From: Corticimicrobacter populi
GTDB taxonomy: Bacteria > Pseudomonadota > Gammaproteobacteria > Burkholderiales > Burkholderiaceae_B
NCBI RefSeq assembly: GCF_003123725.1
Contig: NZ_QETA01000002.1
Span: forward strand, 372,001 to 436,000
Length of the DNA stretch: 64,000 bases
Direction: 5' to 3'
The notes under the pieces are model-generated. The model did no database searches and was not told where the DNA came from. It worked only from the letters and a program-made list of their open reading frames with translations. The position numbers were made by a program, and so were the translations under genes. Shown in pieces: positions 1 to 64,000 of this stretch (position 1 is its first letter; the number at the start of each line of letters is the position of its first letter).

Positions 1-926
1 AGGCGCAGCCGGCACGCAAATCCTGGCTGGCCCGCTTGCGCAGTGGCCTGTCTCGTACCGGCCAAAACATCAGCCACCTGTTCGTGGGCGTCAAGGTCGA
101 TGAAAACCTTTTCGAGGAGTTGGAAACAGCCCTGATCATGGCTGACGCCGGCATGGAGGCCACGGAGTCGATGCTGCAAGCCCTGCGGGGCCGAGTCCGC
201 AAGGAGCGCATCGAGGATGCCGGGCAGGTCAAGGCTGCGCTGGCCGATATCCTGGCTGCGCACCTGGCACCGCTGCAGCAGCGGCTCGATTTGGGGCGGG
301 CCCGCCCGCTGACGGTCATGATCGCGGGCGTCAACGGCGCGGGCAAGACCACATCGATCGGCAAGCTGGCGCATGATTTCCAGCGTCAGGGGGCCAGCGT
401 GCTGCTGGCTGCGGGCGATACCTTCCGCGCAGCAGCCCGCGAGCAACTGGTGGCCTGGGGCCAGCGCAACAATGTGGCGGTGATTGCCCAGGATGGTGGC
501 GACCCTGCCGCAGTGGCATTCGATGCCGTCAATGCCGGGCGCGCACGCGGCATGGGGGTCGTGATGGTGGATACGGCCGGCCGCTTGCCGACCCAACTGC
601 ACCTGATGGAAGAACTCAAGAAAATCCGGCGTGTCATTGCCAAGGCCGATGCCGAGGCACCGCACGAAGTACTGCTGGTGGTCGATGGCAATACGGGCCA
701 GAACGCGCTGGCACAGATCAAGGCGTTCGACGAGGCGCTGGGACTGACAGGTTTGGTGGTGACCAAGCTGGATGGCACGGCCAAGGGCGGTATTCTGGCA
801 GCCGTCGCGGCAGGCAGCCAGGGCGTACGGCCGGTGCCGGTTTACTGGATCGGCGTGGGCGAGGGCATGGAGGATCTCCAGCCCTTCGATGCCCGTGAGT
901 TTGCGCAGGCGTTGCTGGGCGATTGA
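1..926 (+). CDS. ftsY: Signal recognition particle receptor FtsY (5' truncated)
   Basis: SRP receptor GTPase that docks ribosome-SRP complexes at the inner membrane for co-translational insertion. The frame is open from base 3, so the gene begins upstream of the window; the acidic A region and first residues are missing. Visible in order: the helical N domain (VDENLFEELETAL region), the P-loop GVNGAGKTTSIGKLA, the SRP-GTPase insertion motif DTFRAAAREQL, the G3 motif DTAGRLPTQ and the G4-type TKLDGTAKGG. These motifs in this order separate it from Ffh, which has a C-terminal M domain that is absent here. The stop lies 66 bp from the stop of the convergent CYTH-CHAD gene. Identification is secure; only the N terminus is unknown. 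Confidence 0.97.
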   Translation, partial: AQPARKSWLARLRSGLSRTGQNISHLFVGVKVDENLFEELETALIMADAGMEATESMLQALRGRVRKERIEDAGQVKAALADILAAHLAPLQQRLDLGRARPLTVMIAGVNGAGKTTSIGKLAHDFQRQGASVLLAAGDTFRAAAREQLVAWGQRNNVAVIAQDGGDPAAVAFDAVNAGRARGMGVVMVDTAGRLPTQLHLMEELKKIRRVIAKADAEAPHEVLLVVDGNTGQNALAQIKAFDEALGLTGLVVTKLDGTAKGGILAAVAAGSQGVRPVPVYWIGVGEGMEDLQPFDAREFAQALLGD

Positions 927-940
927 AGCGGGCGACAGGC

Positions 941-987
941 ACGCCATCCCGATGAGTGCCTTCGGCTCCTCTTCTGGGGGATGGCGT
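941..987. terminator. Inverted repeat between convergent ftsY and CYTH-CHAD gene
   Basis: ACGCCATCCC at 941-950 is complementary to GGGATGGCGT at 978-987, with GACA/TGTC able to extend the stem outward. It lies between two convergent genes, so it could act in both directions. There is no U-tract, so it is a weak terminator candidate only. Confidence 0.35.
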
Positions 988-992
988 ATCTG

Positions 993-2627
993 TCAGCGGC
1001 CAAATGGCCGCAATTGCGCCAGGCGACCGAATTCGACCTGGGCTTCCTGGGCCAGCGCATCGAGCCGTGCCGCAATCCAGCCCAGTGCGAACCAGGCCTG
1101 TGGGTGCTGGGCGGTCAGGCTGCGATAGGCTTCGCGGGCCACGACCAGATCATTGAATTCTCCCAGCAGTTCCTGCACGGCCGTCAGGCGCTTGCGATAG
1201 GCGCGTGAGCGGGCGGCCGGCAGCACTGAGGTGGCGAACGAGAGGGCATAGCGCAATCGCTTGCCCCGCTTGCGCAGCTCGTGCTTTTCGGTTTCGCTGA
1301 GGGCCGCAAAACGTGCGCCGTCGCGCACCATGACCAAGTGCCAGCGTTGCAGGCGCTTGCTCAGTCGTCGCCGCAGGGTCGGTGGTGTGCGCAGTTCGCC
1401 CGTTGCTGTCGGCTGGGCGGCAACGGCGCGGGCCACATCGGCCAGATTGCCTTCGGTCGTCGGCGCTGGAACAGGCTGGCGGGTTCCGTTGCGCGCTGCC
1501 GGTGGAATGCCCAGTGTCCAGCCCAGCAGGTCCAGCAGCCAGCCCTGGAAGGCAGGGTCGCTGGCCAGGGTCCGCGGATCGAGGGCCGTGCTGCTGTCGG
1601 CGACGGGTAGCGGGACCGGGGGCATGCCGGCGGCCAGCAGGCGTGGCGTGACGGTGCCGCTCAGGACGTCGCCGTCACGGACATTGCCGAAAGCATTGAA
1701 ATGCCCGCGGATATCCTGGGTCAGGCTGTCGGGCACGGCTTCGACCCAGTCCTGAAACAGTCGCCAGGCCGAGCGCAGTCTGCGGATGCCGACGCGCAAC
1801 TGATGGATGTGTTCAGGACGACCGGCACGATAGTGGCCATCGGTGTCGATCTCGGCCAGGATGGCGGCGTTATGGACGATCTGCTCAAGGCATTCGATGC
1901 CGATGGCCGTGAGGGCGGCAGCCGACGAGGCGTCGCCGTCCAGTTTGACGCTGCAGGCCATGCGCGGAGCCCAGAAAGCCTGGATGGCGGCATGGCGCTG
2001 GGGGTCGCCATGGCTGGGCGCGCTGTCGGAACGGGAGATTTCCTGCGCGGCCGTGGCCAGGGCGTCGCCGCGTTCGGCCTTGCTGCGCAGGTCCATGATC
2101 AGGCCGTATTGCTGTTGCCAGCGGCGCGCCAGGGTGAACAGCGCCTGCTGGCGGCCCGAGACCAGCTCGAACTCGAGTTCGTTGATCGGCAGTTCCAGTG
2201 CGCCGGCGCGCAGCAAGCCGCTGTCGCAGGCCAGTTCGACCGTGCCGTAGCGGGTGCGCACCTTGCGCGTGATCCGCTTGACGTCTGTTTCGTAGCGGAT
2301 TGACAGGGGGGCATTCAGGGCGGCGATGACGTCGGCGGCAGGCGTGCCCTGGTAAAGGCTCAGGTCAAGTTCGGCTGCAGGGCGTGGATGGTTGAGTTCC
2401 AGTCGCGTGATGCTGTCCGGGCCGGGCATCTTGAGTGTCTGGACCCATTTGCGCCCTTCGAGGCGGATGCGCAGGGCCACGCCAGCGCGAGCCAGGGCGC
2501 GGTCGGGCGTATCGAAATACAGTGCCCGCAGTGCGATGCGCTGTGCGCCGTCGCCCTTGAGTACGGCCTGGCTGACGGCCTTGCGTGCGGCGGGAGGGAT
2601 GTGCAACTTGATTTCTTGTTCAGACAT
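993..2627 (-). CDS. CYTH-CHAD domain protein, probable inorganic triphosphatase
   Basis: 544 residues with two domains. The N-terminal CYTH domain starts with the signature ExExK (EQEIK, residues 3-7), whose acidic and basic residues line a tunnel that binds triphosphate and metal. The C-terminal half (about residues 250-540) is a CHAD domain, an all-helical fold with conserved His and Arg (HIHQLRVGIRRLR) thought to bind polyphosphate. E. coli YgiF has the same architecture and is an inorganic triphosphatase, so tripolyphosphate hydrolysis is the best guess; the biological role in this group is unclear. It is monocistronic, converges on ftsY and faces the glpD end. Domains are clear; substrate is inferred. 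Confidence 0.85.
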   Translation of the reverse strand: MSEQEIKLHIPPAARKAVSQAVLKGDGAQRIALRALYFDTPDRALARAGVALRIRLEGRKWVQTLKMPGPDSITRLELNHPRPAAELDLSLYQGTPAADVIAALNAPLSIRYETDVKRITRKVRTRYGTVELACDSGLLRAGALELPINELEFELVSGRQQALFTLARRWQQQYGLIMDLRSKAERGDALATAAQEISRSDSAPSHGDPQRHAAIQAFWAPRMACSVKLDGDASSAAALTAIGIECLEQIVHNAAILAEIDTDGHYRAGRPEHIHQLRVGIRRLRSAWRLFQDWVEAVPDSLTQDIRGHFNAFGNVRDGDVLSGTVTPRLLAAGMPPVPLPVADSSTALDPRTLASDPAFQGWLLDLLGWTLGIPPAARNGTRQPVPAPTTEGNLADVARAVAAQPTATGELRTPPTLRRRLSKRLQRWHLVMVRDGARFAALSETEKHELRKRGKRLRYALSFATSVLPAARSRAYRKRLTAVQELLGEFNDLVVAREAYRSLTAQHPQAWFALGWIAARLDALAQEAQVEFGRLAQLRPFGR

Positions 2628-2703
2628 GGGGGTAAGTGCCTAAAAATAAGGTTGCGATCATAGCCCTGCCACCTGCCGCATTTGATGACGCGTCATGAAA
2701 GCA

Positions 2704-4233
2704 TCATGTGCGGGCGAGCCAGCGCTCCAGTGCTGCTACGGTATCTGGTGCTGCCGACAGGCCCAGCCAGGTGCGTCGCCAGAGAATGTCCTCGCTGGTC
2801 TCTGCCCATTCATGCGTGCGCAGCCAGTCGGCTTCGCGGGTGTACAGACCATCGCCCAGGTGTTCGCCCAGGTCGTCCAGGCTGTGGGTGTCCTGCAGCA
2901 GCGTGGTGGTCAGGCTGCCGTAGGTGCGTGCATAGCGGTTTGCGAGATCGGCCGGCAACCAGGGGTGGCTGTGCAGCAGATCGTCGATGTAGCCGTCCAC
3001 GTCGCCGTGTTCGATGTCGCCGCCCGGCAAGGGGGCGGTGGCTGTCCAGGGCGGGCGGGCCCCCAGGCAGCCTGCCAGCTTGGCCATGACCTGCTCAGCC
3101 AGGCGTCGGTAGGTGGTCAGCTTGCCGCCATAGACCGACAGGATGGGGGGCTGGCCCAGGGCAAGGTCACCATTCATGTCCAGCAGATAGTCGCGGGTGA
3201 CCTTGGACGGATTGTTCGACTGGTCGTCGTAGAGCGGACGGACGCCGGCAAACGTATGCAGGATCTGCGAAGGTTCGATCTGGCTGTCGAAATAGCTGTT
3301 GACGACGGCGCACAGGTAGTCTGTTTCCTCGGTGCTGATCCGGATGTCGGCCGGATCGCCCTCAAAGGCGACATCGGTGGTGCCGATCAGGTGGGTGTCT
3401 GTCGTGTAGGGCAGCACGAATACGATGCGCTGATCATCGTTCTGCAGGATATAGGCATGGTCGCCCTGGTACAGGCGCGGCACGATGATGTGGCTGCCCT
3501 TGACCAGCCGTACACGGCATGAGGCCGGTGGTGTGTTCTGGGCCATGGCGCGGACCTGGGAGACCCAGGGGCCGGCTGCATTGACCACCGCCTTGGCCGT
3601 GAGGTCGTGCGTCTGGCCGCTCTGGTGGCGCAGCCGGGCCTGCCAGTGTGTGGGCGTGCGCTCCAGGTGCATGCACTCGGTACGCGGCAGGATCAGTGCG
3701 CCCCGGTCGGCGGCGTCGCGGGCGTTGAGTACCACCAGCCGGGCGTCGTTGACCCTGCAGTCCGAATACATGAAGCCCTGCTTGAGCCGATCCTGCAAAG
3801 GGATGCCGGCTGGGTGCAGGCGCAGGTCGAGGCGCTGCGAACTGGGCAGCACCGAGCGCCGTGACAGGTGGTCGTACAGGAACAGGCCCAGCCGGATCAG
3901 CCAGGCAGGTCGCAGGTGGCGATCATGCGGCAGCACGAAGCGCAGGGGCGAGACGATGTGCGGCGCATTGGACAGCAGCACTTCGCGTTCGGCCAGGGAC
4001 TCGCGCACCAGGCGGAATTCATACTGTTCGAGATAACGCAGACCGCCATGGATCAGCTTGCTGCTGGCCGACGAGGTGGCGCTGGCCAGGTCGTGCCGCT
4101 CGCACAGCGCAACCTTGAGGCCGCGCCCGGCGGCGTCGCGCGCGATACCGGCACCATTGATGCCGCCGCCGATGACCAGCAGGTCGATCTCGGACGGGAG
4201 GGCGGTCGGGTCGAAAACGGGAGGGACGGACAC
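2704..4233 (-). CDS. glpD: Aerobic glycerol-3-phosphate dehydrogenase
   Basis: FAD-dependent membrane-associated enzyme oxidising sn-glycerol 3-phosphate to dihydroxyacetone phosphate and passing electrons to ubiquinone. The N terminus has the Rossmann FAD motif LLVIGGGINGAGIARDA, followed by GLRYLEQYEF and the C-terminal DUF-type helical cap (YGGKLTTYRRLAEQ). I chose the GTG at 4233 as start because AGGAACAGG sits just upstream; it gives 509 residues, close to the usual 500. An in-frame ATG at 4326 would add 31 residues without homology-like character and would nearly abut the divergent ribBA. No glpF, glpK or glpR is adjacent in the window. Confidence 0.93.
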   Translation of the reverse strand: MSVPPVFDPTALPSEIDLLVIGGGINGAGIARDAAGRGLKVALCERHDLASATSSASSKLIHGGLRYLEQYEFRLVRESLAEREVLLSNAPHIVSPLRFVLPHDRHLRPAWLIRLGLFLYDHLSRRSVLPSSQRLDLRLHPAGIPLQDRLKQGFMYSDCRVNDARLVVLNARDAADRGALILPRTECMHLERTPTHWQARLRHQSGQTHDLTAKAVVNAAGPWVSQVRAMAQNTPPASCRVRLVKGSHIIVPRLYQGDHAYILQNDDQRIVFVLPYTTDTHLIGTTDVAFEGDPADIRISTEETDYLCAVVNSYFDSQIEPSQILHTFAGVRPLYDDQSNNPSKVTRDYLLDMNGDLALGQPPILSVYGGKLTTYRRLAEQVMAKLAGCLGARPPWTATAPLPGGDIEHGDVDGYIDDLLHSHPWLPADLANRYARTYGSLTTTLLQDTHSLDDLGEHLGDGLYTREADWLRTHEWAETSEDILWRRTWLGLSAAPDTVAALERWLART

Positions 4234-4354
4234 GTGACCTGTTCCTGTGGGTTCGATGACAGTCCGCAGTGTATCAATCTTGGCGGGCAGATATCTGTCA
4301 TCGGCAGTAAAATCGGAAATTGTCATCCAATCTCAGCCCCTGGCGGCTCCATTT

Positions 4355-5536
4355 ATGTCTGAATCACTGAACGATACGTCCGTCGCGGGCGTGTCAGGCG
4401 GCGACATTGCGCCCGTGTCCGAAATCGTGGCCGAGCTGCGTGCCGGCCGCATCGTTATCCTGGTCGATGAAGAGGATCGTGAAAACGAAGGCGACCTGGT
4501 CATGGCGGCCGAGTTCGTCACGCCCGAAGCGATCAATTTCATGGTGACCCATGGCCGGGGGCTGGTATGCCTGACCCTGACCGAGGCGCGTTGCCAGCAA
4601 CTTAACCTGCCGCTGATGGCCAGTCGCAACGGTGCTCGCTATGGCACCAATTTCACGGTGTCCATCGAGGCCGCACACGGTGTCGAAACCGGCATTTCCG
4701 CAGCCGACCGGGCGCGCACCATTCGTGCCGCCGTGGCGCGCGATGCCCGCCCCGAAGATCTCGTGCAGCCGGGCCACATTTTTCCGGTACGTGCCGTGCC
4801 CGGCGGTGTGCTGGTGCGTGCCGGCCATACCGAGGCCGGTTGCGACCTGACGGCTATGGCTGGTCTGGCACCCGCGGCCGTCATTTGCGAAATCCTCAAA
4901 CCCGATGGCTCGATGGCGCGCCTGCCTGACCTGATCCTGTTTGCCCGCGAGCATGGCATCAAGATCGGCACCATTGCCGACCTGATCCAGTATCGCAGCG
5001 AGCATGAATCGGTAGTCCAGCGCGTCGGCCAGTGCGAGATGCAGACGCCCTGGGGCGTATTCCAGGCCTATGCCTACCGCGATACGGTTGGCAATGCGCC
5101 GCACCTGGCGCTGGCGCATGGCACCCTGCATCCCGACAGCGAGGCGCTGGTGCGTGTGCACGAACCGGCCTCGGTGCTCGACGTGCTCGATATTGGCAAT
5201 AGTCACCACAGCTGGGGCATAGGCCAGGCGCTCAAGGCCATCCAGGCAGCACCGTCGGGCGTGCTGGTGCTGGTCAACTGCCAGGCCCCGGCCGAAGTGC
5301 TGTTCAGCCAGTTCGCTGCCTGGCAGACCCAGCAAGAAGGAGGCCAGACCGGCGCGGCAGCCGTCAGCACCGATACCGACCGCCTGGGTCTGCGCACCTA
5401 CGGCATCGGCGCGCAGATTCTGCGCGATCTCAATGTCGGCAAGATGCGCCTGCTGGCACGGCCACGCAAGATGCCCAGCATGGCGGGCTTTGCACTCACC
5501 ATTACGGGTTACGATTGCGAACCCGGACAATCCTGA
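4355..5536 (+). CDS. ribBA: 3,4-dihydroxy-2-butanone 4-phosphate synthase with degenerate RibA-like C-terminal domain
   Basis: First gene of the riboflavin cluster; the N-terminal half converts ribulose 5-phosphate to 3,4-dihydroxy-2-butanone 4-phosphate. Active-site stretch [16 protein letters not shown] and the loop [17 protein letters not shown] are intact. The C-terminal half (about residues 225-385) aligns by shape to GTP cyclohydrolase II ([24 protein letters not shown]), but the segment that should carry the three zinc-binding Cys reads [20 protein letters not shown] and has none. I therefore infer that only RibB activity remains. The ATG at 4355 gives 393 residues; a longer in-frame start at 4247 would intrude into glpD. 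ribH follows 22 bp downstream. Confidence 0.93.
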
Positions 5537-5558
5537 ACCACCTCAAGGCGGACCTGAC

Positions 5559-6080
5559 ATGAATCCCTACGTAATGATCCCTGACCTCAATGGCGAAGGC
5601 CTGCACATCGGCGTGGTGCGCGCCCGCTTCAACGAAGAGATCGGCCAGGCCGAACTCGAGGCATGTCTGGCCGAGCTGGAGCAGCTTGGTGTGGACGAGC
5701 GCGACGTGATGGTCGTCTCCGTGCCCGGCGCGCTCGAACTGGGCGTGGTGCTGGCGCATCTGGCCGAGTCCCAGGAGTTCGATGCCCTGATCACGCTGGG
5801 TGCCGTGGTGCGCGGCGAGACCTACCACTTCGAAGTGGTCAGCAATGAAAGCGCTTCGGCCATCAGCCGCGTCTCGCTCGAGACTGGCATTCCGATCGCC
5901 AACGGCGTGCTGACGACCGATACCGAAGAGCAGGCGCTGTCGCGTGCTGCAGAAAAGGGCCGCGACTGCGCCCGTGCGGCCGTCGAGATGGCCAATCTGG
6001 TGGCGACGCTCGAGCCCGAGGAAGAAGAAATCGAATTTGACGAGGAAGATGAGTCCCATGACGACGAACAGCGCCACTAA
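5559..6080 (+). CDS. ribH: 6,7-dimethyl-8-ribityllumazine synthase
   Basis: Condenses the RibB product with 5-amino-6-ribitylaminouracil to form lumazine, the penultimate step of riboflavin synthesis; typically assembles as a pentamer or icosahedral shell. Recognised by [13 protein letters not shown], the [18 protein letters not shown] active-site segment with the catalytic His, and [17 protein letters not shown]. At 173 residues it exceeds the usual 155-160 because of a strongly acidic C-terminal tail (about 20 residues rich in Glu and Asp). The tail coding sequence overlaps the beginning of nusB, so the two genes are probably translationally coupled. Confidence 0.96.
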
Positions 6081-6561
6081 GCCGGCCCGTGCACCGGCAG
6101 GTGCCGGTGATCGCAGCGCCCGCCGCCGGGCACGCGAGTTTGCCCTGCAGGGCGTGTACGAGTGGCTCATGCGCGATGGCGAAACCAGCCAGTACGCAAG
6201 CGATATCGAATCGCATGTCGGCGAGGACCCCGAGTTCATCGAAGCCGACGTGCGCTGGTTCCGTACGCTGTTTCATGGCGTGCTGGCCGAAGCGCCCACG
6301 CTGCGCGAGCAGTTCACGCCCTTCCTGGATCGTCCGCTGGCCGAACTGTCGCCGGTCGAGCATGCGGTGCTGCTGATCGGCAGTTACGAACTGGTGCATC
6401 ATGTTGAGGTGCCGTATCGCGTCGCCATCAACGAGGCGGTCGAACTCTCCAAGGAGTTCGGTGGCACCGACGGCTTCAAGTTCGTCAATGGTGTGCTCGA
6501 TAAACTGGCGGCCGACGTGCGTGCTGCAGAGATCGAGCGACGCCGCGCCAGCCGGGGCTGA
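6058..6561 (+). CDS. nusB: Transcription antitermination factor NusB
   Basis: RNA-binding helical protein that with NusE (S10) recognises boxA in rRNA leaders and prevents premature termination. Features: basic N terminus ([17 protein letters not shown]), [36 protein letters not shown] and [10 protein letters not shown], all typical of the family. The chosen ATG at 6058 gives 167 residues; an ATG at 6049 is also in frame. It overlaps the last 23 bp of ribH in another frame, and thiL starts 5 bp after its stop, so this is a tight operon. ribH-nusB-thiL linkage is common in proteobacteria. Confidence 0.96.
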
Positions 6562-6566
6562 TCCGG

Positions 6567-7535
6567 ATGGCGCCTGAGTTCGATCTGATCCGGCGCCATT
6601 TCACCTGGCCGGTCACGATGGCCGGCACGCTCGGTGTGGGCGATGACTGTGCCCTGTTCCTGCCGCCTGCCGGGCGGCAGGTTGCCGTCAGTACCGACCT
6701 GCTGGTCGAGGGGCGGCATTTTTTTCCGGATGTCGATCCCCGCGCCCTGGGCCACAAATCGCTGGCCGTTAACCTGTCCGACCTCGCCGCCATGGGCGCG
6801 CAGCCTGCGGGCTGCGTGCTGGGCCTGGCATTGCCGGATATCGACCATGACTGGCTGGCCGCCTTTGCGGCCGGTTTTCGCGCCCTGTCCGAGCGTGCCA
6901 ACTGCCCATTGCTGGGCGGCGATACGACCCGCAGCCTCTCGGGGCGCACCATCAGCGTGACCATATTCGGGTATGTCGATCCGGCCCAGGCCCTGCGGCG
7001 TGATGCTGCCCGGCCCGGAGACGACCTGTGGGTATCGGGTCGGCTGGGCGCGGCCCATGCCGCCCTGCAGGTGATGCTGGAAAAATGGTCCGTGCCGGCC
7101 GATGCGCCTGTGCCGGACTGGCGACAGGCGCTGGAGCATCCTGAACCACAACTGGCGCTGGGCGGGCGACTGGCCGGGCTGGCTCATGCCGCGATCGATA
7201 TCTCCGATGGGCTGGCTCAGGATCTGGGGCACATTCTGGTTGCCAGCGCCTGTGGGGCCCGCATCGATTGCACGCTGCTGCCTGCGGCAGACGGTCTGCA
7301 GATGCTGGACGAGGTACAGCGTCTCGAGGCTTTGCTGGGCGGCGGGGATGTCTATCAACTGTGTTTTACGGCCGCACCTGGGCAGCGCGATGCCATACTG
7401 CAGGCGGCGGTAGCAGCCGACACTCAGGTGACGCGGATCGGCGTCATCGAGCCGCAGACAGGCTTGCGGTTGATCGATGCCCAGGGGCGTATCGTTGCAG
7501 ATGGATTTGCCGGTTTCGATCATTTCCGTGCCTGA
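6567..7535 (+). CDS. thiL: Thiamine-monophosphate kinase
   Basis: ATP-dependent kinase converting thiamine monophosphate to the cofactor thiamine diphosphate. 322 residues; AIR-synthase/PurM-like fold with the metal and nucleotide motif GVGDDCALF near the N terminus, STDLLVEGRHFF, HKSLAVNLSDLAAMGA and GGDTTRS, then DISDGLAQDLGH in the C-terminal half. The ATG lies 5 bp after nusB. All expected Asp residues are visible, so the enzyme should be active. Confidence 0.96.
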   Translation: MAPEFDLIRRHFTWPVTMAGTLGVGDDCALFLPPAGRQVAVSTDLLVEGRHFFPDVDPRALGHKSLAVNLSDLAAMGAQPAGCVLGLALPDIDHDWLAAFAAGFRALSERANCPLLGGDTTRSLSGRTISVTIFGYVDPAQALRRDAARPGDDLWVSGRLGAAHAALQVMLEKWSVPADAPVPDWRQALEHPEPQLALGGRLAGLAHAAIDISDGLAQDLGHILVASACGARIDCTLLPAADGLQMLDEVQRLEALLGGGDVYQLCFTAAPGQRDAILQAAVAADTQVTRIGVIEPQTGLRLIDAQGRIVADGFAGFDHFRA

Positions 7536-7575
7536 CCGGCGCATACGTATTTATTTGAAGGATATCGCCACCACC

Positions 7576-8112
7576 ATGACCGATTCCAAGACGACTTCCT
7601 GGCCAACGACTGCCTGGGTATTCGGGCATCCGGCCCGCTGGCTGGCCTTCGGCCTGGGCAGCGGTTTGATCAGACCGGCACCCGGCACCTGGGGCACGCT
7701 AGCCGGCTGGGCACTGTGGGCCTGGCTGGCACCCGCTGGCTGGGCTGCGGGTGGTGCCGTGCTGCTGGCCGGTTTCCTGCTGGGGTGCTGGGCCTGTCAC
7801 CGTACTGGCGTGGAACTGGGGCAGCCCGATCATGGTGGCATGGTCTGGGATGAGTTCGTCGGCATCTGGCTTGTGCTGTGGCTACTGCCCGGCTTCTTCG
7901 AGGTCAACTGGCTGGCGCAGGTCTGGGCGGTCGTGCTGTTTCGCTTCTTCGATATTCTCAAGCCTTATCCGATTCGCGTGTTTGACCGGCGGCTCAAGAA
8001 TGGCTTTGGTTGCATGTTGGATGATGTGCTGGCGGCGCTGTTCGCGGTGCTGGTATTGGCGCTCACGGCCTGGTTGCAACCGCCGGGCCTGCTGCGCGGT
8101 GCGTTTTTCTGA
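7576..8112 (+). CDS. pgpA: Phosphatidylglycerophosphatase A
   Basis: Inner-membrane phosphatase that dephosphorylates phosphatidylglycerophosphate to phosphatidylglycerol. 178 residues with the family N-terminal motif RPAPGTWGTLAG, the metal-binding segment WDEFVGIWLVLW, the FRFFDILKPYPIRVFD stretch and several hydrophobic helices, ending GCMLDDVLAAL. The ATG at 7576 was chosen because the preceding residues of a longer frame overlap the thiL coding end and are not family-like. It is fourth in the ribBA-ribH-nusB-thiL-pgpA-pncC run. Confidence 0.93.
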   Translation: MTDSKTTSWPTTAWVFGHPARWLAFGLGSGLIRPAPGTWGTLAGWALWAWLAPAGWAAGGAVLLAGFLLGCWACHRTGVELGQPDHGGMVWDEFVGIWLVLWLLPGFFEVNWLAQVWAVVLFRFFDILKPYPIRVFDRRLKNGFGCMLDDVLAALFAVLVLALTAWLQPPGLLRGAFF

Positions 8113-8121
8113 GTCCTGTAT

Positions 8122-8643
8122 ATGCAAAGCATTGAGCAACTGAGTGCCCGCATCGGGCAGGAAGCCGAGTTGCTGGCCAGCCAGATGCGCACACGTGGCT
8201 GGATGCTGGCTACGGCAGAGTCCTGCACGGGCGGATTGCTGGCGGGAGCCATCACCGATTTGCCGGGTTCGAGCGACTGGTTCGAGCGTGGTTACGTGAC
8301 CTACAGCAATGCAGCCAAGCAGGATGAACTGGGGGTCACGGCGGATGCATTGCACCGCTATGGCGCGGTCAGCGAGCAGGTGGCGGCACAGATGGCCGCT
8401 GGTGTATTGAAGGCGAGTGTCCGGCCGGCCTTGTCGCTGGCGACCACCGGCATTGCCGGCCCGGGTGGCGCGACTGATGGCAAACCGGTCGGCATGGTGT
8501 GCTTCGGGATGGCCTGGCGCGATGCCGGCGAAATCCTGACGCGCACCGAAACCTGCCTGTTCGCAGGCGATCGCCGCCAGGTCAGGCTGGCGGCCGTCGA
8601 GTTTGCCCTAAGGTTGGCCCGGCACTTCAGCGAAATGCGTTGA
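8122..8643 (+). CDS. pncC: Nicotinamide-nucleotide amidohydrolase (CinA C-terminal domain)
   Basis: Deamidates nicotinamide mononucleotide to nicotinate mononucleotide in pyridine-nucleotide salvage. 173 residues consisting only of the CinA C-terminal domain: [36 protein letters not shown], and [15 protein letters not shown]. The N-terminal MoCF/COG1058 domain of full CinA is absent, as in E. coli PncC. The start lies 9 bp after pgpA. Its last 17 bp overlap the 3' end of the convergent pyrF gene. Confidence 0.93.
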
Positions 8644-9445
8644 TCGCATCGCGGGTTTCTCGGGCCACGCGGGCCGCGGCTTCACGCCAGTCATCCCCCT
8701 GGCTGGCATACAGGATGGCGCGCGAGGATGAAATCATCAGCCCGGTACCGCCAGTATTGCCGCCGGCGGTGACCGTGGCCTGAATGTCGCCGCCCTGTGC
8801 CCCGATGCCGGGCACCAGCAGCGGAACCTCATTGCCGATACGCTGGCGTACGGCTGCCAGTTCCTTCGGAAAGGTGGCACCAACTACCATGCCGCACTGG
8901 CCGCTGCGATTCCACTTTTCTGCCACCAGCGTCGCGACGCGCAGGTAGAGTGGCTCACCGTCGACATCCAGGAATTGCAGGTCGGAGCCACCGGCATTGG
9001 AGGTGCGGCACAGGATGATCACGCCCTTGTCGCTCCAGGATAGGTAGGGGGCAATCGAATCGTAGCCGAGGTAGGGGCTGACGGTGACGGCATCGGCGCA
9101 GTAGCGCTCGAAGGCTTCGCGGGCATAGTGTTCTGCTGTCGAGCCGATATCGCCGCGCTTGGCATCGAGCACGATGGGCAGCGTGGGATATTTCTCGCGG
9201 ATGTAGTCGCACAGGCCTTCGAGCTGGCTTTCGGCTCGCTGCGAGGCGAAGTAGGCAATCTGGGGCTTGAAGCCGCAGGCATAGGGCGCGGTGGCATCCA
9301 CGATGGCACGACAGAACTCGAAGATCGCGTCGGGCCGGTTGTCCAGTTCGGCCGGAAAGCGCTGCGTGTCCGGATCCAGCCCGACCATCAGCAGTGAATT
9401 GTTGGTCGTCCAGGCATGGTCGAGTTTTTGGTAGAAGGCTGTCAT
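8627..9445 (-). CDS. pyrF: Orotidine-5'-phosphate decarboxylase, type 2
   Basis: Last step of UMP synthesis, orotidine 5'-phosphate to UMP plus CO2. 272 residues, the longer type-2 form also found in mycobacteria and many betaproteobacteria. Catalytic Asp-Lys-Asp cluster is in [17 protein letters not shown]; phosphate-binding segments include [10 protein letters not shown] and [13 protein letters not shown]. Starts [12 protein letters not shown]. It is convergent with and overlaps pncC by 17 bp, so the two transcripts are antisense at their ends. Confidence 0.95.
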
Positions 9446-9505
9446 GGGCTGAGTGGCTGGCCTTGCGGCACCGAATGAACGAGGAGCCGCAAGGATACCA
9501 AAAAG

Positions 9506-9820
9506 TCAGGACGACAGTTTCATCAGGACCAGGCCACTGACGATCATGATGGCTGCCAGGATGCGCATGGGCGTGGCGGGTTCGCCCAGGACCAGCAGGC
9601 CGACCACGAAGGCTCCGACGGCACCGATGCCGGTCCAGATGGTATAGGCCGTGCCCAGCGGCAAGGTCTTCATGGCGACGGCCAGCAGGCCGAAGCTGGC
9701 GATCATGGCAACGAGGGTGACGAGCGTGGGAACCAGCCGGGTGAAGCCGTGCGACTGCTTCATGGAAAAGGCCCATACGATTTCGAGGGCACCGGCAAGC
9801 GTGAGAAGGATCCAGGCCAT
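9506..9820 (-). CDS. gdx: Guanidinium exporter of the SMR family (SugE/Gdx)
   Basis: Four-helix small multidrug resistance protein of 104 residues, acting as a dual-topology dimer at the inner membrane. The essential membrane Glu is in TLAGALEIVWAFSMK (helix 1), and the sequence WAFSMKQS followed by YTIWTGIGAVGAF is characteristic of the SugE/Gdx branch, which exchanges protons for guanidinium, rather than the EmrE branch. A guanidine-II riboswitch lies in its leader (9844-9890), which independently supports guanidinium as the substrate. An AGGAGA ribosome-binding site precedes the ATG. Confidence 0.95.
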   Translation of the reverse strand: MAWILLTLAGALEIVWAFSMKQSHGFTRLVPTLVTLVAMIASFGLLAVAMKTLPLGTAYTIWTGIGAVGAFVVGLLVLGEPATPMRILAAIMIVSGLVLMKLSS

Positions 9821-9843
9821 GAGGCTCTCCTTGGATACAAGAG

Positions 9844-9890
9844 CCGGGCCGTCCCGGAGGTGATCGCCCTGAATGGGTGAGGTCGTCCTC
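9844..9890 (-). promoter_or_regulatory. Guanidine-II (mini-ykkC) riboswitch
   Basis: On the minus strand two hairpins occur in tandem, each capped by an ACGR tetraloop, the hallmark of guanidine-II: GAGG-ACGA-CCTC (9890-9879) and CCGGG-ACGG-CCCGG (9857-9844), separated by 21 nt. Stems are perfect. A -10-like TACAAT lies at 9903-9898, which would start the transcript right at the first hairpin. The second hairpin is 23 nt from the gdx start codon and close to the AGGAGA ribosome-binding site, consistent with the translational switching reported for this class. Confidence 0.93.
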
Positions 9891-9992
9891 TGTCTTTATT
9901 GTAGCCCGAGCGTGCGATCTGTGTGCAGTGCAATCCTGGCGTCGAGTTGCATGGCGTTTATATTAAAAATAAAATGTCATCATTTGAAATAT

Positions 9993-10013
9993 TGCACTTG
10001 AAAAGTGCAGGAG
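9993..10013 (+). other. Hairpin abutting the ribosome-binding site of the chemoreceptor gene
   Basis: TGCACTT (9993-9999) and AAGTGCA (10003-10009) form a perfect 7-bp stem with a GAA loop. The AGGAG ribosome-binding site (10009-10013) touches the 3' arm, 7 nt before the ATG at 10021. It could modulate translation; no ligand class is recognisable. Confidence 0.4.
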
Positions 10014-10020
10014 TCTTGAC

Positions 10021-11620
10021 ATGGAACGGCTCGGATTTCGCTCGAAAATCATTCTGCTCATGGCGGTTGCCCTGGCGGCTGTCTTTGTGCTGGCAGCCTC
10101 GGCGCTTTATCAGGAGCGTAATCTCATTATCGAGGCACGCCACAATCAGCTTGTCAGTGCAGTCCAGTCTGCCTACAGCATTGCTGCACATTACCAGCAG
10201 CAGGCTGCCACGGGCGCGATTTCACAGGAAGAGGCCCAGCGTGCCGCCCGTGAAGCGATCCGGGTCAGCCGCTATGGGGGCGAGGATGGCAAGACCGAGT
10301 ATTTCTATATCTGGCGTCCCGATATCGTCAGCGTCATGCATCCCATGAAGCCGGAGTGGGAAGGCAAGGACATGACGGGCAAGGTCGTGGATGGTACGGG
10401 CCAGGACATCATCAGGCTGATTGCGGATGCCATGCGCCGGAGTCTGGATGGACGCGTCATGGTCGATACGATGTTCGAGCGGCCTGGACAGACCGGGCTC
10501 AAGCCCAAGCAGCATTACGTCATGCTGCTCAAAGACTGGAACTGGATGATTGGCTCAGGGCTCTATACCGATGATATCGACCAGCAGATCCGTCATGATC
10601 TGCTGATGCGCTTGCTGGGCGTGCTGCTGGTGGCCGTGGTGGTGGGGGGGATCGGTTTCATGGTGGTGCGTGCGGTATTGCGCCAGATCGGTGGCGATCC
10701 TGCGCTGGCAATCGCCGCCATGGAGCGAGTCGCGGCGGGCGACCTGACGGTCACGGTGCCGGCCTCGGTACCGGGCATTGCTGGATAGCCTGATGCGGAT
10801 GGTGCAGGCGTTGCGCACTTTGGTGGGTGATGTGCGCAGTGCGACGGAGAGTATCGCGCTGGCTTCCAGCGAGATTGCGCACGGCACTCAGGATCTGGCC
10901 CAGCGCACCGAACACACGGCGGCGGATCTGCAGACCACTGCCAGCAGCATGGAGCAGATTACCAGCACGGTGCGGCAGACGGCCGATTCCTCGACGACGG
11001 CACAGCAGTTGGCGGGTGCCGCCAGTCAGGTCGCGCAGCGTGGGGGCGCGGTCGTGAATCAGGTCGTCGAGACCATGCATGCGATCCAGGATAGCAGCGG
11101 GCGCATCAATGACATCATCGGGGTGATCGACGGGATTGCCTTCCAGACCAATATCCTGGCGCTCAATGCCTCTGTCGAGGCCGCGCGGGCCGGTGAGCAG
11201 GGGCGTGGTTTTGCGGTGGTGGCCGGCGAGGTGCGCAATCTGGCGCAACGCTCTGCCAGTGCGGCCCGCGAGATCAAGACCCTGATCGTGTCGTCCAACG
11301 AACAGGTACAGTCGGGGTCGGCCCTGGTCGAACAGGCAGGCGATACCATGACGGAAATCCTGCATGGCGTGCAGCGCGTGACGGATATCGTGGGCGAGAT
11401 CCACGCCGCAACGCTGGAGCAGAGCCAGGGGATTGACCAGATCAATGCAGCCGTCGGCAGCCTGGATCTCTCGACGCATCAGAATTCGGCACTGGTGGAA
11501 GAGTCGAGTGCGGCTGCTGAAAGCCTGCGCGAGCAGGCGCAGGCGCTGGCCCATGCAGTGGCTTTCTTTCGGGTCAGTGCGGAGGATTCACGCCGGGCGA
11601 ATGTGCTGGCACTTCGGTAG
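10021..11620 (+). pseudogene. Methyl-accepting chemotaxis protein with single Cache domain, frameshifted in HAMP
   Basis: Read as one receptor of about 533 residues split by a frameshift. Part 1 (10021-10788) has an N-terminal TM helix, a periplasmic single Cache domain with EYFYIWRPD and WNWMIGSGLYTDDID, a second TM helix and the start of HAMP ([16 protein letters not shown]). It then hits TAG at 10786-10788. Part 2 (about 10778-11620) continues the HAMP exit ([17 protein letters not shown]) and a complete MCP signalling domain with hairpin tip [19 protein letters not shown]. Frame 1 moves to frame 2, which is one extra base or two missing bases. An inserted GT after GGCA at about 10774-10777 would read PGSLLDSL. 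Either a real inactivation or a sequence error. Confidence 0.85.
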
Positions 11621-11734
11621 CAACTGCGCCTGGGGGCAGGCGGATCGGTGCCAGGATACTATTCATTCGATTTCCCCTGTCTGTCCGGGGGCGTTGGTGG
11701 AGTACCGCCGTTGTCCTGCCTGCATGATAAAATC

Positions 11735-11753
11735 GCTAATGATAATTCTTCAG
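11735..11753 (+). promoter_or_regulatory. Probable Fur box upstream of the FecI-type sigma factor
   Basis: GCTAATGATAATTCTTCAG matches 13 of 19 positions of the Fur consensus, including the whole core TAATGATAAT. It lies 45 bp upstream of the sigma factor start, the usual arrangement for iron-starvation sigma genes repressed by Fur-Fe(II). Confidence 0.7.
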
Positions 11754-11797
11754 TCTATCATCCCGATGCCCTGGCGCATCCCGGCACGCTGGATTTC

Positions 11798-12298
11798 ATG
11801 CTTTCCGACGCTTCTCACCCCGTTGCGACCCTGTACGGCGATCATCACGATTGGCTGTACAAATGGCTGTGTCGGCGGATGGGGGATCGGTTCGATGCGC
11901 AAGACGTGGCACATGATACGTTCATGCGCGTGCTGGCGCGGCGCGGCGGCATCATCCTGGCCGAGCCGCGCAGTTACCTGACCACCATTGCCCATGGGCT
12001 GATGGTCGATCGCTTTCGGCGGCGGGCCATCGAGCAGGCCTATCTGGATGCCCTGGCCGTCTACCCGGAGCCGGAAACCATTTCCCAGGAGGCACATGCC
12101 ATTCTGGTCGAAACCCTGCTGGAAATCGACAGGCTGCTGTGCCGGCTCGGTGCGCGAACCCGGGATATTTTTCTGCTGGCACAGATCGAGGGGCTGAGTC
12201 AGGTCGAGATTGCGCGGCACTTGCGACTATCGCTGCCTACGGTCAAAAAGCATCTGGTGCGAGCCTATACCGAATGTCTCGTACTGGCGGCGGGGTGA
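11798..12298 (+). CDS. FecI-type ECF sigma factor (iron starvation)
   Basis: Extracytoplasmic-function sigma factor, 166 residues, expected to direct RNA polymerase to the downstream receptor gene when FecR signals ligand at the surface. Region 2 is seen as HHDWLYKWLCRRMGDRFDAQD and the -10 recognition stretch; region 4 as LLAQIEGLSQVEIARHLRLS followed by TVKKHLVRAYTEC. I chose the ATG at 11798 because upstream in-frame sequence spans the Fur box and has no sigma similarity. Its stop is 6 bp before fecR. It is homologous in type to E. coli FecI and Bordetella iron sigma factors such as RhuI; the exact signal is unknown. Confidence 0.9.
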   Translation: MLSDASHPVATLYGDHHDWLYKWLCRRMGDRFDAQDVAHDTFMRVLARRGGIILAEPRSYLTTIAHGLMVDRFRRRAIEQAYLDALAVYPEPETISQEAHAILVETLLEIDRLLCRLGARTRDIFLLAQIEGLSQVEIARHLRLSLPTVKKHLVRAYTECLVLAAG

Positions 12299-12304
12299 TC
12301 CTGG

Positions 12305-13306
12305 ATGCCCATGATGCAGCGGCCTGAAGCCACCGTTCCGTCTGCTGTCGCTCGTCCCGCACTGGAGCGTGCGGTGCTTGAGGAGGCTGCGGGCTGGCTG
12401 GTGCGTGTCCGCGAAGGGGCGTTGGATGCCGCCGAATCGCAGGCTCTGACGCAGTGGCTGGAGGTCAGCGAGCAGCATCGGCGCGCCTGGGCCCTGGCCC
12501 AGGAGATGGCTGGCCGCTTCGACAAGGTGCCGCCCGAACTGGCGCTGCCGGTATTGCGTACGCGGGGTCGCCAGCGCCGTCAGGCTGTGGGCGCGCTGGC
12601 GGCACTGATGGCTGTCGGCCTGGGTGTCGTGGCGGTACGCCGCCAGCCCGGCTGGCAGTCCGACTATGCGACTGCGACGGGCGAGCGGCGCAGTCTGGTG
12701 CTGGAGGATGGTTCCCTGCTGGAGCTCAATACCCGTACGGCGGTCGATATCCGATTCGATGCGCAGCAGCGGCTGGTCTGGCTGCATGAAGGCGAAATCC
12801 TGATCCAGACCGGGCCTGATGCGCTTGCCGGTGGCATCCACAGACCCTTTCGGGTGGGGACGCCGCACGGCAGCGTGCGGGCACTGGGAACGCGCTTCAG
12901 CGTGCGTTTGCTCGATGGAGATGCGGTGCAGGTTGCCGTCTTCGAAAAAGCGGTCGAGGTCGAGCCTGTGACCGCCATGACCCGGCCCGTGCGGGTTGAA
13001 GCGCGCCAGCAGACCCGCTGGTCGCAGTGGCAGGCCGAGCCTGTGCAGCCGGTTGCCGACAATCTGGATGCCTGGACACGCGGCATTCTGGCCGTCGTGG
13101 ACATGCGAATGGCCGATTTCCTGGAGGAAATCGGTCGCTACCATGCAGGCTATATCAGTTGCGATGCTGCGGTGGCCGACCTGCGCGTCACCGGCAGTTA
13201 TCGGCTGGATGACGTGGCGCTGTCGCTGCAGAGCCTGGCCGGCTCGCATCCGGTACAGGTACGTTTTTTGAGTCGCTATCTGGTGCGGGTGTCGTCCGTC
13301 GCCTGA
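12305..13306 (+). CDS. FecR-type transmembrane sigma regulator
   Basis: 333 residues. Cytoplasmic N-terminal segment of DUF4880 type (EAAGWLVRVREGALDAAESQA, shown in part) which binds the sigma factor, one membrane helix near residue 100 (AVGALAALMAVGLGVVAV), then the periplasmic FecR domain (RRSLVLEDGSLLELNTRTAV, GTPHGSVRALGTRFSVR) and a C-terminal STN-contacting part. In this family the periplasmic end senses the occupied TonB receptor and releases the sigma factor. It sits between the sigma gene and the receptor gene, the canonical order. Confidence 0.92.
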   Translation: MPMMQRPEATVPSAVARPALERAVLEEAAGWLVRVREGALDAAESQALTQWLEVSEQHRRAWALAQEMAGRFDKVPPELALPVLRTRGRQRRQAVGALAALMAVGLGVVAVRRQPGWQSDYATATGERRSLVLEDGSLLELNTRTAVDIRFDAQQRLVWLHEGEILIQTGPDALAGGIHRPFRVGTPHGSVRALGTRFSVRLLDGDAVQVAVFEKAVEVEPVTAMTRPVRVEARQQTRWSQWQAEPVQPVADNLDAWTRGILAVVDMRMADFLEEIGRYHAGYISCDAAVADLRVTGSYRLDDVALSLQSLAGSHPVQVRFLSRYLVRVSSVA

Positions 13307-13373
13307 GGCGAGGTCGATATTTTTTGCCCAGGGGGTTTGTGTTTCGAAGGCTTCGTTCGGCTAAGAGACAGGA

Positions 13374-13391
13374 GCGATGCACAGGCATCGC
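13374..13391 (+). other. Perfect hairpin in the fecR-receptor intergenic region
   Basis: GCGATGC-ACAG-GCATCGC forms a 7-bp stem with a 4-nt loop, 28 bp before the receptor ATG. It might separate the regulator and receptor transcripts or stabilise the receptor mRNA; there is no U-tract, so it is not a classical terminator. Confidence 0.45.
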
Positions 13392-13419
13392 ATGTCCGGG
13401 AACATCACAGGAAGCTGTA

Positions 13420-15756
13420 ATGCAAATCAAGCACGGAAATATTTCCAGAAAGAAAGAGGGGTCGGTTGCGGGGACGCCGTACAGGGCACCGCAATGGGTT
13501 GGCACGTTGTTGTGGAGCGCGCTCGTGATCGGTGGCCTGTGCAGTGCCAGCCTGCCGGTGCAGGCACAGGCGGTTGCCGCACAGGCTGCCCAGGATTACC
13601 GCATCGCGGCGGGCCCGCTGGGGCAGGTGCTGGCCGAGTTCGCCGCACAGGCAGGGGTGACGCTGTCCACAGATGCGGCACTGACGCGCGGCCTGCAAAG
13701 CCCAGGCTTGGCAGGGGGCTTCACTGTCGAGGCCGGATTTGCCCAACTGCTGGAAGGCACGCGGCTGGAGGCGCTGCGCAATGCCCAGGGGCAATATGTC
13801 CTGGTCGCGCCGGCCAGTCTGCAGCCGGTGATTGTGACCTCGACGCGTACCGAGCATGACCTGATGGATATTCCGCTGTCGGTCAGCGTAGTGGGAGGCG
13901 AAGACTTCACCCGCATGCCCAACAGCAATGTCGGTGATCAGTTGCTCGCCATCCCAGGGGTACAGCTTGGCGGGGCCAATGTGGCAGGTGACCGGCGCAT
14001 CATGATCCGTGGCCATTCTGCCGGTGCAACGTTGCTCCTGGTCGATGGTATACGCCAGCCCGAGATCCGCAATACGGCGGGTGCCGGCTTTACCATCAAC
14101 ACGGCCGATATCGAGCGTATCGAAGTGATCAAGGGGCCGGCGTCGGTGCTGTATGGCTCCGATGCGATTGGCGGTGTCATCAACATCATTACCAAGAAAG
14201 GCGGGCCGGAGCCACTGGGCGGCAGCATCGGCCTGATCGCCGACTCATCGACCGACAGCTTCGATCCTCGCCTGTCGCTGTATGGCAGCAGCCACGGCCT
14301 GTACTACCGGGTCACGGGCAGTGGCCTGAATGCCGACGACCGCAAGGCCGGCGACAACGTCACCCTCTTCAACAGCAGCTACCGGCAGCGCAGCGTGCGT
14401 GGGCTGGTCGGCTACGAGTGGGACAACGGTTCGTTGCAGTTCACGGCCGAGCGTTTCCGGGGCAGCAACAACTACACCCCTGTCATTGCCGATGCCGATG
14501 GCCGCTACCGGCCTGCCGATCCGGCCGAGCGCACCACGATCTCGGAAGTCCCCAAAAATGACCGGGATGCCTATGTGCTGGCGCTGGACATGCGCGATCT
14601 TGGGGAGAATCTGGTGGGCCTGAAGACCAATATCTACTACCAGAAACTGGACAAGGGATTCGACTATTACAGCTACAGGACCGGTGTCTACAGCGGCCGC
14701 CATCTATACCGGCACGAAGCCTGGGGCGGTTCGCTGCAGACCGATTGGGCGATGTTCGACGATCATCTGCTGTCGGTGGGCCTGGATTTCGATCATATCC
14801 GCATGGACAAGCACGATTACCTGCCCGTGCACAATGTATCGGAAGGGATATTGCGCACGACCGCGCTGTTTGCCCAGGATGAATGGAGCCTGACGCCCGA
14901 CCTGACCTTTACGGCAGGCGTGCGCCAGACCTGGATCCGGACTTCCCTGGATCGTGATACTGCCAATCCGGACCGGGTCGATAGCAAGAGCTATTCGAAC
15001 GTCGTGAGCAGCATGGGGCTGGTGTATCGGGGGATCGAGGATGTGGCCTTGCGTGCCTTGTTCTCGCAGGGCTTCAAGGCACCGAACCTGACCCAGATGA
15101 TGATCGGCTCAGGGGTGATCATTCCCAATCCCGATCTGAAACCGGAAAAATCAAACAATTTCGAACTGGGCGCGCGCTATTCCGGGCAGGACCTGAATGT
15201 TGATTTCACGCTTTACCACAGCACCTTTCGCAACGGTATTCTCAATGAGATCGTCTCGACCGGGCCGACCCGCTGGCAGGCCTACAACGTGGACCGGGCG
15301 CGCAGTTGGGGGGCAGAGCTGGCTGCCGACTATACCTTTGGGCGCAGCGGCTTTTCGGTCTACGGCAATCTGAACCTGCTGCGTTACGAAACGGAAGACA
15401 AGAACGGCTTCAAGACACGCCACAGCAGTCGTTCGCCAGCCTGGGGTACGCTGGGCGTGGGTTGGGAAAAGACCCTCAGCGGCGGACGAACCCTGTTTGC
15501 CGACTTCAATGCCATGGCCGGCAAGGGGGCCTATACGCTGCAGGCCAATGGCAACGTCAAGGACCGCACCAGTTCCTGGTACACGCTCAATACCACGGTG
15601 GGCCTCGCCGGAGGCAAGGAGCATGAGTACAGCGTAACGCTCAGCCTGCGCAACCTGCTGGATCGCAGCTACCAGATCGCCAGTCCGTTCAGTCCGTCAA
15701 GCCCACTGCCGGAGCCCGGCTTTCATGCGGTACTGGGGGTGAATGTTGCGTTCTAG
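13420..15756 (+). CDS. TonB-dependent outer-membrane receptor with STN signalling domain
   Basis: 778 residues. Signal peptide ending near QAQA; STN domain (about residues 55-105: YRIAAGPLGQVLAEFAAQAG) which talks to FecR; plug with MIRGHSAGATLLLVDGIRQP and IERIEVIKGPASVLYGSDAIGG; C-terminal 22-strand barrel ending in the required aromatic Phe (GVNVAF). A FKAPN...NPDLKPEKS element resembles the FRAP/NPDL box of haem and haemoglobin receptors, but the conserved His between the two halves is not visible, so the ligand (haem, haemoprotein or siderophore) is undecided. No periplasmic binding protein or ABC genes follow; the island boundary lies 45 bp beyond the stop. Confidence 0.9.
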   Translation: MQIKHGNISRKKEGSVAGTPYRAPQWVGTLLWSALVIGGLCSASLPVQAQAVAAQAAQDYRIAAGPLGQVLAEFAAQAGVTLSTDAALTRGLQSPGLAGGFTVEAGFAQLLEGTRLEALRNAQGQYVLVAPASLQPVIVTSTRTEHDLMDIPLSVSVVGGEDFTRMPNSNVGDQLLAIPGVQLGGANVAGDRRIMIRGHSAGATLLLVDGIRQPEIRNTAGAGFTINTADIERIEVIKGPASVLYGSDAIGGVINIITKKGGPEPLGGSIGLIADSSTDSFDPRLSLYGSSHGLYYRVTGSGLNADDRKAGDNVTLFNSSYRQRSVRGLVGYEWDNGSLQFTAERFRGSNNYTPVIADADGRYRPADPAERTTISEVPKNDRDAYVLALDMRDLGENLVGLKTNIYYQKLDKGFDYYSYRTGVYSGRHLYRHEAWGGSLQTDWAMFDDHLLSVGLDFDHIRMDKHDYLPVHNVSEGILRTTALFAQDEWSLTPDLTFTAGVRQTWIRTSLDRDTANPDRVDSKSYSNVVSSMGLVYRGIEDVALRALFSQGFKAPNLTQMMIGSGVIIPNPDLKPEKSNNFELGARYSGQDLNVDFTLYHSTFRNGILNEIVSTGPTRWQAYNVDRARSWGAELAADYTFGRSGFSVYGNLNLLRYETEDKNGFKTRHSSRSPAWGTLGVGWEKTLSGGRTLFADFNAMAGKGAYTLQANGNVKDRTSSWYTLNTTVGLAGGKEHEYSVTLSLRNLLDRSYQIASPFSPSSPLPEPGFHAVLGVNVAF

Positions 15757-15767
15757 GCGGGATGGCG

Positions 15768-15798
15768 TGCCCGGCACAGCAGGTACAGGTGCCGGGCA
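15768..15798 (+). terminator. Hairpin after the TonB receptor gene
   Basis: TGCCCGGCAC (15768-15777) pairs perfectly with GTGCCGGGCA (15789-15798) across an 11-nt loop, 12 bp after the receptor stop. No U-tract follows because the island junction begins 3 bp later. Likely the receptor terminator. Confidence 0.6.
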
Positions 15799-15801
15799 GG
15801 C

Positions 15802-15809
15802 ATGAAAAA
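15802..15809. other. Left attachment core of the island
   Basis: ATGAAAAA, the reverse complement of TTTTTCAT, the 8-bp target that I recall as used by Tn4371-family elements. The same octamer occurs at 30850-30857 beyond the integrase gene. Together they bracket about 15 kb of foreign cargo. Confidence 0.75.
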
Positions 15810-16080
15810 TGTCCGCTGTCAAGTTCTTTGTCGAACCACGCAGCGGCATGAAAGGTCTTATGGGGCAGCAGGTTAGGCCAGATTCCGGCCGCTGTGTGCG
15901 GTTGCCGCTTTTCGAGCTAGGTGCCGCATAGGCGCTTCGCGGTGGAAGGCGTAGGAGCGTCGCAGCGGGCAAGGTCGCATCGGCATCGTAGCCATGACCA
16001 GCCACAAGTCATCCTCAAAAGCGAAAGCGCAGCCCGTGGGCTGCGCTTTCATCGTGGGGGAATGATGGCTATCTGCATCG
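15810..16080. other. Left terminal non-coding segment of the island
   Basis: About 270 bp between the attachment core and DUF2274. No convincing gene on either strand. It contains the strong hairpin at 16024-16049 and otherwise unrecognised sequence; recombinase arm-type or conjugation end sequences could lie here but none can be named. Confidence 0.5.
16024..16049 (-). terminator. Terminator hairpin after DUF2274
   Basis: AAAGCGCAGCCC (16024-16035) pairs with GGGCTGCGCTTT (16038-16049), a 12-bp perfect inverted repeat located 32 bp after the DUF2274 stop in its direction of transcription. It probably ends the former trb-DUF2274 transcript. Confidence 0.65.
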
Positions 16081-16326
16081 TCAACTTGGCTTCGGAGGCG
16101 CGACCTTGCCCGCGCCTCCCTTCCTGAATCCCCGATCCCCGGCCATGAACGCCTCCAGCATGTGCGGGATCAGCGTGGCCGCATCGATCGCTTCGCCATA
16201 CGCCTGCGCGTGCAGCGCGGCGTAGCGGTCGAGGTCGGCTTTCAGGCTAGCCGGGCAAGCGAAGGTCAGCTTCGTGGATTCCGTTTTCGGCAGCGGCCCG
16301 AGCCGCAGCTTCTTGGTCGTGCTCAT
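16081..16326 (-). CDS. DUF2274 protein, relic of the trb conjugation operon
   Basis: 81 residues, starting MSTTKKLRLGPLPKTESTKL, with the conserved pattern SLKADLDRYAALHAQAYGEA and LIPHMLEAFMAGDRGF. In Tn4371-type elements and related plasmids this small protein is encoded directly after trbI; its function is unknown. The ATG overlaps a TGA (ATGA) belonging to an upstream frame that now holds only FNRGASR before the insertion sequence begins, which I read as the last residues of trbI. With the rest of the trb operon gone, it is likely an unexpressed leftover unless the insertion sequence supplies a promoter. Confidence 0.8.
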   Translation of the reverse strand: MSTTKKLRLGPLPKTESTKLTFACPASLKADLDRYAALHAQAYGEAIDAATLIPHMLEAFMAGDRGFRKGGAGKVAPPKPS

Positions 16327-16346
16327 CGAGAAGCCCCCCGGTTGAA
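16323..16346 (-). pseudogene. Probable 3' remnant of trbI
   Basis: Seven codons reading FNRGASR plus TGA, translationally coupled (ATGA) to DUF2274, cut off by the IS left end. Assigned only because trbI is the gene expected here and because the coupling is preserved; the peptide alone proves nothing. Confidence 0.35.
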
Positions 16347-16409
16347 GGGTTCTACCCCGTTAAGACGGACACTTCAGAAACGCGTCATACTGGACGTAAA
16401 GGAGTGTGA

Positions 16410-16697
16410 GTGATGAAACGCAAGAAATACAGTGCCGAATTCAAAGCGGGAGCGGTTGAACAGGTGCGCCGGTCGGATGTCAGTTGTGCCCAGGTCGCTC
16501 GGGAGTTGGGTATAGCCTCGGACTTGCTCTCTCGCTGGAAGCGGGAGGCTGATACGCAAGGCTCCAAGGCCTTTATTGGTAGTGGAGCTGCACGTGATGA
16601 GGAAGTAGTGCGACTAAAGCGGGAGTTGACCCGAGTTCAGAAGGAGAGGGATTTTTTGCGCGCAGCGGCAACGTTCTTTGCCAGGGAGTCGTCCTGA
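16410..16697 (+). CDS. IS3-family transposase OrfA
   Basis: 95 residues with the helix-turn-helix of IS3-type OrfA (YSAEFKAGAVEQV, CAQVARELGIASDLLSRWKRE) that binds the terminal repeats, followed by a leucine-zipper-like coiled coil (EEVVRLKRELTRVQKERDFL). The end of the frame contains the slippery heptamer T TTT TTG used to produce the OrfAB transposase. Confidence 0.93.
   Translation: MMKRKKYSAEFKAGAVEQVRRSDVSCAQVARELGIASDLLSRWKREADTQGSKAFIGSGAARDEEVVRLKRELTRVQKERDFLRAAATFFARESS
16652..16658 (+). promoter_or_regulatory. Slippery heptamer for -1 frameshifting in the IS
   Basis: T TTT TTG falls exactly on the codon phase of orfA (GAT TTT TTG), giving X-XXY-YYZ. OrfB lies in the -1 frame and is open across this point, so slippage here would fuse OrfA to OrfB. 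Confidence 0.7.
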
Positions 16698-16741
16698 GAT
16701 ATCAGGCCATCGAGCGTTGTCGCCATGAGTTTCCCATCCGA

Positions 16742-17557
16742 ATGATGTGTCGTTTGCTGCGGGTATCATCAAGTGGTTTTTATGACTGGTTATTGCGCCC
16801 GGTCAGCACGCGCCAGAAGGAAAACCAGCGCTTGCTCATCCTCATTCGTCAGATGCACGCAGATAGCCAAGGCGCGTTAGGGGCTCCTCGCATGCATGAA
16901 GACCTGGTGGAGCGAGGAGAGACGGCCAGCAAGAATCGCATTGCACGCTTGATGGCTGGCGATGGTCTTCAGGGCTGGCCGCGCAGAAGAAAACGGGGGC
17001 AGCGTGGGAAGCAGGAAACACCGATGCCTCAGGTCGAGAATATTCTTGCGCGAGATTTCAGTGCACAAGAGCCAGAGACCAAATGGGTGACGGATATTAC
17101 GGAGATCAAAACCGGAGAGGGCGTACTTTACTTGTGCATCGCGCTGGATCTGTACAACAAATTGGTGGTTGGCTGGTCGATGCATCACCGCCAGGATCGT
17201 CAGATGGTGATGCGTGCTGTGGAGATGGCTATTTGGCAACGCCAAGGCGTTGGCAGAGTTATTCTGCACTCGGATAGAGGTAGCCAATTTCGCAGTGGTG
17301 ACTATCAGGCGTTGCTGGTACGCAATTGGCTGATCTGCTCAATGAGTGCTGTGGGCCATTGTGGCGACAACGCGGCCTGCGAAGGATTCTTTGGCATGCT
17401 CAAACGTGAGCGAGTCAATCGCAAGACATACCGGACGATGGATGTCGCCAGGGCCGATGTATTCAACTACATTGAATGCTTCCATAATCCGCGTATGCGG
17501 CGCAGAATTGCCAAGATTGACCAGCAGTTTTCCGATCTTTTAGAGGCGTCCGTTTAA
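16742..17557 (+). CDS. IS3-family transposase OrfB (DDE integrase domain)
   Basis: 271 residues from the first ATG, but the frame is open further upstream (RYQAIERCRHEFPIRMMCRLL), as expected if it is made as an OrfAB fusion. N-terminal HTH_21-type region, then the rve integrase core with catalytic Asp in WVTDITEIKTGEG, Asp in VILHSDRGSQF and Glu in NAACEGFFGMLKRE. All three catalytic residues are present and no frame disruption is seen, so the copy could be active. Confidence 0.94.
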   Translation: MMCRLLRVSSSGFYDWLLRPVSTRQKENQRLLILIRQMHADSQGALGAPRMHEDLVERGETASKNRIARLMAGDGLQGWPRRRKRGQRGKQETPMPQVENILARDFSAQEPETKWVTDITEIKTGEGVLYLCIALDLYNKLVVGWSMHHRQDRQMVMRAVEMAIWQRQGVGRVILHSDRGSQFRSGDYQALLVRNWLICSMSAVGHCGDNAACEGFFGMLKRERVNRKTYRTMDVARADVFNYIECFHNPRMRRRIAKIDQQFSDLLEASV

Positions 17558-17601
17558 TCGGGGTAGAACCCCTTTTCACAGTTCCACAAAGGGGGATTCC
17601 G

Positions 17602-18606
17602 ATGCTTAAGAAAAAATTCCAAGACGCTCTGGCGAACGCACGCATCGCCGCGCAAGACACCTATCTTGTTCATCTCAATAACGCTGTCGCGGCCATCGAT
17701 GCGAGGCAGGCAGCGGATCCTGAGCTTCAAGCCTATGCGTCCGCGTTGAATGCATTGCTTGACGATTCAAGCTTTGGCGTCAACCCGCACTTGACCAACA
17801 AATTCGCACAGATTCTTGGCGAAGCGCACTTTTGGCTCATGTGTCTTGACAAAGGACTTCGGTTGACGCGCATCGCCGAAGTCAAGAACAAGAAAACGCC
17901 AGACTTTTCAGCTCCAGTCGGCAGCCAGTCCATTTACTTTGAAGTGAAGACGCTGTCGGTTGTGGGGGGCGATGCAGGCATCGCGGACGCCCTGCACTCG
18001 TCACTTGACGCGCACATCGACTTAGAGGCTCAGCAGCGAGCCGGCGCTCGCGTTGCCATTGCGATGTCGGAAGCGCAGCCCTACGGCGACAAGGTCAAGC
18101 ATGATCAGACCTTGTTGAGCGTCATCAATACGCTCGTCGAGAAAGCCCGCGGAAACATCAAGGCAGATCAGTTCGCGATGCCGAACACGTTCTTGGTCAT
18201 CAACCTCAGCATTATTCCGCCATTCATCACGGAACCCAAGGCCTTGAGACCTGCATATCCCGACGACTACATGTTTCCCAAAGCTGTCACCGGCGACCTT
18301 TGGACTCTCGCCTTTGGCAGGACAGGGATGCCCATCTTGGGCATCCCTGAATTCGAGGGAAAGCCATGCGTCGAAGGTTTGTTCGACAAAGTCGGCATCC
18401 TGGCAGATCAAGAATTCTCCGCTGTCGCTGGATTAATTTTTATGATCCATCCGTGGCAGCGGCCTTCGGAACTTTGGGGACTTTTCCGCGGCGCTGACCG
18501 CACCCAGTGGGAAGACGGGAATCCTGATTTGCTGCAACAGCTTCAAGCGCTCACTGGCAAGCTTTGGAACGACTGTGGTGACACGAACGGGTGGCAATTG
18601 CAATAG
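17602..18606 (+). CDS. PD-(D/E)XK nuclease-like protein of unknown function
   Basis: 334 residues not assigned to a named family. It shows a restriction-endonuclease-fold signature: Glu74 in ILGEAHFWL, Pro100-Asp101 in KKTPDFSAP, and Glu114-Val-Lys116 in IYFEVKTLS, spaced as in PD-(D/E)XK nucleases with the Glu on a preceding helix. The N terminus is a basic helical segment and the C terminus a tryptophan-rich region (LWGLFRGADRTQWED). It begins 30 bp after the IS end, so the IS may have removed a partner gene or may provide transcription. Richer in A+T than the chromosomal core. A role in defence is inferred from fold and context only. Confidence 0.6.
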   Translation: MLKKKFQDALANARIAAQDTYLVHLNNAVAAIDARQAADPELQAYASALNALLDDSSFGVNPHLTNKFAQILGEAHFWLMCLDKGLRLTRIAEVKNKKTPDFSAPVGSQSIYFEVKTLSVVGGDAGIADALHSSLDAHIDLEAQQRAGARVAIAMSEAQPYGDKVKHDQTLLSVINTLVEKARGNIKADQFAMPNTFLVINLSIIPPFITEPKALRPAYPDDYMFPKAVTGDLWTLAFGRTGMPILGIPEFEGKPCVEGLFDKVGILADQEFSAVAGLIFMIHPWQRPSELWGLFRGADRTQWEDGNPDLLQQLQALTGKLWNDCGDTNGWQLQ

Positions 18607-18750
18607 TTCATAGGCCGACATGGGTAACAGCCATGACTCTCATTGCAGGGGTGTGTAGTCACGAAGAAATGAGCTGACCGGTCGTGGCTGAGCTAAATAT
18701 GCGGGAGAGCAGCGGGGTACTTTGCAGCACCCCAAGAGCCGAAGATCCAT

Positions 18751-19101
18751 TCAGACAACGATCCGCCCGGCCAGCCGCGCGTCGCGCGCGTAGGCGCTCA
18801 ACCGCATCTCGGCGCGGAACGACAGGTCGCGCTCGATCGGCAGGCCTAGTCGGCCGCGCACCGTCGCCAGCTCGCCCATGCTGACCCAGCCGATCTCCGG
18901 CGCCCCCAGCCCCAGGTCGCAAAGGCCGAAGGCGTGATCGTGGTCATCGGGATCAATCTAGGTCAACAGCCAGGTCGCGCCGGCATTCGGCGTGAACAGC
19001 TTGACCACGGGCGCCGGGTCGAAGTCCGGGTTCCCCAGCGATTCGCGGCCGTTGGCCAGCAGCACGATGCGCTGCTCGTCGGTGATGAGTGCGTGGTTCA
19101 T
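18751..19101 (-). pseudogene. DUF2958 protein gene interrupted by an in-frame amber codon
   Basis: Reading the minus strand from the ATG at 19101 gives MNHALITDEQRIVLLANGRE... to ATWLLT, then TAG at 18960-18958. The same frame continues without a break as IDPDDHDHAFGLCDLGLGA, GWVSMGELATVRGRLGLPIE and RDLSFRAEMRLSAYA to TGA at 18753. The whole pattern (FTPNAGATWLLT, FGL, ELG-like GAPEIGW, R-G-GLPIERD) matches DUF2958 proteins carried on conjugative elements, where the residue at the stop is normally Glu (E-I/F-D). One G-to-T change (GAG to TAG) explains it. About 116 codons in total. Confidence 0.8.
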
Positions 19102-19544
19102 GGTGAACTCCTGAAAGGTTGCCTGGCGGAATTGCCCAGCCCTTCCGGGGCACGGCGCAGCGCAAGGAGTCAGGGGGCGCAGACGGCCGCCAGGACGCAA
19201 GCGCGCTCGGCGCGCGCCGCCCTTGACGGCGAGAACGCCGTGATACGGTGAAGGGAACAGCAAGACCGCCCACACCCTGCCCAATAGACACACCCGTCTT
19301 TGAGCAAGCGGAGCGCGCAGGCCCGCGAGGGCCGAAGGCGTCAGGGATCAGAGCCGAATTGATGAGATTCGGCACGAGGCGCGGGGCGGAGCCCGCGAGC
19401 CCGACGGCGGAACGCCGGGACGCCGGGACGCGACACAGTACCTGCATGCGTGCAAAACGCCTGCGCTCTGGCAAACGCCTTGTAACATGTATGGGCAGCG
19501 GCGGGCCGGCATTTGTGCGGCGCTTCTAGAAAACGAGAACCTTT
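19102..19544. other. Non-coding, GC-rich stretch upstream of the DUF2958 relic and the Gabija-like pair
   Basis: 443 bp between divergent starts. No reading frame on either strand looks like protein: frames of up to about 170 codons exist but are Arg/Pro-rich frame shadows of GC-rich sequence. It probably holds the original leader of the DUF2958 gene and the promoter of the nuclease-helicase operon; no specific element could be named. Confidence 0.5.
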
Positions 19545-21683
19545 ATGCACATCTCCAAGCTAAGCCTGGTCAACTACAGAAACTTCGCCAACACCAAACT
19601 CCGGTTCCAGAAGGGCATCAACACCATCATTGGCGAAAACGGATCAGGTAAAACGAACCTGTTTCGAGCGATCAGGCTACTGCTCGATGACAACATGATC
19701 CGATCCGCCTACCGGTTGGATTCCACGGACTTTCATAGAGCTTTGGGAAGGTGGCAAGGCCATTGGATCATCATCAGCCTTGAATTCGAGGAGATCTCCG
19801 CTGATGAAGCAGTCCAGGCCTTGTTCCGGCACGGGACGGGCGGCATCGATGATGACGCAATCGGCAAAGCCACCTACAACCTCATCTTCCGCCCAAAGAA
19901 AGAGATCAGGCTTCGCCTCTCTCAATTGGACGATGGCGACCACGCTGGTCTCGCTGCGATCCTGGCTCCTGTCACTCTGGACGACTACGAAACCATCTTC
20001 ACGGGCCGGAGCGACGCTGACTTCAATGACGAGGCCTTCTACAAGGAGGTGGTCGGTGACTTCGAGAACGCCAGGTTCAACGAAGAAATCGAGTTTCCCG
20101 CCATCGGCGCCAAGATTCCCAGCGTGTTGTCCGTTTCCAAGGAGATTTCCTTCACCTTCGTACAGGCACTTAGAGACGTTGTATCGGAGTTCCACAACAA
20201 CAGGACCAATCCACTTTTGTCGCTGCTCAAAGGCAAAAGTGGTGATATCGACCCAGTGGCATTCCAGCTCATCACCGACGGGGTGAAGGCTTTGAATGAC
20301 TCGATCGAGGCGTTGCCGGATGTGCAAGCCGTCCGGACCGATATAAGGGACACCATCAAGGATGCAGCGGGCGAGGCGTACTCTCCCTCATCCTTGTCGA
20401 TCAAGTCCGATCTGCCTGACGAAGCTGACAAATTGTTCCAGTCGCTCAAGCTGTTTGTCGGCGAATCGGGAGAAGGCCACGAAGGGCCGATCCATGAGTT
20501 GAGCCTGGGTGGCGCGAACCTGATCTTCCTCACCTTGAAACTGCTGGAATTCAAGTATCAGAAAGCCAAGCAGTCGATCGCCAACTTCTTGTTGATCGAA
20601 GAGCCAGAGGCCCACATCCACACACACATTCAGAAGACGCTGTTCGACAGACTTCAGTACGACGACACCCAGATCATCTACTCGACCCATTCGACGCATA
20701 TCTCAGAGGTCAGCAACGTCCAGAACGTAAATATTCTTGGCCGGGAGCGAGATCGGTGCGAGGCCTACCAACCGTCCACGGGCCTGGGCCCAGAAGAGAT
20801 CGGCAACATCCAACGCTATCTGGATGCGGTTCGCAGCAACCTGTTGTTTGCCAAGAGTGTCATTCTGGTAGAGGGCGATGCCGAAGAAATCCTGATCCCG
20901 ATTCTGGTCAAGAAGGTGCTGGGCATCAGTCTGGATGAACTCGGAATCAGTTTGATCAACATCCGAAGCACCGGTTTCCAGAACGTAGCCGTTCTTTTCC
21001 ACGATGATCGAATCCGAAAGCGGTGCAGCATCGTCACCGACCTCGACAAGTCCATCATTGACACAACGCCCGCGGGGGGCGACCCCGAGGAGGTGCTTCG
21101 GCGCAAGAAAAAATACCAAGCCTCTCAGGAGAAGGGCATCGCCAGGAAGGTGATTCTGGAAGAGTCGTTCAAAGACAACCCTTGGGTTACGTCATTTTTT
21201 TCTCCCCACACTTTCGAGGTTGATTTCGTTGCTGCTGGAAATGGGCGCAAAGTGGTCGGCATACTTCCTGATGTCTATAAAGACGCGCCAACTATCGCAA
21301 CGGCCACAGCAGAGCTTGAGTCACCGGACATCGCGCTGTACGGCCAGCGCGTGCTGACCATGGCGGGCAACTATGGCAAAGGGTGGTTCGCCATTTTGCT
21401 GGGGAAGAAGATCGATCCACAAACAGCCATCCCGGCGTACATCCTTGATGCCATCGCCTTCGCGCACCCAGTAGTCACAAAAGAAGTCTGGTTCAATGTG
21501 CTCAGCTATCGCGTCAACTACATTGATGCGGAGGATCTTGTCACCGCATCGGCGGTCTTTGACGGATTCAGGGCCAAATTGCTGGCTTTCAGAAAGGGAG
21601 ACCTCGATTTCGTTGACATCAGAAACGAAATGCTGGCCACCTTCCCCGACGATCGCATCAACGACATCCTCAGGGTCTTTTAG
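19545..21683 (+). CDS. gajA: OLD-family ATPase/TOPRIM endonuclease, Gabija GajA-like
   Basis: 712 residues. N-terminal ABC-type ATPase: Walker A GENGSGKTN (30-38), signature-like ELSLGGANL (318-326), Walker B FLLIEEPEAH (348-357) and His switch STHSTH (380-385). C-terminal TOPRIM nuclease: LVEGDAEE (441-448, Glu443) and TDLDKS (498-503, the DxD pair). In GajA this assembly forms a tetramer that nicks DNA when nucleotide levels fall during phage infection. The UvrD-like helicase gene starts 2 bp after its stop, the defining Gabija (class 2 OLD) layout. It is longer than the about 580-residue reference GajA, so it may be a divergent or related OLD-helicase system. Confidence 0.82.
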   Translation: MHISKLSLVNYRNFANTKLRFQKGINTIIGENGSGKTNLFRAIRLLLDDNMIRSAYRLDSTDFHRALGRWQGHWIIISLEFEEISADEAVQALFRHGTGGIDDDAIGKATYNLIFRPKKEIRLRLSQLDDGDHAGLAAILAPVTLDDYETIFTGRSDADFNDEAFYKEVVGDFENARFNEEIEFPAIGAKIPSVLSVSKEISFTFVQALRDVVSEFHNNRTNPLLSLLKGKSGDIDPVAFQLITDGVKALNDSIEALPDVQAVRTDIRDTIKDAAGEAYSPSSLSIKSDLPDEADKLFQSLKLFVGESGEGHEGPIHELSLGGANLIFLTLKLLEFKYQKAKQSIANFLLIEEPEAHIHTHIQKTLFDRLQYDDTQIIYSTHSTHISEVSNVQNVNILGRERDRCEAYQPSTGLGPEEIGNIQRYLDAVRSNLLFAKSVILVEGDAEEILIPILVKKVLGISLDELGISLINIRSTGFQNVAVLFHDDRIRKRCSIVTDLDKSIIDTTPAGGDPEEVLRRKKKYQASQEKGIARKVILEESFKDNPWVTSFFSPHTFEVDFVAAGNGRKVVGILPDVYKDAPTIATATAELESPDIALYGQRVLTMAGNYGKGWFAILLGKKIDPQTAIPAYILDAIAFAHPVVTKEVWFNVLSYRVNYIDAEDLVTASAVFDGFRAKLLAFRKGDLDFVDIRNEMLATFPDDRINDILRVF

Positions 21684-21685
21684 CC

Positions 21686-23485
21686 ATGTTCGAATGGGAC
21701 AAGGATGATCTGAATCCGGAGCAGGAAGCTGCCATTCTGGAGCCTGGAAGCGTTTTTCTCATAGCATGCCCTGGCAGCGGAAAGACCCGCACGCTGACCT
21801 ACAAGATCGCCTATGAGTTGTCCAGACTGGAATCGAACAAGCAGTTCGTTGTTGCAATCACGTATACGCACCGCGCGGCCGACGAGATCCATGAGCGCAT
21901 TGAGGACCTTGGGGTGGACACATCCCGACTATGGATAGGAACGATCCATTCGTTCTGTCTTGAGTGGATACTGAAGCCGTACGGCATCTATCACGAGGCG
22001 TTGGATCGCGGCTTCCGCGTGATCGATCAGCACGAACGCGAGAAGCTTCTGGAAGCGCTGTGCAAGCCTTACCAGAAACCAAAAATAACGGTATGGGACT
22101 GTGACTTCTATTTCACCGAAGCTGGCTATGTGCTTTCTTGCCAGCAGGATTGGAAGCATGCCGGCTTGCACGCCATATTGGGCCAGTACTTCGAGGTTCT
22201 GCAGGAAAGTCGGCAGATAGACTTCGAATTCATTCTCTACTATGCGTACCAACTCATCGCCCGTCGGCCTGCAATCAGCACCCTTCTGGCGCAGTTGTTC
22301 TCTTTCGTGTTGGTCGACGAGTATCAGGACACCAAGCGAATTCAGTATTCGATCATCACGGCCATCTTGAAAGCCGGTCACGGGGCGACGAAGGCCTTCA
22401 TCGTTGGAGATCCCAACCAAGCAATTTACCAATCGCTCGGCGGATACCCGATTGCCTTCGAGGATTTCAAGGCGATGGCTGGCATCGACATTGAGGAGCT
22501 TCAGCTATCGAGGAATTACCGCTCGTCCGAGCGCATTATCAATTACTTCGGAAACTACAACGTCCACGCCACTCTCATCGAGGCCGCTTCCAGCGAAAAG
22601 GCGTATCCAAGCCTTATTTCGTTCAACGACGCGGTGAATAAGGCGGGTTTGGAGGCGGAGCTGATTCGACTCATTCGCTTCAACATCGAGACGGTTGGAA
22701 TAGCCCCGCATGAGGTATGCGTGCTTGCACCGCAGTGGATGCATTTGGCAAGTATGACCCGCCGCCTTGTCGCGAGCATGCCGGAGTATCCATTCGATGG
22801 TCCCGGCATGGTCCCCTTCGCAAGAGATCCAGATAATTTTTGGTACAGGCTTTCAAAGATTACCCTTACACAGGCGTCGCCGGGCATGTATGTGCGAAGA
22901 CTGCGATGGGCCGGGGAGATTCTGAATGACTTGGAGGCTGCGGGTGTGAGCGTATCCAAGCTCACGCGGAAGTCATTTTTGAGGGAGTGCAACGCGATCA
23001 AGATCGACGAAGAGGATGGCCTCAACTACCTCCGTGCATTTTTCGAAACGCTGTTTGCGAACCTAGCGATCGACTTTCGCCTCTTCACGCTCCTACGAGA
23101 ACATCACGACGCATTCTTCGAAAGTTCGCAGGTGCGGATTGAAAAACTGAAGAAGGAAGGTACCGAGATCATCGGCGACATTGCGACATTCCGGAAGGTT
23201 TTTCAAAGCAGGAGCGGGATCACTATTTCCACGATCCACGGAATCAAGGGCGCAGAGTTCGATACGGTCATCGCCTATGCCTTACTGGAGAACGTTCTTC
23301 CCAATCGGAATGACCCGAATGGCCAAGAGAGTGCGATGAAATTGCTGTATGTCATCGGCTCACGTGCAAGGAAGAATCTGCACCTAATCTCGGAGCGAGA
23401 ACGCATCGATGGATATACCCGTGACGAGTACCAAACAACTTTGAAGCTTGCTGCATGCAATTTCAAGTACAACCAGATTCCATAG
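21686..23485 (+). CDS. gajB: UvrD/Rep-like superfamily 1 helicase, Gabija GajB-like
   Basis: 599 residues with the full SF1A motif set: Walker A CPGSGKT (28-34), Ia TYTHRAA (59-65), GTIHSF (85-90), DEYQDT (211-216), GDPNQAIY (241-248), LSRNYRSSERI, STIHGIKGAEFD and the motif VI variant KLLYVIGSRARKNL. In Gabija, GajB binds the GajA tetramer and its ATPase responds to DNA ends. The start is 2 bp after the preceding stop, so the two are co-translated. The reference GajB is about 494 residues; here the region between motifs IV and V is expanded (roughly residues 330-500). Confidence 0.85.
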   Translation: MFEWDKDDLNPEQEAAILEPGSVFLIACPGSGKTRTLTYKIAYELSRLESNKQFVVAITYTHRAADEIHERIEDLGVDTSRLWIGTIHSFCLEWILKPYGIYHEALDRGFRVIDQHEREKLLEALCKPYQKPKITVWDCDFYFTEAGYVLSCQQDWKHAGLHAILGQYFEVLQESRQIDFEFILYYAYQLIARRPAISTLLAQLFSFVLVDEYQDTKRIQYSIITAILKAGHGATKAFIVGDPNQAIYQSLGGYPIAFEDFKAMAGIDIEELQLSRNYRSSERIINYFGNYNVHATLIEAASSEKAYPSLISFNDAVNKAGLEAELIRLIRFNIETVGIAPHEVCVLAPQWMHLASMTRRLVASMPEYPFDGPGMVPFARDPDNFWYRLSKITLTQASPGMYVRRLRWAGEILNDLEAAGVSVSKLTRKSFLRECNAIKIDEEDGLNYLRAFFETLFANLAIDFRLFTLLREHHDAFFESSQVRIEKLKKEGTEIIGDIATFRKVFQSRSGITISTIHGIKGAEFDTVIAYALLENVLPNRNDPNGQESAMKLLYVIGSRARKNLHLISERERIDGYTRDEYQTTLKLAACNFKYNQIP

Positions 23486-23579
23486 CCCTTGGGATACTCG
23501 TTGCCGTCGCCCCATATACATGTGGCAGAGATTTTTTCTTGCTGTAGGGCGGTTCGGCCCTAGAAACACAGAGGTGTCA

Positions 23580-25595
23580 ATGGCACAAGGGTCCAGCACC
23601 TGGCAGGTGAGAAGCGCGACTTCCGCAGATCGGCGCACGATCTCCGGCAGCAGCGTGCCGCTGAAGTGGGCCCACGATGCGCGCACCGGCGAGCCTCGCT
23701 ACATCCACGATGCCGAGGTCTCCGAAGGTCGGGCCGAATGCCAATGCCCGTCCTGCCATCTTTCTCTGACGCCGGTGCTGGCTGGTCAGCCTCTGCACCG
23801 CAACCCCACAGCGCACTTTCGCCACCCCAAGGGCGCTCAGAAAGATGACTGCACGCTTGTCGCTGCGCGGCTCGCGGCGATTCGAAACCTCCAGGAGCGA
23901 GGTTTCATAGATCTGCCTCGACACAGGAGATCGGCTTCTGCCGTCGGGTTCAGCGGTCAAGGGTATGAGGGCTGGGCCGAGATACCGGCACGACGCGTCT
24001 CGATTGCCGGCGCGGTACTCCACGACCATGCCACTGCGCTGCTGACGCTGGACGACGGCAGCGAACTCCTGGTCGATCTCACCGGCCAGCGCAAGCTTGG
24101 CGGCGATGGCCATTGGCGGGCGATCGTTACGGTATCCCTGTCCGATCCCGCCATCGCGATGATGGCTCCAGAAGAGATCCGCGCACGGCTGCGGTTGCTC
24201 CCAGACATCCAGTGGTGCACCCATTGGAACGACCAGGCTCTGCAGGCGGCAGCTGCCGCACAGGCCCGTCAGGCCGCGCTGGACGCCATGGATGCATGGG
24301 GAGATGCGGAGGAAACCTCGTTTCATCGCAGCCTGTCTCCTGATCTGGATCCTGCCGTCGCCCTGCAACTGCGTCGCGAGACGCTGCTGCACAGCGAAGT
24401 GAAGGCGATCCTGGAGCAGTCCTCGCACATCGCAACGCCGGGCCTCGATGTGGAGGTGATCCGCGACGCCCCTGACGAGTTCAGCGGTGAATGGGAGAGC
24501 AACACGCTTCGCATGCAATGGTTGACCGGATCCACGACGCTGTCGCTTGAAAAGACTCGGCTGGAAAAGCAGCAGGGCAGCATCGTCCCCGACGTCATCA
24601 GCACGCTGCGCGAGCCTCGGCCTTTCATCTTCGGGGTGGTGGAAACCTGGCTCGATGATGGATTCGAGGAATTGATCGAAGACAGCCACAGCAGCCAGCG
24701 TTGGCCTGAGACCTTGCTGGTTGAAGTCACCGTGACGCACGGCATCGATCAGGAAAAGCTGCGCCGCATCCAGGCGCTTGACCTTCCAACATTGGAAATA
24801 GACATCGGATCGCTTGGCGGCCGGGTCACCCGGGAGGGACTGCGTCGCCTGGTGGTGGACGAGACCATCGGCAAGCGCTGGGTCCATCACCCAGCCTGGC
24901 GTTTTCGTCGCCAACTCCTCGAAATGGAATTGGACCAGCACCCGGTCACAGTCCGCTTCCAGCAGCGCTTGACCGAACTGAGGCGCCCTCGGCTGCTCGC
25001 GACACCGGCATCGGAGTGGGCATCGATCTATCTGGCGGCCGCCACGGAATTCCACGATACCAACACCCGCATCGACAAGGCCAGGCGAACGCATCGAGGA
25101 GAAGGCCCCAAGCCCGAACTATTGGGCAAGGACAGCGAGCCCTGGCAGCGGCTCACGGAGGCAGCCGAAGCACTTGCCGTTCACGGCTACCCAGGCGCAG
25201 CCGACCCCGAGATGGCGGGGCTTGCGGGCATCGTCCCAAGGCTGCTGTCGATCCAGCATGACCGCGGCGTCGGCTATGCATTCGACACGGGTTATCAGGT
25301 TCTCAACGCCATCATGCAGAGCGGCGCCGACTACCAGCAATGGCATACGCTGTACCCCATGGCGGTCAAAGCCTACGGCCTGGAGTCCAGATTCACGGCC
25401 AAGCAGGCTGAGCGCTACGCATCCTGGCGTCAAAGGATCATTGACAAGGTGGAAGCCGGCGATGCAACCCACCTGCGGCCGGCGCGCTACGACGCGGTAC
25501 TCAGCGTGCTTTTCCCCGACATGGCACCGCGCCTTGCGAATGGCTACGGCAGAGAGCCACGGCCCGCACAGTTGGAACAGGAGTCTGGCGGCTGA
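23580..25595 (+). CDS. CoiA-like nuclease with zinc-finger-like N terminus
   Basis: 671 residues. The N terminus has a Cys/His cluster like that of CoiA-family proteins: C56-x2-C59, H79, H82, C91, in the context CPSCHLSLTPVLAG and NPTAHFRHPKG. The middle and C-terminal part (about 270-410) shows the CoiA/PD-(D/E)XK pattern: SEVKAILEQ, VPDVISTLR (Asp338), LLVEVTVTHG (Glu382) with following Lys393, then LPTLEIDIGSL. The rest is helical. It is co-oriented with the helicase gene after a 94-bp gap that contains a small hairpin (TAGGGC/GCCCTA near 23545-23562), and it is visibly more GC-rich than the helicase gene, so it may be a separate acquisition. GAGGTG precedes the ATG. Biological role unknown. 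Confidence 0.65.
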   Translation: MAQGSSTWQVRSATSADRRTISGSSVPLKWAHDARTGEPRYIHDAEVSEGRAECQCPSCHLSLTPVLAGQPLHRNPTAHFRHPKGAQKDDCTLVAARLAAIRNLQERGFIDLPRHRRSASAVGFSGQGYEGWAEIPARRVSIAGAVLHDHATALLTLDDGSELLVDLTGQRKLGGDGHWRAIVTVSLSDPAIAMMAPEEIRARLRLLPDIQWCTHWNDQALQAAAAAQARQAALDAMDAWGDAEETSFHRSLSPDLDPAVALQLRRETLLHSEVKAILEQSSHIATPGLDVEVIRDAPDEFSGEWESNTLRMQWLTGSTTLSLEKTRLEKQQGSIVPDVISTLREPRPFIFGVVETWLDDGFEELIEDSHSSQRWPETLLVEVTVTHGIDQEKLRRIQALDLPTLEIDIGSLGGRVTREGLRRLVVDETIGKRWVHHPAWRFRRQLLEMELDQHPVTVRFQQRLTELRRPRLLATPASEWASIYLAAATEFHDTNTRIDKARRTHRGEGPKPELLGKDSEPWQRLTEAAEALAVHGYPGAADPEMAGLAGIVPRLLSIQHDRGVGYAFDTGYQVLNAIMQSGADYQQWHTLYPMAVKAYGLESRFTAKQAERYASWRQRIIDKVEAGDATHLRPARYDAVLSVLFPDMAPRLANGYGREPRPAQLEQESGG

Positions 25596-25720
25596 ACTCT
25601 CGCGCGATCATCAACTTGTCGCGGCATTCTGAAGGGCCGGTCAGGACTGACAGCGGCGACTCACTGCTATTGGACGTCAACCGAGCAAGTGATTCCATCC
25701 ATACGGCTTTCCAGGCTGTC

Positions 25721-27034
25721 CTAAGCGGGACGAGAAGGACCAAGAAGATCCGACAGCGCCTGCTCCCGTGCCATTCCTGGTTGCCGGGACAGTCGAACCA
25801 ATGCGCCTGCGGTTCGCCTTGCCAGACTGCGTGCCAACAATCTTTGCTTCGTTGAAATGCGTTGAACTCCAGACCGCCCATGAATGAATGCGCTTCTCAA
25901 GTCGAACAGACTCTCATAGTCCCGCTCTGCCTTCTCTTCGCCGACCGCGGCACGTAGGCGGGCTGCGACGCGCTTGGTCGCCGATAGTTTGGGACGGGGA
26001 TCGTTATTGGGTCGCAACCCTCGCCTGTGGTCGCTCTCCAAGCCCAATGCCGCCTCGATGACCGTCAGGTGGGCGATGAACTCGTCGATGCCACTTGCGA
26101 GGAACGCTCGCACAAGAAAATGCACCACCGGGGTTTCGAACAGGGAGGTCGCACGAGCGGCCTGCACTTCATTCCATGCAGTGTCGTTGACCCATTGCAG
26201 TCCCGCTGTCGCCGCGTTGTCGAGGGGCAGTATGGTGCGGCGCTCGATTTCTATTTCCTCGCCCCACTCATCCTGGTAGATGTAAGGTTCAAAGGACAGA
26301 GTCTCTGCGCTGGGCGGGAGAGTGGGCGATACGAACAAGTCGTCGTCCAGCGTGTATATCCATGGCACACGGAATCCGCGCCAATCGACCTCGTTCAAGG
26401 TAGACCAATCCTCCCACGGGGCGAGGAGAAGGAAAAAAAGCGCATCCTCTACGGCCTGGGGAAAACGGCCACGATGCGGCTCGATCTCACCAAGATCACG
26501 CGAGAAATCCATGTCCCCGAATGAGAACGCGCGCGCATTCGGCTTTGCTTGAACAAGTACTTCTTCCTCCACGACCAGCCATTGGAACTCGGACAGGCGC
26601 TTCGCGTCCGAAGTCAAAGTATGGAAGTGGCGGCTCAGTCTCGGCCAGTCGAAGAGATCGTCTAGTTCTGCCGCGCTGAACCATGCAACGCGTGCGTTGC
26701 CGAACGTCATCGAGGGCAGTTCGTCGGCAAGATCGAGAGGACAGAGATGGCGCCGGGTGATGGAACTGCGCGAGAAGGCTTTCACCAACATCTCTGCCAC
26801 GGTCGGCAAGTCGAGAGCCTGCACCCTGTGACCGGCAGGCAAGCCACATGGCAGGCCAAGGGATCTGAGTGCGTTGCTCAGTGCAAAGGTGGCCTTGCCG
26901 CTGCCAGTGCGTTGCGCGATCAATTCGCTCAGCGCTGTGAAGGCGGGTGCCGACAACAGGTTGTCGGGGCCTGGCGGCGGAATCCGCCACAGGGCTTCCA
27001 ACGTGGCGAGAAGTTTCTCGTCTACCGATATCAT
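25721..27034 (-). CDS. HEPN-type protein, third gene of the HEPN operon
   Basis: 437 residues, no named family recognised. The C-terminal domain resembles Apea-like HEPN proteins: LTVIEAALGLESD, then FDLRSAFIHGRS with Arg380 and His385 in the R-x4-H arrangement that forms the RNase site of HEPN domains. The first 300 residues are Trp-rich and acidic (WFSAAELDDLFDWPRL, LLLAPWEDW, VPWIYTLDDDLF) and may be a sensor. Its ATG overlaps the stop of the preceding gene (ATGA at 27031-27034). It converges on the CoiA-like gene. RNase activity is inferred from the motif only. Confidence 0.6.
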   Translation of the reverse strand: MISVDEKLLATLEALWRIPPPGPDNLLSAPAFTALSELIAQRTGSGKATFALSNALRSLGLPCGLPAGHRVQALDLPTVAEMLVKAFSRSSITRRHLCPLDLADELPSMTFGNARVAWFSAAELDDLFDWPRLSRHFHTLTSDAKRLSEFQWLVVEEEVLVQAKPNARAFSFGDMDFSRDLGEIEPHRGRFPQAVEDALFFLLLAPWEDWSTLNEVDWRGFRVPWIYTLDDDLFVSPTLPPSAETLSFEPYIYQDEWGEEIEIERRTILPLDNAATAGLQWVNDTAWNEVQAARATSLFETPVVHFLVRAFLASGIDEFIAHLTVIEAALGLESDHRRGLRPNNDPRPKLSATKRVAARLRAAVGEEKAERDYESLFDLRSAFIHGRSGVQRISTKQRLLARSLARRTAGALVRLSRQPGMAREQALSDLLGPSRPA

Positions 27035-27765
27035 CTAACCACCTCATCGGATGCAGCCGCCGGCCACCATGACCGCTGCGTCCGCTCCTGCGCAAGCCTG
27101 GCTTCGAGGCTGGGGTGCTTGCGTTCGATGCTCTCGTTGTAGATGTACTCCGCATCGTCCCAGAAGGTGACGATTGCCGCGCAGAATAATCGAAGTCGAT
27201 CCAAAGGAATGTCCATCAATTCGACGGGAGGAGCAGTCGCCGTGACTTGATTCGCATTGGCCGGGGCCAAAAGGTAGTCCGGCCACAGTTCGGGGCAATG
27301 CCTGGCCAACTCGGTGGCAGAGGGCCCATCGCCATGGCGGCATGCGTTACCCAACAGGTGCAACTTGTCCAACTCGGAGAAGCTGGGGAACGCCTCAAGC
27401 CCTATGCCGCGAAGTTCAAGGAACAACTCGCGAAGTCTGCGCCAGTTTCCCTTCTCTGCCTGAGCAGCCAAGCCTTCGTGCGGGCGCAACGCCGCAGCAC
27501 ATCCACGCAGGTAACCACGCAGCTGACGCTCCCAGATCGACTGGATGGAAAGGCCAAAAGCCATCTTGGTCTCGCGGAGCACGTCTCCCGCATCGGAAAG
27601 GGCAAACGCGGCCGCCGGCTCATCGCTGCGGCTAAGTATGTGCATCTTCTCTTCGAGCACCTGTATCGATGGCACGATGACATCGTCAAGGAATGACTGA
27701 ACGCTGATCCCGTGCATCGCCGTGGCGACATCGGCGTGACAGTTCTGCCAACGAAAAATGGTCAC
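27031..27765 (-). CDS. Helical HEPN-like protein, second gene of the HEPN operon
   Basis: 244 residues, predicted almost entirely helical, no named family recognised. The most striking stretch is LDKLHLLGNACRHGDGPSA (Asn140, Arg143, His144), a motif seen in HEPN-like families where Asn/Arg/His line the dimer cleft, although the canonical R-x4-H spacing is absent. It starts with GTG (27765) overlapping the TGA of the upstream gene by four bases, and its own stop overlaps the next start by four bases, so the three proteins are translationally coupled and probably act together. Confidence 0.5.
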   Translation of the reverse strand: MTIFRWQNCHADVATAMHGISVQSFLDDVIVPSIQVLEEKMHILSRSDEPAAAFALSDAGDVLRETKMAFGLSIQSIWERQLRGYLRGCAAALRPHEGLAAQAEKGNWRRLRELFLELRGIGLEAFPSFSELDKLHLLGNACRHGDGPSATELARHCPELWPDYLLAPANANQVTATAPPVELMDIPLDRLRLFCAAIVTFWDDAEYIYNESIERKHPSLEARLAQERTQRSWWPAAASDEVVR

Positions 27766-28397
27766 ATGTTGTCTCCAAGCCGATGCTCAGTGATCAAGCC
27801 GCGGTAGGCGAAATTGATCAGGTCCCGCACTAGCTCAAGAAGCCCAGCGTACGGAAGACCGTCAAACGGGTCCCCATGCGCCATCTTGTTTCGGAGCTGG
27901 GCCAGGGTGGGCTCAGATTCACCCGTAAGTTGACCGACGACGCAGGCATTGCAGCGCACGGCGATGGGCAAGTTGTCATCGCTCAGGCCGTCGTACTCAA
28001 CTAGGTGTTTGAGCAAGGCCGCAAGCGTTCGCTTGTTCTTCGCAACCCGACCTCCATGGCTGCCAACCAATGCGATTTCCAGAGCTGTCAGCGCAACTAG
28101 TTCGCCGGCTTTGATCAACTCCGCATCGCTCCAACCGAGCAGATACAGCTTTTGTGCGCGAGCGTACTTCAGGCGCACAACCGCTGGGACGCGGACGTCA
28201 AGATCGAGATCGCGAAGGAATTTCTGCCATTGGCTGACCTCGTGGAACTGCATCAAGCCCGCTGGGTTTCCCCGACTCGGCCAAGGCAGTACGAGCGGTT
28301 CAAGGCGCGGCGGAAGGCAATTCTCTAAAAGGTCCATGTCAGAGCAAGTCACACTGAATTGAACGGTGATGTCAACGTAAGTAGGAAACTCGGCCAC
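27762..28397 (-). CDS. HEPN-type protein, first gene of the HEPN operon
   Basis: 211 residues. The C-terminal half looks like a HEPN domain: a long helix AGELVALTALEIALVGSHGG, a second helix RTLAALLKHLVEYDGL, and the motif QLRNKMAHGDPFDG with Arg169 and His174 (R-x4-H). The N-terminal 90 residues may be a beta-rich recognition part (TYVDITVQFSVTCSD). First gene of a three-gene operon in which all junctions are four-base overlaps. Partner, target and toxicity are unknown; the fold call rests on the motif and the helical pattern. Confidence 0.6.
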   Translation of the reverse strand: MAEFPTYVDITVQFSVTCSDMDLLENCLPPRLEPLVLPWPSRGNPAGLMQFHEVSQWQKFLRDLDLDVRVPAVVRLKYARAQKLYLLGWSDAELIKAGELVALTALEIALVGSHGGRVAKNKRTLAALLKHLVEYDGLSDDNLPIAVRCNACVVGQLTGESEPTLAQLRNKMAHGDPFDGLPYAGLLELVRDLINFAYRGLITEHRLGDNM

Positions 28398-28464
28398 GGC
28401 CTCAGCCCGCTAACCATCCGCAGTGTTTGACACAGCACGATCAGCAGCGCGGTCTTGTCATCGT

Positions 28465-28692
28465 CTACCAGAGACGCCACCATCGCCGCGATTCCTCGCG
28501 AGCCGACAGCGGCCGCATGTCCAGGACGACCTGCGTGGCTTCGTCGCTGTTGTTCCTTCCCCGGCGCCTCAGTTCTGCCTCGTACAGGTGCGCAGTTCCA
28601 CGCGCATCCTTGGAGCCACGCAGCGCCTCAGCGCGCCAATGCCGCGCCAAATCGGCCAGTTCTTCGTCGGGTATCCCTTGTAAAGCCGTCAT
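28465..28692 (-). CDS. Small conserved hypothetical protein of mobile elements
   Basis: 75 residues starting MTALQGIPDEELADLARHWR, continuing EALRGSKDARGTAHLYEAEL. I recognise the DLARHWR/ALRG-x-x-DARG-x-AH-x-x-E pattern as a small hypothetical protein often found in integrative elements and plasmids, function unknown. Predicted as two or three charged helices. It lies between the HEPN operon and the toxin-antitoxin pair, on the same strand. Confidence 0.55.
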   Translation of the reverse strand: MTALQGIPDEELADLARHWRAEALRGSKDARGTAHLYEAELRRRGRNNSDEATQVVLDMRPLSAREESRRWWRLW

Positions 28693-28743
28693 GCGTCAGC
28701 GAGTCCTGAGCGGCCTCAGCCGGTCAGATGCACGAGCTTCCTT

Positions 28744-29049
28744 TCAGATGATGGCCTGCAGGCCCTTGTCCGCGATCACGTTGAGCAGCTTGAGCGCAGG
28801 CCCCGCCGGCCGAGTCTCGCCTTGCTCCCACTTGCGCACGGTCGAAGCCGACGTGTGCAGGTGGTGCGCGAACACAGGCTGGCTGAAGCTCAGCGCTTCG
28901 CGCAGCCGCCTGATGTCCATAGCGCTGAACTCGCGCACCGGCGGCGGACAGATGGCGTCGAACTGGCGCATGGTCACTTTGCCGATCGCGCCGGCCTCGT
29001 GCAGCGCGGCCAGGTCGCTGCGCAGCGATTCAATGAGCTTGCTCGTCAC
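28744..29049 (-). CDS. higA: HigA-type antitoxin with XRE helix-turn-helix
   Basis: 101 residues starting at a GTG (VTSKLIESLRSD). The C-terminal part is a helix-turn-helix: MDIRRLREALSFSQPVFAHHLHTSASTVRKWEQG. That C-terminal HTH and the toxin-first gene order are typical of the HigB2/RelE (PF06296)-HigA branch. Its start overlaps the toxin end by 20 bp. It should bind the palindrome at 29425-29449 alone or with toxin to repress the pair. Confidence 0.85.
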   Translation of the reverse strand: MTSKLIESLRSDLAALHEAGAIGKVTMRQFDAICPPPVREFSAMDIRRLREALSFSQPVFAHHLHTSASTVRKWEQGETRPAGPALKLLNVIADKGLQAII

Positions 29050-29416
29050 AATGCACCTCCAGTAGAACTCCTGCCTGCAATGCCTGAACCAACGCTGCCG
29101 CGGGAAGGTCCAGGAACACCTTGCCTGCGTACTGCAGCGCCTTCTTTTCGTCCTGCCCGATGTTCGCCGTGGCGCTCTTGGGAAACCCGTGCAAGAACAC
29201 GTACCGGGTGCCGATGCGGGCCAAGAGCAAGGTGCGGTAACCACCGCTCTTGCCGCCGCCTGCACGCGCCACGCGCTTCTTGTAGAGGTGGCCGCCCAGA
29301 TCCGCATCGATCAGGCCACTTTCCATCTCCCGCACCGCTTTGCACAAAGCAGCATCGGACAGTTTCTCGCCCGCCTGCCACCGAGCGAAGTCCTTGCGCT
29401 TGAGAACCTGCGGCAA
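29030..29416 (-). CDS. higB: HigB2/RelE-family toxin
   Basis: Probable ribosome-dependent mRNA endonuclease. Family pattern: VLKRKDFARWQAGEKLSD, MESGLIDADLGGHLYKKRVA, GGGKSGGYRTLLLAR, RYVFLHGFPKSATANI and ALQYAGKVFLDLP. I place the start at TTG 29416 (MPQVLKRK), where family similarity begins and just downstream of a TATAAT (29431-29426) inside the operator palindrome; this would give a nearly leaderless mRNA. The same frame is open to a GTG at 29467 that overlaps the integrase stop by four bases, which would add 17 residues encoded across the palindrome. 128 residues with the chosen start. Confidence 0.8.
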   Translation of the reverse strand: MPQVLKRKDFARWQAGEKLSDAALCKAVREMESGLIDADLGGHLYKKRVARAGGGKSGGYRTLLLARIGTRYVFLHGFPKSATANIGQDEKKALQYAGKVFLDLPAAALVQALQAGVLLEVHCDEQAH

Positions 29417-29424
29417 CGAATCAC

Positions 29425-29449
29425 AATTATACCCGAGACGGGTATAATT
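29425..29449. promoter_or_regulatory. Perfect palindromic operator/promoter of the toxin-antitoxin pair
   Basis: AATTATACCCG and CGGGTATAATT form an 11-bp perfect inverted repeat around an AGA spacer. Each arm contains a TATAAT-type -10 element, so bound HigA would cover the promoter. It sits between the integrase end and the toxin start. It is strikingly A+T-rich at its edges compared with its surroundings. Confidence 0.8.
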
Positions 29450-29463
29450 TTCCAGCGTGCCCG

Positions 29464-30675
29464 TCACGGTGCTGCCACCAGGTCTGTGGCCAACCGTGCG
29501 CCCACCACCGTCTTGCGCCGCTGGGCCACCAGTTCGGCCGCTTCGCGCACCGGCTTGTCCTCGGTGTGGACATACCGCATGAACATTGCCACGGTCTTGT
29601 GCGCAGTCAGCGCCATGCCGACCTTCACGGGGATGCCCGAGTTGGCGATGTCGGTCGCCGAGCGATGACGGATGCCATGTGTGCCCACGTGGCTCACACC
29701 GGCACGCTTGAGGATGCGGGTCCAGCCGCCGTAATACTCACCCGTGGTCATGTGCTGCCCTGGGTGGTTCGGCGACGGAAACACATGAGGGCAACCGTCC
29801 TGACGCAGCGCGGTGGACAGCAGCCGGTAGGCCTCCTCACTCAGGGGCTTGGACATCCCACCGGTCTTGCTGTCGGGCCAGACCACGCGTCGGTGCTCCA
29901 GGTCCACCCAGTCCCATTGCAGCGTGACGATCTCGGAGCGTCGGCCCGCGAACTCGAACTGCAGCCGGATGGCCAGTGGCAGGACGGCGTGATCCAGTCC
30001 CAGCCCATCGGTTTCCAGATAGTCGAGATACCGGAACAGCTTGCCCATCTCCTCGTCGCTGATGAGGTGTGTGGCCTTGCCGTTAGGGTACATCGGGACG
30101 TGGCGGCAGGGGTTGGTGCCGTCCGGCCGGTAGCCCCAGACCTCAGCCAAGTTGAACATCTTGCGCATCACGCTGAACGTGCGGTTTGCCTCGGCCGGCT
30201 TGTGCGACCACTTCTTCATCGCTATGGCCACATCCGGCCGCTTTACGTCCTGAACCTTCATCCGGCCTAGCATCGGGACGATGCAGCGGTCGATGACCGC
30301 CTGATATCCGCGCTGCGTACTGGGCTTGTTGCGCTGCTTGGAGTGGTCCTCCATGGACTTCTCGCACAGTTCCTTGACTGTCGGTGCGGCTCGGGCAGCA
30401 GCCTTGGCGGCGCTGGGATCGCCGCCCTTACGTACCTTCGCCAGCCACTCCTGGGCCAGCGAGCGGGCCTGCTCGACGGTCAGTTCCCCGTACACGCCCA
30501 GGGCGGGCTTGCGGCGCTCGCCGGCGTTAGTGCGGTACTGCAGCATGAACACCTTGCGCCCTGCTGGTGTAACCTTGCACAGGAAGCCGGGCACCAGCGT
30601 GTCCCGGAGTTCGACGGCCAAGGCCTGGGGTTGTGCCGCATCGACTGCGGACTTGGTGAGCTTGAGTTTTGCCAC
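29464..30675 (-). CDS. int: Tn4371-type tyrosine integrase
   Basis: 403 residues from the GTG at 30675, which has AAGGAG 5 bp upstream; an in-frame ATG at 30732 would add 19 residues without a ribosome-binding site. N-terminal DUF4102-type arm-binding domain (MAKLKLTKSAVDAAQPQAL, LVPGFLCKVTPAGRKVFMLQ), SAM-like core-binding domain, and catalytic domain with Arg245 (GRRSEI), Lys270 (SKTGG), His333 and Arg336 (HGIRH), His359 (TAHKT) and the nucleophile Tyr368 (MRYVH). All catalytic residues are intact, so excision or integration may still be possible. It reads inward from the right attachment site 175 bp away. Confidence 0.95.
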   Translation of the reverse strand: MAKLKLTKSAVDAAQPQALAVELRDTLVPGFLCKVTPAGRKVFMLQYRTNAGERRKPALGVYGELTVEQARSLAQEWLAKVRKGGDPSAAKAAARAAPTVKELCEKSMEDHSKQRNKPSTQRGYQAVIDRCIVPMLGRMKVQDVKRPDVAIAMKKWSHKPAEANRTFSVMRKMFNLAEVWGYRPDGTNPCRHVPMYPNGKATHLISDEEMGKLFRYLDYLETDGLGLDHAVLPLAIRLQFEFAGRRSEIVTLQWDWVDLEHRRVVWPDSKTGGMSKPLSEEAYRLLSTALRQDGCPHVFPSPNHPGQHMTTGEYYGGWTRILKRAGVSHVGTHGIRHRSATDIANSGIPVKVGMALTAHKTVAMFMRYVHTEDKPVREAAELVAQRRKTVVGARLATDLVAAP

Positions 30676-30849
30676 GATGACTCCTTGAAAGACCCAGTTT
30701 CCAAGAGCCTCATGGGAGCCATGGGGGCACAAGCCGGGTCAGGTTTGGGAAAGCACCGTCATATGTTGGACTCGCCTAAGTGATTGATAAACCTGCTGTA
30801 TCGGGCTTGGGCGTGGTCCAGCGAAGTTCGGTGCGGGAGACATGGTGAA

Positions 30850-30857
30850 ATGAAAAA
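30850..30857. other. Right attachment core of the island
   Basis: ATGAAAAA, identical to the left core at 15802-15809. Its A-run continues into the A/T tract of the groEL terminator, so the target site is CAT plus the U-tract of that terminator. Confidence 0.75.
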
Positions 30858-30891
30858 AACGGCACGGGAGCGACCCGTGCCGTTTTTTTTT
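30853..30891 (-). terminator. groEL terminator
   Basis: CGGCACGGG (30860-30868) and CCCGTGCCG (30874-30882) form a 9-bp perfect stem with a 5-nt loop, flanked by seven A and nine T, so it can work on both strands. For groEL it lies 52 bp after the stop and keeps a seven-U tract despite the island insertion next to it. Confidence 0.93.
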
Positions 30892-30942
30892 GCATGTACT
30901 CGATGCCGGCCGAAACCGGCACCGTGCTCAGGCGGAAGGGAC

Positions 30943-32607
<1,665 letters not shown>

Positions 32608-32659
32608 TTATCGGGAGATCGCGCCAGATGGGCGCGCTGTCTCGGTATGCCGGACGAGC

Positions 32660-32947
32660 TTACTCGACGACGGCGAGGATTTCTTCTTCGCGAATGACCA
32701 GGACTTCCTGGCCATCAACCTTGACGGTCTGGCCGGCATACTTGCCGAACAGGACCTTGTCGCCGACCTTCAGGTCGACCGGCTGGAGCTTGCCGTCTTC
32801 GGTGCGCTTGCCCGGGCCGACAGCGATGACTTCACCCTGGTCGGGCTTTTCAGCGGCATTTTCGGGGATAACGATACCGGAGGCAGTGGTGCGCTCGTTG
32901 TCCAGGCGCTTGATGATCACGCGATCATGCAGGGGACGCAGGGCCAT
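32660..32947 (-). CDS. groES: Co-chaperonin GroES (Hsp10)
   Basis: 95-residue subunit of the heptameric lid. [20 protein letters not shown], the mobile loop [14 protein letters not shown], and [20 protein letters not shown] are diagnostic. The ATG at 32947 follows the operon leader carrying a CIRCE element. First gene of groES-groEL. Confidence 0.98.
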
Positions 32948-33011
32948 GGATAAACTCCTGTGATGGTGAAGAAAATGAAATAATGACCGGATTGTCAGGA
33001 GCAGGGAGTGT

Positions 33012-33038
33012 TTAGCACTCACCTGCATCGAGTGCTAA
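33012..33038 (-). promoter_or_regulatory. CIRCE operator for HrcA
   Basis: TTAGCACTC (33012-33020), nine bases, GAGTGCTAA (33030-33038): a perfect CIRCE inverted repeat, 65 bp upstream of groES. It indicates repression by HrcA at normal temperature; a sigma-32 promoter may coexist but I could not assign one. Confidence 0.96.
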
Positions 33039-33089
33039 TTATAGGGACGAAAACCGACGCTTCAAGAGCGTTGACGCATTTTGTTACCA

Positions 33090-33542
33090 ATGTCCATGCC
33101 ACGCCAGAAAACCGAGCGATCTCAAAAGGTTGCTGCTCCTCCCATACCGGACGTGGTGCGTCTGAGCCGCAGTCCGTGGATGCGATTCTGCTATGGCGTG
33201 CTGGCGGTGATCTGCATTGTTCTGGCGATCATCGGTGCCATCCTGCCGGGCATGCCGACCACGGTTTTCCTGCTGGCGGCAGCCTGGGCTGCAGCGCGCT
33301 GCTCGCCCCGACTGTACGCCTGGCTCTGGCATCATCCGCTGCTGGGGCCATCGCTCTGGAACTGGCATGCCGGGCGCAAGGTGTCGCGGCGCGCCAAGTG
33401 GATGGCGGGCATCTGCATGAGCCTCAGCGCCGTGGTGATGTTCTACAACATCCCGCAGACCTGGCTGGCGGTCACGCTTACGCTGGTGATGCTGTGTGTG
33501 CTGGTCTGGCTGGTACGTCGTCCCGAACCCTCGGCGGACTGA
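33090..33542 (+). CDS. DUF454 (YbaN-like) inner-membrane protein
   Basis: 150 residues. Family core ILPGMPTTVFLLAAAWAAARCSPRLYAWL followed by HPLLGPSLWNW, with about three to four membrane helices (CYGVLAVICIVLAIIGAI, MSLSAVVMFYNI, WLAVTLTLVMLCVLVWLV). Function unknown in any organism I know. ATG at 33090 chosen; 33096 is an alternative. Divergent from groES. Confidence 0.85.
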   Translation: MSMPRQKTERSQKVAAPPIPDVVRLSRSPWMRFCYGVLAVICIVLAIIGAILPGMPTTVFLLAAAWAAARCSPRLYAWLWHHPLLGPSLWNWHAGRKVSRRAKWMAGICMSLSAVVMFYNIPQTWLAVTLTLVMLCVLVWLVRRPEPSAD

Positions 33543-33591
33543 GTGGCTGCGCGCAATGCATGTCAGGTCATCGGTTGAGGGGCCTGATATG

Positions 33592-33617
33592 AAAAAACCG
33601 CCTTGCGGCGGTTTTTT
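33592..33617. terminator. Bidirectional terminator between DUF454 gene and fabI
   Basis: AAAAAACCGCC, TTGC, GGCGGTTTTTT: an 11-bp stem whose A and T tracts serve both convergent genes, 50 bp after the DUF454 stop and 29 bp from the fabI stop. Confidence 0.93.
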
Positions 33618-33645
33618 ACATCTGTCGTACCGAAGCGCGGTTGCC

Positions 33646-34431
33646 TCAGCGATCCATGCCTGGCACGGTGGCGAAGAAACCGCCGTCGACATGGGTGATT
33701 TCGCCGGTAATACCTGCTGCCAGGTCGGACAACAGGAAGGCTGCCGTGTTGCCGACATCCTCGATAGTGACGTTACGGCGCAGCGGTGCGTAGGTCTCGA
33801 CGAACTTGAAGATCAGGTTGAAGTCCTTGATCCCTGCCGCAGCCAGCGTCTTGATCGGGCCTGCCGAGATGCCGTTGGCGCGGATGCCCTGGGGGCCGAG
33901 GGCCGCGGCCAGGTAGCGCACGCTGGCTTCCAGGGAGGCCTTGGCCAGGCCCATGGTGTTGTAGTGCGGCACGACCTTTTCGGCACCCAGGTAGCTGAGC
34001 GTCAGCACCGAGGAGGGGCGACCTTGCAACATGGGCAGCAGCGCCTTGGTCAGGGCCGGGAAGCTGTAGGCCGAGATATCGTGGGCAATGCGGAAGTTTT
34101 CGCGCGACAGACCATCGAGGAAGGTGCCGGCGATGGCTTCGCGCGGAGCGAAGCCGATGGCGTGCACCAGACCGTCGAGTCCGTCCCAGCGGGCCGACAG
34201 ATCGCGAACCAGATCGTCGATCTGGTTGTCTTCACCGACATCACAGGGGAGGACGATGTCGCTGCCGAAGTCGGCGGCGAATTCTTCCACACGCTCCTTG
34301 AAGCGGTCGCCCGCGTAGGTGAAGGCGAGCTCTGCGCCTTGCTCGTGGCAGGATTTCGCGATCCCGTAGGCGATGGAGCGATTGGAGATGACGCCTGTGA
34401 TCAGGAGACGTTTGCCGGCAAGAAAGCCCAT
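33646..34431 (-). CDS. fabI: Enoyl-[acyl-carrier-protein] reductase (NADH)
   Basis: Last reduction of each fatty-acid elongation cycle, trans-2-enoyl-ACP to acyl-ACP; the target of triclosan. 261 residues, short-chain dehydrogenase fold with the FabI-type glycine motif [13 protein letters not shown], and the catalytic Tyr-x6-Lys in [33 protein letters not shown] is the substrate-binding helix. Monocistronic, followed by mltD upstream on the same strand. Confidence 0.97.
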
Positions 34432-34498
34432 GCTGGAGTTCCTTTTTCGTACTTGCTATCAGATTACGGAAGTCGGCATTCTATCAGCCGTTTGCGGT

Positions 34499-35902
34499 TT
34501 AGCCACGGATTCGTGTGCCCGGAATGCGTAAACGAGCCCCAATCCGCAGGTTATTGCCCTTGATGTTGTTGAGCGAACGCAGATTCTCGACGGTCGTGCC
34601 GTACTGGCGTGCCAGCCCGAATAGCGTATCGCCGCTGCGCACCTGGTGGTAGCGAACATTGCTGCCCGAGGTGTTGCGCGTGGTGCCGGCCGGAACCGCG
34701 ACTGGCTCGAGCGAGGCCAGTTGTGCCTGGCCCTGCGACGGCACCAGCAGGGCGCGCCCGCGGGCACTGTTCTCGCGTCGTCCGAGGTCGTTGATTTCGC
34801 GCAGTTGGGCGACCGTGATACCGAATTTGCGGGCGATGCTGGTCAGGGTTTCGTTGCGCTTGCTCTGGTAGGTCTGCCAGGAGGTGAGGGCACCCTGGTG
34901 GGCGGCGAGGTTGCTTTCGAAGATCGGTGCGCGGTCAATGGGCAGCAGCAGCGTGGGTTGGTGGCGACCCAGGATGACCGGGCGATTGTAGGAAGGATTC
35001 AGCGCCTGGAACTCGTCGAGCGGCATTTCCGCGAAGCGGGCGGCCAGCGCAATATCGATGTCGCGCTGCTTGCGGATGGTGACGAAGTAGGGCTCGTTCT
35101 GGACCTCGGGCAGTGCGATGGCGTAGCGCTCGGGGTCGGAAATGATGTTTTTGATGGCCTGCAGTTTGGGGATATAGTTGCGGGTTTCATCGGGCATGGT
35201 CAGCGACAGGTAGTCGGTCGGCTGGTCCAGCGCGATGTTCTTTTCCATGGCCCGGCGAACGGCACCTTCGCCCCAGTTATAGGAGGCCAGCGCCAGATAC
35301 CAGTCGCCCTGGAAGTCGAACAGGTACTCAAGGTAATCGAGCGCGGCATTGGTGGAGGCGATCGGGTCGCGTCGCTCGTCGCGCCACCAGTCCTGCTGCA
35401 GCTTGAAGTTCTTGCCGGTACTGGGGATGAATTGCCACAGTCCTGCTGCCTTGGCGCGTGAATAGGCGGCCGGGTTGTAGGCGCTTTCGATAAAGGGCAG
35501 CAGGGCCAGTTCTGTGGGCAGGCCGCGGCGGTTGATTTCTTCGACGATGTGGAACAGGAACTTGCTGGCCCGTTGCGCCATCATCTGGACCGACTCGGGG
35601 CGGGCAGCATAATACTGCGTCCACTGTTCAACCAGCGGGGTATCCAGATTGGGAATGGTATAGCCGCGCCGGATCCGGTCCCAGATATCGGTGGCTGGAT
35701 GGGTGAGGTCGATGGTGCGGGATGTGTCGGTGGCGATCAGGCGGCCGGTGCTGGTCTGGGTCACGTGCGCACGCAGGACGCGCTCGCTGCCCGCATCGGC
35801 GTTGCCATCGGTACGCTGAACGCTGGCACAGCCGGAAAGCAGTGCCACACAGCCCAGCAGGCCGCAGGCAATCAGTCTGGAAAAATGGGAAAGGTGCATC
35901 AT
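34499..35902 (-). CDS. mltD: Membrane-bound lytic murein transglycosylase D (lipoprotein)
   Basis: Cleaves peptidoglycan glycan strands to 1,6-anhydro-MurNAc products. 467 residues. Lipoprotein signal with lipobox LLSGC; SLT domain with the catalytic Glu in LLPFIESAYNPAAYSRAKAA and LWQFIPSTGKNF; then two LysM repeats at the C terminus (about 345-390 and 415-467), the second being YHQVRSGDTLFGLARQYGTT. ATG at 35902 (a second ATG follows immediately). gloB ends 7 bp upstream on the same strand, a gene pair common in proteobacteria. Confidence 0.94.
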   Translation of the reverse strand: MMHLSHFSRLIACGLLGCVALLSGCASVQRTDGNADAGSERVLRAHVTQTSTGRLIATDTSRTIDLTHPATDIWDRIRRGYTIPNLDTPLVEQWTQYYAARPESVQMMAQRASKFLFHIVEEINRRGLPTELALLPFIESAYNPAAYSRAKAAGLWQFIPSTGKNFKLQQDWWRDERRDPIASTNAALDYLEYLFDFQGDWYLALASYNWGEGAVRRAMEKNIALDQPTDYLSLTMPDETRNYIPKLQAIKNIISDPERYAIALPEVQNEPYFVTIRKQRDIDIALAARFAEMPLDEFQALNPSYNRPVILGRHQPTLLLPIDRAPIFESNLAAHQGALTSWQTYQSKRNETLTSIARKFGITVAQLREINDLGRRENSARGRALLVPSQGQAQLASLEPVAVPAGTTRNTSGSNVRYHQVRSGDTLFGLARQYGTTVENLRSLNNIKGNNLRIGARLRIPGTRIRG

Positions 35903-35909
35903 GGGTGCT

Positions 35910-36710
35910 TCATTTGTACTGGTTTTTCCATTCGCGCAGGGCAGCAAAAACCTCGACTTCGCTATCCAGGGCATGGCCTGCCCAGAGGCCGGCTGCCTGT
36001 CGGATAGCAGGTTCCCTGGTGCGCAGGAATGGGTTGATGGCAAGCTCCTGTGCCAGTGGCACGGGCAGGGTGGGCAGGCCTTGCGCACGCAGGTGCGTGG
36101 CGCGTTGCTGCCAGTTTTGCAGGGCGTCGTTGCCAGGATCGACGGCCCTTGCCCATTTCAGGTTGGAGAGCGTGTATTCGTGTGCACAGCAGACCAGGGT
36201 GTCGCCGGGCAGGTCGGTGAATTGCGCGAGCGAGGCCAGCATCTGTGCCGGCGTGCCTTCGAACAGCCGCCCACAGCCGCCAGAGAACAGAGTGTCGCCG
36301 CAGAAAAGCAAGGCGGGGCCCTGCGCGGGACTGGCCAGGTAGGCGACATGTCCGGCAGTATGCCCGGGGACGTTGTAGACGGTACAGTCGATACCTGCCG
36401 CAGCGAGCGTGAACCGGCTGCCGCCCTCGACGCGTATGTCACAGCGCGGCAGGGATTCCCTGGCTGGTCCATACACAGGGATGCTGCTGTCGTGTGACAA
36501 TTCGGTCACGCCGCCGACATGGTCATGGTGGTGGTGTGTCAGTAGAATGGCGGACAGTTGCAGCCCATGCTCGTCGAGCGCCCGCTGCACGGGCACCGCT
36601 TCGCCCGGATCAATCACCACGGCATGACGTCCCGCATGCCACAACCATATATAGTTGTCGGACAGCGCGGGCAAGGCCAGCAGGTGAGGATGGGCAAAGG
36701 TATTCATCAA
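35910..36710 (-). CDS. gloB: Hydroxyacylglutathione hydrolase (glyoxalase II)
   Basis: Hydrolyses S-lactoylglutathione to D-lactate and glutathione in methylglyoxal detoxification. 266 residues; metallo-beta-lactamase fold with the binuclear metal motif THHHHDHVGG, PGHTAGHVAYL and FCGDTLFSGGCGRLFEG, and the C-terminal substrate-binding domain with CAHEYTLSNLKWA. Its start is 11 bp from the divergent methyltransferase start, so the promoters must overlap the coding ends. Confidence 0.96.
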   Translation of the reverse strand: MMNTFAHPHLLALPALSDNYIWLWHAGRHAVVIDPGEAVPVQRALDEHGLQLSAILLTHHHHDHVGGVTELSHDSSIPVYGPARESLPRCDIRVEGGSRFTLAAAGIDCTVYNVPGHTAGHVAYLASPAQGPALLFCGDTLFSGGCGRLFEGTPAQMLASLAQFTDLPGDTLVCCAHEYTLSNLKWARAVDPGNDALQNWQQRATHLRAQGLPTLPVPLAQELAINPFLRTREPAIRQAAGLWAGHALDSEVEVFAALREWKNQYK

Positions 36711-36721
36711 GAGGAAAAGGT

Positions 36722-37492
36722 GTGACGGCAGGCAGCGAACCCCCTATTGTAAATCTGACGGCGTGGTTCGACACGCCACCCGGCCGCTATGCCCTGGAAT
36801 GGGAGCAGCGGCAGATCGACGAGATCGTCGCAGATGTGTTCGGATTCCAGGCTGCGCAGATCGGCCTACCGGGGTTCGATACCCTGCAGAATAACCGGAT
36901 TTCAGGCAAAACGGTGGTCGTGGCCGACTGGGACGGCCTGTCGGGGGCCTCGTCCGACACAGGCTTGCTGGTGGCACGGCCCGAGGCCCTGCCATTCGAC
37001 AGTCAGAGCCTGGACCTGCTGGTTCTGCCACATACCCTCGAATGGGCCGAGGATCCTCATGCGGTTCTGCGCGAGGCCGAGCGGGTGCTGATGCCGGAAG
37101 GGCGTATTGTCGTGACCGGCTTCAATCCGTGGAGCCTGTGGGGCATGGCCTCCTGGTTGCCATTCGGGACCTATCTGCCGCAGCAGAGCACGCGGCTGGT
37201 CTCGTTGCTGCGGCTGCGGGACTGGTTCAAATTGCTGTCGTTCGAGGCAGGCAAGGGACGGCTGGGCTGCTTTGCGCCAGGCTGCCGCTCGGAACGCTGG
37301 CTGCAGCGCTGGCGTTTTCTGGATGCGGCAGGAGAGCGCTGGTGGGCACCCGGCGGTGGCGTGTATGCCGTGTCCGCAGTCAAGCGGGTGGGGGGCATGA
37401 CGCTGGTCACGCCTGCCTGGAAACGCAAGCGGCGTCGACGCATGGTGCGACGAGCCGTGCCGGTAGTCTCCTCGACGCGGGGGGCGCAATGA
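36722..37492 (+). CDS. SAM-dependent methyltransferase of unknown substrate
   Basis: 256 residues, class I methyltransferase fold. Motif I is degenerate ([11 protein letters not shown]); the later motifs are clearer: [19 protein letters not shown] and [29 protein letters not shown], the Methyltransf_11 pattern. The basic C-terminal tail ([13 protein letters not shown]) is notable. GTG start at 36722, chosen because upstream in-frame sequence overlaps gloB. Its stop overlaps the rnhA start (ATGA). A gloB-methyltransferase-rnhA-dnaQ order is common in betaproteobacteria. Confidence 0.85.
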
Positions 37493-37980
37493 GCGGCACA
37501 CAGACAACTGACAGGGATATTGCCAGCAAGGTTGATATCTGGACCGATGGTGCCTGCAAGGGCAATCCGGGGCCGGGCGGATGGGGCGCATTGCTGCGCT
37601 ATGGGGCACACGAAAAAACTCTCTATGGCGGAGAGCTCGATACGACCAACAACCGGATGGAGCTGCTGGCGGTGATCGAGGCCTTGGGTGCGCTGCGGCG
37701 GCGCTGCGCAGTAGTGCTGCATACGGACTCGCGCTATGTGCAGCAGGGCATGACCGAATGGTTGCCCAACTGGAAGCGGCGCGGCTGGAAAACCGCCGAC
37801 AAGAAACCGGTCAAGAATGTCGATCTCTGGCAGCGGCTGGACGAGCAGGTCGCCCGACATGAGGTGCGTTGGCAGTGGGTCAAGGGCCATGCCGGGGACC
37901 CGGGCAACGAGCGTGCCGACCAGTTGGCCAACCAGGGGGTCGAAGTGGCGCTGGGGCGTGTGCCAGCACGTGCCGGATAG
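37489..37980 (+). CDS. rnhA: Ribonuclease HI
   Basis: Degrades RNA in RNA-DNA hybrids. 163 residues. Catalytic Asp-Glu-Asp-Asp set visible: [47 protein letters not shown] and [11 protein letters not shown], with the basic handle region ([16 protein letters not shown]). ATG overlaps the methyltransferase stop by four bases. Confidence 0.97.
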
Positions 37981-38027
37981 CCTGTGATTGCTGGTAAAGT
38001 GCAGTTTGCGGAATCACCTGAATATCG

Positions 38028-39119
38028 ATGAAAAAACATACTTTATGGGGACTGGCCGTCGTGGCTGCCCTGGCAGTGGGCGTCGTGCTGGGTAGCCGGT
38101 TTGCGCCAGCCGGCCCTGCCGCGACGGATGCCGCGGTCCTTGACGGGGCGTCCCCAGCGTCTGCACCGGCCCGGCAGGCACCTGTCACAGTACGGGTAGC
38201 TCCGGTCAGCAGCCAGGCTTTCACCCAGCGCCTGACGGCCGTAGGCAGTCTGCGTGCCGACGAGTCGGTGGTGCTGCGGCCAGAAGTGGCGGGCCGGGTC
38301 CAGTTCATCGGTTTTCGCGAAGGGCAGCCGGTCGAGAAAGGGCAGGTTCTGTTTCGCCTCGACGATGCGACAGCCCGCGCTGAACTGGCCCAGGCCGATG
38401 CGGCGCTGGCCCTGGCTCGCAGTCAGCACGGCCGGGCCCGTGAGCTGAGCCGGCAGGGCTTTGTGAGTCAGCAGGCGCTTGATGATGCGGCCAGCCAGCT
38501 TCGGGTCCAGCAGGCAGCGCTGGAGGCAGCGCGTGTACGGCTCGACAAGACCGTGTTGCGTGCGCCCTTCGATGGTGTGATCGGTCTGCGCAGTGTCTCG
38601 GTGGGTGATTACGTGACGGCGGGCCAGGATCTGGTGGCACTGCAGGCGCTGGACCCCCTCAAGCTCGATTTCAAGGTGCCCGAGCAATATCTGGCCCATG
38701 TGGCCGAAGGCCAGCAGCTTGACATACAGGTCGATGCCCTGCCGGGGCAGACTCGTACGGGCCGCGTTTTTGCCATCAGCCCAACCGTGGATGCCAATGG
38801 TCGCTCCGTCTGGTTGCGTGCCGAGGTCGAGAATGGCGATGGCGCGCTGCGGCCCGGCCTGTTTGCCCGCGTGGCGCTGTTGCTGTCGTCCTACCAGGGG
38901 CTGGCCGTGCCCGAGGCGGCGCTGGCCCCTTCGGGTGACGGTCAATATGTCTATGTGGTTGCAGGGGACGAGGCGCGTCAGGTGGCCGTCACGCTGGGGC
39001 AGCGCCGCGATGGCATGGTCGAGGTGGCCGGCGATCTGGCATCCGGCGATGTCGTGATCGTGGCCGGACTGCAGCGCATCAGCGATGGCGTGCCCGTACG
39101 CGTACAGGTACGCGAATGA
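38028..39119 (+). CDS. RND efflux periplasmic adaptor (membrane fusion protein)
   Basis: 363 residues. N-terminal membrane anchor (LWGLAVVAALAVGVVLG) with no lipobox Cys; lipoyl halves (RPEVAGRVQFIGFREGQPV and LRAPFDGVIGLRSVSVGDYV), an alpha-hairpin ([16 protein letters not shown]...) and a beta-barrel/MP domain (VARVALLLSSYQGLAVPEAAL-like). Links the inner-membrane pump to an outer-membrane channel; no channel gene is nearby, so a TolC-like protein from elsewhere would be used. Its stop overlaps the pump start by four bases. Confidence 0.92.
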   Translation: MKKHTLWGLAVVAALAVGVVLGSRFAPAGPAATDAAVLDGASPASAPARQAPVTVRVAPVSSQAFTQRLTAVGSLRADESVVLRPEVAGRVQFIGFREGQPVEKGQVLFRLDDATARAELAQADAALALARSQHGRARELSRQGFVSQQALDDAASQLRVQQAALEAARVRLDKTVLRAPFDGVIGLRSVSVGDYVTAGQDLVALQALDPLKLDFKVPEQYLAHVAEGQQLDIQVDALPGQTRTGRVFAISPTVDANGRSVWLRAEVENGDGALRPGLFARVALLLSSYQGLAVPEAALAPSGDGQYVYVVAGDEARQVAVTLGQRRDGMVEVAGDLASGDVVIVAGLQRISDGVPVRVQVRE

Positions 39120-42100
39120 AAATTTCCGAGACCTGCATCCGCCGCCCGGTGTTTGCCACCGTCCTGACGCTGGCCATCGTGCTGATCGGCCTGATTTCCT
39201 ATTCTCGGCTGACCGTGCGGGAGTATCCGCAGATCGACGAACCGATCGTTTCGGTGCGTACCGACTACAAGGGGGCGTCCGCCGAGGTGGTCGAGTCGCA
39301 GGTCACCAAGCCCCTTGAAGACCAGTTGGCAGGTATCGAGGGCGTCAATGTGATGACCTCGCGCAGCCGCTCCGAGCGCAGCTTCATCGACGTGCGCTTC
39401 GATCTGTCGCGCGATCCTGATGCGGCCGCTGCCGAAGTGCGCGACAAGGTCTCGCGGGCGCGCCGTTTCCTGCCCGATGAAATTGATGAGCCGATCATCG
39501 GCAAGGTCGAGGCCGATTCGCAGCCGGTGATCTATATCTCGGTACAGTCCGGTGTGCTGTCCACCGTCGATGCCTCGGACTATCTGCATCGCTACGTCAA
39601 GACGCGGCTGTCCGTGCTGCCGGGGGCAGCCGAGGTGCGGGTGTTCGGCGAGCGCTTGCCGGCCATGCGGGTGTACGTCGATCGTGACAAGCTGGCCGGC
39701 TATGACCTGACCGTGCAGGATGTGCAGAATGCGCTTTCCAGCCAGAATGTCGAGATTCCTGCCGGTCGCATCGAGTCGGTCAACCGCGAGTTTTCGGTGG
39801 TGTCGTCCACGGACTTGCGCACGCCCGAACAGTTCCGCGATGTGGTGCTTGCCAACGCTGGTGGCTATCTGGTGCGCCTGGGCGATGTCGCCGATGTGGA
39901 AATCGGCCCGGCCGACGAGCGTGTACTGTCGCGCTTCAATGGCCAGGCGGCACTCAATATCGGCGTCATGAAGCAATCCACTGCCAACCCGCTGGACCTG
40001 TCCAAGGCGGTGCGGGCCGAGGTGGATGCAATCAATACCAACCTGCCGGAAGGCATGCTGCTGACCGTGTCCTACGACACGTCTGTCTTTATCGAAGAGT
40101 CCATCGCGGCGGTCTATGCGACGATCCTGGAGGCCATCGCGCTGGTGGTGCTGGTGATTTTCTTCTTTCTGCGCAGCGTGCGGGCCAGCCTGATTCCCAT
40201 CGTGACCATCCCGGTGTCGTTGGTGGGGGCCTGCGCGCTGATGTATCTGTTCGGGTTCTCGATCAATACGCTGACACTGCTGGCCATGGTGCTGGCCATT
40301 GGCCTGGTGGTCGATGACGCCATCGTCATGCTCGAGAACATCTATCGCCATATCGAAGAGGGCGTGCCACGCATCCAGGCCGCCATCATGGGGGCACGCG
40401 AGATCGGCTTTGCAGTGGTGGCCATGACCCTGACCCTGGTCACGGTCTATGCGCCGCTGGCCTTTGCCACCGGCCGGACCGGCCGGCTGTTCATCGAGTT
40501 CGCTCTGGCGCTGGCCGGTGCAGTACTGGTGTCGGGCTTCGTGGCACTGACCCTGACGCCGATGATGTGCGCGACGCTGTTGCGCCATTCGACCCGGCAG
40601 AATCGCCTGCAGGCCTGGATCGGCAAGTGGATGGACAGCTGGAATGACCTGTACCGACGCTGGCTGACCGCTGCGCTGGCCGCACGTGGCTGGATCGTCG
40701 TGGCGGGGGTGCTGGTGTCGCTGGCCGGCGGCTGGTTGTTCACGCACATCAAGAGCGAACTGTCACCGGTCGAGGACCGGGGGGTGGTATTCGGCTCGGT
40801 CACGGCCCCGGAAGGTGCCACGCTCAAATACACCCTCGACAGCCTGCTGGAAGTGGAGGACCTGTACCGCGAGATTCCCGAAGGGGAGAGCTACCGGGTG
40901 ATCGCGGGCTTTCCGACCGTCTCCAACGGCATGGCCATCCTCAATCTCAAGCCGTGGAGCGAGCGCGAGGCGCGCCAGCAGGACATTGCCTCGGGCCTGC
41001 GGTCGGAAGTGTCCGAGCTGCCGGGTGCACGCATCTACATCAACAACCCGCCGTCGTTCGGGTTACGGGCCAGTTCGCGGCCCATCGAATTCATCGTCAT
41101 GAGCCAAGCTTCCTATCCCGAACTGGCGCGTATGGTCGATGATTTCATGGGTGAGCTGTCACGCTATCCTGGACTGATCAATCTTGAAAGCGATCTGCGC
41201 CTGAATACCCCCGAGCTGCGCGTCGAGGTTGATCGCGACAAGCTGGCCGATGTCGGCGTCGATGTCGCCACGGTCGGCCGTACCCTCGAAACCATGCTGG
41301 GTGGGCGCCAGATCACCCGCTATAAGGATGATGGTGAACAGTTCGACGTGATTGTCCAGGTCAAGCCGCTGGAGCGGGCGCGGCCAGACGACATTTCCGG
41401 AATTTATGTGCGTACCCGTGAAGGCGGCATGGTGCAGCTGGACAACTTGCTGGCTGTGCGCGAAGGCGTCTCGGCGCAGTCGCTCAATCACTTCAACCGG
41501 CTGCGGGCAGCCAAGATCGAGGCTGCCGTCGCGCCGGGCTATTCAATGGGCGAGGTGCTGGCCGAAATGGATCGCCTGGCGCAGATCCACTTGCCGGCCA
41601 CCGTACAGACAGACCTCGATGGCCAGTCGCGGGAATTTCGTGATTCGTCCGGCAGCATCTATCTGGCGTTCGCGATGGCGCTGGCCTTCATTTATCTGGT
41701 GCTGGCTGCACAGTTTGAAAGCTGGCGCAGTCCGCTGATCATCATGTTGTCAGTGCCGTTGTCCATGACCGGTGCCCTGCTGGCGCTCTGGCTCAGTGGC
41801 GGCTCGTTGTCGATCTACAGCCAGATTGGCCTGATCACGCTGGTGGGGTTGATCACCAAGCACGGCATTCTGATCGTCGAGTTCGCCAACCAGTTGCGTG
41901 ACCAGGGGCATGAATTGTTCGATGCCGTGATCGAAGCCAGCGTCATGCGGCTGCGCCCCATTCTGATGACCACCGGTGCCATGGTGCTGGGCACCGTGCC
42001 GTTGGCGCTGGCGGCCGGTGCCGGTGCCGAATCGCGCCAGCAGATCGGCTGGGTGATCGTGGGCGGCCTGACGCTGGGTACAATCCTGACCTTGTTCGTG

Positions 42101-42166
42101 GTGCCGGCAGTCTATACCCTGATTGCTCCGCGCCGCAGCCACATAGAAGCAACCATGGAGTCATGA
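39116..42166 (+). CDS. RND multidrug efflux transporter, HAE-1/AcrB type
   Basis: 1016 residues, inner-membrane proton-driven trimeric pump. Begins MKISETCIRRPVFATVLTLA; two repeats each with a TM helix, a large periplasmic loop and five or more TM helices. Proton-relay Asp pair in LAMVLAIGLVVDDAIVMLEN; further family stretches VDRDKLAGYDLTVQDVQNAL, LTPMMCATLL, and LVLAAQFESWRSPLIIMLS. The shortened loop lengths resemble the MdtF/MexQ-like or AcrD-like short branch, but substrate cannot be told. Its stop overlaps the dnaQ start. Confidence 0.94.
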   Translation: MKISETCIRRPVFATVLTLAIVLIGLISYSRLTVREYPQIDEPIVSVRTDYKGASAEVVESQVTKPLEDQLAGIEGVNVMTSRSRSERSFIDVRFDLSRDPDAAAAEVRDKVSRARRFLPDEIDEPIIGKVEADSQPVIYISVQSGVLSTVDASDYLHRYVKTRLSVLPGAAEVRVFGERLPAMRVYVDRDKLAGYDLTVQDVQNALSSQNVEIPAGRIESVNREFSVVSSTDLRTPEQFRDVVLANAGGYLVRLGDVADVEIGPADERVLSRFNGQAALNIGVMKQSTANPLDLSKAVRAEVDAINTNLPEGMLLTVSYDTSVFIEESIAAVYATILEAIALVVLVIFFFLRSVRASLIPIVTIPVSLVGACALMYLFGFSINTLTLLAMVLAIGLVVDDAIVMLENIYRHIEEGVPRIQAAIMGAREIGFAVVAMTLTLVTVYAPLAFATGRTGRLFIEFALALAGAVLVSGFVALTLTPMMCATLLRHSTRQNRLQAWIGKWMDSWNDLYRRWLTAALAARGWIVVAGVLVSLAGGWLFTHIKSELSPVEDRGVVFGSVTAPEGATLKYTLDSLLEVEDLYREIPEGESYRVIAGFPTVSNGMAILNLKPWSEREARQQDIASGLRSEVSELPGARIYINNPPSFGLRASSRPIEFIVMSQASYPELARMVDDFMGELSRYPGLINLESDLRLNTPELRVEVDRDKLADVGVDVATVGRTLETMLGGRQITRYKDDGEQFDVIVQVKPLERARPDDISGIYVRTREGGMVQLDNLLAVREGVSAQSLNHFNRLRAAKIEAAVAPGYSMGEVLAEMDRLAQIHLPATVQTDLDGQSREFRDSSGSIYLAFAMALAFIYLVLAAQFESWRSPLIIMLSVPLSMTGALLALWLSGGSLSIYSQIGLITLVGLITKHGILIVEFANQLRDQGHELFDAVIEASVMRLRPILMTTGAMVLGTVPLALAAGAGAESRQQIGWVIVGGLTLGTILTLFVVPAVYTLIAPRRSHIEATMES

Positions 42167-42885
42167 TGCGACAGATCATCCTCGATACCGAAACCACGGG
42201 TCTCGAACCCTCCCAGGGACATCGCATCATCGAAATCGGTGCGGTGGAAATGGTCAATCGCCGCTTTACCCGCAACGATTTTCACCAGTACCTGAATCCG
42301 GATCGCGACAGTGATCCGGGCGCACTGGCCGTGCACGGACTGACCACCGAGTTTCTGTCCGACAAGCCGCGCTTTGAAGATGTGGTGGATGATTTCATCG
42401 CCTTCGTCGGCGATGCCGAGCTGATCATCCACAACGCCGACTTCGATACCCGTTTCATCGACGCCGAACTGGCTCGCCTGGGGCGCGGCAAGCTGATTGA
42501 TCATTGCCTGCGTATCACCGATTCGCTCAAGGTGGCTCGCGAGATGCATCCGGGCAAGCGCAACTCGCTGGATGCGCTGTGCGACCGCTACGAAATTTCC
42601 AACGCACACCGTACCCTGCACGGCGCGCTGCTCGATTCGCAGTTGCTGGGCGAGGTCTGGCTGGCCATGACGCGTGGCCAGAATTCGCTGGTGATCGATA
42701 TCGATGATACCGGTGCCGACGCGGGTGCGGCTGGCCTGCGGGTCGGTAGCCTTGACCTGTCGTCGTTGCGGGTGTTGCCGGCCAATGCCGAGGAACTGGC
42801 TGCGCACGAAGCCTACCTGGCCGAGCTGGACAAGGCCGTGGGCGGCGAGTGTACCTGGCGCAGTTTGCCGTCAGCACAGGTCTGA
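42163..42885 (+). CDS. dnaQ: DNA polymerase III epsilon subunit (3'-5' proofreading exonuclease)
   Basis: 240 residues. DEDDh exonuclease: ExoI IILDTETTGLEPSQGHRIIE, ExoII IIHNADFDTRFIDAEL, ExoIII-epsilon HRTLHGALLDSQLLGEVW with the catalytic His and Asp. The short C-terminal part binds the alpha subunit. Start at the first of two adjacent ATG codons (42163 or 42166). dnaQ usually neighbours rnhA; here an RND pump pair lies between them. Confidence 0.95.
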   Translation: MMRQIILDTETTGLEPSQGHRIIEIGAVEMVNRRFTRNDFHQYLNPDRDSDPGALAVHGLTTEFLSDKPRFEDVVDDFIAFVGDAELIIHNADFDTRFIDAELARLGRGKLIDHCLRITDSLKVAREMHPGKRNSLDALCDRYEISNAHRTLHGALLDSQLLGEVWLAMTRGQNSLVIDIDDTGADAGAAGLRVGSLDLSSLRVLPANAEELAAHEAYLAELDKAVGGECTWRSLPSAQV

Positions 42886-42926
42886 CGGCGCTGGCCCGTC
42901 ATGGGCCAGATCTTCTTTGCCGATAC

Positions 42927-43943
42927 TCAGTCGCCGGTACGTGAGAACAGGGCCAACTGATTCCAGTAATCCAGGCCCAGCAGATATTGGTCGCCCAGCG
43001 GCTTGAACTCGAAATCCCCGCCTTTGTTATGCTGCATGCGGATCAGGCCGTCTTCCTGGCGTGCCTGCATGGTGATGAAGCCGTCACCGTCCTTGACGAT
43101 GCCATCCGCACCGAAAATCAGTTCGCGCACGGCACCCACGGGGGCCGTGAACGTACCTTGGGGCAGGCTGGCCGGAGCGGGTTGTGCCAACAGCTCAGGG
43201 GTCAGTTTGGACAGGCTTGCTGCAATTGCGCAGGCATCGCTGTCGCCGATGGGTGCGTTGCAGGTGTGTTGCACGATCTCGCGCACGTCCAGATAGCGAC
43301 CCGCGTTCCAGGCTTCAGCCGCGACCGTATTGCAGACACTGGCTGAAATGCCATTCAGGCAGGCGTTGCGCAGCGAGGCAATGGCTTCGTCGGGCAGGGG
43401 GTCCGACTTGCCGAACAGGCTGGATTCGATGCCGGCTGCTTCACGGTAGGCTTCGGGCAGCCGTTTGCAGGCAAATGCCATGCCGCTGTTGCACATCGAT
43501 TCCAGTTCCAGCAGGGAGGTTGCGCCGTATGCTTCCAGACAGGTCATCAGGTCGCTTTTCCAGCACAATGGCCAGACCTTGGTTTCGGGGAACTGAGTGG
43601 GGGCGGCGCAGGGCGCTGCTTCCTGAAGGCTGTAGACAAAGTCGAATCCCACGTCGATGGACTTGCCGTCCGCAGGGAGTTTGTACGTGTCGCCGCCGTC
43701 GAGATCAATATTGAAATAAGACAGTTTGTCGCCTTCGATGGCGTAGTAGAGCAGTTCAGGGCTGCCCAGGCCGGTTTTCTGGATCAGGTTGCTGCTCAGG
43801 ACACGGATCTGGTAGCTGGTGTCGGGGCTCTTGTAGACACCGCACTCAAGGGACGCCTGGGCCTGGGCGGCCGACGACAGGCCAAGGAACAGGGACGAGG
43901 CCAGCAGGAGGGATTTGGCAGAACGTGAAAGCAAGGCAGTCAT
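42927..43943 (-). CDS. Secreted hypothetical protein rich in Cys
   Basis: 338 residues, not recognised. Clear signal peptide (SLLLASSLFLGLSSAAQAQA). Mature part has about a dozen Cys, many paired at spacings like CNSGMAFACKRL, CLNGISASVCNTVA and CNAPIGDSDACAIA, reminiscent of Sel1/TPR-type helical repeats stabilised by disulphides in the periplasm. N-terminal 100 residues look beta-rich (YKSPDTSYQIRVLSSN). Convergent with dnaQ; ends 41 bp from it. Confidence 0.6.
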   Translation of the reverse strand: MTALLSRSAKSLLLASSLFLGLSSAAQAQASLECGVYKSPDTSYQIRVLSSNLIQKTGLGSPELLYYAIEGDKLSYFNIDLDGGDTYKLPADGKSIDVGFDFVYSLQEAAPCAAPTQFPETKVWPLCWKSDLMTCLEAYGATSLLELESMCNSGMAFACKRLPEAYREAAGIESSLFGKSDPLPDEAIASLRNACLNGISASVCNTVAAEAWNAGRYLDVREIVQHTCNAPIGDSDACAIAASLSKLTPELLAQPAPASLPQGTFTAPVGAVRELIFGADGIVKDGDGFITMQARQEDGLIRMQHNKGGDFEFKPLGDQYLLGLDYWNQLALFSRTGD

Positions 43944-44065
43944 GGATTGGACAACTTATGTATGAAAAACACGGCCTGCGCGACATGCACAGGCCGCGAC
44001 AGCATAGGGTGAAAATCAACAGCAGGGTCCGGCCATAAAACAGACATCTGGGTGGGTGCTCTTGC

Positions 44066-44094
44066 TTGCACAAGAATTTCTGGTGTGCTATAGT
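44066..44094 (+). promoter_or_regulatory. Promoter of tRNA-Val
   Basis: TTGCAC at 44066-44071, a 17-bp spacer, and TATAGT at 44089-44094, 13 bp before the mature tRNA 5' end. Near-consensus sigma-70 elements. Confidence 0.75.
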
Positions 44095-44107
44095 TTCTTT
44101 CTTGTCT

Positions 44108-44182
44108 GGGCAGTTAGCTCAGTGGTAGAGCACTGCCTTCACACGGCAGGGGTCACAAGTTCGAACCTTGTACTGCCCACCA
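44108..44182 (+). tRNA. tRNA-Val (anticodon CAC)
   Basis: Acceptor stem GGGCAGT/ACTGCCC, D-arm TAGCTCAGTGGTAGAGCA, anticodon arm CTGCC-TTCACAC-GGCAG with anticodon CAC, T-arm with TTCGAAC, discriminator A, and CCA encoded at 44180-44182. Reads GUG codons. Confidence 0.97.
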
Positions 44183-44187
44183 GATAC

Positions 44188-44218
44188 AAAAAAGCCTCGG
44201 TCAATGCCGGGGCTTTTT
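44188..44218 (+). terminator. Terminator after tRNA-Val
   Basis: GCCTCGG (44194-44200), six-nt loop, CCGGGGC (44207-44213) with one G-U pair, flanked by six A and five T, starting 6 bp after the tRNA. Confidence 0.88.
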
Positions 44219-44261
44219 GCTTTTCGTGTCCAACAAGTTGCTGCAGGCAAAAGGGGCTGTC

Positions 44262-45578
44262 TCAACTCCCTGTCTGGTCCAGGTCTTCGGTGATGCGGCT
44301 CAGCGCGGCGGACTGGGCAAGCGAGCTGTCAACGACGACTCCCATGATCTCGGTCACCCTGTGAGTGGAATCGACAATGTCGCGCATGGTGGTGCCTGCC
44401 GCCTGGACATGTACTGCTCCACTGCGGACCTGCTCGACCGATGTGTTGATCAGATCCTTGATTTCCTTGGCTGCCGAGGCGCTGTTGAGCGCCAGATTGC
44501 GAACTTCGGAGGCCACCACGGCAAAGCCCCGACCTTGCTCGCCGGCACGCGCTGCTTCCACGGCGGCATTGAGTGCCAGGATATTGGTCTGGAAGGCAAT
44601 GCCGTCCATGACACCAATGATGTCCGAGATGCGGCGCGAACTTTCCGTGATGGCTCCCATGGTGTTGACGACTTCTGTTACGGTCTGCCCGCCCATTTCG
44701 GCGACTTCCGAGGCGGCACGCGCCAGTTCGTTTGCGCGTGTGGCCTGTTCTGCGTTCTCGGTCAGGTCATGGACTGCTTCCCGCAAGGTCTGTGCCGCCT
44801 GCACCCGGGCGGTAATGTCGGTGGCGAACTTGACGACCTTGAAGGGCTGGCCGTCTGGATCGAGAATGGCGTTGTAGCTGGCCTCTATCCAGATCGGCTG
44901 CCCATCCCGGCCAATGCGCAGGTAGCGTCCGGTTTCATAGGCCCCCGCACCCAGGCGGCGCCAGAACTCCCGATATGCCGGGCTGTTTCTTTCCGCCTCC
45001 GAGACAAATATGCTGTGGTGACGCCCGACGATCTCGTGTTCCTGGTAGCCGGTTGCCTGCAGGAAGAGCGGGTTGGCGCGCAGGATGGTGCCATCCAGGC
45101 CGAATTCGATGATGGCCTGGACCTTGGAGATGGCGGCAAGCTGTCCTTCGGCATCGGCCATGCGGCGCTGCTGCAGCGTGATGTCGGTGGCGTATTTGAT
45201 GACCTTGACGGGTTGGCCGTCGTTGTCGAGGATGGAGGTATAGCTGGCCTGCAGCCAGACTTCGCGACCATCGCGTGCCACCCTGCGATAGCGTCCACAG
45301 TCGTTTTCTCCTGCAGCCAGCTTGCGCCAGAACCCCAGATAGACCGGGGAGGTGCGTAGCTCGGGCTCGACAAACATGGCGTGGTGCTTGCCCTGTATTT
45401 CGCCCAGACTGTAGCCCATGGTATCCAGAAAATTATCGTTGGCATTCAGGATGATGCCGTCCAGCGAGAACTCTATGACTGCCTGAGATCGGTGGATGGC
45501 CGCGATCTGGCCTTCCATGTTGCGCCGGTCGAGACCGGTGGATGAGGGAAATATGCGATCCAGAATGCCCTGCGCCAT
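44262..45578 (-). CDS. Soluble PAS-PAS-MCP sensor, BdlA-like
   Basis: 438 residues, no membrane segment. Two tandem PAS domains (about 20-130 and 145-255), each with the [12 protein letters not shown] / [12 protein letters not shown] heme/FAD-type PAS motif and the PAC segment [11 protein letters not shown], then an MCP signalling domain with tip [19 protein letters not shown]. This is the architecture of BdlA, the biofilm-dispersion sensor, and of soluble aerotaxis receptors. Start at ATG 45578 preceded by GGAGGAAGCC. Cofactor and output (chemotaxis or biofilm) are inferred. Confidence 0.85.
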
Positions 45579-45717
45579 GGCTTCCTCCGTTGGGTGGTGT
45601 GGCACTGCTGAGGCGGGAGAGTGAGATGCTGGGGGTCTGCTCTGATGCGTGCGGTGCCCATGCGCCACGCCGCCAGTCTAGGCGGGTGAGAAAGCGGGAC
45701 AGCAATATCTTGCCACG

Positions 45718-47652
45718 TTATTTCAATGTTTGAAAGACCTGTCTGTGTTCGACGTTGGTCGAAAAAGGGGTTCCTCGTGTGTCCGGGGAAACTGCCATCG
45801 TATCCAGCCTTTTCCAGCCCGGTGGCCGCTGTGTCCATATCCGATAGCCCTGTGGCGTCTCCGCAAGGCGTGCTGCCAGATATAGTCCATCCTGTTGCAG
45901 CAATAACGCGGGAGAGGATGTGATGTGTTCGCTGAGTCGATATGCCACGCCTGCCGAGAGGATCCAGAGTGCATCCTGGTCTGTTCCCCTGACTGCGACT
46001 GTGCTGGTGCCGAGCGTGTCCAGTGCAACAGCGGGCGAGCCACGGTAGGCCACGCCAAGATCAGTTGTCTGCCATTGATCATCCGACGATTGGGTCAGGC
46101 GCAGCAGATGCTGGCTGGCCTGGTCGCGAAAGTAGAGTTCAATGGCACCCTGTCGATTGCGCAGGGCTGCCAGCCCGCCATTGCTCGCGGGGGCATCAAG
46201 GCGTTGCCATGGTTGCCAGTCATGACTGTTGGGGGCACGCTGGCGCAGGGTGAAGAGTGTGCCGGCCCGATCCAGGGCGAACACAGTCAGGCGTCCGGAC
46301 AGGTCACGGACCAGGGCCATTTCTGCCCGGATATGGGCCAGCGGCGGCAAGGTCACTGCTTCGCGCCAGATGTGGCTGTGTTCGCGGGTTTCGGTCCAGC
46401 GTATCTGTCCTTGGTGATCCAGTGCAACCAGTGCCGGCGTGCCTTCCTGGCTGATGGCGGGCAGATGCGTCTGGGTAAAGCCGGCAAGGCGTCGCCAGCC
46501 GTGCCAGGTGCGCGTATTGTCCGAGTTGTTGGTCCAGAGTTGGCCCTGGGCATCCAGTGCCAGGAGGCCGGTCGAATTGTCCGGATAGCGGACGCCCAGG
46601 GGGGCGGTGACGGGCCGTCCGCCCGGCGACTGCCATTGGCCGGTGGCGGATTGCCACACATGGGGGGTGCTGTCGTACTGGTTTGTGCCCAGCAATTGCA
46701 GCGATCCAGCAGTGCCCGGCATCAGACTGACGGTGCTATCAGGTGGCGTGACATAGTAGATACGGGCTACCCAGGCCGCAGTGGGGCCGGCCGGGCTGTT
46801 GCAGTCGCGGCCCGTGGGGCAATAGCGATTGTCCTGCCAGGCATAGCGCTGGAATATATCGGTCTTGCGTGCGGTTTCGCTGTCGGCCAGATTAACCTGA
46901 CGCTCCTGCGTGGGATAGTTCACGTAACCGATTCGGGCGTAAGGACCGGGGGCCCGCATACTGGCCTCGCGGGTCAGTCGTGCGCTGGAGATATGGTCTG
47001 GATGATCGTGTCCGCTGCAGCGCCAGCACAGTCTGGCATAAGGGATGGCCACGGAGTCATCCATGTGTCTGATGACGGTGGGCGCATATTCGCGGATCAG
47101 TTGTGCAAGCGTGTCGACCAATCCCTGGCGCGTATAGATCGACGGGGGCAGGGCCAGTGTGGCCACACTTTGACCTGGCACCGACTCTGCCTGGCTCAGT
47201 GGGGTCAGACTACCCCAACCTTTGCCTAGCCAGGGGTCGGTCAGTCGCATGTGCCAGAGTTGTATGCGCGGATCATGTTCGAGCGTGAAACTGGCAAATG
47301 GGCGACCTGCAACGGTTTCCAGCTGCATCGACCAGTTGTCCTGTGTGCCTGCCATGCGGGCATAGGCTGCTCGTACGCCACTTTCGCGGCTGCGCATGTA
47401 GGAAGCCCCGTCATTGCGTTCGCTGGCGGTCATATACAGCGTGCGTACGCAGCCGCCTGCAGCCAGAGTAGCGTCGATATCCGGATTCATGAACAGCAGG
47501 TCGTCATCCATGTGGGCGACGATGACCAGGTCGCGTATGCCGTGACAGTCTGCAGGGGGTGTGCCGGCAGCCAGGACCGCACCATGAAACCAGATGCCGC
47601 AGAGCCAGATCAGGAAGTTGGCCAGGGAGCGACGGGCAGAGGTCGAAGTCAT
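45718..47652 (-). CDS. Secreted PIG-L family deacetylase with C-terminal beta-propeller-like domain
   Basis: 644 residues. Signal peptide (LIWLCGIWFHGAVLAAG), then an LmbE/PIG-L deacetylase domain (about 40-300): zinc motif VIVAHMDDDLLFMNPD (AHxDDD), TASERNDGASYMRSRE, and SGHDHPDHISSARL supplying a second metal His. The rest (about 320-640) is a run of imperfect repeats each with a W-rich strand and a G-x-L-x-x-L/ALD pattern (GLLALDAQGQLW, ALVALDHQGQIRW, VFALDRAGTLF), typical of tectonin/PLL-like sugar-binding propellers. Suggests an exported N-acetyl-sugar deacetylase; substrate unknown. Confidence 0.8.
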   Translation of the reverse strand: MTSTSARRSLANFLIWLCGIWFHGAVLAAGTPPADCHGIRDLVIVAHMDDDLLFMNPDIDATLAAGGCVRTLYMTASERNDGASYMRSRESGVRAAYARMAGTQDNWSMQLETVAGRPFASFTLEHDPRIQLWHMRLTDPWLGKGWGSLTPLSQAESVPGQSVATLALPPSIYTRQGLVDTLAQLIREYAPTVIRHMDDSVAIPYARLCWRCSGHDHPDHISSARLTREASMRAPGPYARIGYVNYPTQERQVNLADSETARKTDIFQRYAWQDNRYCPTGRDCNSPAGPTAAWVARIYYVTPPDSTVSLMPGTAGSLQLLGTNQYDSTPHVWQSATGQWQSPGGRPVTAPLGVRYPDNSTGLLALDAQGQLWTNNSDNTRTWHGWRRLAGFTQTHLPAISQEGTPALVALDHQGQIRWTETREHSHIWREAVTLPPLAHIRAEMALVRDLSGRLTVFALDRAGTLFTLRQRAPNSHDWQPWQRLDAPASNGGLAALRNRQGAIELYFRDQASQHLLRLTQSSDDQWQTTDLGVAYRGSPAVALDTLGTSTVAVRGTDQDALWILSAGVAYRLSEHITSSPALLLQQDGLYLAARLAETPQGYRIWTQRPPGWKRLDTMAVSPDTRGTPFSTNVEHRQVFQTLK

Positions 47653-47789
47653 GATGTGCGTGCAGCAAGGACAACGGATTGGGCCGGGGAGGCGGCGCTT
47701 ACTATAGCGCCGTTATTGGCTTTTGGTAAAAAAGTGCCAAGCAATGCCGTTATCAATGGCATATGCACATGACTCGTACGGGAGGTCCA

Positions 47790-48290
47790 ATGGACGTCAA
47801 TACTTCGCTGAACAGGCTGGCCATGTCTGCTACCCGGCAGACGGGGGCGGCAATCCAGCGACCGGGCCTGATAGCGAGTGCGGCAGATGGTGGTGTCGGG
47901 CAGGCGATGGCAGGGGCGGGTCAGGCTGCGTCCGTGCGCATCTCAGGCAGTGGGCAAGCACTGTATGCCAGCAATCGGACCCGGCAGGAAATTGGCAATA
48001 ACGATGATATCGACTCAAGCAGTCTGCCGGATGAAATCAAGCAGATGCTCAAAATGATCAGAGAGATCAAGGCGCGGCTGCGTGAGCAACAGCAGGAACT
48101 GGTCGAGGTGATGGCAGATCAGACACTGGGTAATGAGGAGCGCAATGCCCGTATGGCAGCCATTCAGGCGACCATGGGGTCGCTCTCGGGCGCGCTGGTC
48201 AGCGCAACGATCACACTCAACAAGCTCATGAATAGCATGGATCTGAATGATACGCAGAAGACGGAAGTGATGGCGCTGATGTCGAAATAA
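47790..48290 (+). CDS. Hypothetical helical protein
   Basis: 166 residues, not recognised. N-terminal 70 residues are low-complexity and Ala/Gly/Ser-rich; from about 75 a charged coiled-coil (LPDEIKQMLKMIREIKARLR, EQQQELVEVMADQTL) is followed by an Ala-rich helix and LNDTQKTEVMALMSK. No signal peptide or membrane segment. ATG at 47790 chosen because GGGAGG precedes it by four bases. Divergent from the PIG-L gene. Confidence 0.6.
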   Translation: MDVNTSLNRLAMSATRQTGAAIQRPGLIASAADGGVGQAMAGAGQAASVRISGSGQALYASNRTRQEIGNNDDIDSSSLPDEIKQMLKMIREIKARLREQQQELVEVMADQTLGNEERNARMAAIQATMGSLSGALVSATITLNKLMNSMDLNDTQKTEVMALMSK

Positions 48291-48487
48291 ATGTTTTCAT
48301 TGTGAAATTATGATGCTTTGTTTGAAATAATGTTAGCAAATATTAATTAAAGCGGGGGGAAACTGCGCCAGTTCGCCTGATTGTCGCTGGTTGCAGAACA
48401 CTATCATGTGCGCCTGTGCCCTTTGCCGGTCGGGCCTTGAAGCTGCAGCCGGTTGACCGGATTCAAGATTCAATCATCGGAAAGTTC

Positions 48488-50353
48488 ATGTTTCATTCGA
48501 TTCGCAATCAGCTCATTCTGCTGTGCATCGCCATTACGGCGGTGTCGCTGATTATCCTGGCCTCTGTTTCGTTCCTGCTGGTACGCGACGATACGATAGA
48601 GTCGATCGACAGCGGTCTCTGGCGCATTACACGGAACTCGGCACACGAGCTCTCCGAGCAGGTCAAGTCCAAGCAGCGCATTGTCTCTTCGCTCAAATAC
48701 GGTGCAACGCAGCCTGACCCCGAACTCTTTATCCGTACCGTCAAGGATGCGGGTGGTTTTGATGATACCTATATCGTGTATTCGGATGGCTCCCATCTGT
48801 TCCTGCACGACATGCCAGTCGGCTATGACGGTACGCAACGTCCCTGGTACAAGCAGGGCGCAGTAGCCAACGGCAACGTCGTGACGCCGATTTATGTTGA
48901 TGCCACTACGGGCAAACTGTGTATCAGTCTGGTGGAAGCCTTTCGTGTCAATGGCCAGGTGGCCGGGGTGTTCGGTGCCGATTTGCTGCTGGACAGCATC
49001 GCGGCCACAGTGGGTCTGATTCGGCCTACGGATTCCAGTCTGGCCTTCATGATCGATGGCAGTGGCAATATCTTCGCGCATCCCGATGCTGCGCTGGCGC
49101 TCAAGCCGCTGACCACGCTCACGCCGGATCTGACACCGGCGCGAGTACAGGACATGGTGCGCTCGGGCGAGACGGAGTTGGTGCGCTTTGGCGGCATTCA
49201 GCAGCGCCTGTTTGCAGCGCCTGTGGCCGGTACGGATTGGACGCTGATCGTGGCGGTGGATCATGTGCAGGCCATGAGCGCAGTCAGCAAACTGGTCAAT
49301 GCTTCCGTGGGCGTGACCTTGCTGTGCCTGGTGCTGGCAACTCTGCTGCTGGTCTATGCTGTCCGGCATCGGCTGCGTGGCCTGAGCCGGGTGCGCGATG
49401 CGCTCGAGGATATTGCGTCGGGTGAGGGTGATCTGACGCGCCGCCTGCCAGCCACGGGTAAGGATGAACTGTCGCAGATTTCCGGAGCCTTCAACCATTT
49501 TGTTGGCAAAATCGCGGCCGTGATGCGTGATATTCGCTCATCGGCTGAGTCTGTGCGCTATGCCAGCGAAGAAATTGCCAGCGGCTCGGCAGACCTTTCC
49601 AGCCGTACCGAGCAGCAGGCCAGCTCGCTGGAAGAAACGGCTGCTGCGATGGAAGAACTGACCTCAACCGTGCGACAGAACGCCGAGAATGCCCAGCAGG
49701 CCACGGGCCTGGCGCAGCAGGCATCGGAAGTGGCAGGCCATGGCGGTGATCTGGTCAAGAACGTCGTCACGACCATGGATGGCATTGATGCCTCGGCGCG
49801 CAAAGTGGTGGATATCATCAGTGTGATCGATGGTATTGCCTTCCAGACCAACATTCTGGCGCTCAATGCAGCCGTCGAGGCAGCCCGGGCTGGTGAACAA
49901 GGGCGTGGCTTTGCCGTGGTGGCAGGCGAAGTGCGCACGCTGGCCCAGCGCAGTGCCACGGCGGCGCGCGAGATCAAGCAACTGATCGAGGCTTCGGTGC
50001 AGCAGATTTCCGCGGGCAGCGAGCTGGTGCATCAGGCGGGCGATACCATGGATCAGATCGTCGGCAGCGTGGCCAGGGTGACAACCATCGTGGGTGAAAT
50101 CAACGTGGCCAGCCGCGAGCAGCAGACCGGCATTACAGAAGTCGGTCATGCGGTGGCCCAGATGGATCGCGGCACCCAGGAAAATGCTGCTCTGGTCGAG
50201 GAGTCGGCCGCTGCGGCGCAGATGCTGCGTGATCAGGCGGCGCATCTGGCCCAGGTGGTCGGCAGTTTCCAGCTTGACGAGCATGGTGCCGCACCTGCCG
50301 CACCTGCCGCGCATACCGACGGCCGGCGTGCGCCGGTGTTGGCGTTGAAGTGA
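48488..50353 (+). CDS. Methyl-accepting chemotaxis protein with double Cache domain
   Basis: 621 residues. TM helix ([18 protein letters not shown]), periplasmic dCache domain ([40 protein letters not shown]: the RPWY-type ligand motif), second TM helix ([19 protein letters not shown]), HAMP ([22 protein letters not shown]), and MCP domain with [20 protein letters not shown] and tip [19 protein letters not shown]. No C-terminal CheR-tethering pentapeptide. Ligand is probably a small amine or acid as for other dCache receptors, but this is not readable. Start ATG 48488 chosen by the TM position. Confidence 0.92.
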
Positions 50354-50401
50354 CCGACCAGGCATAATCTGGGCCTTTATTTCCTGATCAACGGGGCCCG
50401 C

Positions 50402-50902
50402 ATGTCCGCAGCACAGCATATCGTCATCCGTCCCGCGGTGCGTTCCGACGCACCGCAGATCATGCAGTACATCAACGAGCTGGCCGTCTATGAAAAAGCG
50501 GCGCACGAGGTTGAGTCCAGCGTGGCCGATATCGAGCGGTCGCTGTTCGACGAGCCCGGCTCAACCTTTGCTCTGATATGCGAGCGTGACGGCCAGGCCG
50601 TCGGCTTTGCCGTGTATTTCCTGAGTTATTCGACCTGGCTGGGACGGCATGGGGTCTATCTTGAGGACTTGTACGTTTCTCCCGAGCATCGAGGCTCAGG
50701 CGCTGGCCGGGCATTGTTGCGGCATGTTGCCCGGATTGCCGTGTCGCAGGGCTGTCGCAGGATGGAGTGGAGCGTGCTCGACTGGAACGAACCGGCCATC
50801 CGTGTCTACGACGCTATTGGTGGGCGGCCGCAGTCGGAGTGGATCCGCTACCGGCTGGCAGGCGATGCCCTGCGTGCCTTTGCCGAGGCAGGCGAGGGTT
50901 GA
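50402..50902 (+). CDS. GNAT family N-acetyltransferase (diamine acetyltransferase-like)
   Basis: 166 residues. Acetyl-CoA loop LEDLYVSPEHRGSGAGRALL (motif A), then QGCRRMEWSVLDWNEPAIRVYDAIGG. The Y-F/Y-x-S-T-W-x-GR-G-x-YLEDL pattern (YFLSYSTWLGRHGVYLEDL) is that of spermidine/spermine and thialysine acetyltransferases, so an amine substrate is likely. Monocistronic, directly upstream of the 4.5S RNA gene. Confidence 0.88.
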   Translation: MSAAQHIVIRPAVRSDAPQIMQYINELAVYEKAAHEVESSVADIERSLFDEPGSTFALICERDGQAVGFAVYFLSYSTWLGRHGVYLEDLYVSPEHRGSGAGRALLRHVARIAVSQGCRRMEWSVLDWNEPAIRVYDAIGGRPQSEWIRYRLAGDALRAFAEAGEG

Positions 50903-50939
50903 CCGGCGCGGTCCGTCAATCGATGCTAGAATACGCCCC

Positions 50940-51034
50940 GGCGGGCCCCTTCGCATGATTCTGCGGCGAACCTGGTCAGGTCGGGAACGAAGCAGCCATA
51001 GTCGTTTCGAATCAGTGCCGAAGTCAGGCTCGCC
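50940..51034 (+). ncRNA. ffs: Signal recognition particle 4.5S RNA
   Basis: GGCGGGCC (50940-50947) pairs with GGCTCGCC (51027-51034) to close a long hairpin; the asymmetric loop motif GGTCAGG-TCGGGAACGAAGCAGCC near the apex is the conserved Ffh-binding domain. About 95 nt. A -10-like TAGAAT with upstream TGC lies at 50927-50932. The neighbouring dnaX is its usual partner in proteobacteria. Confidence 0.94.
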
Positions 51035-51058
51035 TCTCATCTGCCGTACAATGGACGC

Positions 51059-53167
51059 ATGACCTATCTTGTGCTGGCCCGCAAATGGCGGCCTCGTTCG
51101 TTTGAGACCCTGGTCGGGCAGGATCACGTTGTCCGGGCATTGACACACGCTTTGCAGACCCAGCGTCTGCACCACGCATGGCTCTTCACGGGTACGCGTG
51201 GCGTCGGCAAGACCACGCTGTCGCGTCTCCTGGCCAAATCCCTCAATTGTGAAACCGGCATCACGGCTCAGCCCTGCGGCAAATGTCGCGCCTGTACCGA
51301 GATTGATGCCGGGCGTTTCGTCGACTATATCGAACTCGATGCCGCCTCCAATCGCGGTGTCGAGGAAATGACCCAGTTGCTGGAGCAGGCGGTGTATGCA
51401 CCGAGTTCCGGCCGCTTCAAGGTCTATATGATCGATGAAGTTCACATGCTGACCGGGCATGCGTTCAACGCTATGCTCAAGACGCTGGAAGAACCGCCGC
51501 CGCACGTCAAATTCATCCTCGCGACCACCGACCCGCAGAAAATCCCGGTCACGGTGCTGTCACGTTGCCTGCAGTTCAATCTCAAGCAGATGCCTGCCGA
51601 AGCCATCGTGGGCCATCTGCAGCATGTGCTGCAGGCCGAAAGCATTGCATTCGAGGTGCCTGCGCTGCGTCTGATTGCGCAGGCGGCCGGCGGCTCCATG
51701 CGCGATGCACTGTCGCTGACCGATCAGGCCATTGCCTATAGCGCCGACAACCTGACCGAGGAGTCCGTGCGCGGCATGCTCGGGGCCATCGACCAGCGTC
51801 ACCTGGTGCGGCTGCTGGATGTGCTGTCCGCCGGGCAGGCCGAAGGTGTCATTGCCCTGGCTGATGAGCTGGCCGCGCGAGGCCTCTCGTATTCCGGTGC
51901 GCTGGCCGATCTTTCGACGATGTTGTCGCGCATTGCGATTGCCCAGCGCGCGCCGGGTGCGTTGCCCGATGACGATCCCATGACGGCTGAATACGTGCGG
52001 CTGGCAGGGCAGATGCATCCCGATGCGGTGCAATTGTTCTACAGCGTGGCCGTGCACAGTCGCAGCGAGCTGTCCCTGGCACCCGATGAATATGCCGGTT
52101 TCATCATGGCCTGTCTGCGCATGCTGGCATTGTTTGCCGAGGCTGGTGGTGCGCCTGCGGCACCTGTGACGCCTCCGCCTGCGCCGGCTATGGTCGCACC
52201 GGACCGGACGGTATCCGCACCTGCGCCGGTGGCGGTTGCCGCTCCTGTGGATGCAACGCCGGTTGTGGCCGATACGCTGGTTGCTGCGCCCGTTGCTGTA
52301 CCTGCCGTGATGGCAGTTGCCCAGCCCGTTGTTGCCGAGTCGAGCGAGGCTGTGGCTACTGCGGGCGATGAGACGGCGAACACGTCCGCTTCAGCCGATA
52401 TTCCTCCCTGGGATGACATTCCGCCTGATGCCGAGGCCGCAGGTGCCTCGACCTGGGCCGAAGAGGATGCAGTTGCATCGGATCCGGTTCAGACTGTTGC
52501 CACGCCCACGCCCACGCCCACGCCCACGCCCACGCCCACGCCCACGCCCACGCCCACGCCCACGCCCACGCCCACGCCCACGCCTGAGCCTGAGCGCCAG
52601 ACGATTGCACCCGTGTCAGCGGTCCGGCCAGAGACGGAGGCGCTGTCGTTGCCCGAGCAGGCTCACGCAGTCACGCCGGAATCGATTGCTGCGCCTGTCG
52701 AGGTGCGTGACCCCGTATCGCAGGCAGCGGTTGAGCCGTCTGCGGCAGCAGCCACCAGGCCGGCAGCGCCGGGCGAGCTGGCCCTGTCACAGCCGTGGCA
52801 TGTGTTTTCCCGCTCATTGCCCGTACGCGGTGGTGCCGAGCAACTGGCGCGGCAGAGCGAGTGGTTGGGCACGCAGGGCAATGTTGTTAGAATCCGGGTG
52901 GCCAACCAGGCTTTGGCTGATATTTCCGCCAAGGATAGGTTGCGCGATGCGTTGAGTGAGCATTTCGGCCAGGATATCCGTCTCGAGATCGAGGTGGGGG
53001 CCACGGGAAGCGAAACAGCGCATGCGCAGGATGAAGCTGCCCGGCGAGCACGACAACTGGCTGCCGAGCAGTCCATCGCATCGGATCCTCTGGTGCAGGC
53101 ATTGCAGTCGGATTTCGGCGGCCGTGTCTTGTCAGGGTCCATCCGACCATCCACGCAGGGCCTGTAG
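51059..53167 (+). CDS. dnaX: DNA polymerase III tau/gamma subunits
   Basis: Clamp-loader ATPase that also tethers polymerase cores and DnaB helicase. 702 residues: Walker [10 protein letters not shown], four-Cys zinc module ([16 protein letters not shown]), Walker [12 protein letters not shown] motif LSRCLQF, then domain III. From about 360 to 560 is an Ala/Pro/Val-rich linker containing (Thr-Pro) repeats from the hexamer array at 52501-52584, followed by a folded tau C-terminal domain ([20 protein letters not shown]). I saw no A-rich slippery site, so a shorter gamma form from frameshifting is not supported. Confidence 0.96.
52501..52584 (+). repeat. In-frame hexanucleotide tandem repeat in dnaX
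   Basis: Fourteen exact copies of CACGCC (84 bp), encoding a Thr-Pro polydipeptide in the tau linker. Because the unit is six bases, changes in copy number alter linker length without breaking the frame. The absence of any base substitution suggests recent expansion or gene conversion. Confidence 0.96.
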
Positions 53168-53222
53168 TCGGCTACCGTCGGCAACAGGTGATACGTTACT
53201 CCACACAAGGGAATGCAACACC

Positions 53223-53549
53223 ATGATGAAGGGACAACTGGCCGGCCTGATGCGCCAGGCGCAGCAGATGCAGGAAAACGTCAAGAAGGCTCAGGAGTCT
53301 CTGGCTGAAATCGTTGTTGACGGTGCCGCAGGCGGTGGCCTGGTCAAGGTCAGCATGACCTGCCGCCACGACGTTCGCCGCGTCGAAATCGATCCCAGCC
53401 TGCTGGCCGAAGACAAGGACATGCTTGAAGACCTGGTCGCTGCAGCCTTCAACGATGCCCTGCGCAAGGCCGAGGCCACTTCCCAGGAAAAAATGGCCAG
53501 CGTGACGGCCGGTCTGCCGCTGCCGCCGGGAATGAAGCTGCCGTTCTGA
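53223..53549 (+). CDS. ybaB: YbaB/EbfC family nucleoid-associated protein
   Basis: 108 residues. [20 protein letters not shown], then [16 protein letters not shown] and [15 protein letters not shown]; ends [10 protein letters not shown], typical of the family. A dimeric, tweezer-shaped DNA-binding protein. ATG at 53223 chosen because the longer in-frame sequence lies inside dnaX. It is between dnaX and recR, the classic order. Confidence 0.95.
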
Positions 53550-53558
53550 TGCCCCAGC

Positions 53559-54179
53559 ATGAGCGATCCCTCCCTGCCCGAACCACAGCCGCTGCAGGCA
53601 CTGATCGACGCATTGCGTCGCCTGCCCGGTGTGGGTGTACGGTCGGCCCGACGCATGGCCTATCATTTGCTGCAGCATGACGCCTCGGGCGCATTGCATC
53701 TGAGCGAGGCGCTGCGCCATGCCGTCGGGGACCTCAAGCACTGCCGGCGCTGCAACAGTTTTACCGAAGACGAAGTCTGCGGCACCTGCCTCAGCCCGCG
53801 TCGTGATCCGGCACAGCTTTGCATCGTCGAAACCCCAGCCGATCAGAATATGCTCGAAGCCAGTCATGGCTACCATGGCTTGTACTATGTACTGATGGGA
53901 CGGCTGGCCCCGCTGGATGGCGTGGGTCCCCAGGAACTTGGTTTCCAGAACCTGCTGGATCGGGCCTGCGATGGCGTGGTGCAGGAGGTCATCCTGGCGA
54001 CCAACTTCACCGCCGAAGGCGAAACCACAGCCCATTATCTTGCCGAGCTGCTGCGTTCGCGCGGTTTGCGCGTTTCGCGACTGGCACGCGGGGTGCCGGC
54101 AGGCAGCGAACTCGAATACGTCGATGCCGGTACGCTGGCCTGGGCGCTGATGGAGCGTCGCGACTCACACCAGGACTGA
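53559..54179 (+). CDS. recR: Recombination protein RecR
   Basis: 206 residues; with RecO loads RecA at gaps. HhH motif [17 protein letters not shown], four-Cys zinc finger [22 protein letters not shown] domain starting [20 protein letters not shown] and [20 protein letters not shown]-terminal [20 protein letters not shown]. Ten bp after ybaB. Confidence 0.97.
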
Positions 54180-54209
54180 GCGCATCGCGCGGCAGCCTGA
54201 CCGTAACGC

Positions 54210-54542
54210 ATGAAAAATTACCTGTTCCTGCTCGTCGCCATCCTGGCCGAGATCATTGCCACCAGTGCCCTGAAGGCATCCGATGGTTTCACGAGGGCCG
54301 TGCCGTCGGTGATTACCGTAATCGGCTATGGTGTGGCCTTCTATTTCCTGTCGCTGACGTTGCGGACGATTCCGGTGGGCATCGCCTATGCACTGTGGTC
54401 TGGCATCGGCATTGTGCTGATCGCGCTGATCGGGCATTTCGTATTTCATCAGCGGCTGGATCTGCCGGCCCTGCTTGGCATCCTGATGATCGTGGGCGGC
54501 GTGCTGGTGATCAATCTGTTTTCCAGGACGTCCGGGCACTGA
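54210..54542 (+). CDS. SMR family multidrug efflux protein, EmrE/QacE-like
   Basis: 110 residues, four helices. Essential Glu in LLVAILAEIIATSALKAS (helix 1), YALWSGIGIVLIALIG in helix 3, ending GVLVINLFS. The TSALK and WSGIG patterns place it in the EmrE/QacE (quaternary cation) branch, distinct from the SugE/Gdx gene at 9.5 kb, and it has no guanidine riboswitch. Follows recR by 30 bp. Confidence 0.9.
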   Translation: MKNYLFLLVAILAEIIATSALKASDGFTRAVPSVITVIGYGVAFYFLSLTLRTIPVGIAYALWSGIGIVLIALIGHFVFHQRLDLPALLGILMIVGGVLVINLFSRTSGH

Positions 54543-54689
54543 TTTCAGGCGGAGATCGGCCTGCCATGCGGCTTTGCGGCAGGGGTGGAGTATGATTCTC
54601 CTTCTTTTCTTGCCGAGTTGGTGCATATCGGTGCCAGCGGAGGACGCAGGCCAGGCAGGATCACCGTCCTGAATAACCTGTGTGAATCC

Positions 54690-54720
54690 GGCACAGCCCG
54701 TACGAGACAGCGGGCGTGCC
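54690..54720 (+). other. Structured hairpin in the leader of the ABC transporter operon
   Basis: GGCAC-A-GCCCG (54690-54700) pairs with CGGGC-GTGCC (54711-54720), ten base pairs with one bulged A and a ten-nt loop, 39 nt before the GTG start. A smaller hairpin CAGGA/TCCTG precedes it near 54656-54671. No named riboswitch class fits. Confidence 0.45.
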
Positions 54721-54759
54721 TGTCGATAATTATTTGTTCATCCTGACAGGAGCTTGACC

Positions 54760-55797
54760 GTGTCCATGCATCGACGCGACTTACTGAAGCTGGCGGCCGC
54801 TGGCAGCATGCTGGGGCTGGCCCCCGCCTTTGTACGCGCCCAAGGTTCAGCACGCAAAGTGCACATTGCCGTAGGGGGCAAGGCGCTGATCTATTATCTG
54901 CCGCTGTCGGCAGCCGAACAGTTGGGTTACTTCCGTGATGAAGGCCTGGACGTGACCATTTCCGATTTTGCCGGTGGCTCGCGCGCCCTGCAGGCCGTGG
55001 TCGGTGGCAGCGCTGATGTGGTGTCCGGTGCCTTCGAGCACACCATCAGCCTGCAGTCCAAGGGGCAGTTTTACCGCTCGCTGGTGATGCAGGGGCGGGC
55101 ACCCATGATCGGGTTCGGCGTGTCGACCAAGACATTGCCCGACTACAAGGGGGCAGCAGATCTCAAGGGCAAGAAAATTGGCGTGACTGCTCCGGGTTCA
55201 TCCACCAACATGCTGCTCAGCTTCTTCCTGGCCAAGCATGACATGAAGATCAGCGATGTCGCGGTGATTGGCGTGGGGGCGGGTGCAGGCGCCGTGGCGG
55301 CACTGCGTTCGGGGCAGATCGATGCCATCCTCAATACTGATCCCGTGATCTCGATCCTGGAGCAGTCGGGTGATATCAAGATCATTGTCGATACCCGCAC
55401 GGTCAGGGATACGCTGGAAATCTTTGGCGGCAACATGCCTTCGTCCTGCCTGTATGCGCCGCAGAAATTCATCGATGGCAATGCCGAGATCGTGCAGGGC
55501 CTGGCCAATGCCATCGTGCGTGCCGACCGCTGGGTGCATGCCACGCCGCCCGAGCAGATCGTCGAAGCCATGCCCGAGTCCTACCGCCTGGGTGATCCGG
55601 CCTTGTATGCCTTTGCCATCGGCAAGAATATCGATGGCCTGTCGCCTGACGGTCTGGTCGCTCAGGATGGCCCTGAAACGGCGCTCAAGGCCCTGGTTGC
55701 CTACAACGCAGGTTTCCCGGCCGACAAGATCGACCTGTCCAAGGTCTGGACCAACGAATACGCGCAGCGCGCCGACGAGAAATATCCCCATGTCTGA
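54760..55797 (+). CDS. NitT/TauT-type ABC transporter substrate-binding protein
   Basis: 345 residues from the GTG at 54760, which has AGGAG at a good distance; ATG 54766 or TTG 54754 are alternatives. The start carries a Tat-like twin-arginine signal (MHRRDLLKLAAAGSMLGLAPA). Mature domain is SsuA/THI5-like (KALIYYLPLSAAEQLGYFRDEGLDVTI, ISDFAGGSRALQAVVGGSADVV in part). Substrate could be a sulfonate, nitrate, pyrimidine precursor or similar small anion; nothing decides it. Overlaps the ATPase gene by 8 bp. Confidence 0.88.
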   Translation: MSMHRRDLLKLAAAGSMLGLAPAFVRAQGSARKVHIAVGGKALIYYLPLSAAEQLGYFRDEGLDVTISDFAGGSRALQAVVGGSADVVSGAFEHTISLQSKGQFYRSLVMQGRAPMIGFGVSTKTLPDYKGAADLKGKKIGVTAPGSSTNMLLSFFLAKHDMKISDVAVIGVGAGAGAVAALRSGQIDAILNTDPVISILEQSGDIKIIVDTRTVRDTLEIFGGNMPSSCLYAPQKFIDGNAEIVQGLANAIVRADRWVHATPPEQIVEAMPESYRLGDPALYAFAIGKNIDGLSPDGLVAQDGPETALKALVAYNAGFPADKIDLSKVWTNEYAQRADEKYPHV

Positions 55798-56599
55798 AGC
55801 TGCGTTGTCCTTTGAAAACATTACCTGCACGTTTGTCTCCCGGGAAGATCGCAGCCAGCGCTATACGGCGATGGCCGACACGACTCTGACCGTGGGTGCA
55901 GGCGAGTTCGTCTCCGTGGTCGGCCCGACCGGTTGCGGAAAATCCACGCTGCTCAACGTGGCCGCAGGTCTGCTGCGTCCTACCTCGGGTAGCGTGCGTG
56001 TGTTCGGCCAGCCGCTTGATGGCATCAATCGGCGTGCCGGCTACATGTTCCAGGGCGAGGCGTTGTTGCCGTGGCGCAGTGCGCTGTCCAACGTTATGGC
56101 CGGGCTGGAGTTTGCCGGTGTGGCGCAGGACGAGGCGGAATCACGCGCCCAGGACTGGCTGCGCCGCGTCGGCCTGGGCAATTTCGGCGAACGCTATCCG
56201 CACCAGATGTCGGGCGGCATGCGCAAGCGAGCCATGCTGGCACAGATGCTGATCCGCGACCCGGACATCATCCTGATGGACGAGCCGTTTTCGGCATTGG
56301 ATATCCAGACGCGCCAACTGATGGAAAACGAGGTGCTGGATATCTGGATGGCCAAGCGCCGGGCGGTGCTGTTCATTACGCATGATCTCGACGAGGCGAT
56401 TGCCATGAGCGATCGAGTCATCGTGCTGTCGGCAGGACCGGGCACCCATCCCATTGGTGAATTCGCCATCGACCTGCCCAGGCCGCGTGACGTGGCCGAG
56501 GTGCGCATGGATCCGCGTTTCGTGGAACTGCATGGTGCCATCTGGGATGTGCTGCGCGAAGAAGTGCTCAAGGGCTATGCCCGTCAGAAACAGGGGTAA
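55790..56599 (+). CDS. NitT/TauT-type ABC transporter ATPase
   Basis: 269 residues. Walker A GPTGCGKSTLLN, Q-loop YMFQGEALLPWRSAL, signature MSGGMRKRAMLAQ, Walker B IILMDEPFSALD, and the His switch FITHDLDEA. The MSGGMRKR signature is typical of the NitT/SsuB group. ATG overlaps the end of the binding-protein gene. Confidence 0.94.
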   Translation: MSEAALSFENITCTFVSREDRSQRYTAMADTTLTVGAGEFVSVVGPTGCGKSTLLNVAAGLLRPTSGSVRVFGQPLDGINRRAGYMFQGEALLPWRSALSNVMAGLEFAGVAQDEAESRAQDWLRRVGLGNFGERYPHQMSGGMRKRAMLAQMLIRDPDIILMDEPFSALDIQTRQLMENEVLDIWMAKRRAVLFITHDLDEAIAMSDRVIVLSAGPGTHPIGEFAIDLPRPRDVAEVRMDPRFVELHGAIWDVLREEVLKGYARQKQG

Positions 56600-56605
56600 T
56601 CAAGC

Positions 56606-57400
56606 ATGTGGAATCTGATCAAACCCCGCGCAGCAACGATGCGCTTCTGGCAGGTATTGCTCCTGGTCATCATCCTGGGGACATGGCATTTCTTTTCGCA
56701 GGATCCGGGTGTTGCCTTCTTCTTCGGGCAACCGCTGATGGTGGCTGAAAAGATCTGGGCCTGGTTCGTCACTGATGCCGACATCTATCATCACCTGTAC
56801 ATCACCCTGACCGAAACCGTGCTGGCCTTTGGCATCGGTACGGCGGGTGGCCTGGCTTGCGGGCTGTGGCTGGGGCTGTCGCCGCTGGCCAGTGCCATTC
56901 TGGATCCATATATCAAGGCCATGAATTCGATGCCGCGCGTGATCCTGGCACCGATCTTCGGCATGTGGTTCGGTCTGGGTATCTGGTCCAAGGTAGCACT
57001 GGCCGTCACGCTGGTGTTCTTCATCGTGTTCTTCAATGTCTATCAGGGCGTGCGCGAAGTCAGCCCCATCCTGCTGGACAATGCCCGGATGCTGGGAGCG
57101 GATCGCCGCAAGCTGCTGCGCCATGTCTACCTGCCGTCGGCCACGAGCTGGGTATTCTCCAGCCTGCACACATCGGTGGGCCTGGCATTCGTGGGGGCCG
57201 TGGTGGGCGAATACCTGGGTTCGGCAGCCGGCGTTGGCTACCTGATCCTGCAGGCTGAAGGCACCTTCGAGGTCAATACCGTGTTCGCAGGGATTGTCGT
57301 ACTGACGGCTTGCGCGCTGGTGCTCGATAGTGCGGTCGGCATCGCCGAGAAGCGTCTGATGCGTTGGCAACCCAAGACCGGCGATATGGAAAAGCTCTGA
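56606..57400 (+). CDS. NitT/TauT-type ABC transporter permease
   Basis: 264 residues, six membrane helices; the EAA loop that couples to the ATPase is seen as NARMLGADRRKLLRHVYLPSA (NARML/G/LP pattern) after the helix IFGMWFGLGIWSKVALAVT. Last gene of the three-gene operon, 6 bp after the ATPase. Confidence 0.92.
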   Translation: MWNLIKPRAATMRFWQVLLLVIILGTWHFFSQDPGVAFFFGQPLMVAEKIWAWFVTDADIYHHLYITLTETVLAFGIGTAGGLACGLWLGLSPLASAILDPYIKAMNSMPRVILAPIFGMWFGLGIWSKVALAVTLVFFIVFFNVYQGVREVSPILLDNARMLGADRRKLLRHVYLPSATSWVFSSLHTSVGLAFVGAVVGEYLGSAAGVGYLILQAEGTFEVNTVFAGIVVLTACALVLDSAVGIAEKRLMRWQPKTGDMEKL

Positions 57401-57425
57401 TGCCATCCCATGCCCGCCGACACCA

Positions 57426-58238
57426 TCAGGCGGTGGGCATGGCCGATGTATCGGCATCGCGTCTGGCATAGACGATCAATCGGAGATGGCGATCGCCATC
57501 CAGTGTCAGCGAGGTGTGGTCGAAGATCACGCGTTGGCCATCTACCATCAGTTCCCGCTGTCCGCTGCAGGGGGCATGCGCTTCGTGCGCTTGCCAGTGC
57601 TGCCGGAAATCAGGTGAAATTTTTTGCAGTTCCGACACCAGTCCGTCCAGGTCGGCCTCCGGGGCAGCCTGGGCATGGTCGCGCCGGAAGCTGGACAGGA
57701 TGCGCGGCGCCTCGCTGTCCCAGTCTACATGCAGGGCGCGCAGCGCTGGATCGGTGAACAGCATGCTCAACAGGTTGCGCCGATCGGGCAGCTGTCCGGA
57801 AAAACCAAACAGATCCTCAGCCGGCCGGTTGCTGGCCAGCACGTCCCAGCGCAGGTTCAGGATAAAGGCGGGGTGTGGGGCCAGGTCATGCATCAGGCGC
57901 AGCACCAGGGGCGGGACAGTGCACCAGGTCTTGCCGGGCTCGGCAGGCGGGCGTGCATGGGCCAGCAAATAGAGATGACGCCGTTCGGCGGCGTCCAGTT
58001 TCAGGACGCGACAGAGATTGTCGAGGAATGTGGCGGAGACCCCGATATCCCGACCCTGTTCCAACCACGTATACCAGGTCAGGCCGACACCCGCCAGCGC
58101 GGCGACTTCTTCACGCCGCAAGCCCGGCGTGCGCCGCCGCCCGCCGATAGGCAGGCCGACCTGTGCGGGTGTGATGCGCTGGCGTCGTGTGCGCAGGAAA
58201 TCGGCCAGGGCCGTGCGATGGCGGTGGAGTCTATCCAT
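57426..58238 (-). CDS. XRE-family regulator with MmyB-type ligand-binding domain
   Basis: 270 residues. N-terminal helix-turn-helix with the family hallmark GRRRTPGLRREEVAALAG and WYTWLEQGRDI; C-terminal MmyB_LBD (LLRLMHDLAPHPAFILNLRW-like, NRPAEDLFGFSG, MLFTDPALRALHVDWD) known to bind fatty-acid-like ligands in relatives. Divergent from the MFS gene, 86 bp away, which it probably regulates. ATG at 58238 chosen by family start (MDRLHRHR). Confidence 0.9.
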   Translation of the reverse strand: MDRLHRHRTALADFLRTRRQRITPAQVGLPIGGRRRTPGLRREEVAALAGVGLTWYTWLEQGRDIGVSATFLDNLCRVLKLDAAERRHLYLLAHARPPAEPGKTWCTVPPLVLRLMHDLAPHPAFILNLRWDVLASNRPAEDLFGFSGQLPDRRNLLSMLFTDPALRALHVDWDSEAPRILSSFRRDHAQAAPEADLDGLVSELQKISPDFRQHWQAHEAHAPCSGQRELMVDGQRVIFDHTSLTLDGDRHLRLIVYARRDADTSAMPTA

Positions 58239-58283
58239 GGGCAAGGCACTTTTTGTAATAGCATAATTGGCTAAATTGTAATC

Positions 58284-58322
58284 CTTTATGGATCTCTGCA
58301 GAATGATGCTTTCTTTATGGAT
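58284..58322. repeat. Direct repeat in the XRE/MFS intergenic region
   Basis: CTTTATGGAT occurs at 58284-58293 and 58313-58322, 29 bp apart (nearly three helical turns), in the A+T-rich gap between the divergent regulator and transporter genes. Candidate operator half-sites. Confidence 0.5.
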
Positions 58323-58324
58323 GG

Positions 58325-59533
58325 ATGCATCAAATGCACACAGATGTTGAAAATGCGGCCCGGGGATCGACAAAGTCGTTTGCCGTGGTGGGTCTGATTG
58401 CGCTGGGCGCGTTTGCACTGGGTATGGCGTCCTATGTCACTGCGGGGCTGATTCCGTTGATCGAAGGGGCATTTTCAGTGCCGGTGTCCGTGGCGGCGCA
58501 ACTGGTGACGGTCTTTACGCTGGCCTATGGACTGGGGTCGCCATTGTGCGTGGCGGTGTTGCCTGCACGGCGGCGACGTGCCGGCCTGCTTTGGGCGCTG
58601 GGCCTGTTCGTGGCGGCCAATGTGGCCAGTGCGTGTGCCGGTTCGTTTGCATGGCTGCTGTTCTGGCGATCGTTGGCGGGTGTCGGCGCGGGGGTGTATC
58701 TGGCGCTGGGGATCGCCGCCAGCACGGCTATTGTGGCACCTGGGCAGCGAGGCCGGGCCATTGCCTTGATGATGGGCGGTATGGCAGGCGGTACGGTGTT
58801 GGGCGTCCCGCTGGGGCTGATGCTTGCGCAGTGGTTCGGCTGGACGGCTGCACTGTGGCTGGTGGCTGTGCTGGGGGGGCTGTCCTGGCTGGGCCTGTGG
58901 ATGCGGTTGCCGGAATTGCCGCAAGACGGTCCGGCTGTGCGCTGGCATGATCGGCTGTGCCTGCTGCGCGACAGCCGTGTCCTGGGTACGTTGCTGGTAT
59001 CGCTGTTGGCCGCTGTCGCCAGCCTGGGGCTGTATACCTATCTGGCTGCACTGTTGCTGGCGGTGTCGCCTGGCGGCCTGGTCGACGCGACACCCTGGCT
59101 CTGGGCGTGGGGGGCAGGCGGCCTGCTGGGCAGTTTTCTGGTCGTGCCGCTGGCCGACCGGGTTGCGCCGGGTAGACTGACTCTGGGCATCATGGTGTGG
59201 CTGGCCGTGGCGCTGGGGGTGACGCCGTTTGCCGCTGCCTGGCAGCCCTGGCTGGCATTGCTGCCCGTCGCTGTCTGGGGCGCGGTGGGATGGGCGTTGC
59301 AGGTGCCGCAGAACAATCTGCTGGTCAATGAGCGCGAGCGACAGGGGGATGGCGATCTGGCCGTTGCCCTGAATGAGTCGGCGCTCTACCTTGGGAGTGC
59401 CCTGGGTGCGGCGGGCGGTGGCATTCTGCTGGCCGCGGGTGCTTCGTATGATGCCCTGGGGGTGACAGCGGGTGCCGTGGCAGCAGTGGGCGCGGCGCTG
59501 CAGGTATTCAATCTGCGTTGCGCCCGCCGCTGA
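58325..59533 (+). CDS. MFS transporter, sugar efflux/AraJ-like
   Basis: 402 residues, twelve predicted membrane helices. Early motifs ALGAFALGMASYVTAGLIPL and LAYGLGSPLCVAVLP are those of the DHA1 (AraJ/NepI/YdhP) group. No obvious soluble domain. ATG 58325, or 58334 as an alternative. Divergent from an XRE regulator; together they look like a ligand-induced export module. Substrate unknown. Confidence 0.86.
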   Translation: MHQMHTDVENAARGSTKSFAVVGLIALGAFALGMASYVTAGLIPLIEGAFSVPVSVAAQLVTVFTLAYGLGSPLCVAVLPARRRRAGLLWALGLFVAANVASACAGSFAWLLFWRSLAGVGAGVYLALGIAASTAIVAPGQRGRAIALMMGGMAGGTVLGVPLGLMLAQWFGWTAALWLVAVLGGLSWLGLWMRLPELPQDGPAVRWHDRLCLLRDSRVLGTLLVSLLAAVASLGLYTYLAALLLAVSPGGLVDATPWLWAWGAGGLLGSFLVVPLADRVAPGRLTLGIMVWLAVALGVTPFAAAWQPWLALLPVAVWGAVGWALQVPQNNLLVNERERQGDGDLAVALNESALYLGSALGAAGGGILLAAGASYDALGVTAGAVAAVGAALQVFNLRCARR

Positions 59534-59548
59534 GTGGTCGGGTGGCGG

Positions 59549-60499
59549 TCAGGCCCTGTCCTGCAGCAGTGTGTCGAGCTTGCGGGCATCGGCCACGAAG
59601 GCCCGGATGCCTTCGGCCAGCTTCTCGGTGGCCATGGCATCCTCGTTGAGTTGCGAGCGAAAGCTGATTTCATCCACACCCACGCGGGCCTGGACCGGAT
59701 AGGCACCACCGGCTCGCAGTCGCGGCTCGACATTGCCTGTCACGCTGGCGAGCTGGGTCAACAGGTCGGGGCTGATGGTGAGCAGGTCGCAACCCGCCAG
59801 CGCCAGGATTTGTCCGGCATTGCGAAAACTGGCACCCATGACTTCGGTAGTGAAGCCGTGCTGCTTGTAGTACTGGTAAATACGGGTCACGGACTGTACA
59901 CCGGGATCCTGTGGGCCACCATGGGTCTGTTCGTCCCACTGGCTGCCGGCTGCCTTCTTGTGCCAATCGTAGATGCGGCCCACGAACGGCGAGATCAGTT
60001 GGGCTCCCACGTCCGCGCAGGCAGCGGCCTGCCCCAGCGAGAAAATCAGCGTCATGTTGCAACGAATGCCCTCGGCTTCCAGGATGCGTGCGGCCTGGAT
60101 GCCTTCCCAGGTGGCAGCGATCTTGATCAGCACACGTTCACGCTCAATTCCGACGGCATGGTACAGGGCAATCAGACGGCGCGCGCGTTCGACTGTGGCG
60201 CGCGTATCGAATGACAGTCGGGCGTCCACTTCGGTAGAGACGCGGCCAGGCACGATATCGAGGATGGCGCGGCCGAACTTGACCAGCAACCGGTCGGTGC
60301 GCGCTTCCAGCGACAGGTTGCCATGGTCGTGCAGGACCTGTTCAAGCAGAGGGCGATAGGCATCCTGCTGTACGGCCTTGAGGATGAGTGAGGGATTTGT
60401 GGTGGCGTCGGTCGGCTTGAGCGCCCGCATGGATTCGAAGTCGCCGGTGTCGGCAACAACGGTGGTGGAACGGCGCAGGGAGTCGAGCAGGGTGGTCAT
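59549..60499 (-). CDS. tal: Transaldolase
   Basis: 316 residues, class I aldolase of the pentose phosphate pathway. Start [32 protein letters not shown] substrate loop; Schiff-base Lys in [19 protein letters not shown]; then [15 protein letters not shown] and [16 protein letters not shown] at 60499 preferred over a longer frame. Ends 15 bp from the convergent MFS gene. Confidence 0.96.
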
Positions 60500-60751
60500 G
60501 TTGCTGGTGTCCGTCAGGTCAATGTGGATGCCGAAGCGGCGGTGGCCCGCCATCCGAAGATGATACACGGGCTCGGCTGCAGGTGGATGCCCTCCTGTTG
60601 GCGCTGTCGTGGATCGCGGGTTTTACGGGTCCGTCATCAGGCATTGGGTAATTGGGCACGTGGTACTATGGTCGGCTATCGATTTAGGGTTGGCGATTGA
60701 TGGCGTTCAAGTGCGCCGTGTCGACCGGGATCACTGGCGAGAAGGATGCCT

Positions 60752-62014
60752 ATGTCCATGCCTGACGATTTTTCCGGCCTGTGGCAGGCTGCGGTCCTGC
60801 AATCCTTCAATGCAGTCGTCATCACGGATGCCAGCCTGGATGATGGCGGCCCCTACATTGTCTTTTGCAATCCGGCCTTTTGCTCCATGAGCGGCTACTT
60901 GGCCGATGAGCTGGTTGGACTGTCGCCGCGCGTGCTGCAGGGCCAGGACACGGATCCCGACGTGATTGCACGGCTGCGTGATTGTCTGCTGTCCGGCACC
61001 TTCTTTCATGGTGATGCGGTCAACTATCGAAAGGACGGCACGCCCTATCATGTCGAGTGGAATATTTCGCCAGTGCGCAACGAGGCGGGCGAAATCACGC
61101 ACTACGTGTCGGTGCAGCGGGATATCACTGCCAGCATGGCCCTGCAGCAGTCGCGCGACATGCTGGTGGCGGCCATCCATGCTACGCCCGATGCTGTTGT
61201 GATCACCGACGCCCAGACGCGTATTCTGTTTGTGAATCATGCCTTCGAGCGAATGTCCGGTTATTTGCTGGATGAGGTCCAGGGCAGGGTGCCGGCCATT
61301 CTGTACCCGGAAGGTGAAGGCTTGCTGCAGCCGGCTGACCTGGCTCGGCATATGCAGGCTGGCGAGGTCATTCGCCGCACAGTTGTACATTGCCGAAAAG
61401 GGGGCGAGCGTTATTTTGCAGACCAGAGTGTGGCAGCCCTGACCGACGACCAGGGCGAGATTGCCTATTACGTCAGTGTCAGCCGGGATGTGAGCGATCG
61501 CATCGAAACCGAAAACAAGCTGAGGGAATGGGCACATCACGATGCCCTCACTGGTCTGTTCAATCGCCGCTATGGCGAGCGGTTGCTGGGTGCCCAGCAG
61601 GGTCGTGCGCAGGCGGGCGATGGGCCTTGCAGCGTGATCCTGTGCGATATTGACCATTTCAAGCAGATCAATGACAACCATGGGCATCATTGCGGTGACG
61701 AGATTCTGCGGCAGGTAACGGCCAGGCTGGCGGCAGGCATGCGCGGCACGGACAGGATCGTGCGCTGGGGTGGCGACGAGTTGCTGGTGCTCCTGCCGCA
61801 TACGGCACTGGCCGAGGCGACAACGCTGGCTGAGCGTGTTCGTGCCAAGGTCGCTGGCATGACGTTTCCGCCGGTCGGTGCGGTTACGCTGTCTCTGGGC
61901 GTGGCCGAGTGGTGTGCCGGAGAGTCGCGGCGCAACGTGCTCAAGCGTGCCGACGAGGCGCTGTACCAGGCCAAGGAGCGCGGACGCAATCGCGTGGAGT
62001 CCTCAAGAGTATAA
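60752..62014 (+). CDS. PAS-PAS-GGDEF diguanylate cyclase
   Basis: 420 residues, soluble. Two PAS domains (about 5-130 and 135-255; GYLADELVGLSPRVLQG and GYLLDEVQGRVPAILYP) then a GGDEF domain with HHDALTGLFNRRYGE, CDIDHFKQINDNHGH and active site RWGGDELLVLLPH. The last residue is Leu instead of Phe, a tolerated variant, and the inhibitory I-site RGTD lies five residues before it. Should make cyclic di-GMP, with PAS-sensed redox or ligand control. GAAGG precedes the ATG at 60752 (60746 is in frame too). Confidence 0.9.
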   Translation: MSMPDDFSGLWQAAVLQSFNAVVITDASLDDGGPYIVFCNPAFCSMSGYLADELVGLSPRVLQGQDTDPDVIARLRDCLLSGTFFHGDAVNYRKDGTPYHVEWNISPVRNEAGEITHYVSVQRDITASMALQQSRDMLVAAIHATPDAVVITDAQTRILFVNHAFERMSGYLLDEVQGRVPAILYPEGEGLLQPADLARHMQAGEVIRRTVVHCRKGGERYFADQSVAALTDDQGEIAYYVSVSRDVSDRIETENKLREWAHHDALTGLFNRRYGERLLGAQQGRAQAGDGPCSVILCDIDHFKQINDNHGHHCGDEILRQVTARLAAGMRGTDRIVRWGGDELLVLLPHTALAEATTLAERVRAKVAGMTFPPVGAVTLSLGVAEWCAGESRRNVLKRADEALYQAKERGRNRVESSRV

Positions 62015-62139
62015 AAACATTGCCGTTGCAGGAGTGTCGTTTTTGTTGTTGTGAGAAACTGCACAATTGGTTGTACAAACTGGCATATTTACCGTTCTGA
62101 ATGCGCAAATTGCCCATAAATGGCAGCAGATAGGTAGGT

Positions 62140-62145
62140 TATAAT
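62140..62145 (+). promoter_or_regulatory. Candidate -10 element of carAB
   Basis: TATAAT, 36 bp upstream of the carA start, in an A+T-rich leader. No -35 hexamer at 16-18 bp was recognisable; carAB is often controlled by arginine and pyrimidines through activators or repressors. Confidence 0.4.
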
Positions 62146-62180
62146 AGGAAGGTTTAACGTCCAGTTTGCTCGTCCTGTCC

Positions 62181-63344
62181 ATGAATTCCCCGGAGACTTC
62201 CTTGTCGTCCCCCCTGTTCCCTGCCTCTCATCCCGCGATCCTGGCCCTGGCCGATGGCACCGTCTTTCATGGCGTGTCAATCGGTGCCGAAGGCCATTCG
62301 GTTGCCGAACTCGTCTTCAATACGTCCCTGACCGGTTATCAGGAGATCCTCACCGATCCCAGCTACAACGGCCAGATCGTGACCCTGACCTACCCGCATA
62401 TCGGTAATACTGGCGTCAATGAAGAGGATGTAGAAGGCCGACGCGTGTTCGCGGCAGGGCTGGTGGTGCGGGACTGTCCGGCGCTGCTGTCCAATTTTCG
62501 CGCCACCTCCTCGCTGCCCGACTATCTCAAGAAGGAAGGCATTGTTGCCATTTCCGGCGTCGATACCCGCAAGCTGACTCGCATCCTGCGTGACGGTGGT
62601 GCCCAGGGCGCCTGCATCATGACCGGCACGGATGCCGGGGCCGCGTTGGCGCTGGCCCGCAGCTTCCCGGGCATGGCGGGTCAGGATCTGGCTCGCGTGG
62701 TGTCTACCGACCAGGTGCAGCCCTGGACCCAGGGTTCCTGGCAACTTGGCAGCGGCTATACCCAGCCGCAAGGCGATGGCCCGCACGTCGTGGCCTATGA
62801 TTTCGGCGTCAAGTTCAACATCCTGCGCCTGCTGGCCGATCGCGGCTGCCGCCTGACGGTGGTGCCGGCGCAGACGCCTGTCGAAGAGGTCCTCAAGCTC
62901 AATCCTGACGGCATTTTCCTGTCCAACGGTCCTGGGGACCCAGAGCCTTGCGACTATGCCATCGCCGCGACCCGTACTTTCCTGGACAAAAAACTGCCTG
63001 TGTTCGGTATTTGCCTGGGGCACCAGATTCTCGGCCTGGCGATCGGAGCCAAGACGGTCAAGATGAAAACCGGCCACCATGGTGCCAACCATCCGGTACG
63101 CGACATCGACACGGGGCGTGTTTTCATCACCAGCCAGAACCACGGCTTTGCCGTGGATGCGGCCACGTTGCCGGCGCATGCCCGGGTGACTCATGTGTCG
63201 CTGTTCGATGGCACGTTGCAGGGGTTGGAATTGACCGACCGGCCTGCCTTCGGCTTCCAGGGGCACCCCGAGGCCAGCCCCGGCCCGCACGATATCGGCG
63301 TGTTGTTCGACAAATTCATGAGCCTGCTGGCCGACCAGAAATAA
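62181..63344 (+). CDS. carA: Carbamoyl-phosphate synthase small subunit
   Basis: Glutaminase subunit that feeds ammonia to CarB for carbamoyl phosphate, used in arginine and pyrimidine synthesis. 387 residues: N-terminal CPSase domain ([39 protein letters not shown]), C-terminal class I amidotransferase with nucleophile Cys in [15 protein letters not shown] and His-x-Glu in [17 protein letters not shown] 62181 chosen because it follows the leader and the upstream in-frame residues are not family-like. Confidence 0.96.
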
Positions 63345-63360
63345 TTAGCCGGAAATTTCC

Positions 63361-64000
<640 letters not shown>

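Follow-up and report, generated by a model that had tools for sequence, protein, structure and literature searches.

In the 64,000-nucleotide stretch analysed here (the window), three overlapping genes raise the question of whether they form an undescribed defence or toxin system of HEPN type, and on which gene such a system would centre. The first gene, A (211 aa, 27762–28397), was taken from the ORF list and belongs to a conserved family of 16 aligned rows. The middle gene, B (244 aa, 27031–27765), was characterized by an AlphaFold model, VIA-align 2 and an alignment, and the third, C (437 aa, 25721–27034), the putative portable core gene, by the ORF list, its relatives and a tree. As all three lie on the minus strand, the transcription order is A-B-C. 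The earlier note described two four-base overlaps, and the ORF positions and junctions agree with it. The stop of A and the start of B share GTGA at 27762–27765 (...ACATGTGACC...), and the stop of B and the start of C share ATGA at 27031–27034 (...TTAGATGATAT...), both on the minus strand. The motifs read at that time are all present, namely QLRNKMAHG in A (R169, H174), GNACRHGDG in B (residues 139–147) and FDLRSAFIHG in C (R380, H385).

Co-occurrence with known defence systems had been proposed as a check, and the trio was found in a defence island adjoining Gabija. PADLOC identified gajA (19545–21683; PDLC00072, 1054 bits) and gajB (21686–23485; PDLC00127, 867 bits) on the plus strand. The Gabija assignment, GajA plus GajB, covers these neighbours at 19545–23485 only; the trio is a separate operon, convergent with Gabija in the window. 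Gabija is a two-gene system and is not known to include an HEPN gene. No Rfam match was found in 15000–33000, promoter and terminator scans gave chance levels, and no pair of direct repeats of at least 16 nt joins both island ends in 15700–31000. No HNH or CoiA-type gene remnant was detected upstream of A in the window by blastp in three forward frames. A CRISPR ancillary reading was dropped, as no cas gene was recognised in the island on informal inspection.

Conserved residues and predicted folds of the three proteins

The R-x4-H motif is present in 33 of 51 control ORFs (non-overlapping, at least 150 aa, same window). Thus, the motif by itself is worthless as evidence and was dropped as a sole sign of HEPN. 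The tighter pattern R[NSD]x3HG is found in 3/51 control ORFs, two of which are A and C. With a limit of E 5, Pfam, PADLOC and NCBIfam returned no family for A, B or C, although very weak matches may be lost to the HMMER filters. This agrees with the earlier note, which called the trio a candidate undescribed system. PHROGs gave weak matches to families of unknown function, the best being B against phrog_19541 (E 0.0023), and A reached E 0.25 only against PHROG 20216. PDB sequence profiles gave no credible match (best E 1.9 for C and 0.65 for A, none for B). The hhalign comparisons A-B, A-C and B-C have probabilities of 0.2–0.3 percent and are not significant; the A-C alignment places both R-x4-H motifs in register.

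The AlphaFold model of C is confident (pLDDT 90.9, pTM 0.89). Residues 1–294 (26153–27034, minus strand) are predicted to be mixed alpha/beta; no known relative of this part was found, and the fold search barely covers it. Residues 295–420 (25775–26152, minus strand) form a four/five-helix HEPN bundle in the model. In a second look by VIA-align 2 against the PDB, the best eight rows match model residues 295–420 with Z of 6.5–5.7 and the ninth has Z of 4.9, where values below 8 (below about 13 for helical bundles) can reflect a common arrangement. Five of the eight bear the name HEPN in a title or a catalogue (8xdj, 8xeh, 3o10, 2hsb and 2q00); the other three are 1ufb and 1wty, which are HEPN structures as well, and 1wwp. 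Both 2q00 and 1wwp are listed as HEPN in PMC3710099. The motif R380–G386 (RSAFIHG; 25877–25897, minus strand) is of catalytic type, and R380 is located at the end of the helix 367–384 in the model. R380, H385, G386 and E318 are invariant in 73/73 rows of an alignment that leaves out 18 broken, truncated or near-copy loci. Between the window and the Halomonas copy L010, C shows purifying selection (dN 0.078, dS 0.39). The identification of C as an HEPN protein with R-x4-H stands with the bundle and with R380/H385. By its motif and predicted fold, C is probably an RNA-cutting HEPN enzyme.

The middle protein had been called HEPN-like, and the fold comparison points the same way. With the model of B (pLDDT 77.8), the best eight rows of VIA-align 2 have Z of 8.4–7.3, to be read against the same levels as above; six of them are titled HEPN or MntA-HepT toxin-antitoxin, and unrelated helical rows come next at 7.2. 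Foldseek itself found nothing for B or C within an E value of 0.001. In the motif G139–G147 (GNACRHGDG; 27325–27351, minus strand), N140, R143, H144, G145 and G147 are identical in 22/22 rows; Arg never occurs five residues ahead of the His, where every row has Gly except for one with Ala. The R-x4-6-H pattern is thus incomplete in B, the His being kept and the Arg absent. HEPN families having the H but no R exist (PMC3710099). B is also under purifying selection (dN 0.076, dS 0.35 against L010). According to the model, B is a probable pseudo-RNase subunit with an HEPN-like fold, a fold predicted less surely for B than for C.

In the motif R169–G175 of A (RNKMAHG; 27873–27893, minus strand), R169 and N170 are found in 16/16 rows, whereas H174 is found in 12/16 and is replaced by Tyr in L018, L021, L023 and L024. 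The description of A as an R-x4-H HEPN gene holds for the presence of the motif and its Arg; against it, the His is lost in one lineage and the profile comparisons are not significant. As the His is lost in 4/16 rows, A is no essential catalyst everywhere.

Co-inheritance of the trio and the partners of C

A genome scan by two peptide patterns located at least 79 C loci, and 88 records with C were compared. Since these come from a limited set of listed matches and from a two-pattern search, they are a biased sample. Near-copies are present among them (L018/L021/L023/L024/L034; L061–L066 and L083); L005 and L053 have identical C, and L009 and L069 are one plasmid. Within the class of the window's organism, C was found in 1/369 genomes, its own, and within the phylum B was found in 3/398 genomes, its own included. 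The families are carried by many soil bacteria and by plasmids, some of them Agrobacterium plasmids of the octopine and other types. C was not detected in IMG/VR by the scan used or in 50,697 phage records, and A was not detected in IMG/VR, where B occurs on 2 contigs. Foldseek against BFVD gave no match at E 0.001, and the Erwiniaceae C gave no blastn match to E. coli genomes.

Conservation of the gene order elsewhere was a further check of the earlier note. A-B-C is present in 12/88 records with C; one further copy of the trio is that of Novosphingobium pLA1 (L002). The distance correlations among A, B and C are 0.98, 0.99 and 0.98 (r, 11 loci), or 0.97, 0.98 and 0.96 when near-copies are dropped (8 loci), and at most 1/5000 permutations reached the observed correlation. 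B and C overlap by 1 nt in 9/9 measured trio loci besides the window. A-B-C is one inherited cassette, and its members diverge in step.

Might A and B be the working pair, an ordinary HEPN toxin-antitoxin with A as the toxin, B as the pseudo-HEPN antitoxin and C as an accessory? The retention of R-N-x3-H in 12/16 A rows and the HEPN-like fold of B lacking the Arg agree with this, as does the finding of A and B, each without C, on plasmids. However, one A lineage has changed the His to Tyr while B and C remain, and five records keep B-C with A missing or broken. The closest solved folds for B, and some of the closest for C, are of the HEPN-MNT type (HepT-MntA), but A, B and C have no nucleotidyltransferase match in Pfam at E 5, in agreement with the earlier note, which recognised no companion MNT, and C has an extra 290 residues or so. 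We regard the toxin-antitoxin explanation as very unlikely.

The genes next to C were grouped into partner classes by blastp clustering, and one to three representatives of each class were scanned in Pfam or PADLOC. Besides the 12 A-B records, the partner is B in 5, A in 3, a TIR gene in 25, a nuclease-like gene (cluster 1) in 7, gajAB in 4, nSTAND3 in 2, KAP in 2 and AbiEii in 1; no partner is recognised in 27. None of the scanned partner genes was recognised as a BREX gene. In L037, gajA is split into two ORFs; Rhizobium wenxiniae (L029) also has gajAB with C. Cluster 3 (184-aa ORFs) is partly antisense to cluster 1 and was left out of the count. C lies downstream of its partner genes (TIR, gajAB, nSTAND or KAP ATPases, AbiEii, nuclease-like gene) and is usually the last in the operon. 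At least 21 changes of partner label are required on the C tree, and some of these are losses since 'none/other' is treated as a label. These results suggest that C is portable and is attached to several unlike anti-virus systems. The portability of C is the main new point, beyond what the earlier note claimed. The trio as a system survives in that it is conserved and co-inherited, but the role of basic unit does not fall to it, since C also occurs beside many different partners and in some records beside none that is recognised. The trio as a fixed unit was dropped, C being more widespread.

The same distribution could be produced in other ways. One conserved gene, usually operon-last, behind many unrelated partners, several of them effectors of toxic type (TIR, AbiEii, gajAB), is what a promiscuous neutraliser would show, an antitoxin-like or chaperone-like protein that tames many toxic immune effectors. 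The model for this would be the hyperpromiscuous antitoxin domain known from networks of toxin-antitoxin systems (PMC10440598). Such a role would have no need of the R-x4-HG that is invariant in 73/73 rows, and C is kept in records where no partner is recognised; we consider it quite improbable.

C could also be an independent single-gene abortive-infection protein, its neighbours being an island pile-up with no control over it. The 27 records without a recognised partner, which include Pseudomonas loci, are in its favour, and on the opened Klebsiella, Pantoea and Serratia plasmids the annotated gene directly upstream of C is in the opposite orientation. The gajAB, AbiEii and KAP genes are 28–105 nt from C and do not overlap it, and stacking within the island could account for their association with C. 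In contrast, an overlap of 1 or 4 nt between the TIR gene and the best C start is present in 25/25 records, and the B/C overlaps and the divergence of A, B and C in step also argue against independence. This explanation is rather unlikely in our judgement.

A proposed mechanism and comparison with known systems

The reading that we prefer, and hold to be evenly balanced between right and wrong, is that C is a partner-restrained HEPN RNase serving as a back-up abortive-infection effector. The RNase activity, the restraint, the phage trigger, the RNA target and the protection of the population are what we infer. C would be the core of the A-B-C defence cassette, an HEPN endoribonuclease of the metal-independent type (R380/H385) that is preceded by a new N-terminal part of about 290 residues. 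In the resting state, C would be kept inactive by proteins made with it, in the window by A and the pseudo-HEPN B, and elsewhere by the TIR protein, the nuclease-like protein, gajAB or others. A phage would trigger, disable or remodel the partner, and C would be released or would dimerise. The freed C would then cut cellular RNA, most usually tRNA, and growth would stop, backing up the partner. In 27/88 records no partner is recognised, so C does not always require such restraint.

In a wider form, which is possible but somewhat doubtful, C would be a portable RNase fuse. One HEPN family, its new N-terminal part being a docking or sensing domain, would plug into at least six unrelated kinds of immune module (TIR, gajAB, nSTAND, KAP, AbiEii and the all-HEPN trio), each restraining C and releasing it when attacked, and one back-up would protect many first-line systems. 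The window version would then be an HEPN-only complex in which an active RNase and a pseudo-RNase are joined by a variable subunit of HEPN type.

Parallels to partner restraint are described for other HEPN proteins. PrrC is an HEPN anticodon nuclease kept inactive by its restriction partner and freed once phage T4 has disabled the latter (PMC3710099), and in a type IX retron an HEPN dimer is sequestered and then released to cut tRNA (PMC13405049). Like PrrC and RloC, C has a C-terminal HEPN domain of RNase type and is encoded with another defence system, by which PrrC is held off (PMC3710099). PrrC and RloC have an N-terminal ABC ATPase fused to HEPN, whereas C has no ATPase or Pfam match there, and its partners are of many kinds, beyond restriction systems. 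ApeA, Abi2, AbiJ, AbiU2 and MAE_28990 are HEPN abortive-infection families whose proteins, stand-alone or of two domains, carry R-x4-6-H and are encoded in defence islands (PMC3710099), but their Pfam/PADLOC models match none of A, B and C up to E 5. For BREX and BREX-related systems, adjacent HEPN RNases have been suggested to act as suicidal effectors in reserve (PMC12839542). The last-resort RNase role proposed there is the same, whereas C is of another, unnamed HEPN family and its partners are TIR, gajAB, STAND, KAP, AbiEii and A/B. The link to Gabija is one of position, next door in the window and gajAB-type genes directly upstream of C in four other records.

Should the preferred reading be true, bacteria would employ the same shutdown RNase in immune systems that are otherwise unrelated, and this would account for the way in which differing first-line defences acquire an abortive-infection back-up. 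The guard principle of PrrC type would become testable in many systems, and three unannotated protein families would obtain names. Gabija and TIR loci with C may behave unlike those without C.

The operon and its surroundings

The genes A (27762–28397, 211 aa), B (27031–27765, 244 aa) and C (25721–27034, 437 aa) are ORFs on the minus strand, joined by a GTGA overlap (A/B) and an ATGA overlap (B/C). The overlapping three-gene layout described in the earlier note is thus borne out. Around the trio are genes of mobile elements and of defence. Its neighbours include an entire Gabija system, gajA-gajB (19545–23485, plus strand; PADLOC, 1054 and 867 bits). The trio faces, in the opposite orientation, a 673-aa ORF directly after gajB (23574–25595, plus strand), which weakly matches DUF7830 (E = 0.18). 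By eye this protein has a CoiA/DruB-like zinc-finger start, and no relative was found among the loci fetched. An IS3-like transposase (16742–17557) was assigned by eye. Between it and Gabija, a 334-aa protein (17602–18606, plus strand) with no match in Pfam or PADLOC shows a VKT-type signature, by which it might be a nuclease. On the other side, RelE/HigB-like and XRE-like ORFs (28744–29467, minus strand), read by eye and probably a toxin–antitoxin pair, are followed by an integrase-like ORF (29464–30732) and groEL (30943–32583). A direct-repeat search of the island in the window found no end repeat.

The gene order is conserved elsewhere. Among 88 records with C, a biased sample that includes near-copies, A-B-C is present in 12, B-C in 5 and A-C in 3. 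For A, B and C, the distances between pairs of loci correlate at 0.983, 0.986 and 0.977 (11 loci), or at 0.966, 0.983 and 0.958 when near-copies are removed (8 loci); of 5000 permutations, no more than one reached such values. In a Halomonas locus (L010), C is 85% identical, A is a 91-aa remnant and B-C is intact. Nine trio loci have an extra gene just upstream of A, of HNH_2 type in six and CoiA-nuclease type in three (each call made from a scan of one locus, L018 and L022, respectively); this gene is absent from the window.

A and B were each found also without C. In a contig classed as viral (L100, 2963–6717), B overlaps the gene of a 1013-aa AAA-ATPase by 4 nt; this ATPase is TrlF-like in appearance, and B may be a portable module, too. 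In another locus (L089), B follows a methyltransferase-type operon. We consider it very improbable that A and B are a plain toxin–antitoxin pair.

Motif conservation and predicted folds

R-x4-H is present in 33 of the 51 long ORFs of the window, and the motif by itself is therefore worthless as evidence. The tighter form R[NSD]x3HG is found in three of the 51, A and C among them. In C, Arg380, His385, Gly386 and Glu318 are identical in all 73 aligned rows, with identities down to about 30%. The alignment holds 69 rows (the window, seven plasmid loci and 61 of 79 genome loci, the remaining 18 being broken, cut or near-copies) and four further plasmid loci. Of the R-x4-H motifs noted in the first and third genes, that of C is invariant in these rows. 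In A, Arg169 and Asn170 are identical in 16 of 16 rows, but His174 is replaced by Tyr in four (L018, L021, L023 and L024). The dN/dS of A is high for the pair L018 and L021 (0.031/0.049; for comparison, 0.055/0.448 for the pair L002 and L022), as if A were decaying in this lineage, with B and C retained. In the GNACRHGDG of the middle gene, all 22 rows share the motif His and the residues next to it, whereas Gly or Ala takes the place of the Arg. HEPN families with the His and without the Arg are already known (PMC3710099).

The model of C (62 rows; mean pLDDT 90.9, pTM 0.89) is mixed alpha/beta to about residue 290, followed by a helical bundle at 303–415, and Arg380 is located at the end of helix 367–384. 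Foldseek against the PDB gave no match at E = 0.001. According to VIA-align 2, the top eight rows for C are HEPN (Z 6.5–5.7, 96–112 residues, r.m.s.d. 3.2–4.0, over 295–420), and Z then falls to 4.9. Among the best rows, 1ufb and 1wty are presumably HEPN; 1wwp, 2hsb and 2q00 are HEPN according to PMC3710099. The structure prediction suggested for the third gene thus agrees with an HEPN assignment. In the model of B (16 rows; pLDDT 77.8, pTM 0.75), the motif is at the end of helix 129–144. The eight best rows for B have Z of 8.4–7.3, six being titled HEPN or MntA-HepT; other helical proteins begin at 7.2, and the tool cautions on helical bundles. We take the best matches 5yep and 1ylm to be HEPN-type. 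Profile-versus-profile comparisons of A, B and C gave nothing significant.

Exchangeable partners and distribution of C

In 25 of the 88 records a TIR gene precedes C; every one of the 25 overlaps the best start of C, by either 1 or 4 nt. The overlap is 4 nt on the octopine-type Ti plasmid NC_002377 (L005, 5989–7326 and 4877–5992), where TIR-C is a probable unstudied defence pair on a classical plasmid. A family of about 200 aa without a Pfam match, in which the D...ECK signature of PD-(D/E)XK nucleases was seen by eye, is regularly found beside TIR-C or C (e.g. loci L042, 6152–6856, and L007, 5382–5981). Its place is upstream of the TIR gene or, in seven records, immediately upstream of C. 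Genes of gajA-gajB type precede C at 28–57 nt in four records, one with a split gajA (PADLOC E 4e-215 and 6e-171 in L004). Other preceding genes are nSTAND3 (two records; spacing −4 and +2 nt), a KAP/PifA-like NTPase (two records, 105 nt) and AbiEii (one record, 58 nt). In one locus (L044, 9322–15254), about 17 nt separate C from a downstream PDDEXK_1 nuclease gene, which is overlapped by a gajB-like ORF (UvrD-type helicase); this pair is AddAB-like.

For 27 of the 88 records, no recognised partner was found. Some of these loci are broken or truncated at the end of a contig; others, e.g. in Pseudomonas, appear to be genuine single genes. When partners are mapped as ten labels ('none/other' counted as one) on a maximum-likelihood tree of 69 C proteins, 21 changes are needed (minimum 9, shuffled mean 43.5). 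These results indicate that partners are partly inherited and often swapped. Closest to the window are L010, with B-C, and L011, with gajAB-C. We regard it as rather unlikely that C and its neighbours are unrelated single-gene systems stacked together.

On plasmids, tblastn found C in 28 records, B in 15 and A in 27; among 84,980 genomes, a scan guided by a profile located at least 79 loci with C. Alphaproteobacteria make up most of the carriers listed; the others include Pseudomonas, Halomonas, Achromobacter and one Planctomycetaceae bin. Plasmids of Klebsiella, Pantoea, Serratia and Erwiniaceae carry a separate branch. C is rare in the class (1 of 369 genomes), and B in the phylum (3 of 398), the own genome being counted in each.

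Proposed role of C

Since the catalytic pair is invariant within an HEPN bundle, C is predicted to be an RNase. C is the last gene in tight operons after exchangeable immune genes, which argues for an effector under partner control. Together this points to an RNase effector controlled by its partners, a role that we infer beyond the fold and the motif. In the window, the pseudo-HEPN B and A would hold C. The alternative that C is a promiscuous neutraliser of these varied partners seems improbable. For an effector held by its partners, PrrC is the best precedent: as outlined in PMC3710099, it is silenced by its restriction partner and freed once phage T4 disables that partner. In PMC12839542, HEPN RNases beside BREX are proposed as back-up suicidal effectors, and PMC13405049 describes a type IX retron that sequesters an HEPN dimer, which a phage protein releases for tRNA cleavage.

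In the family libraries searched, no model covers A, B or C. In the open-licence literature, no publication naming five accessions of this family and no title or abstract on HEPN defence describing it was found, which is no proof of absence. HEPN effectors tied to defence systems are already known; what seems to be new is this family, together with its arrangement in a three-gene operon and the wide variety of its partners.
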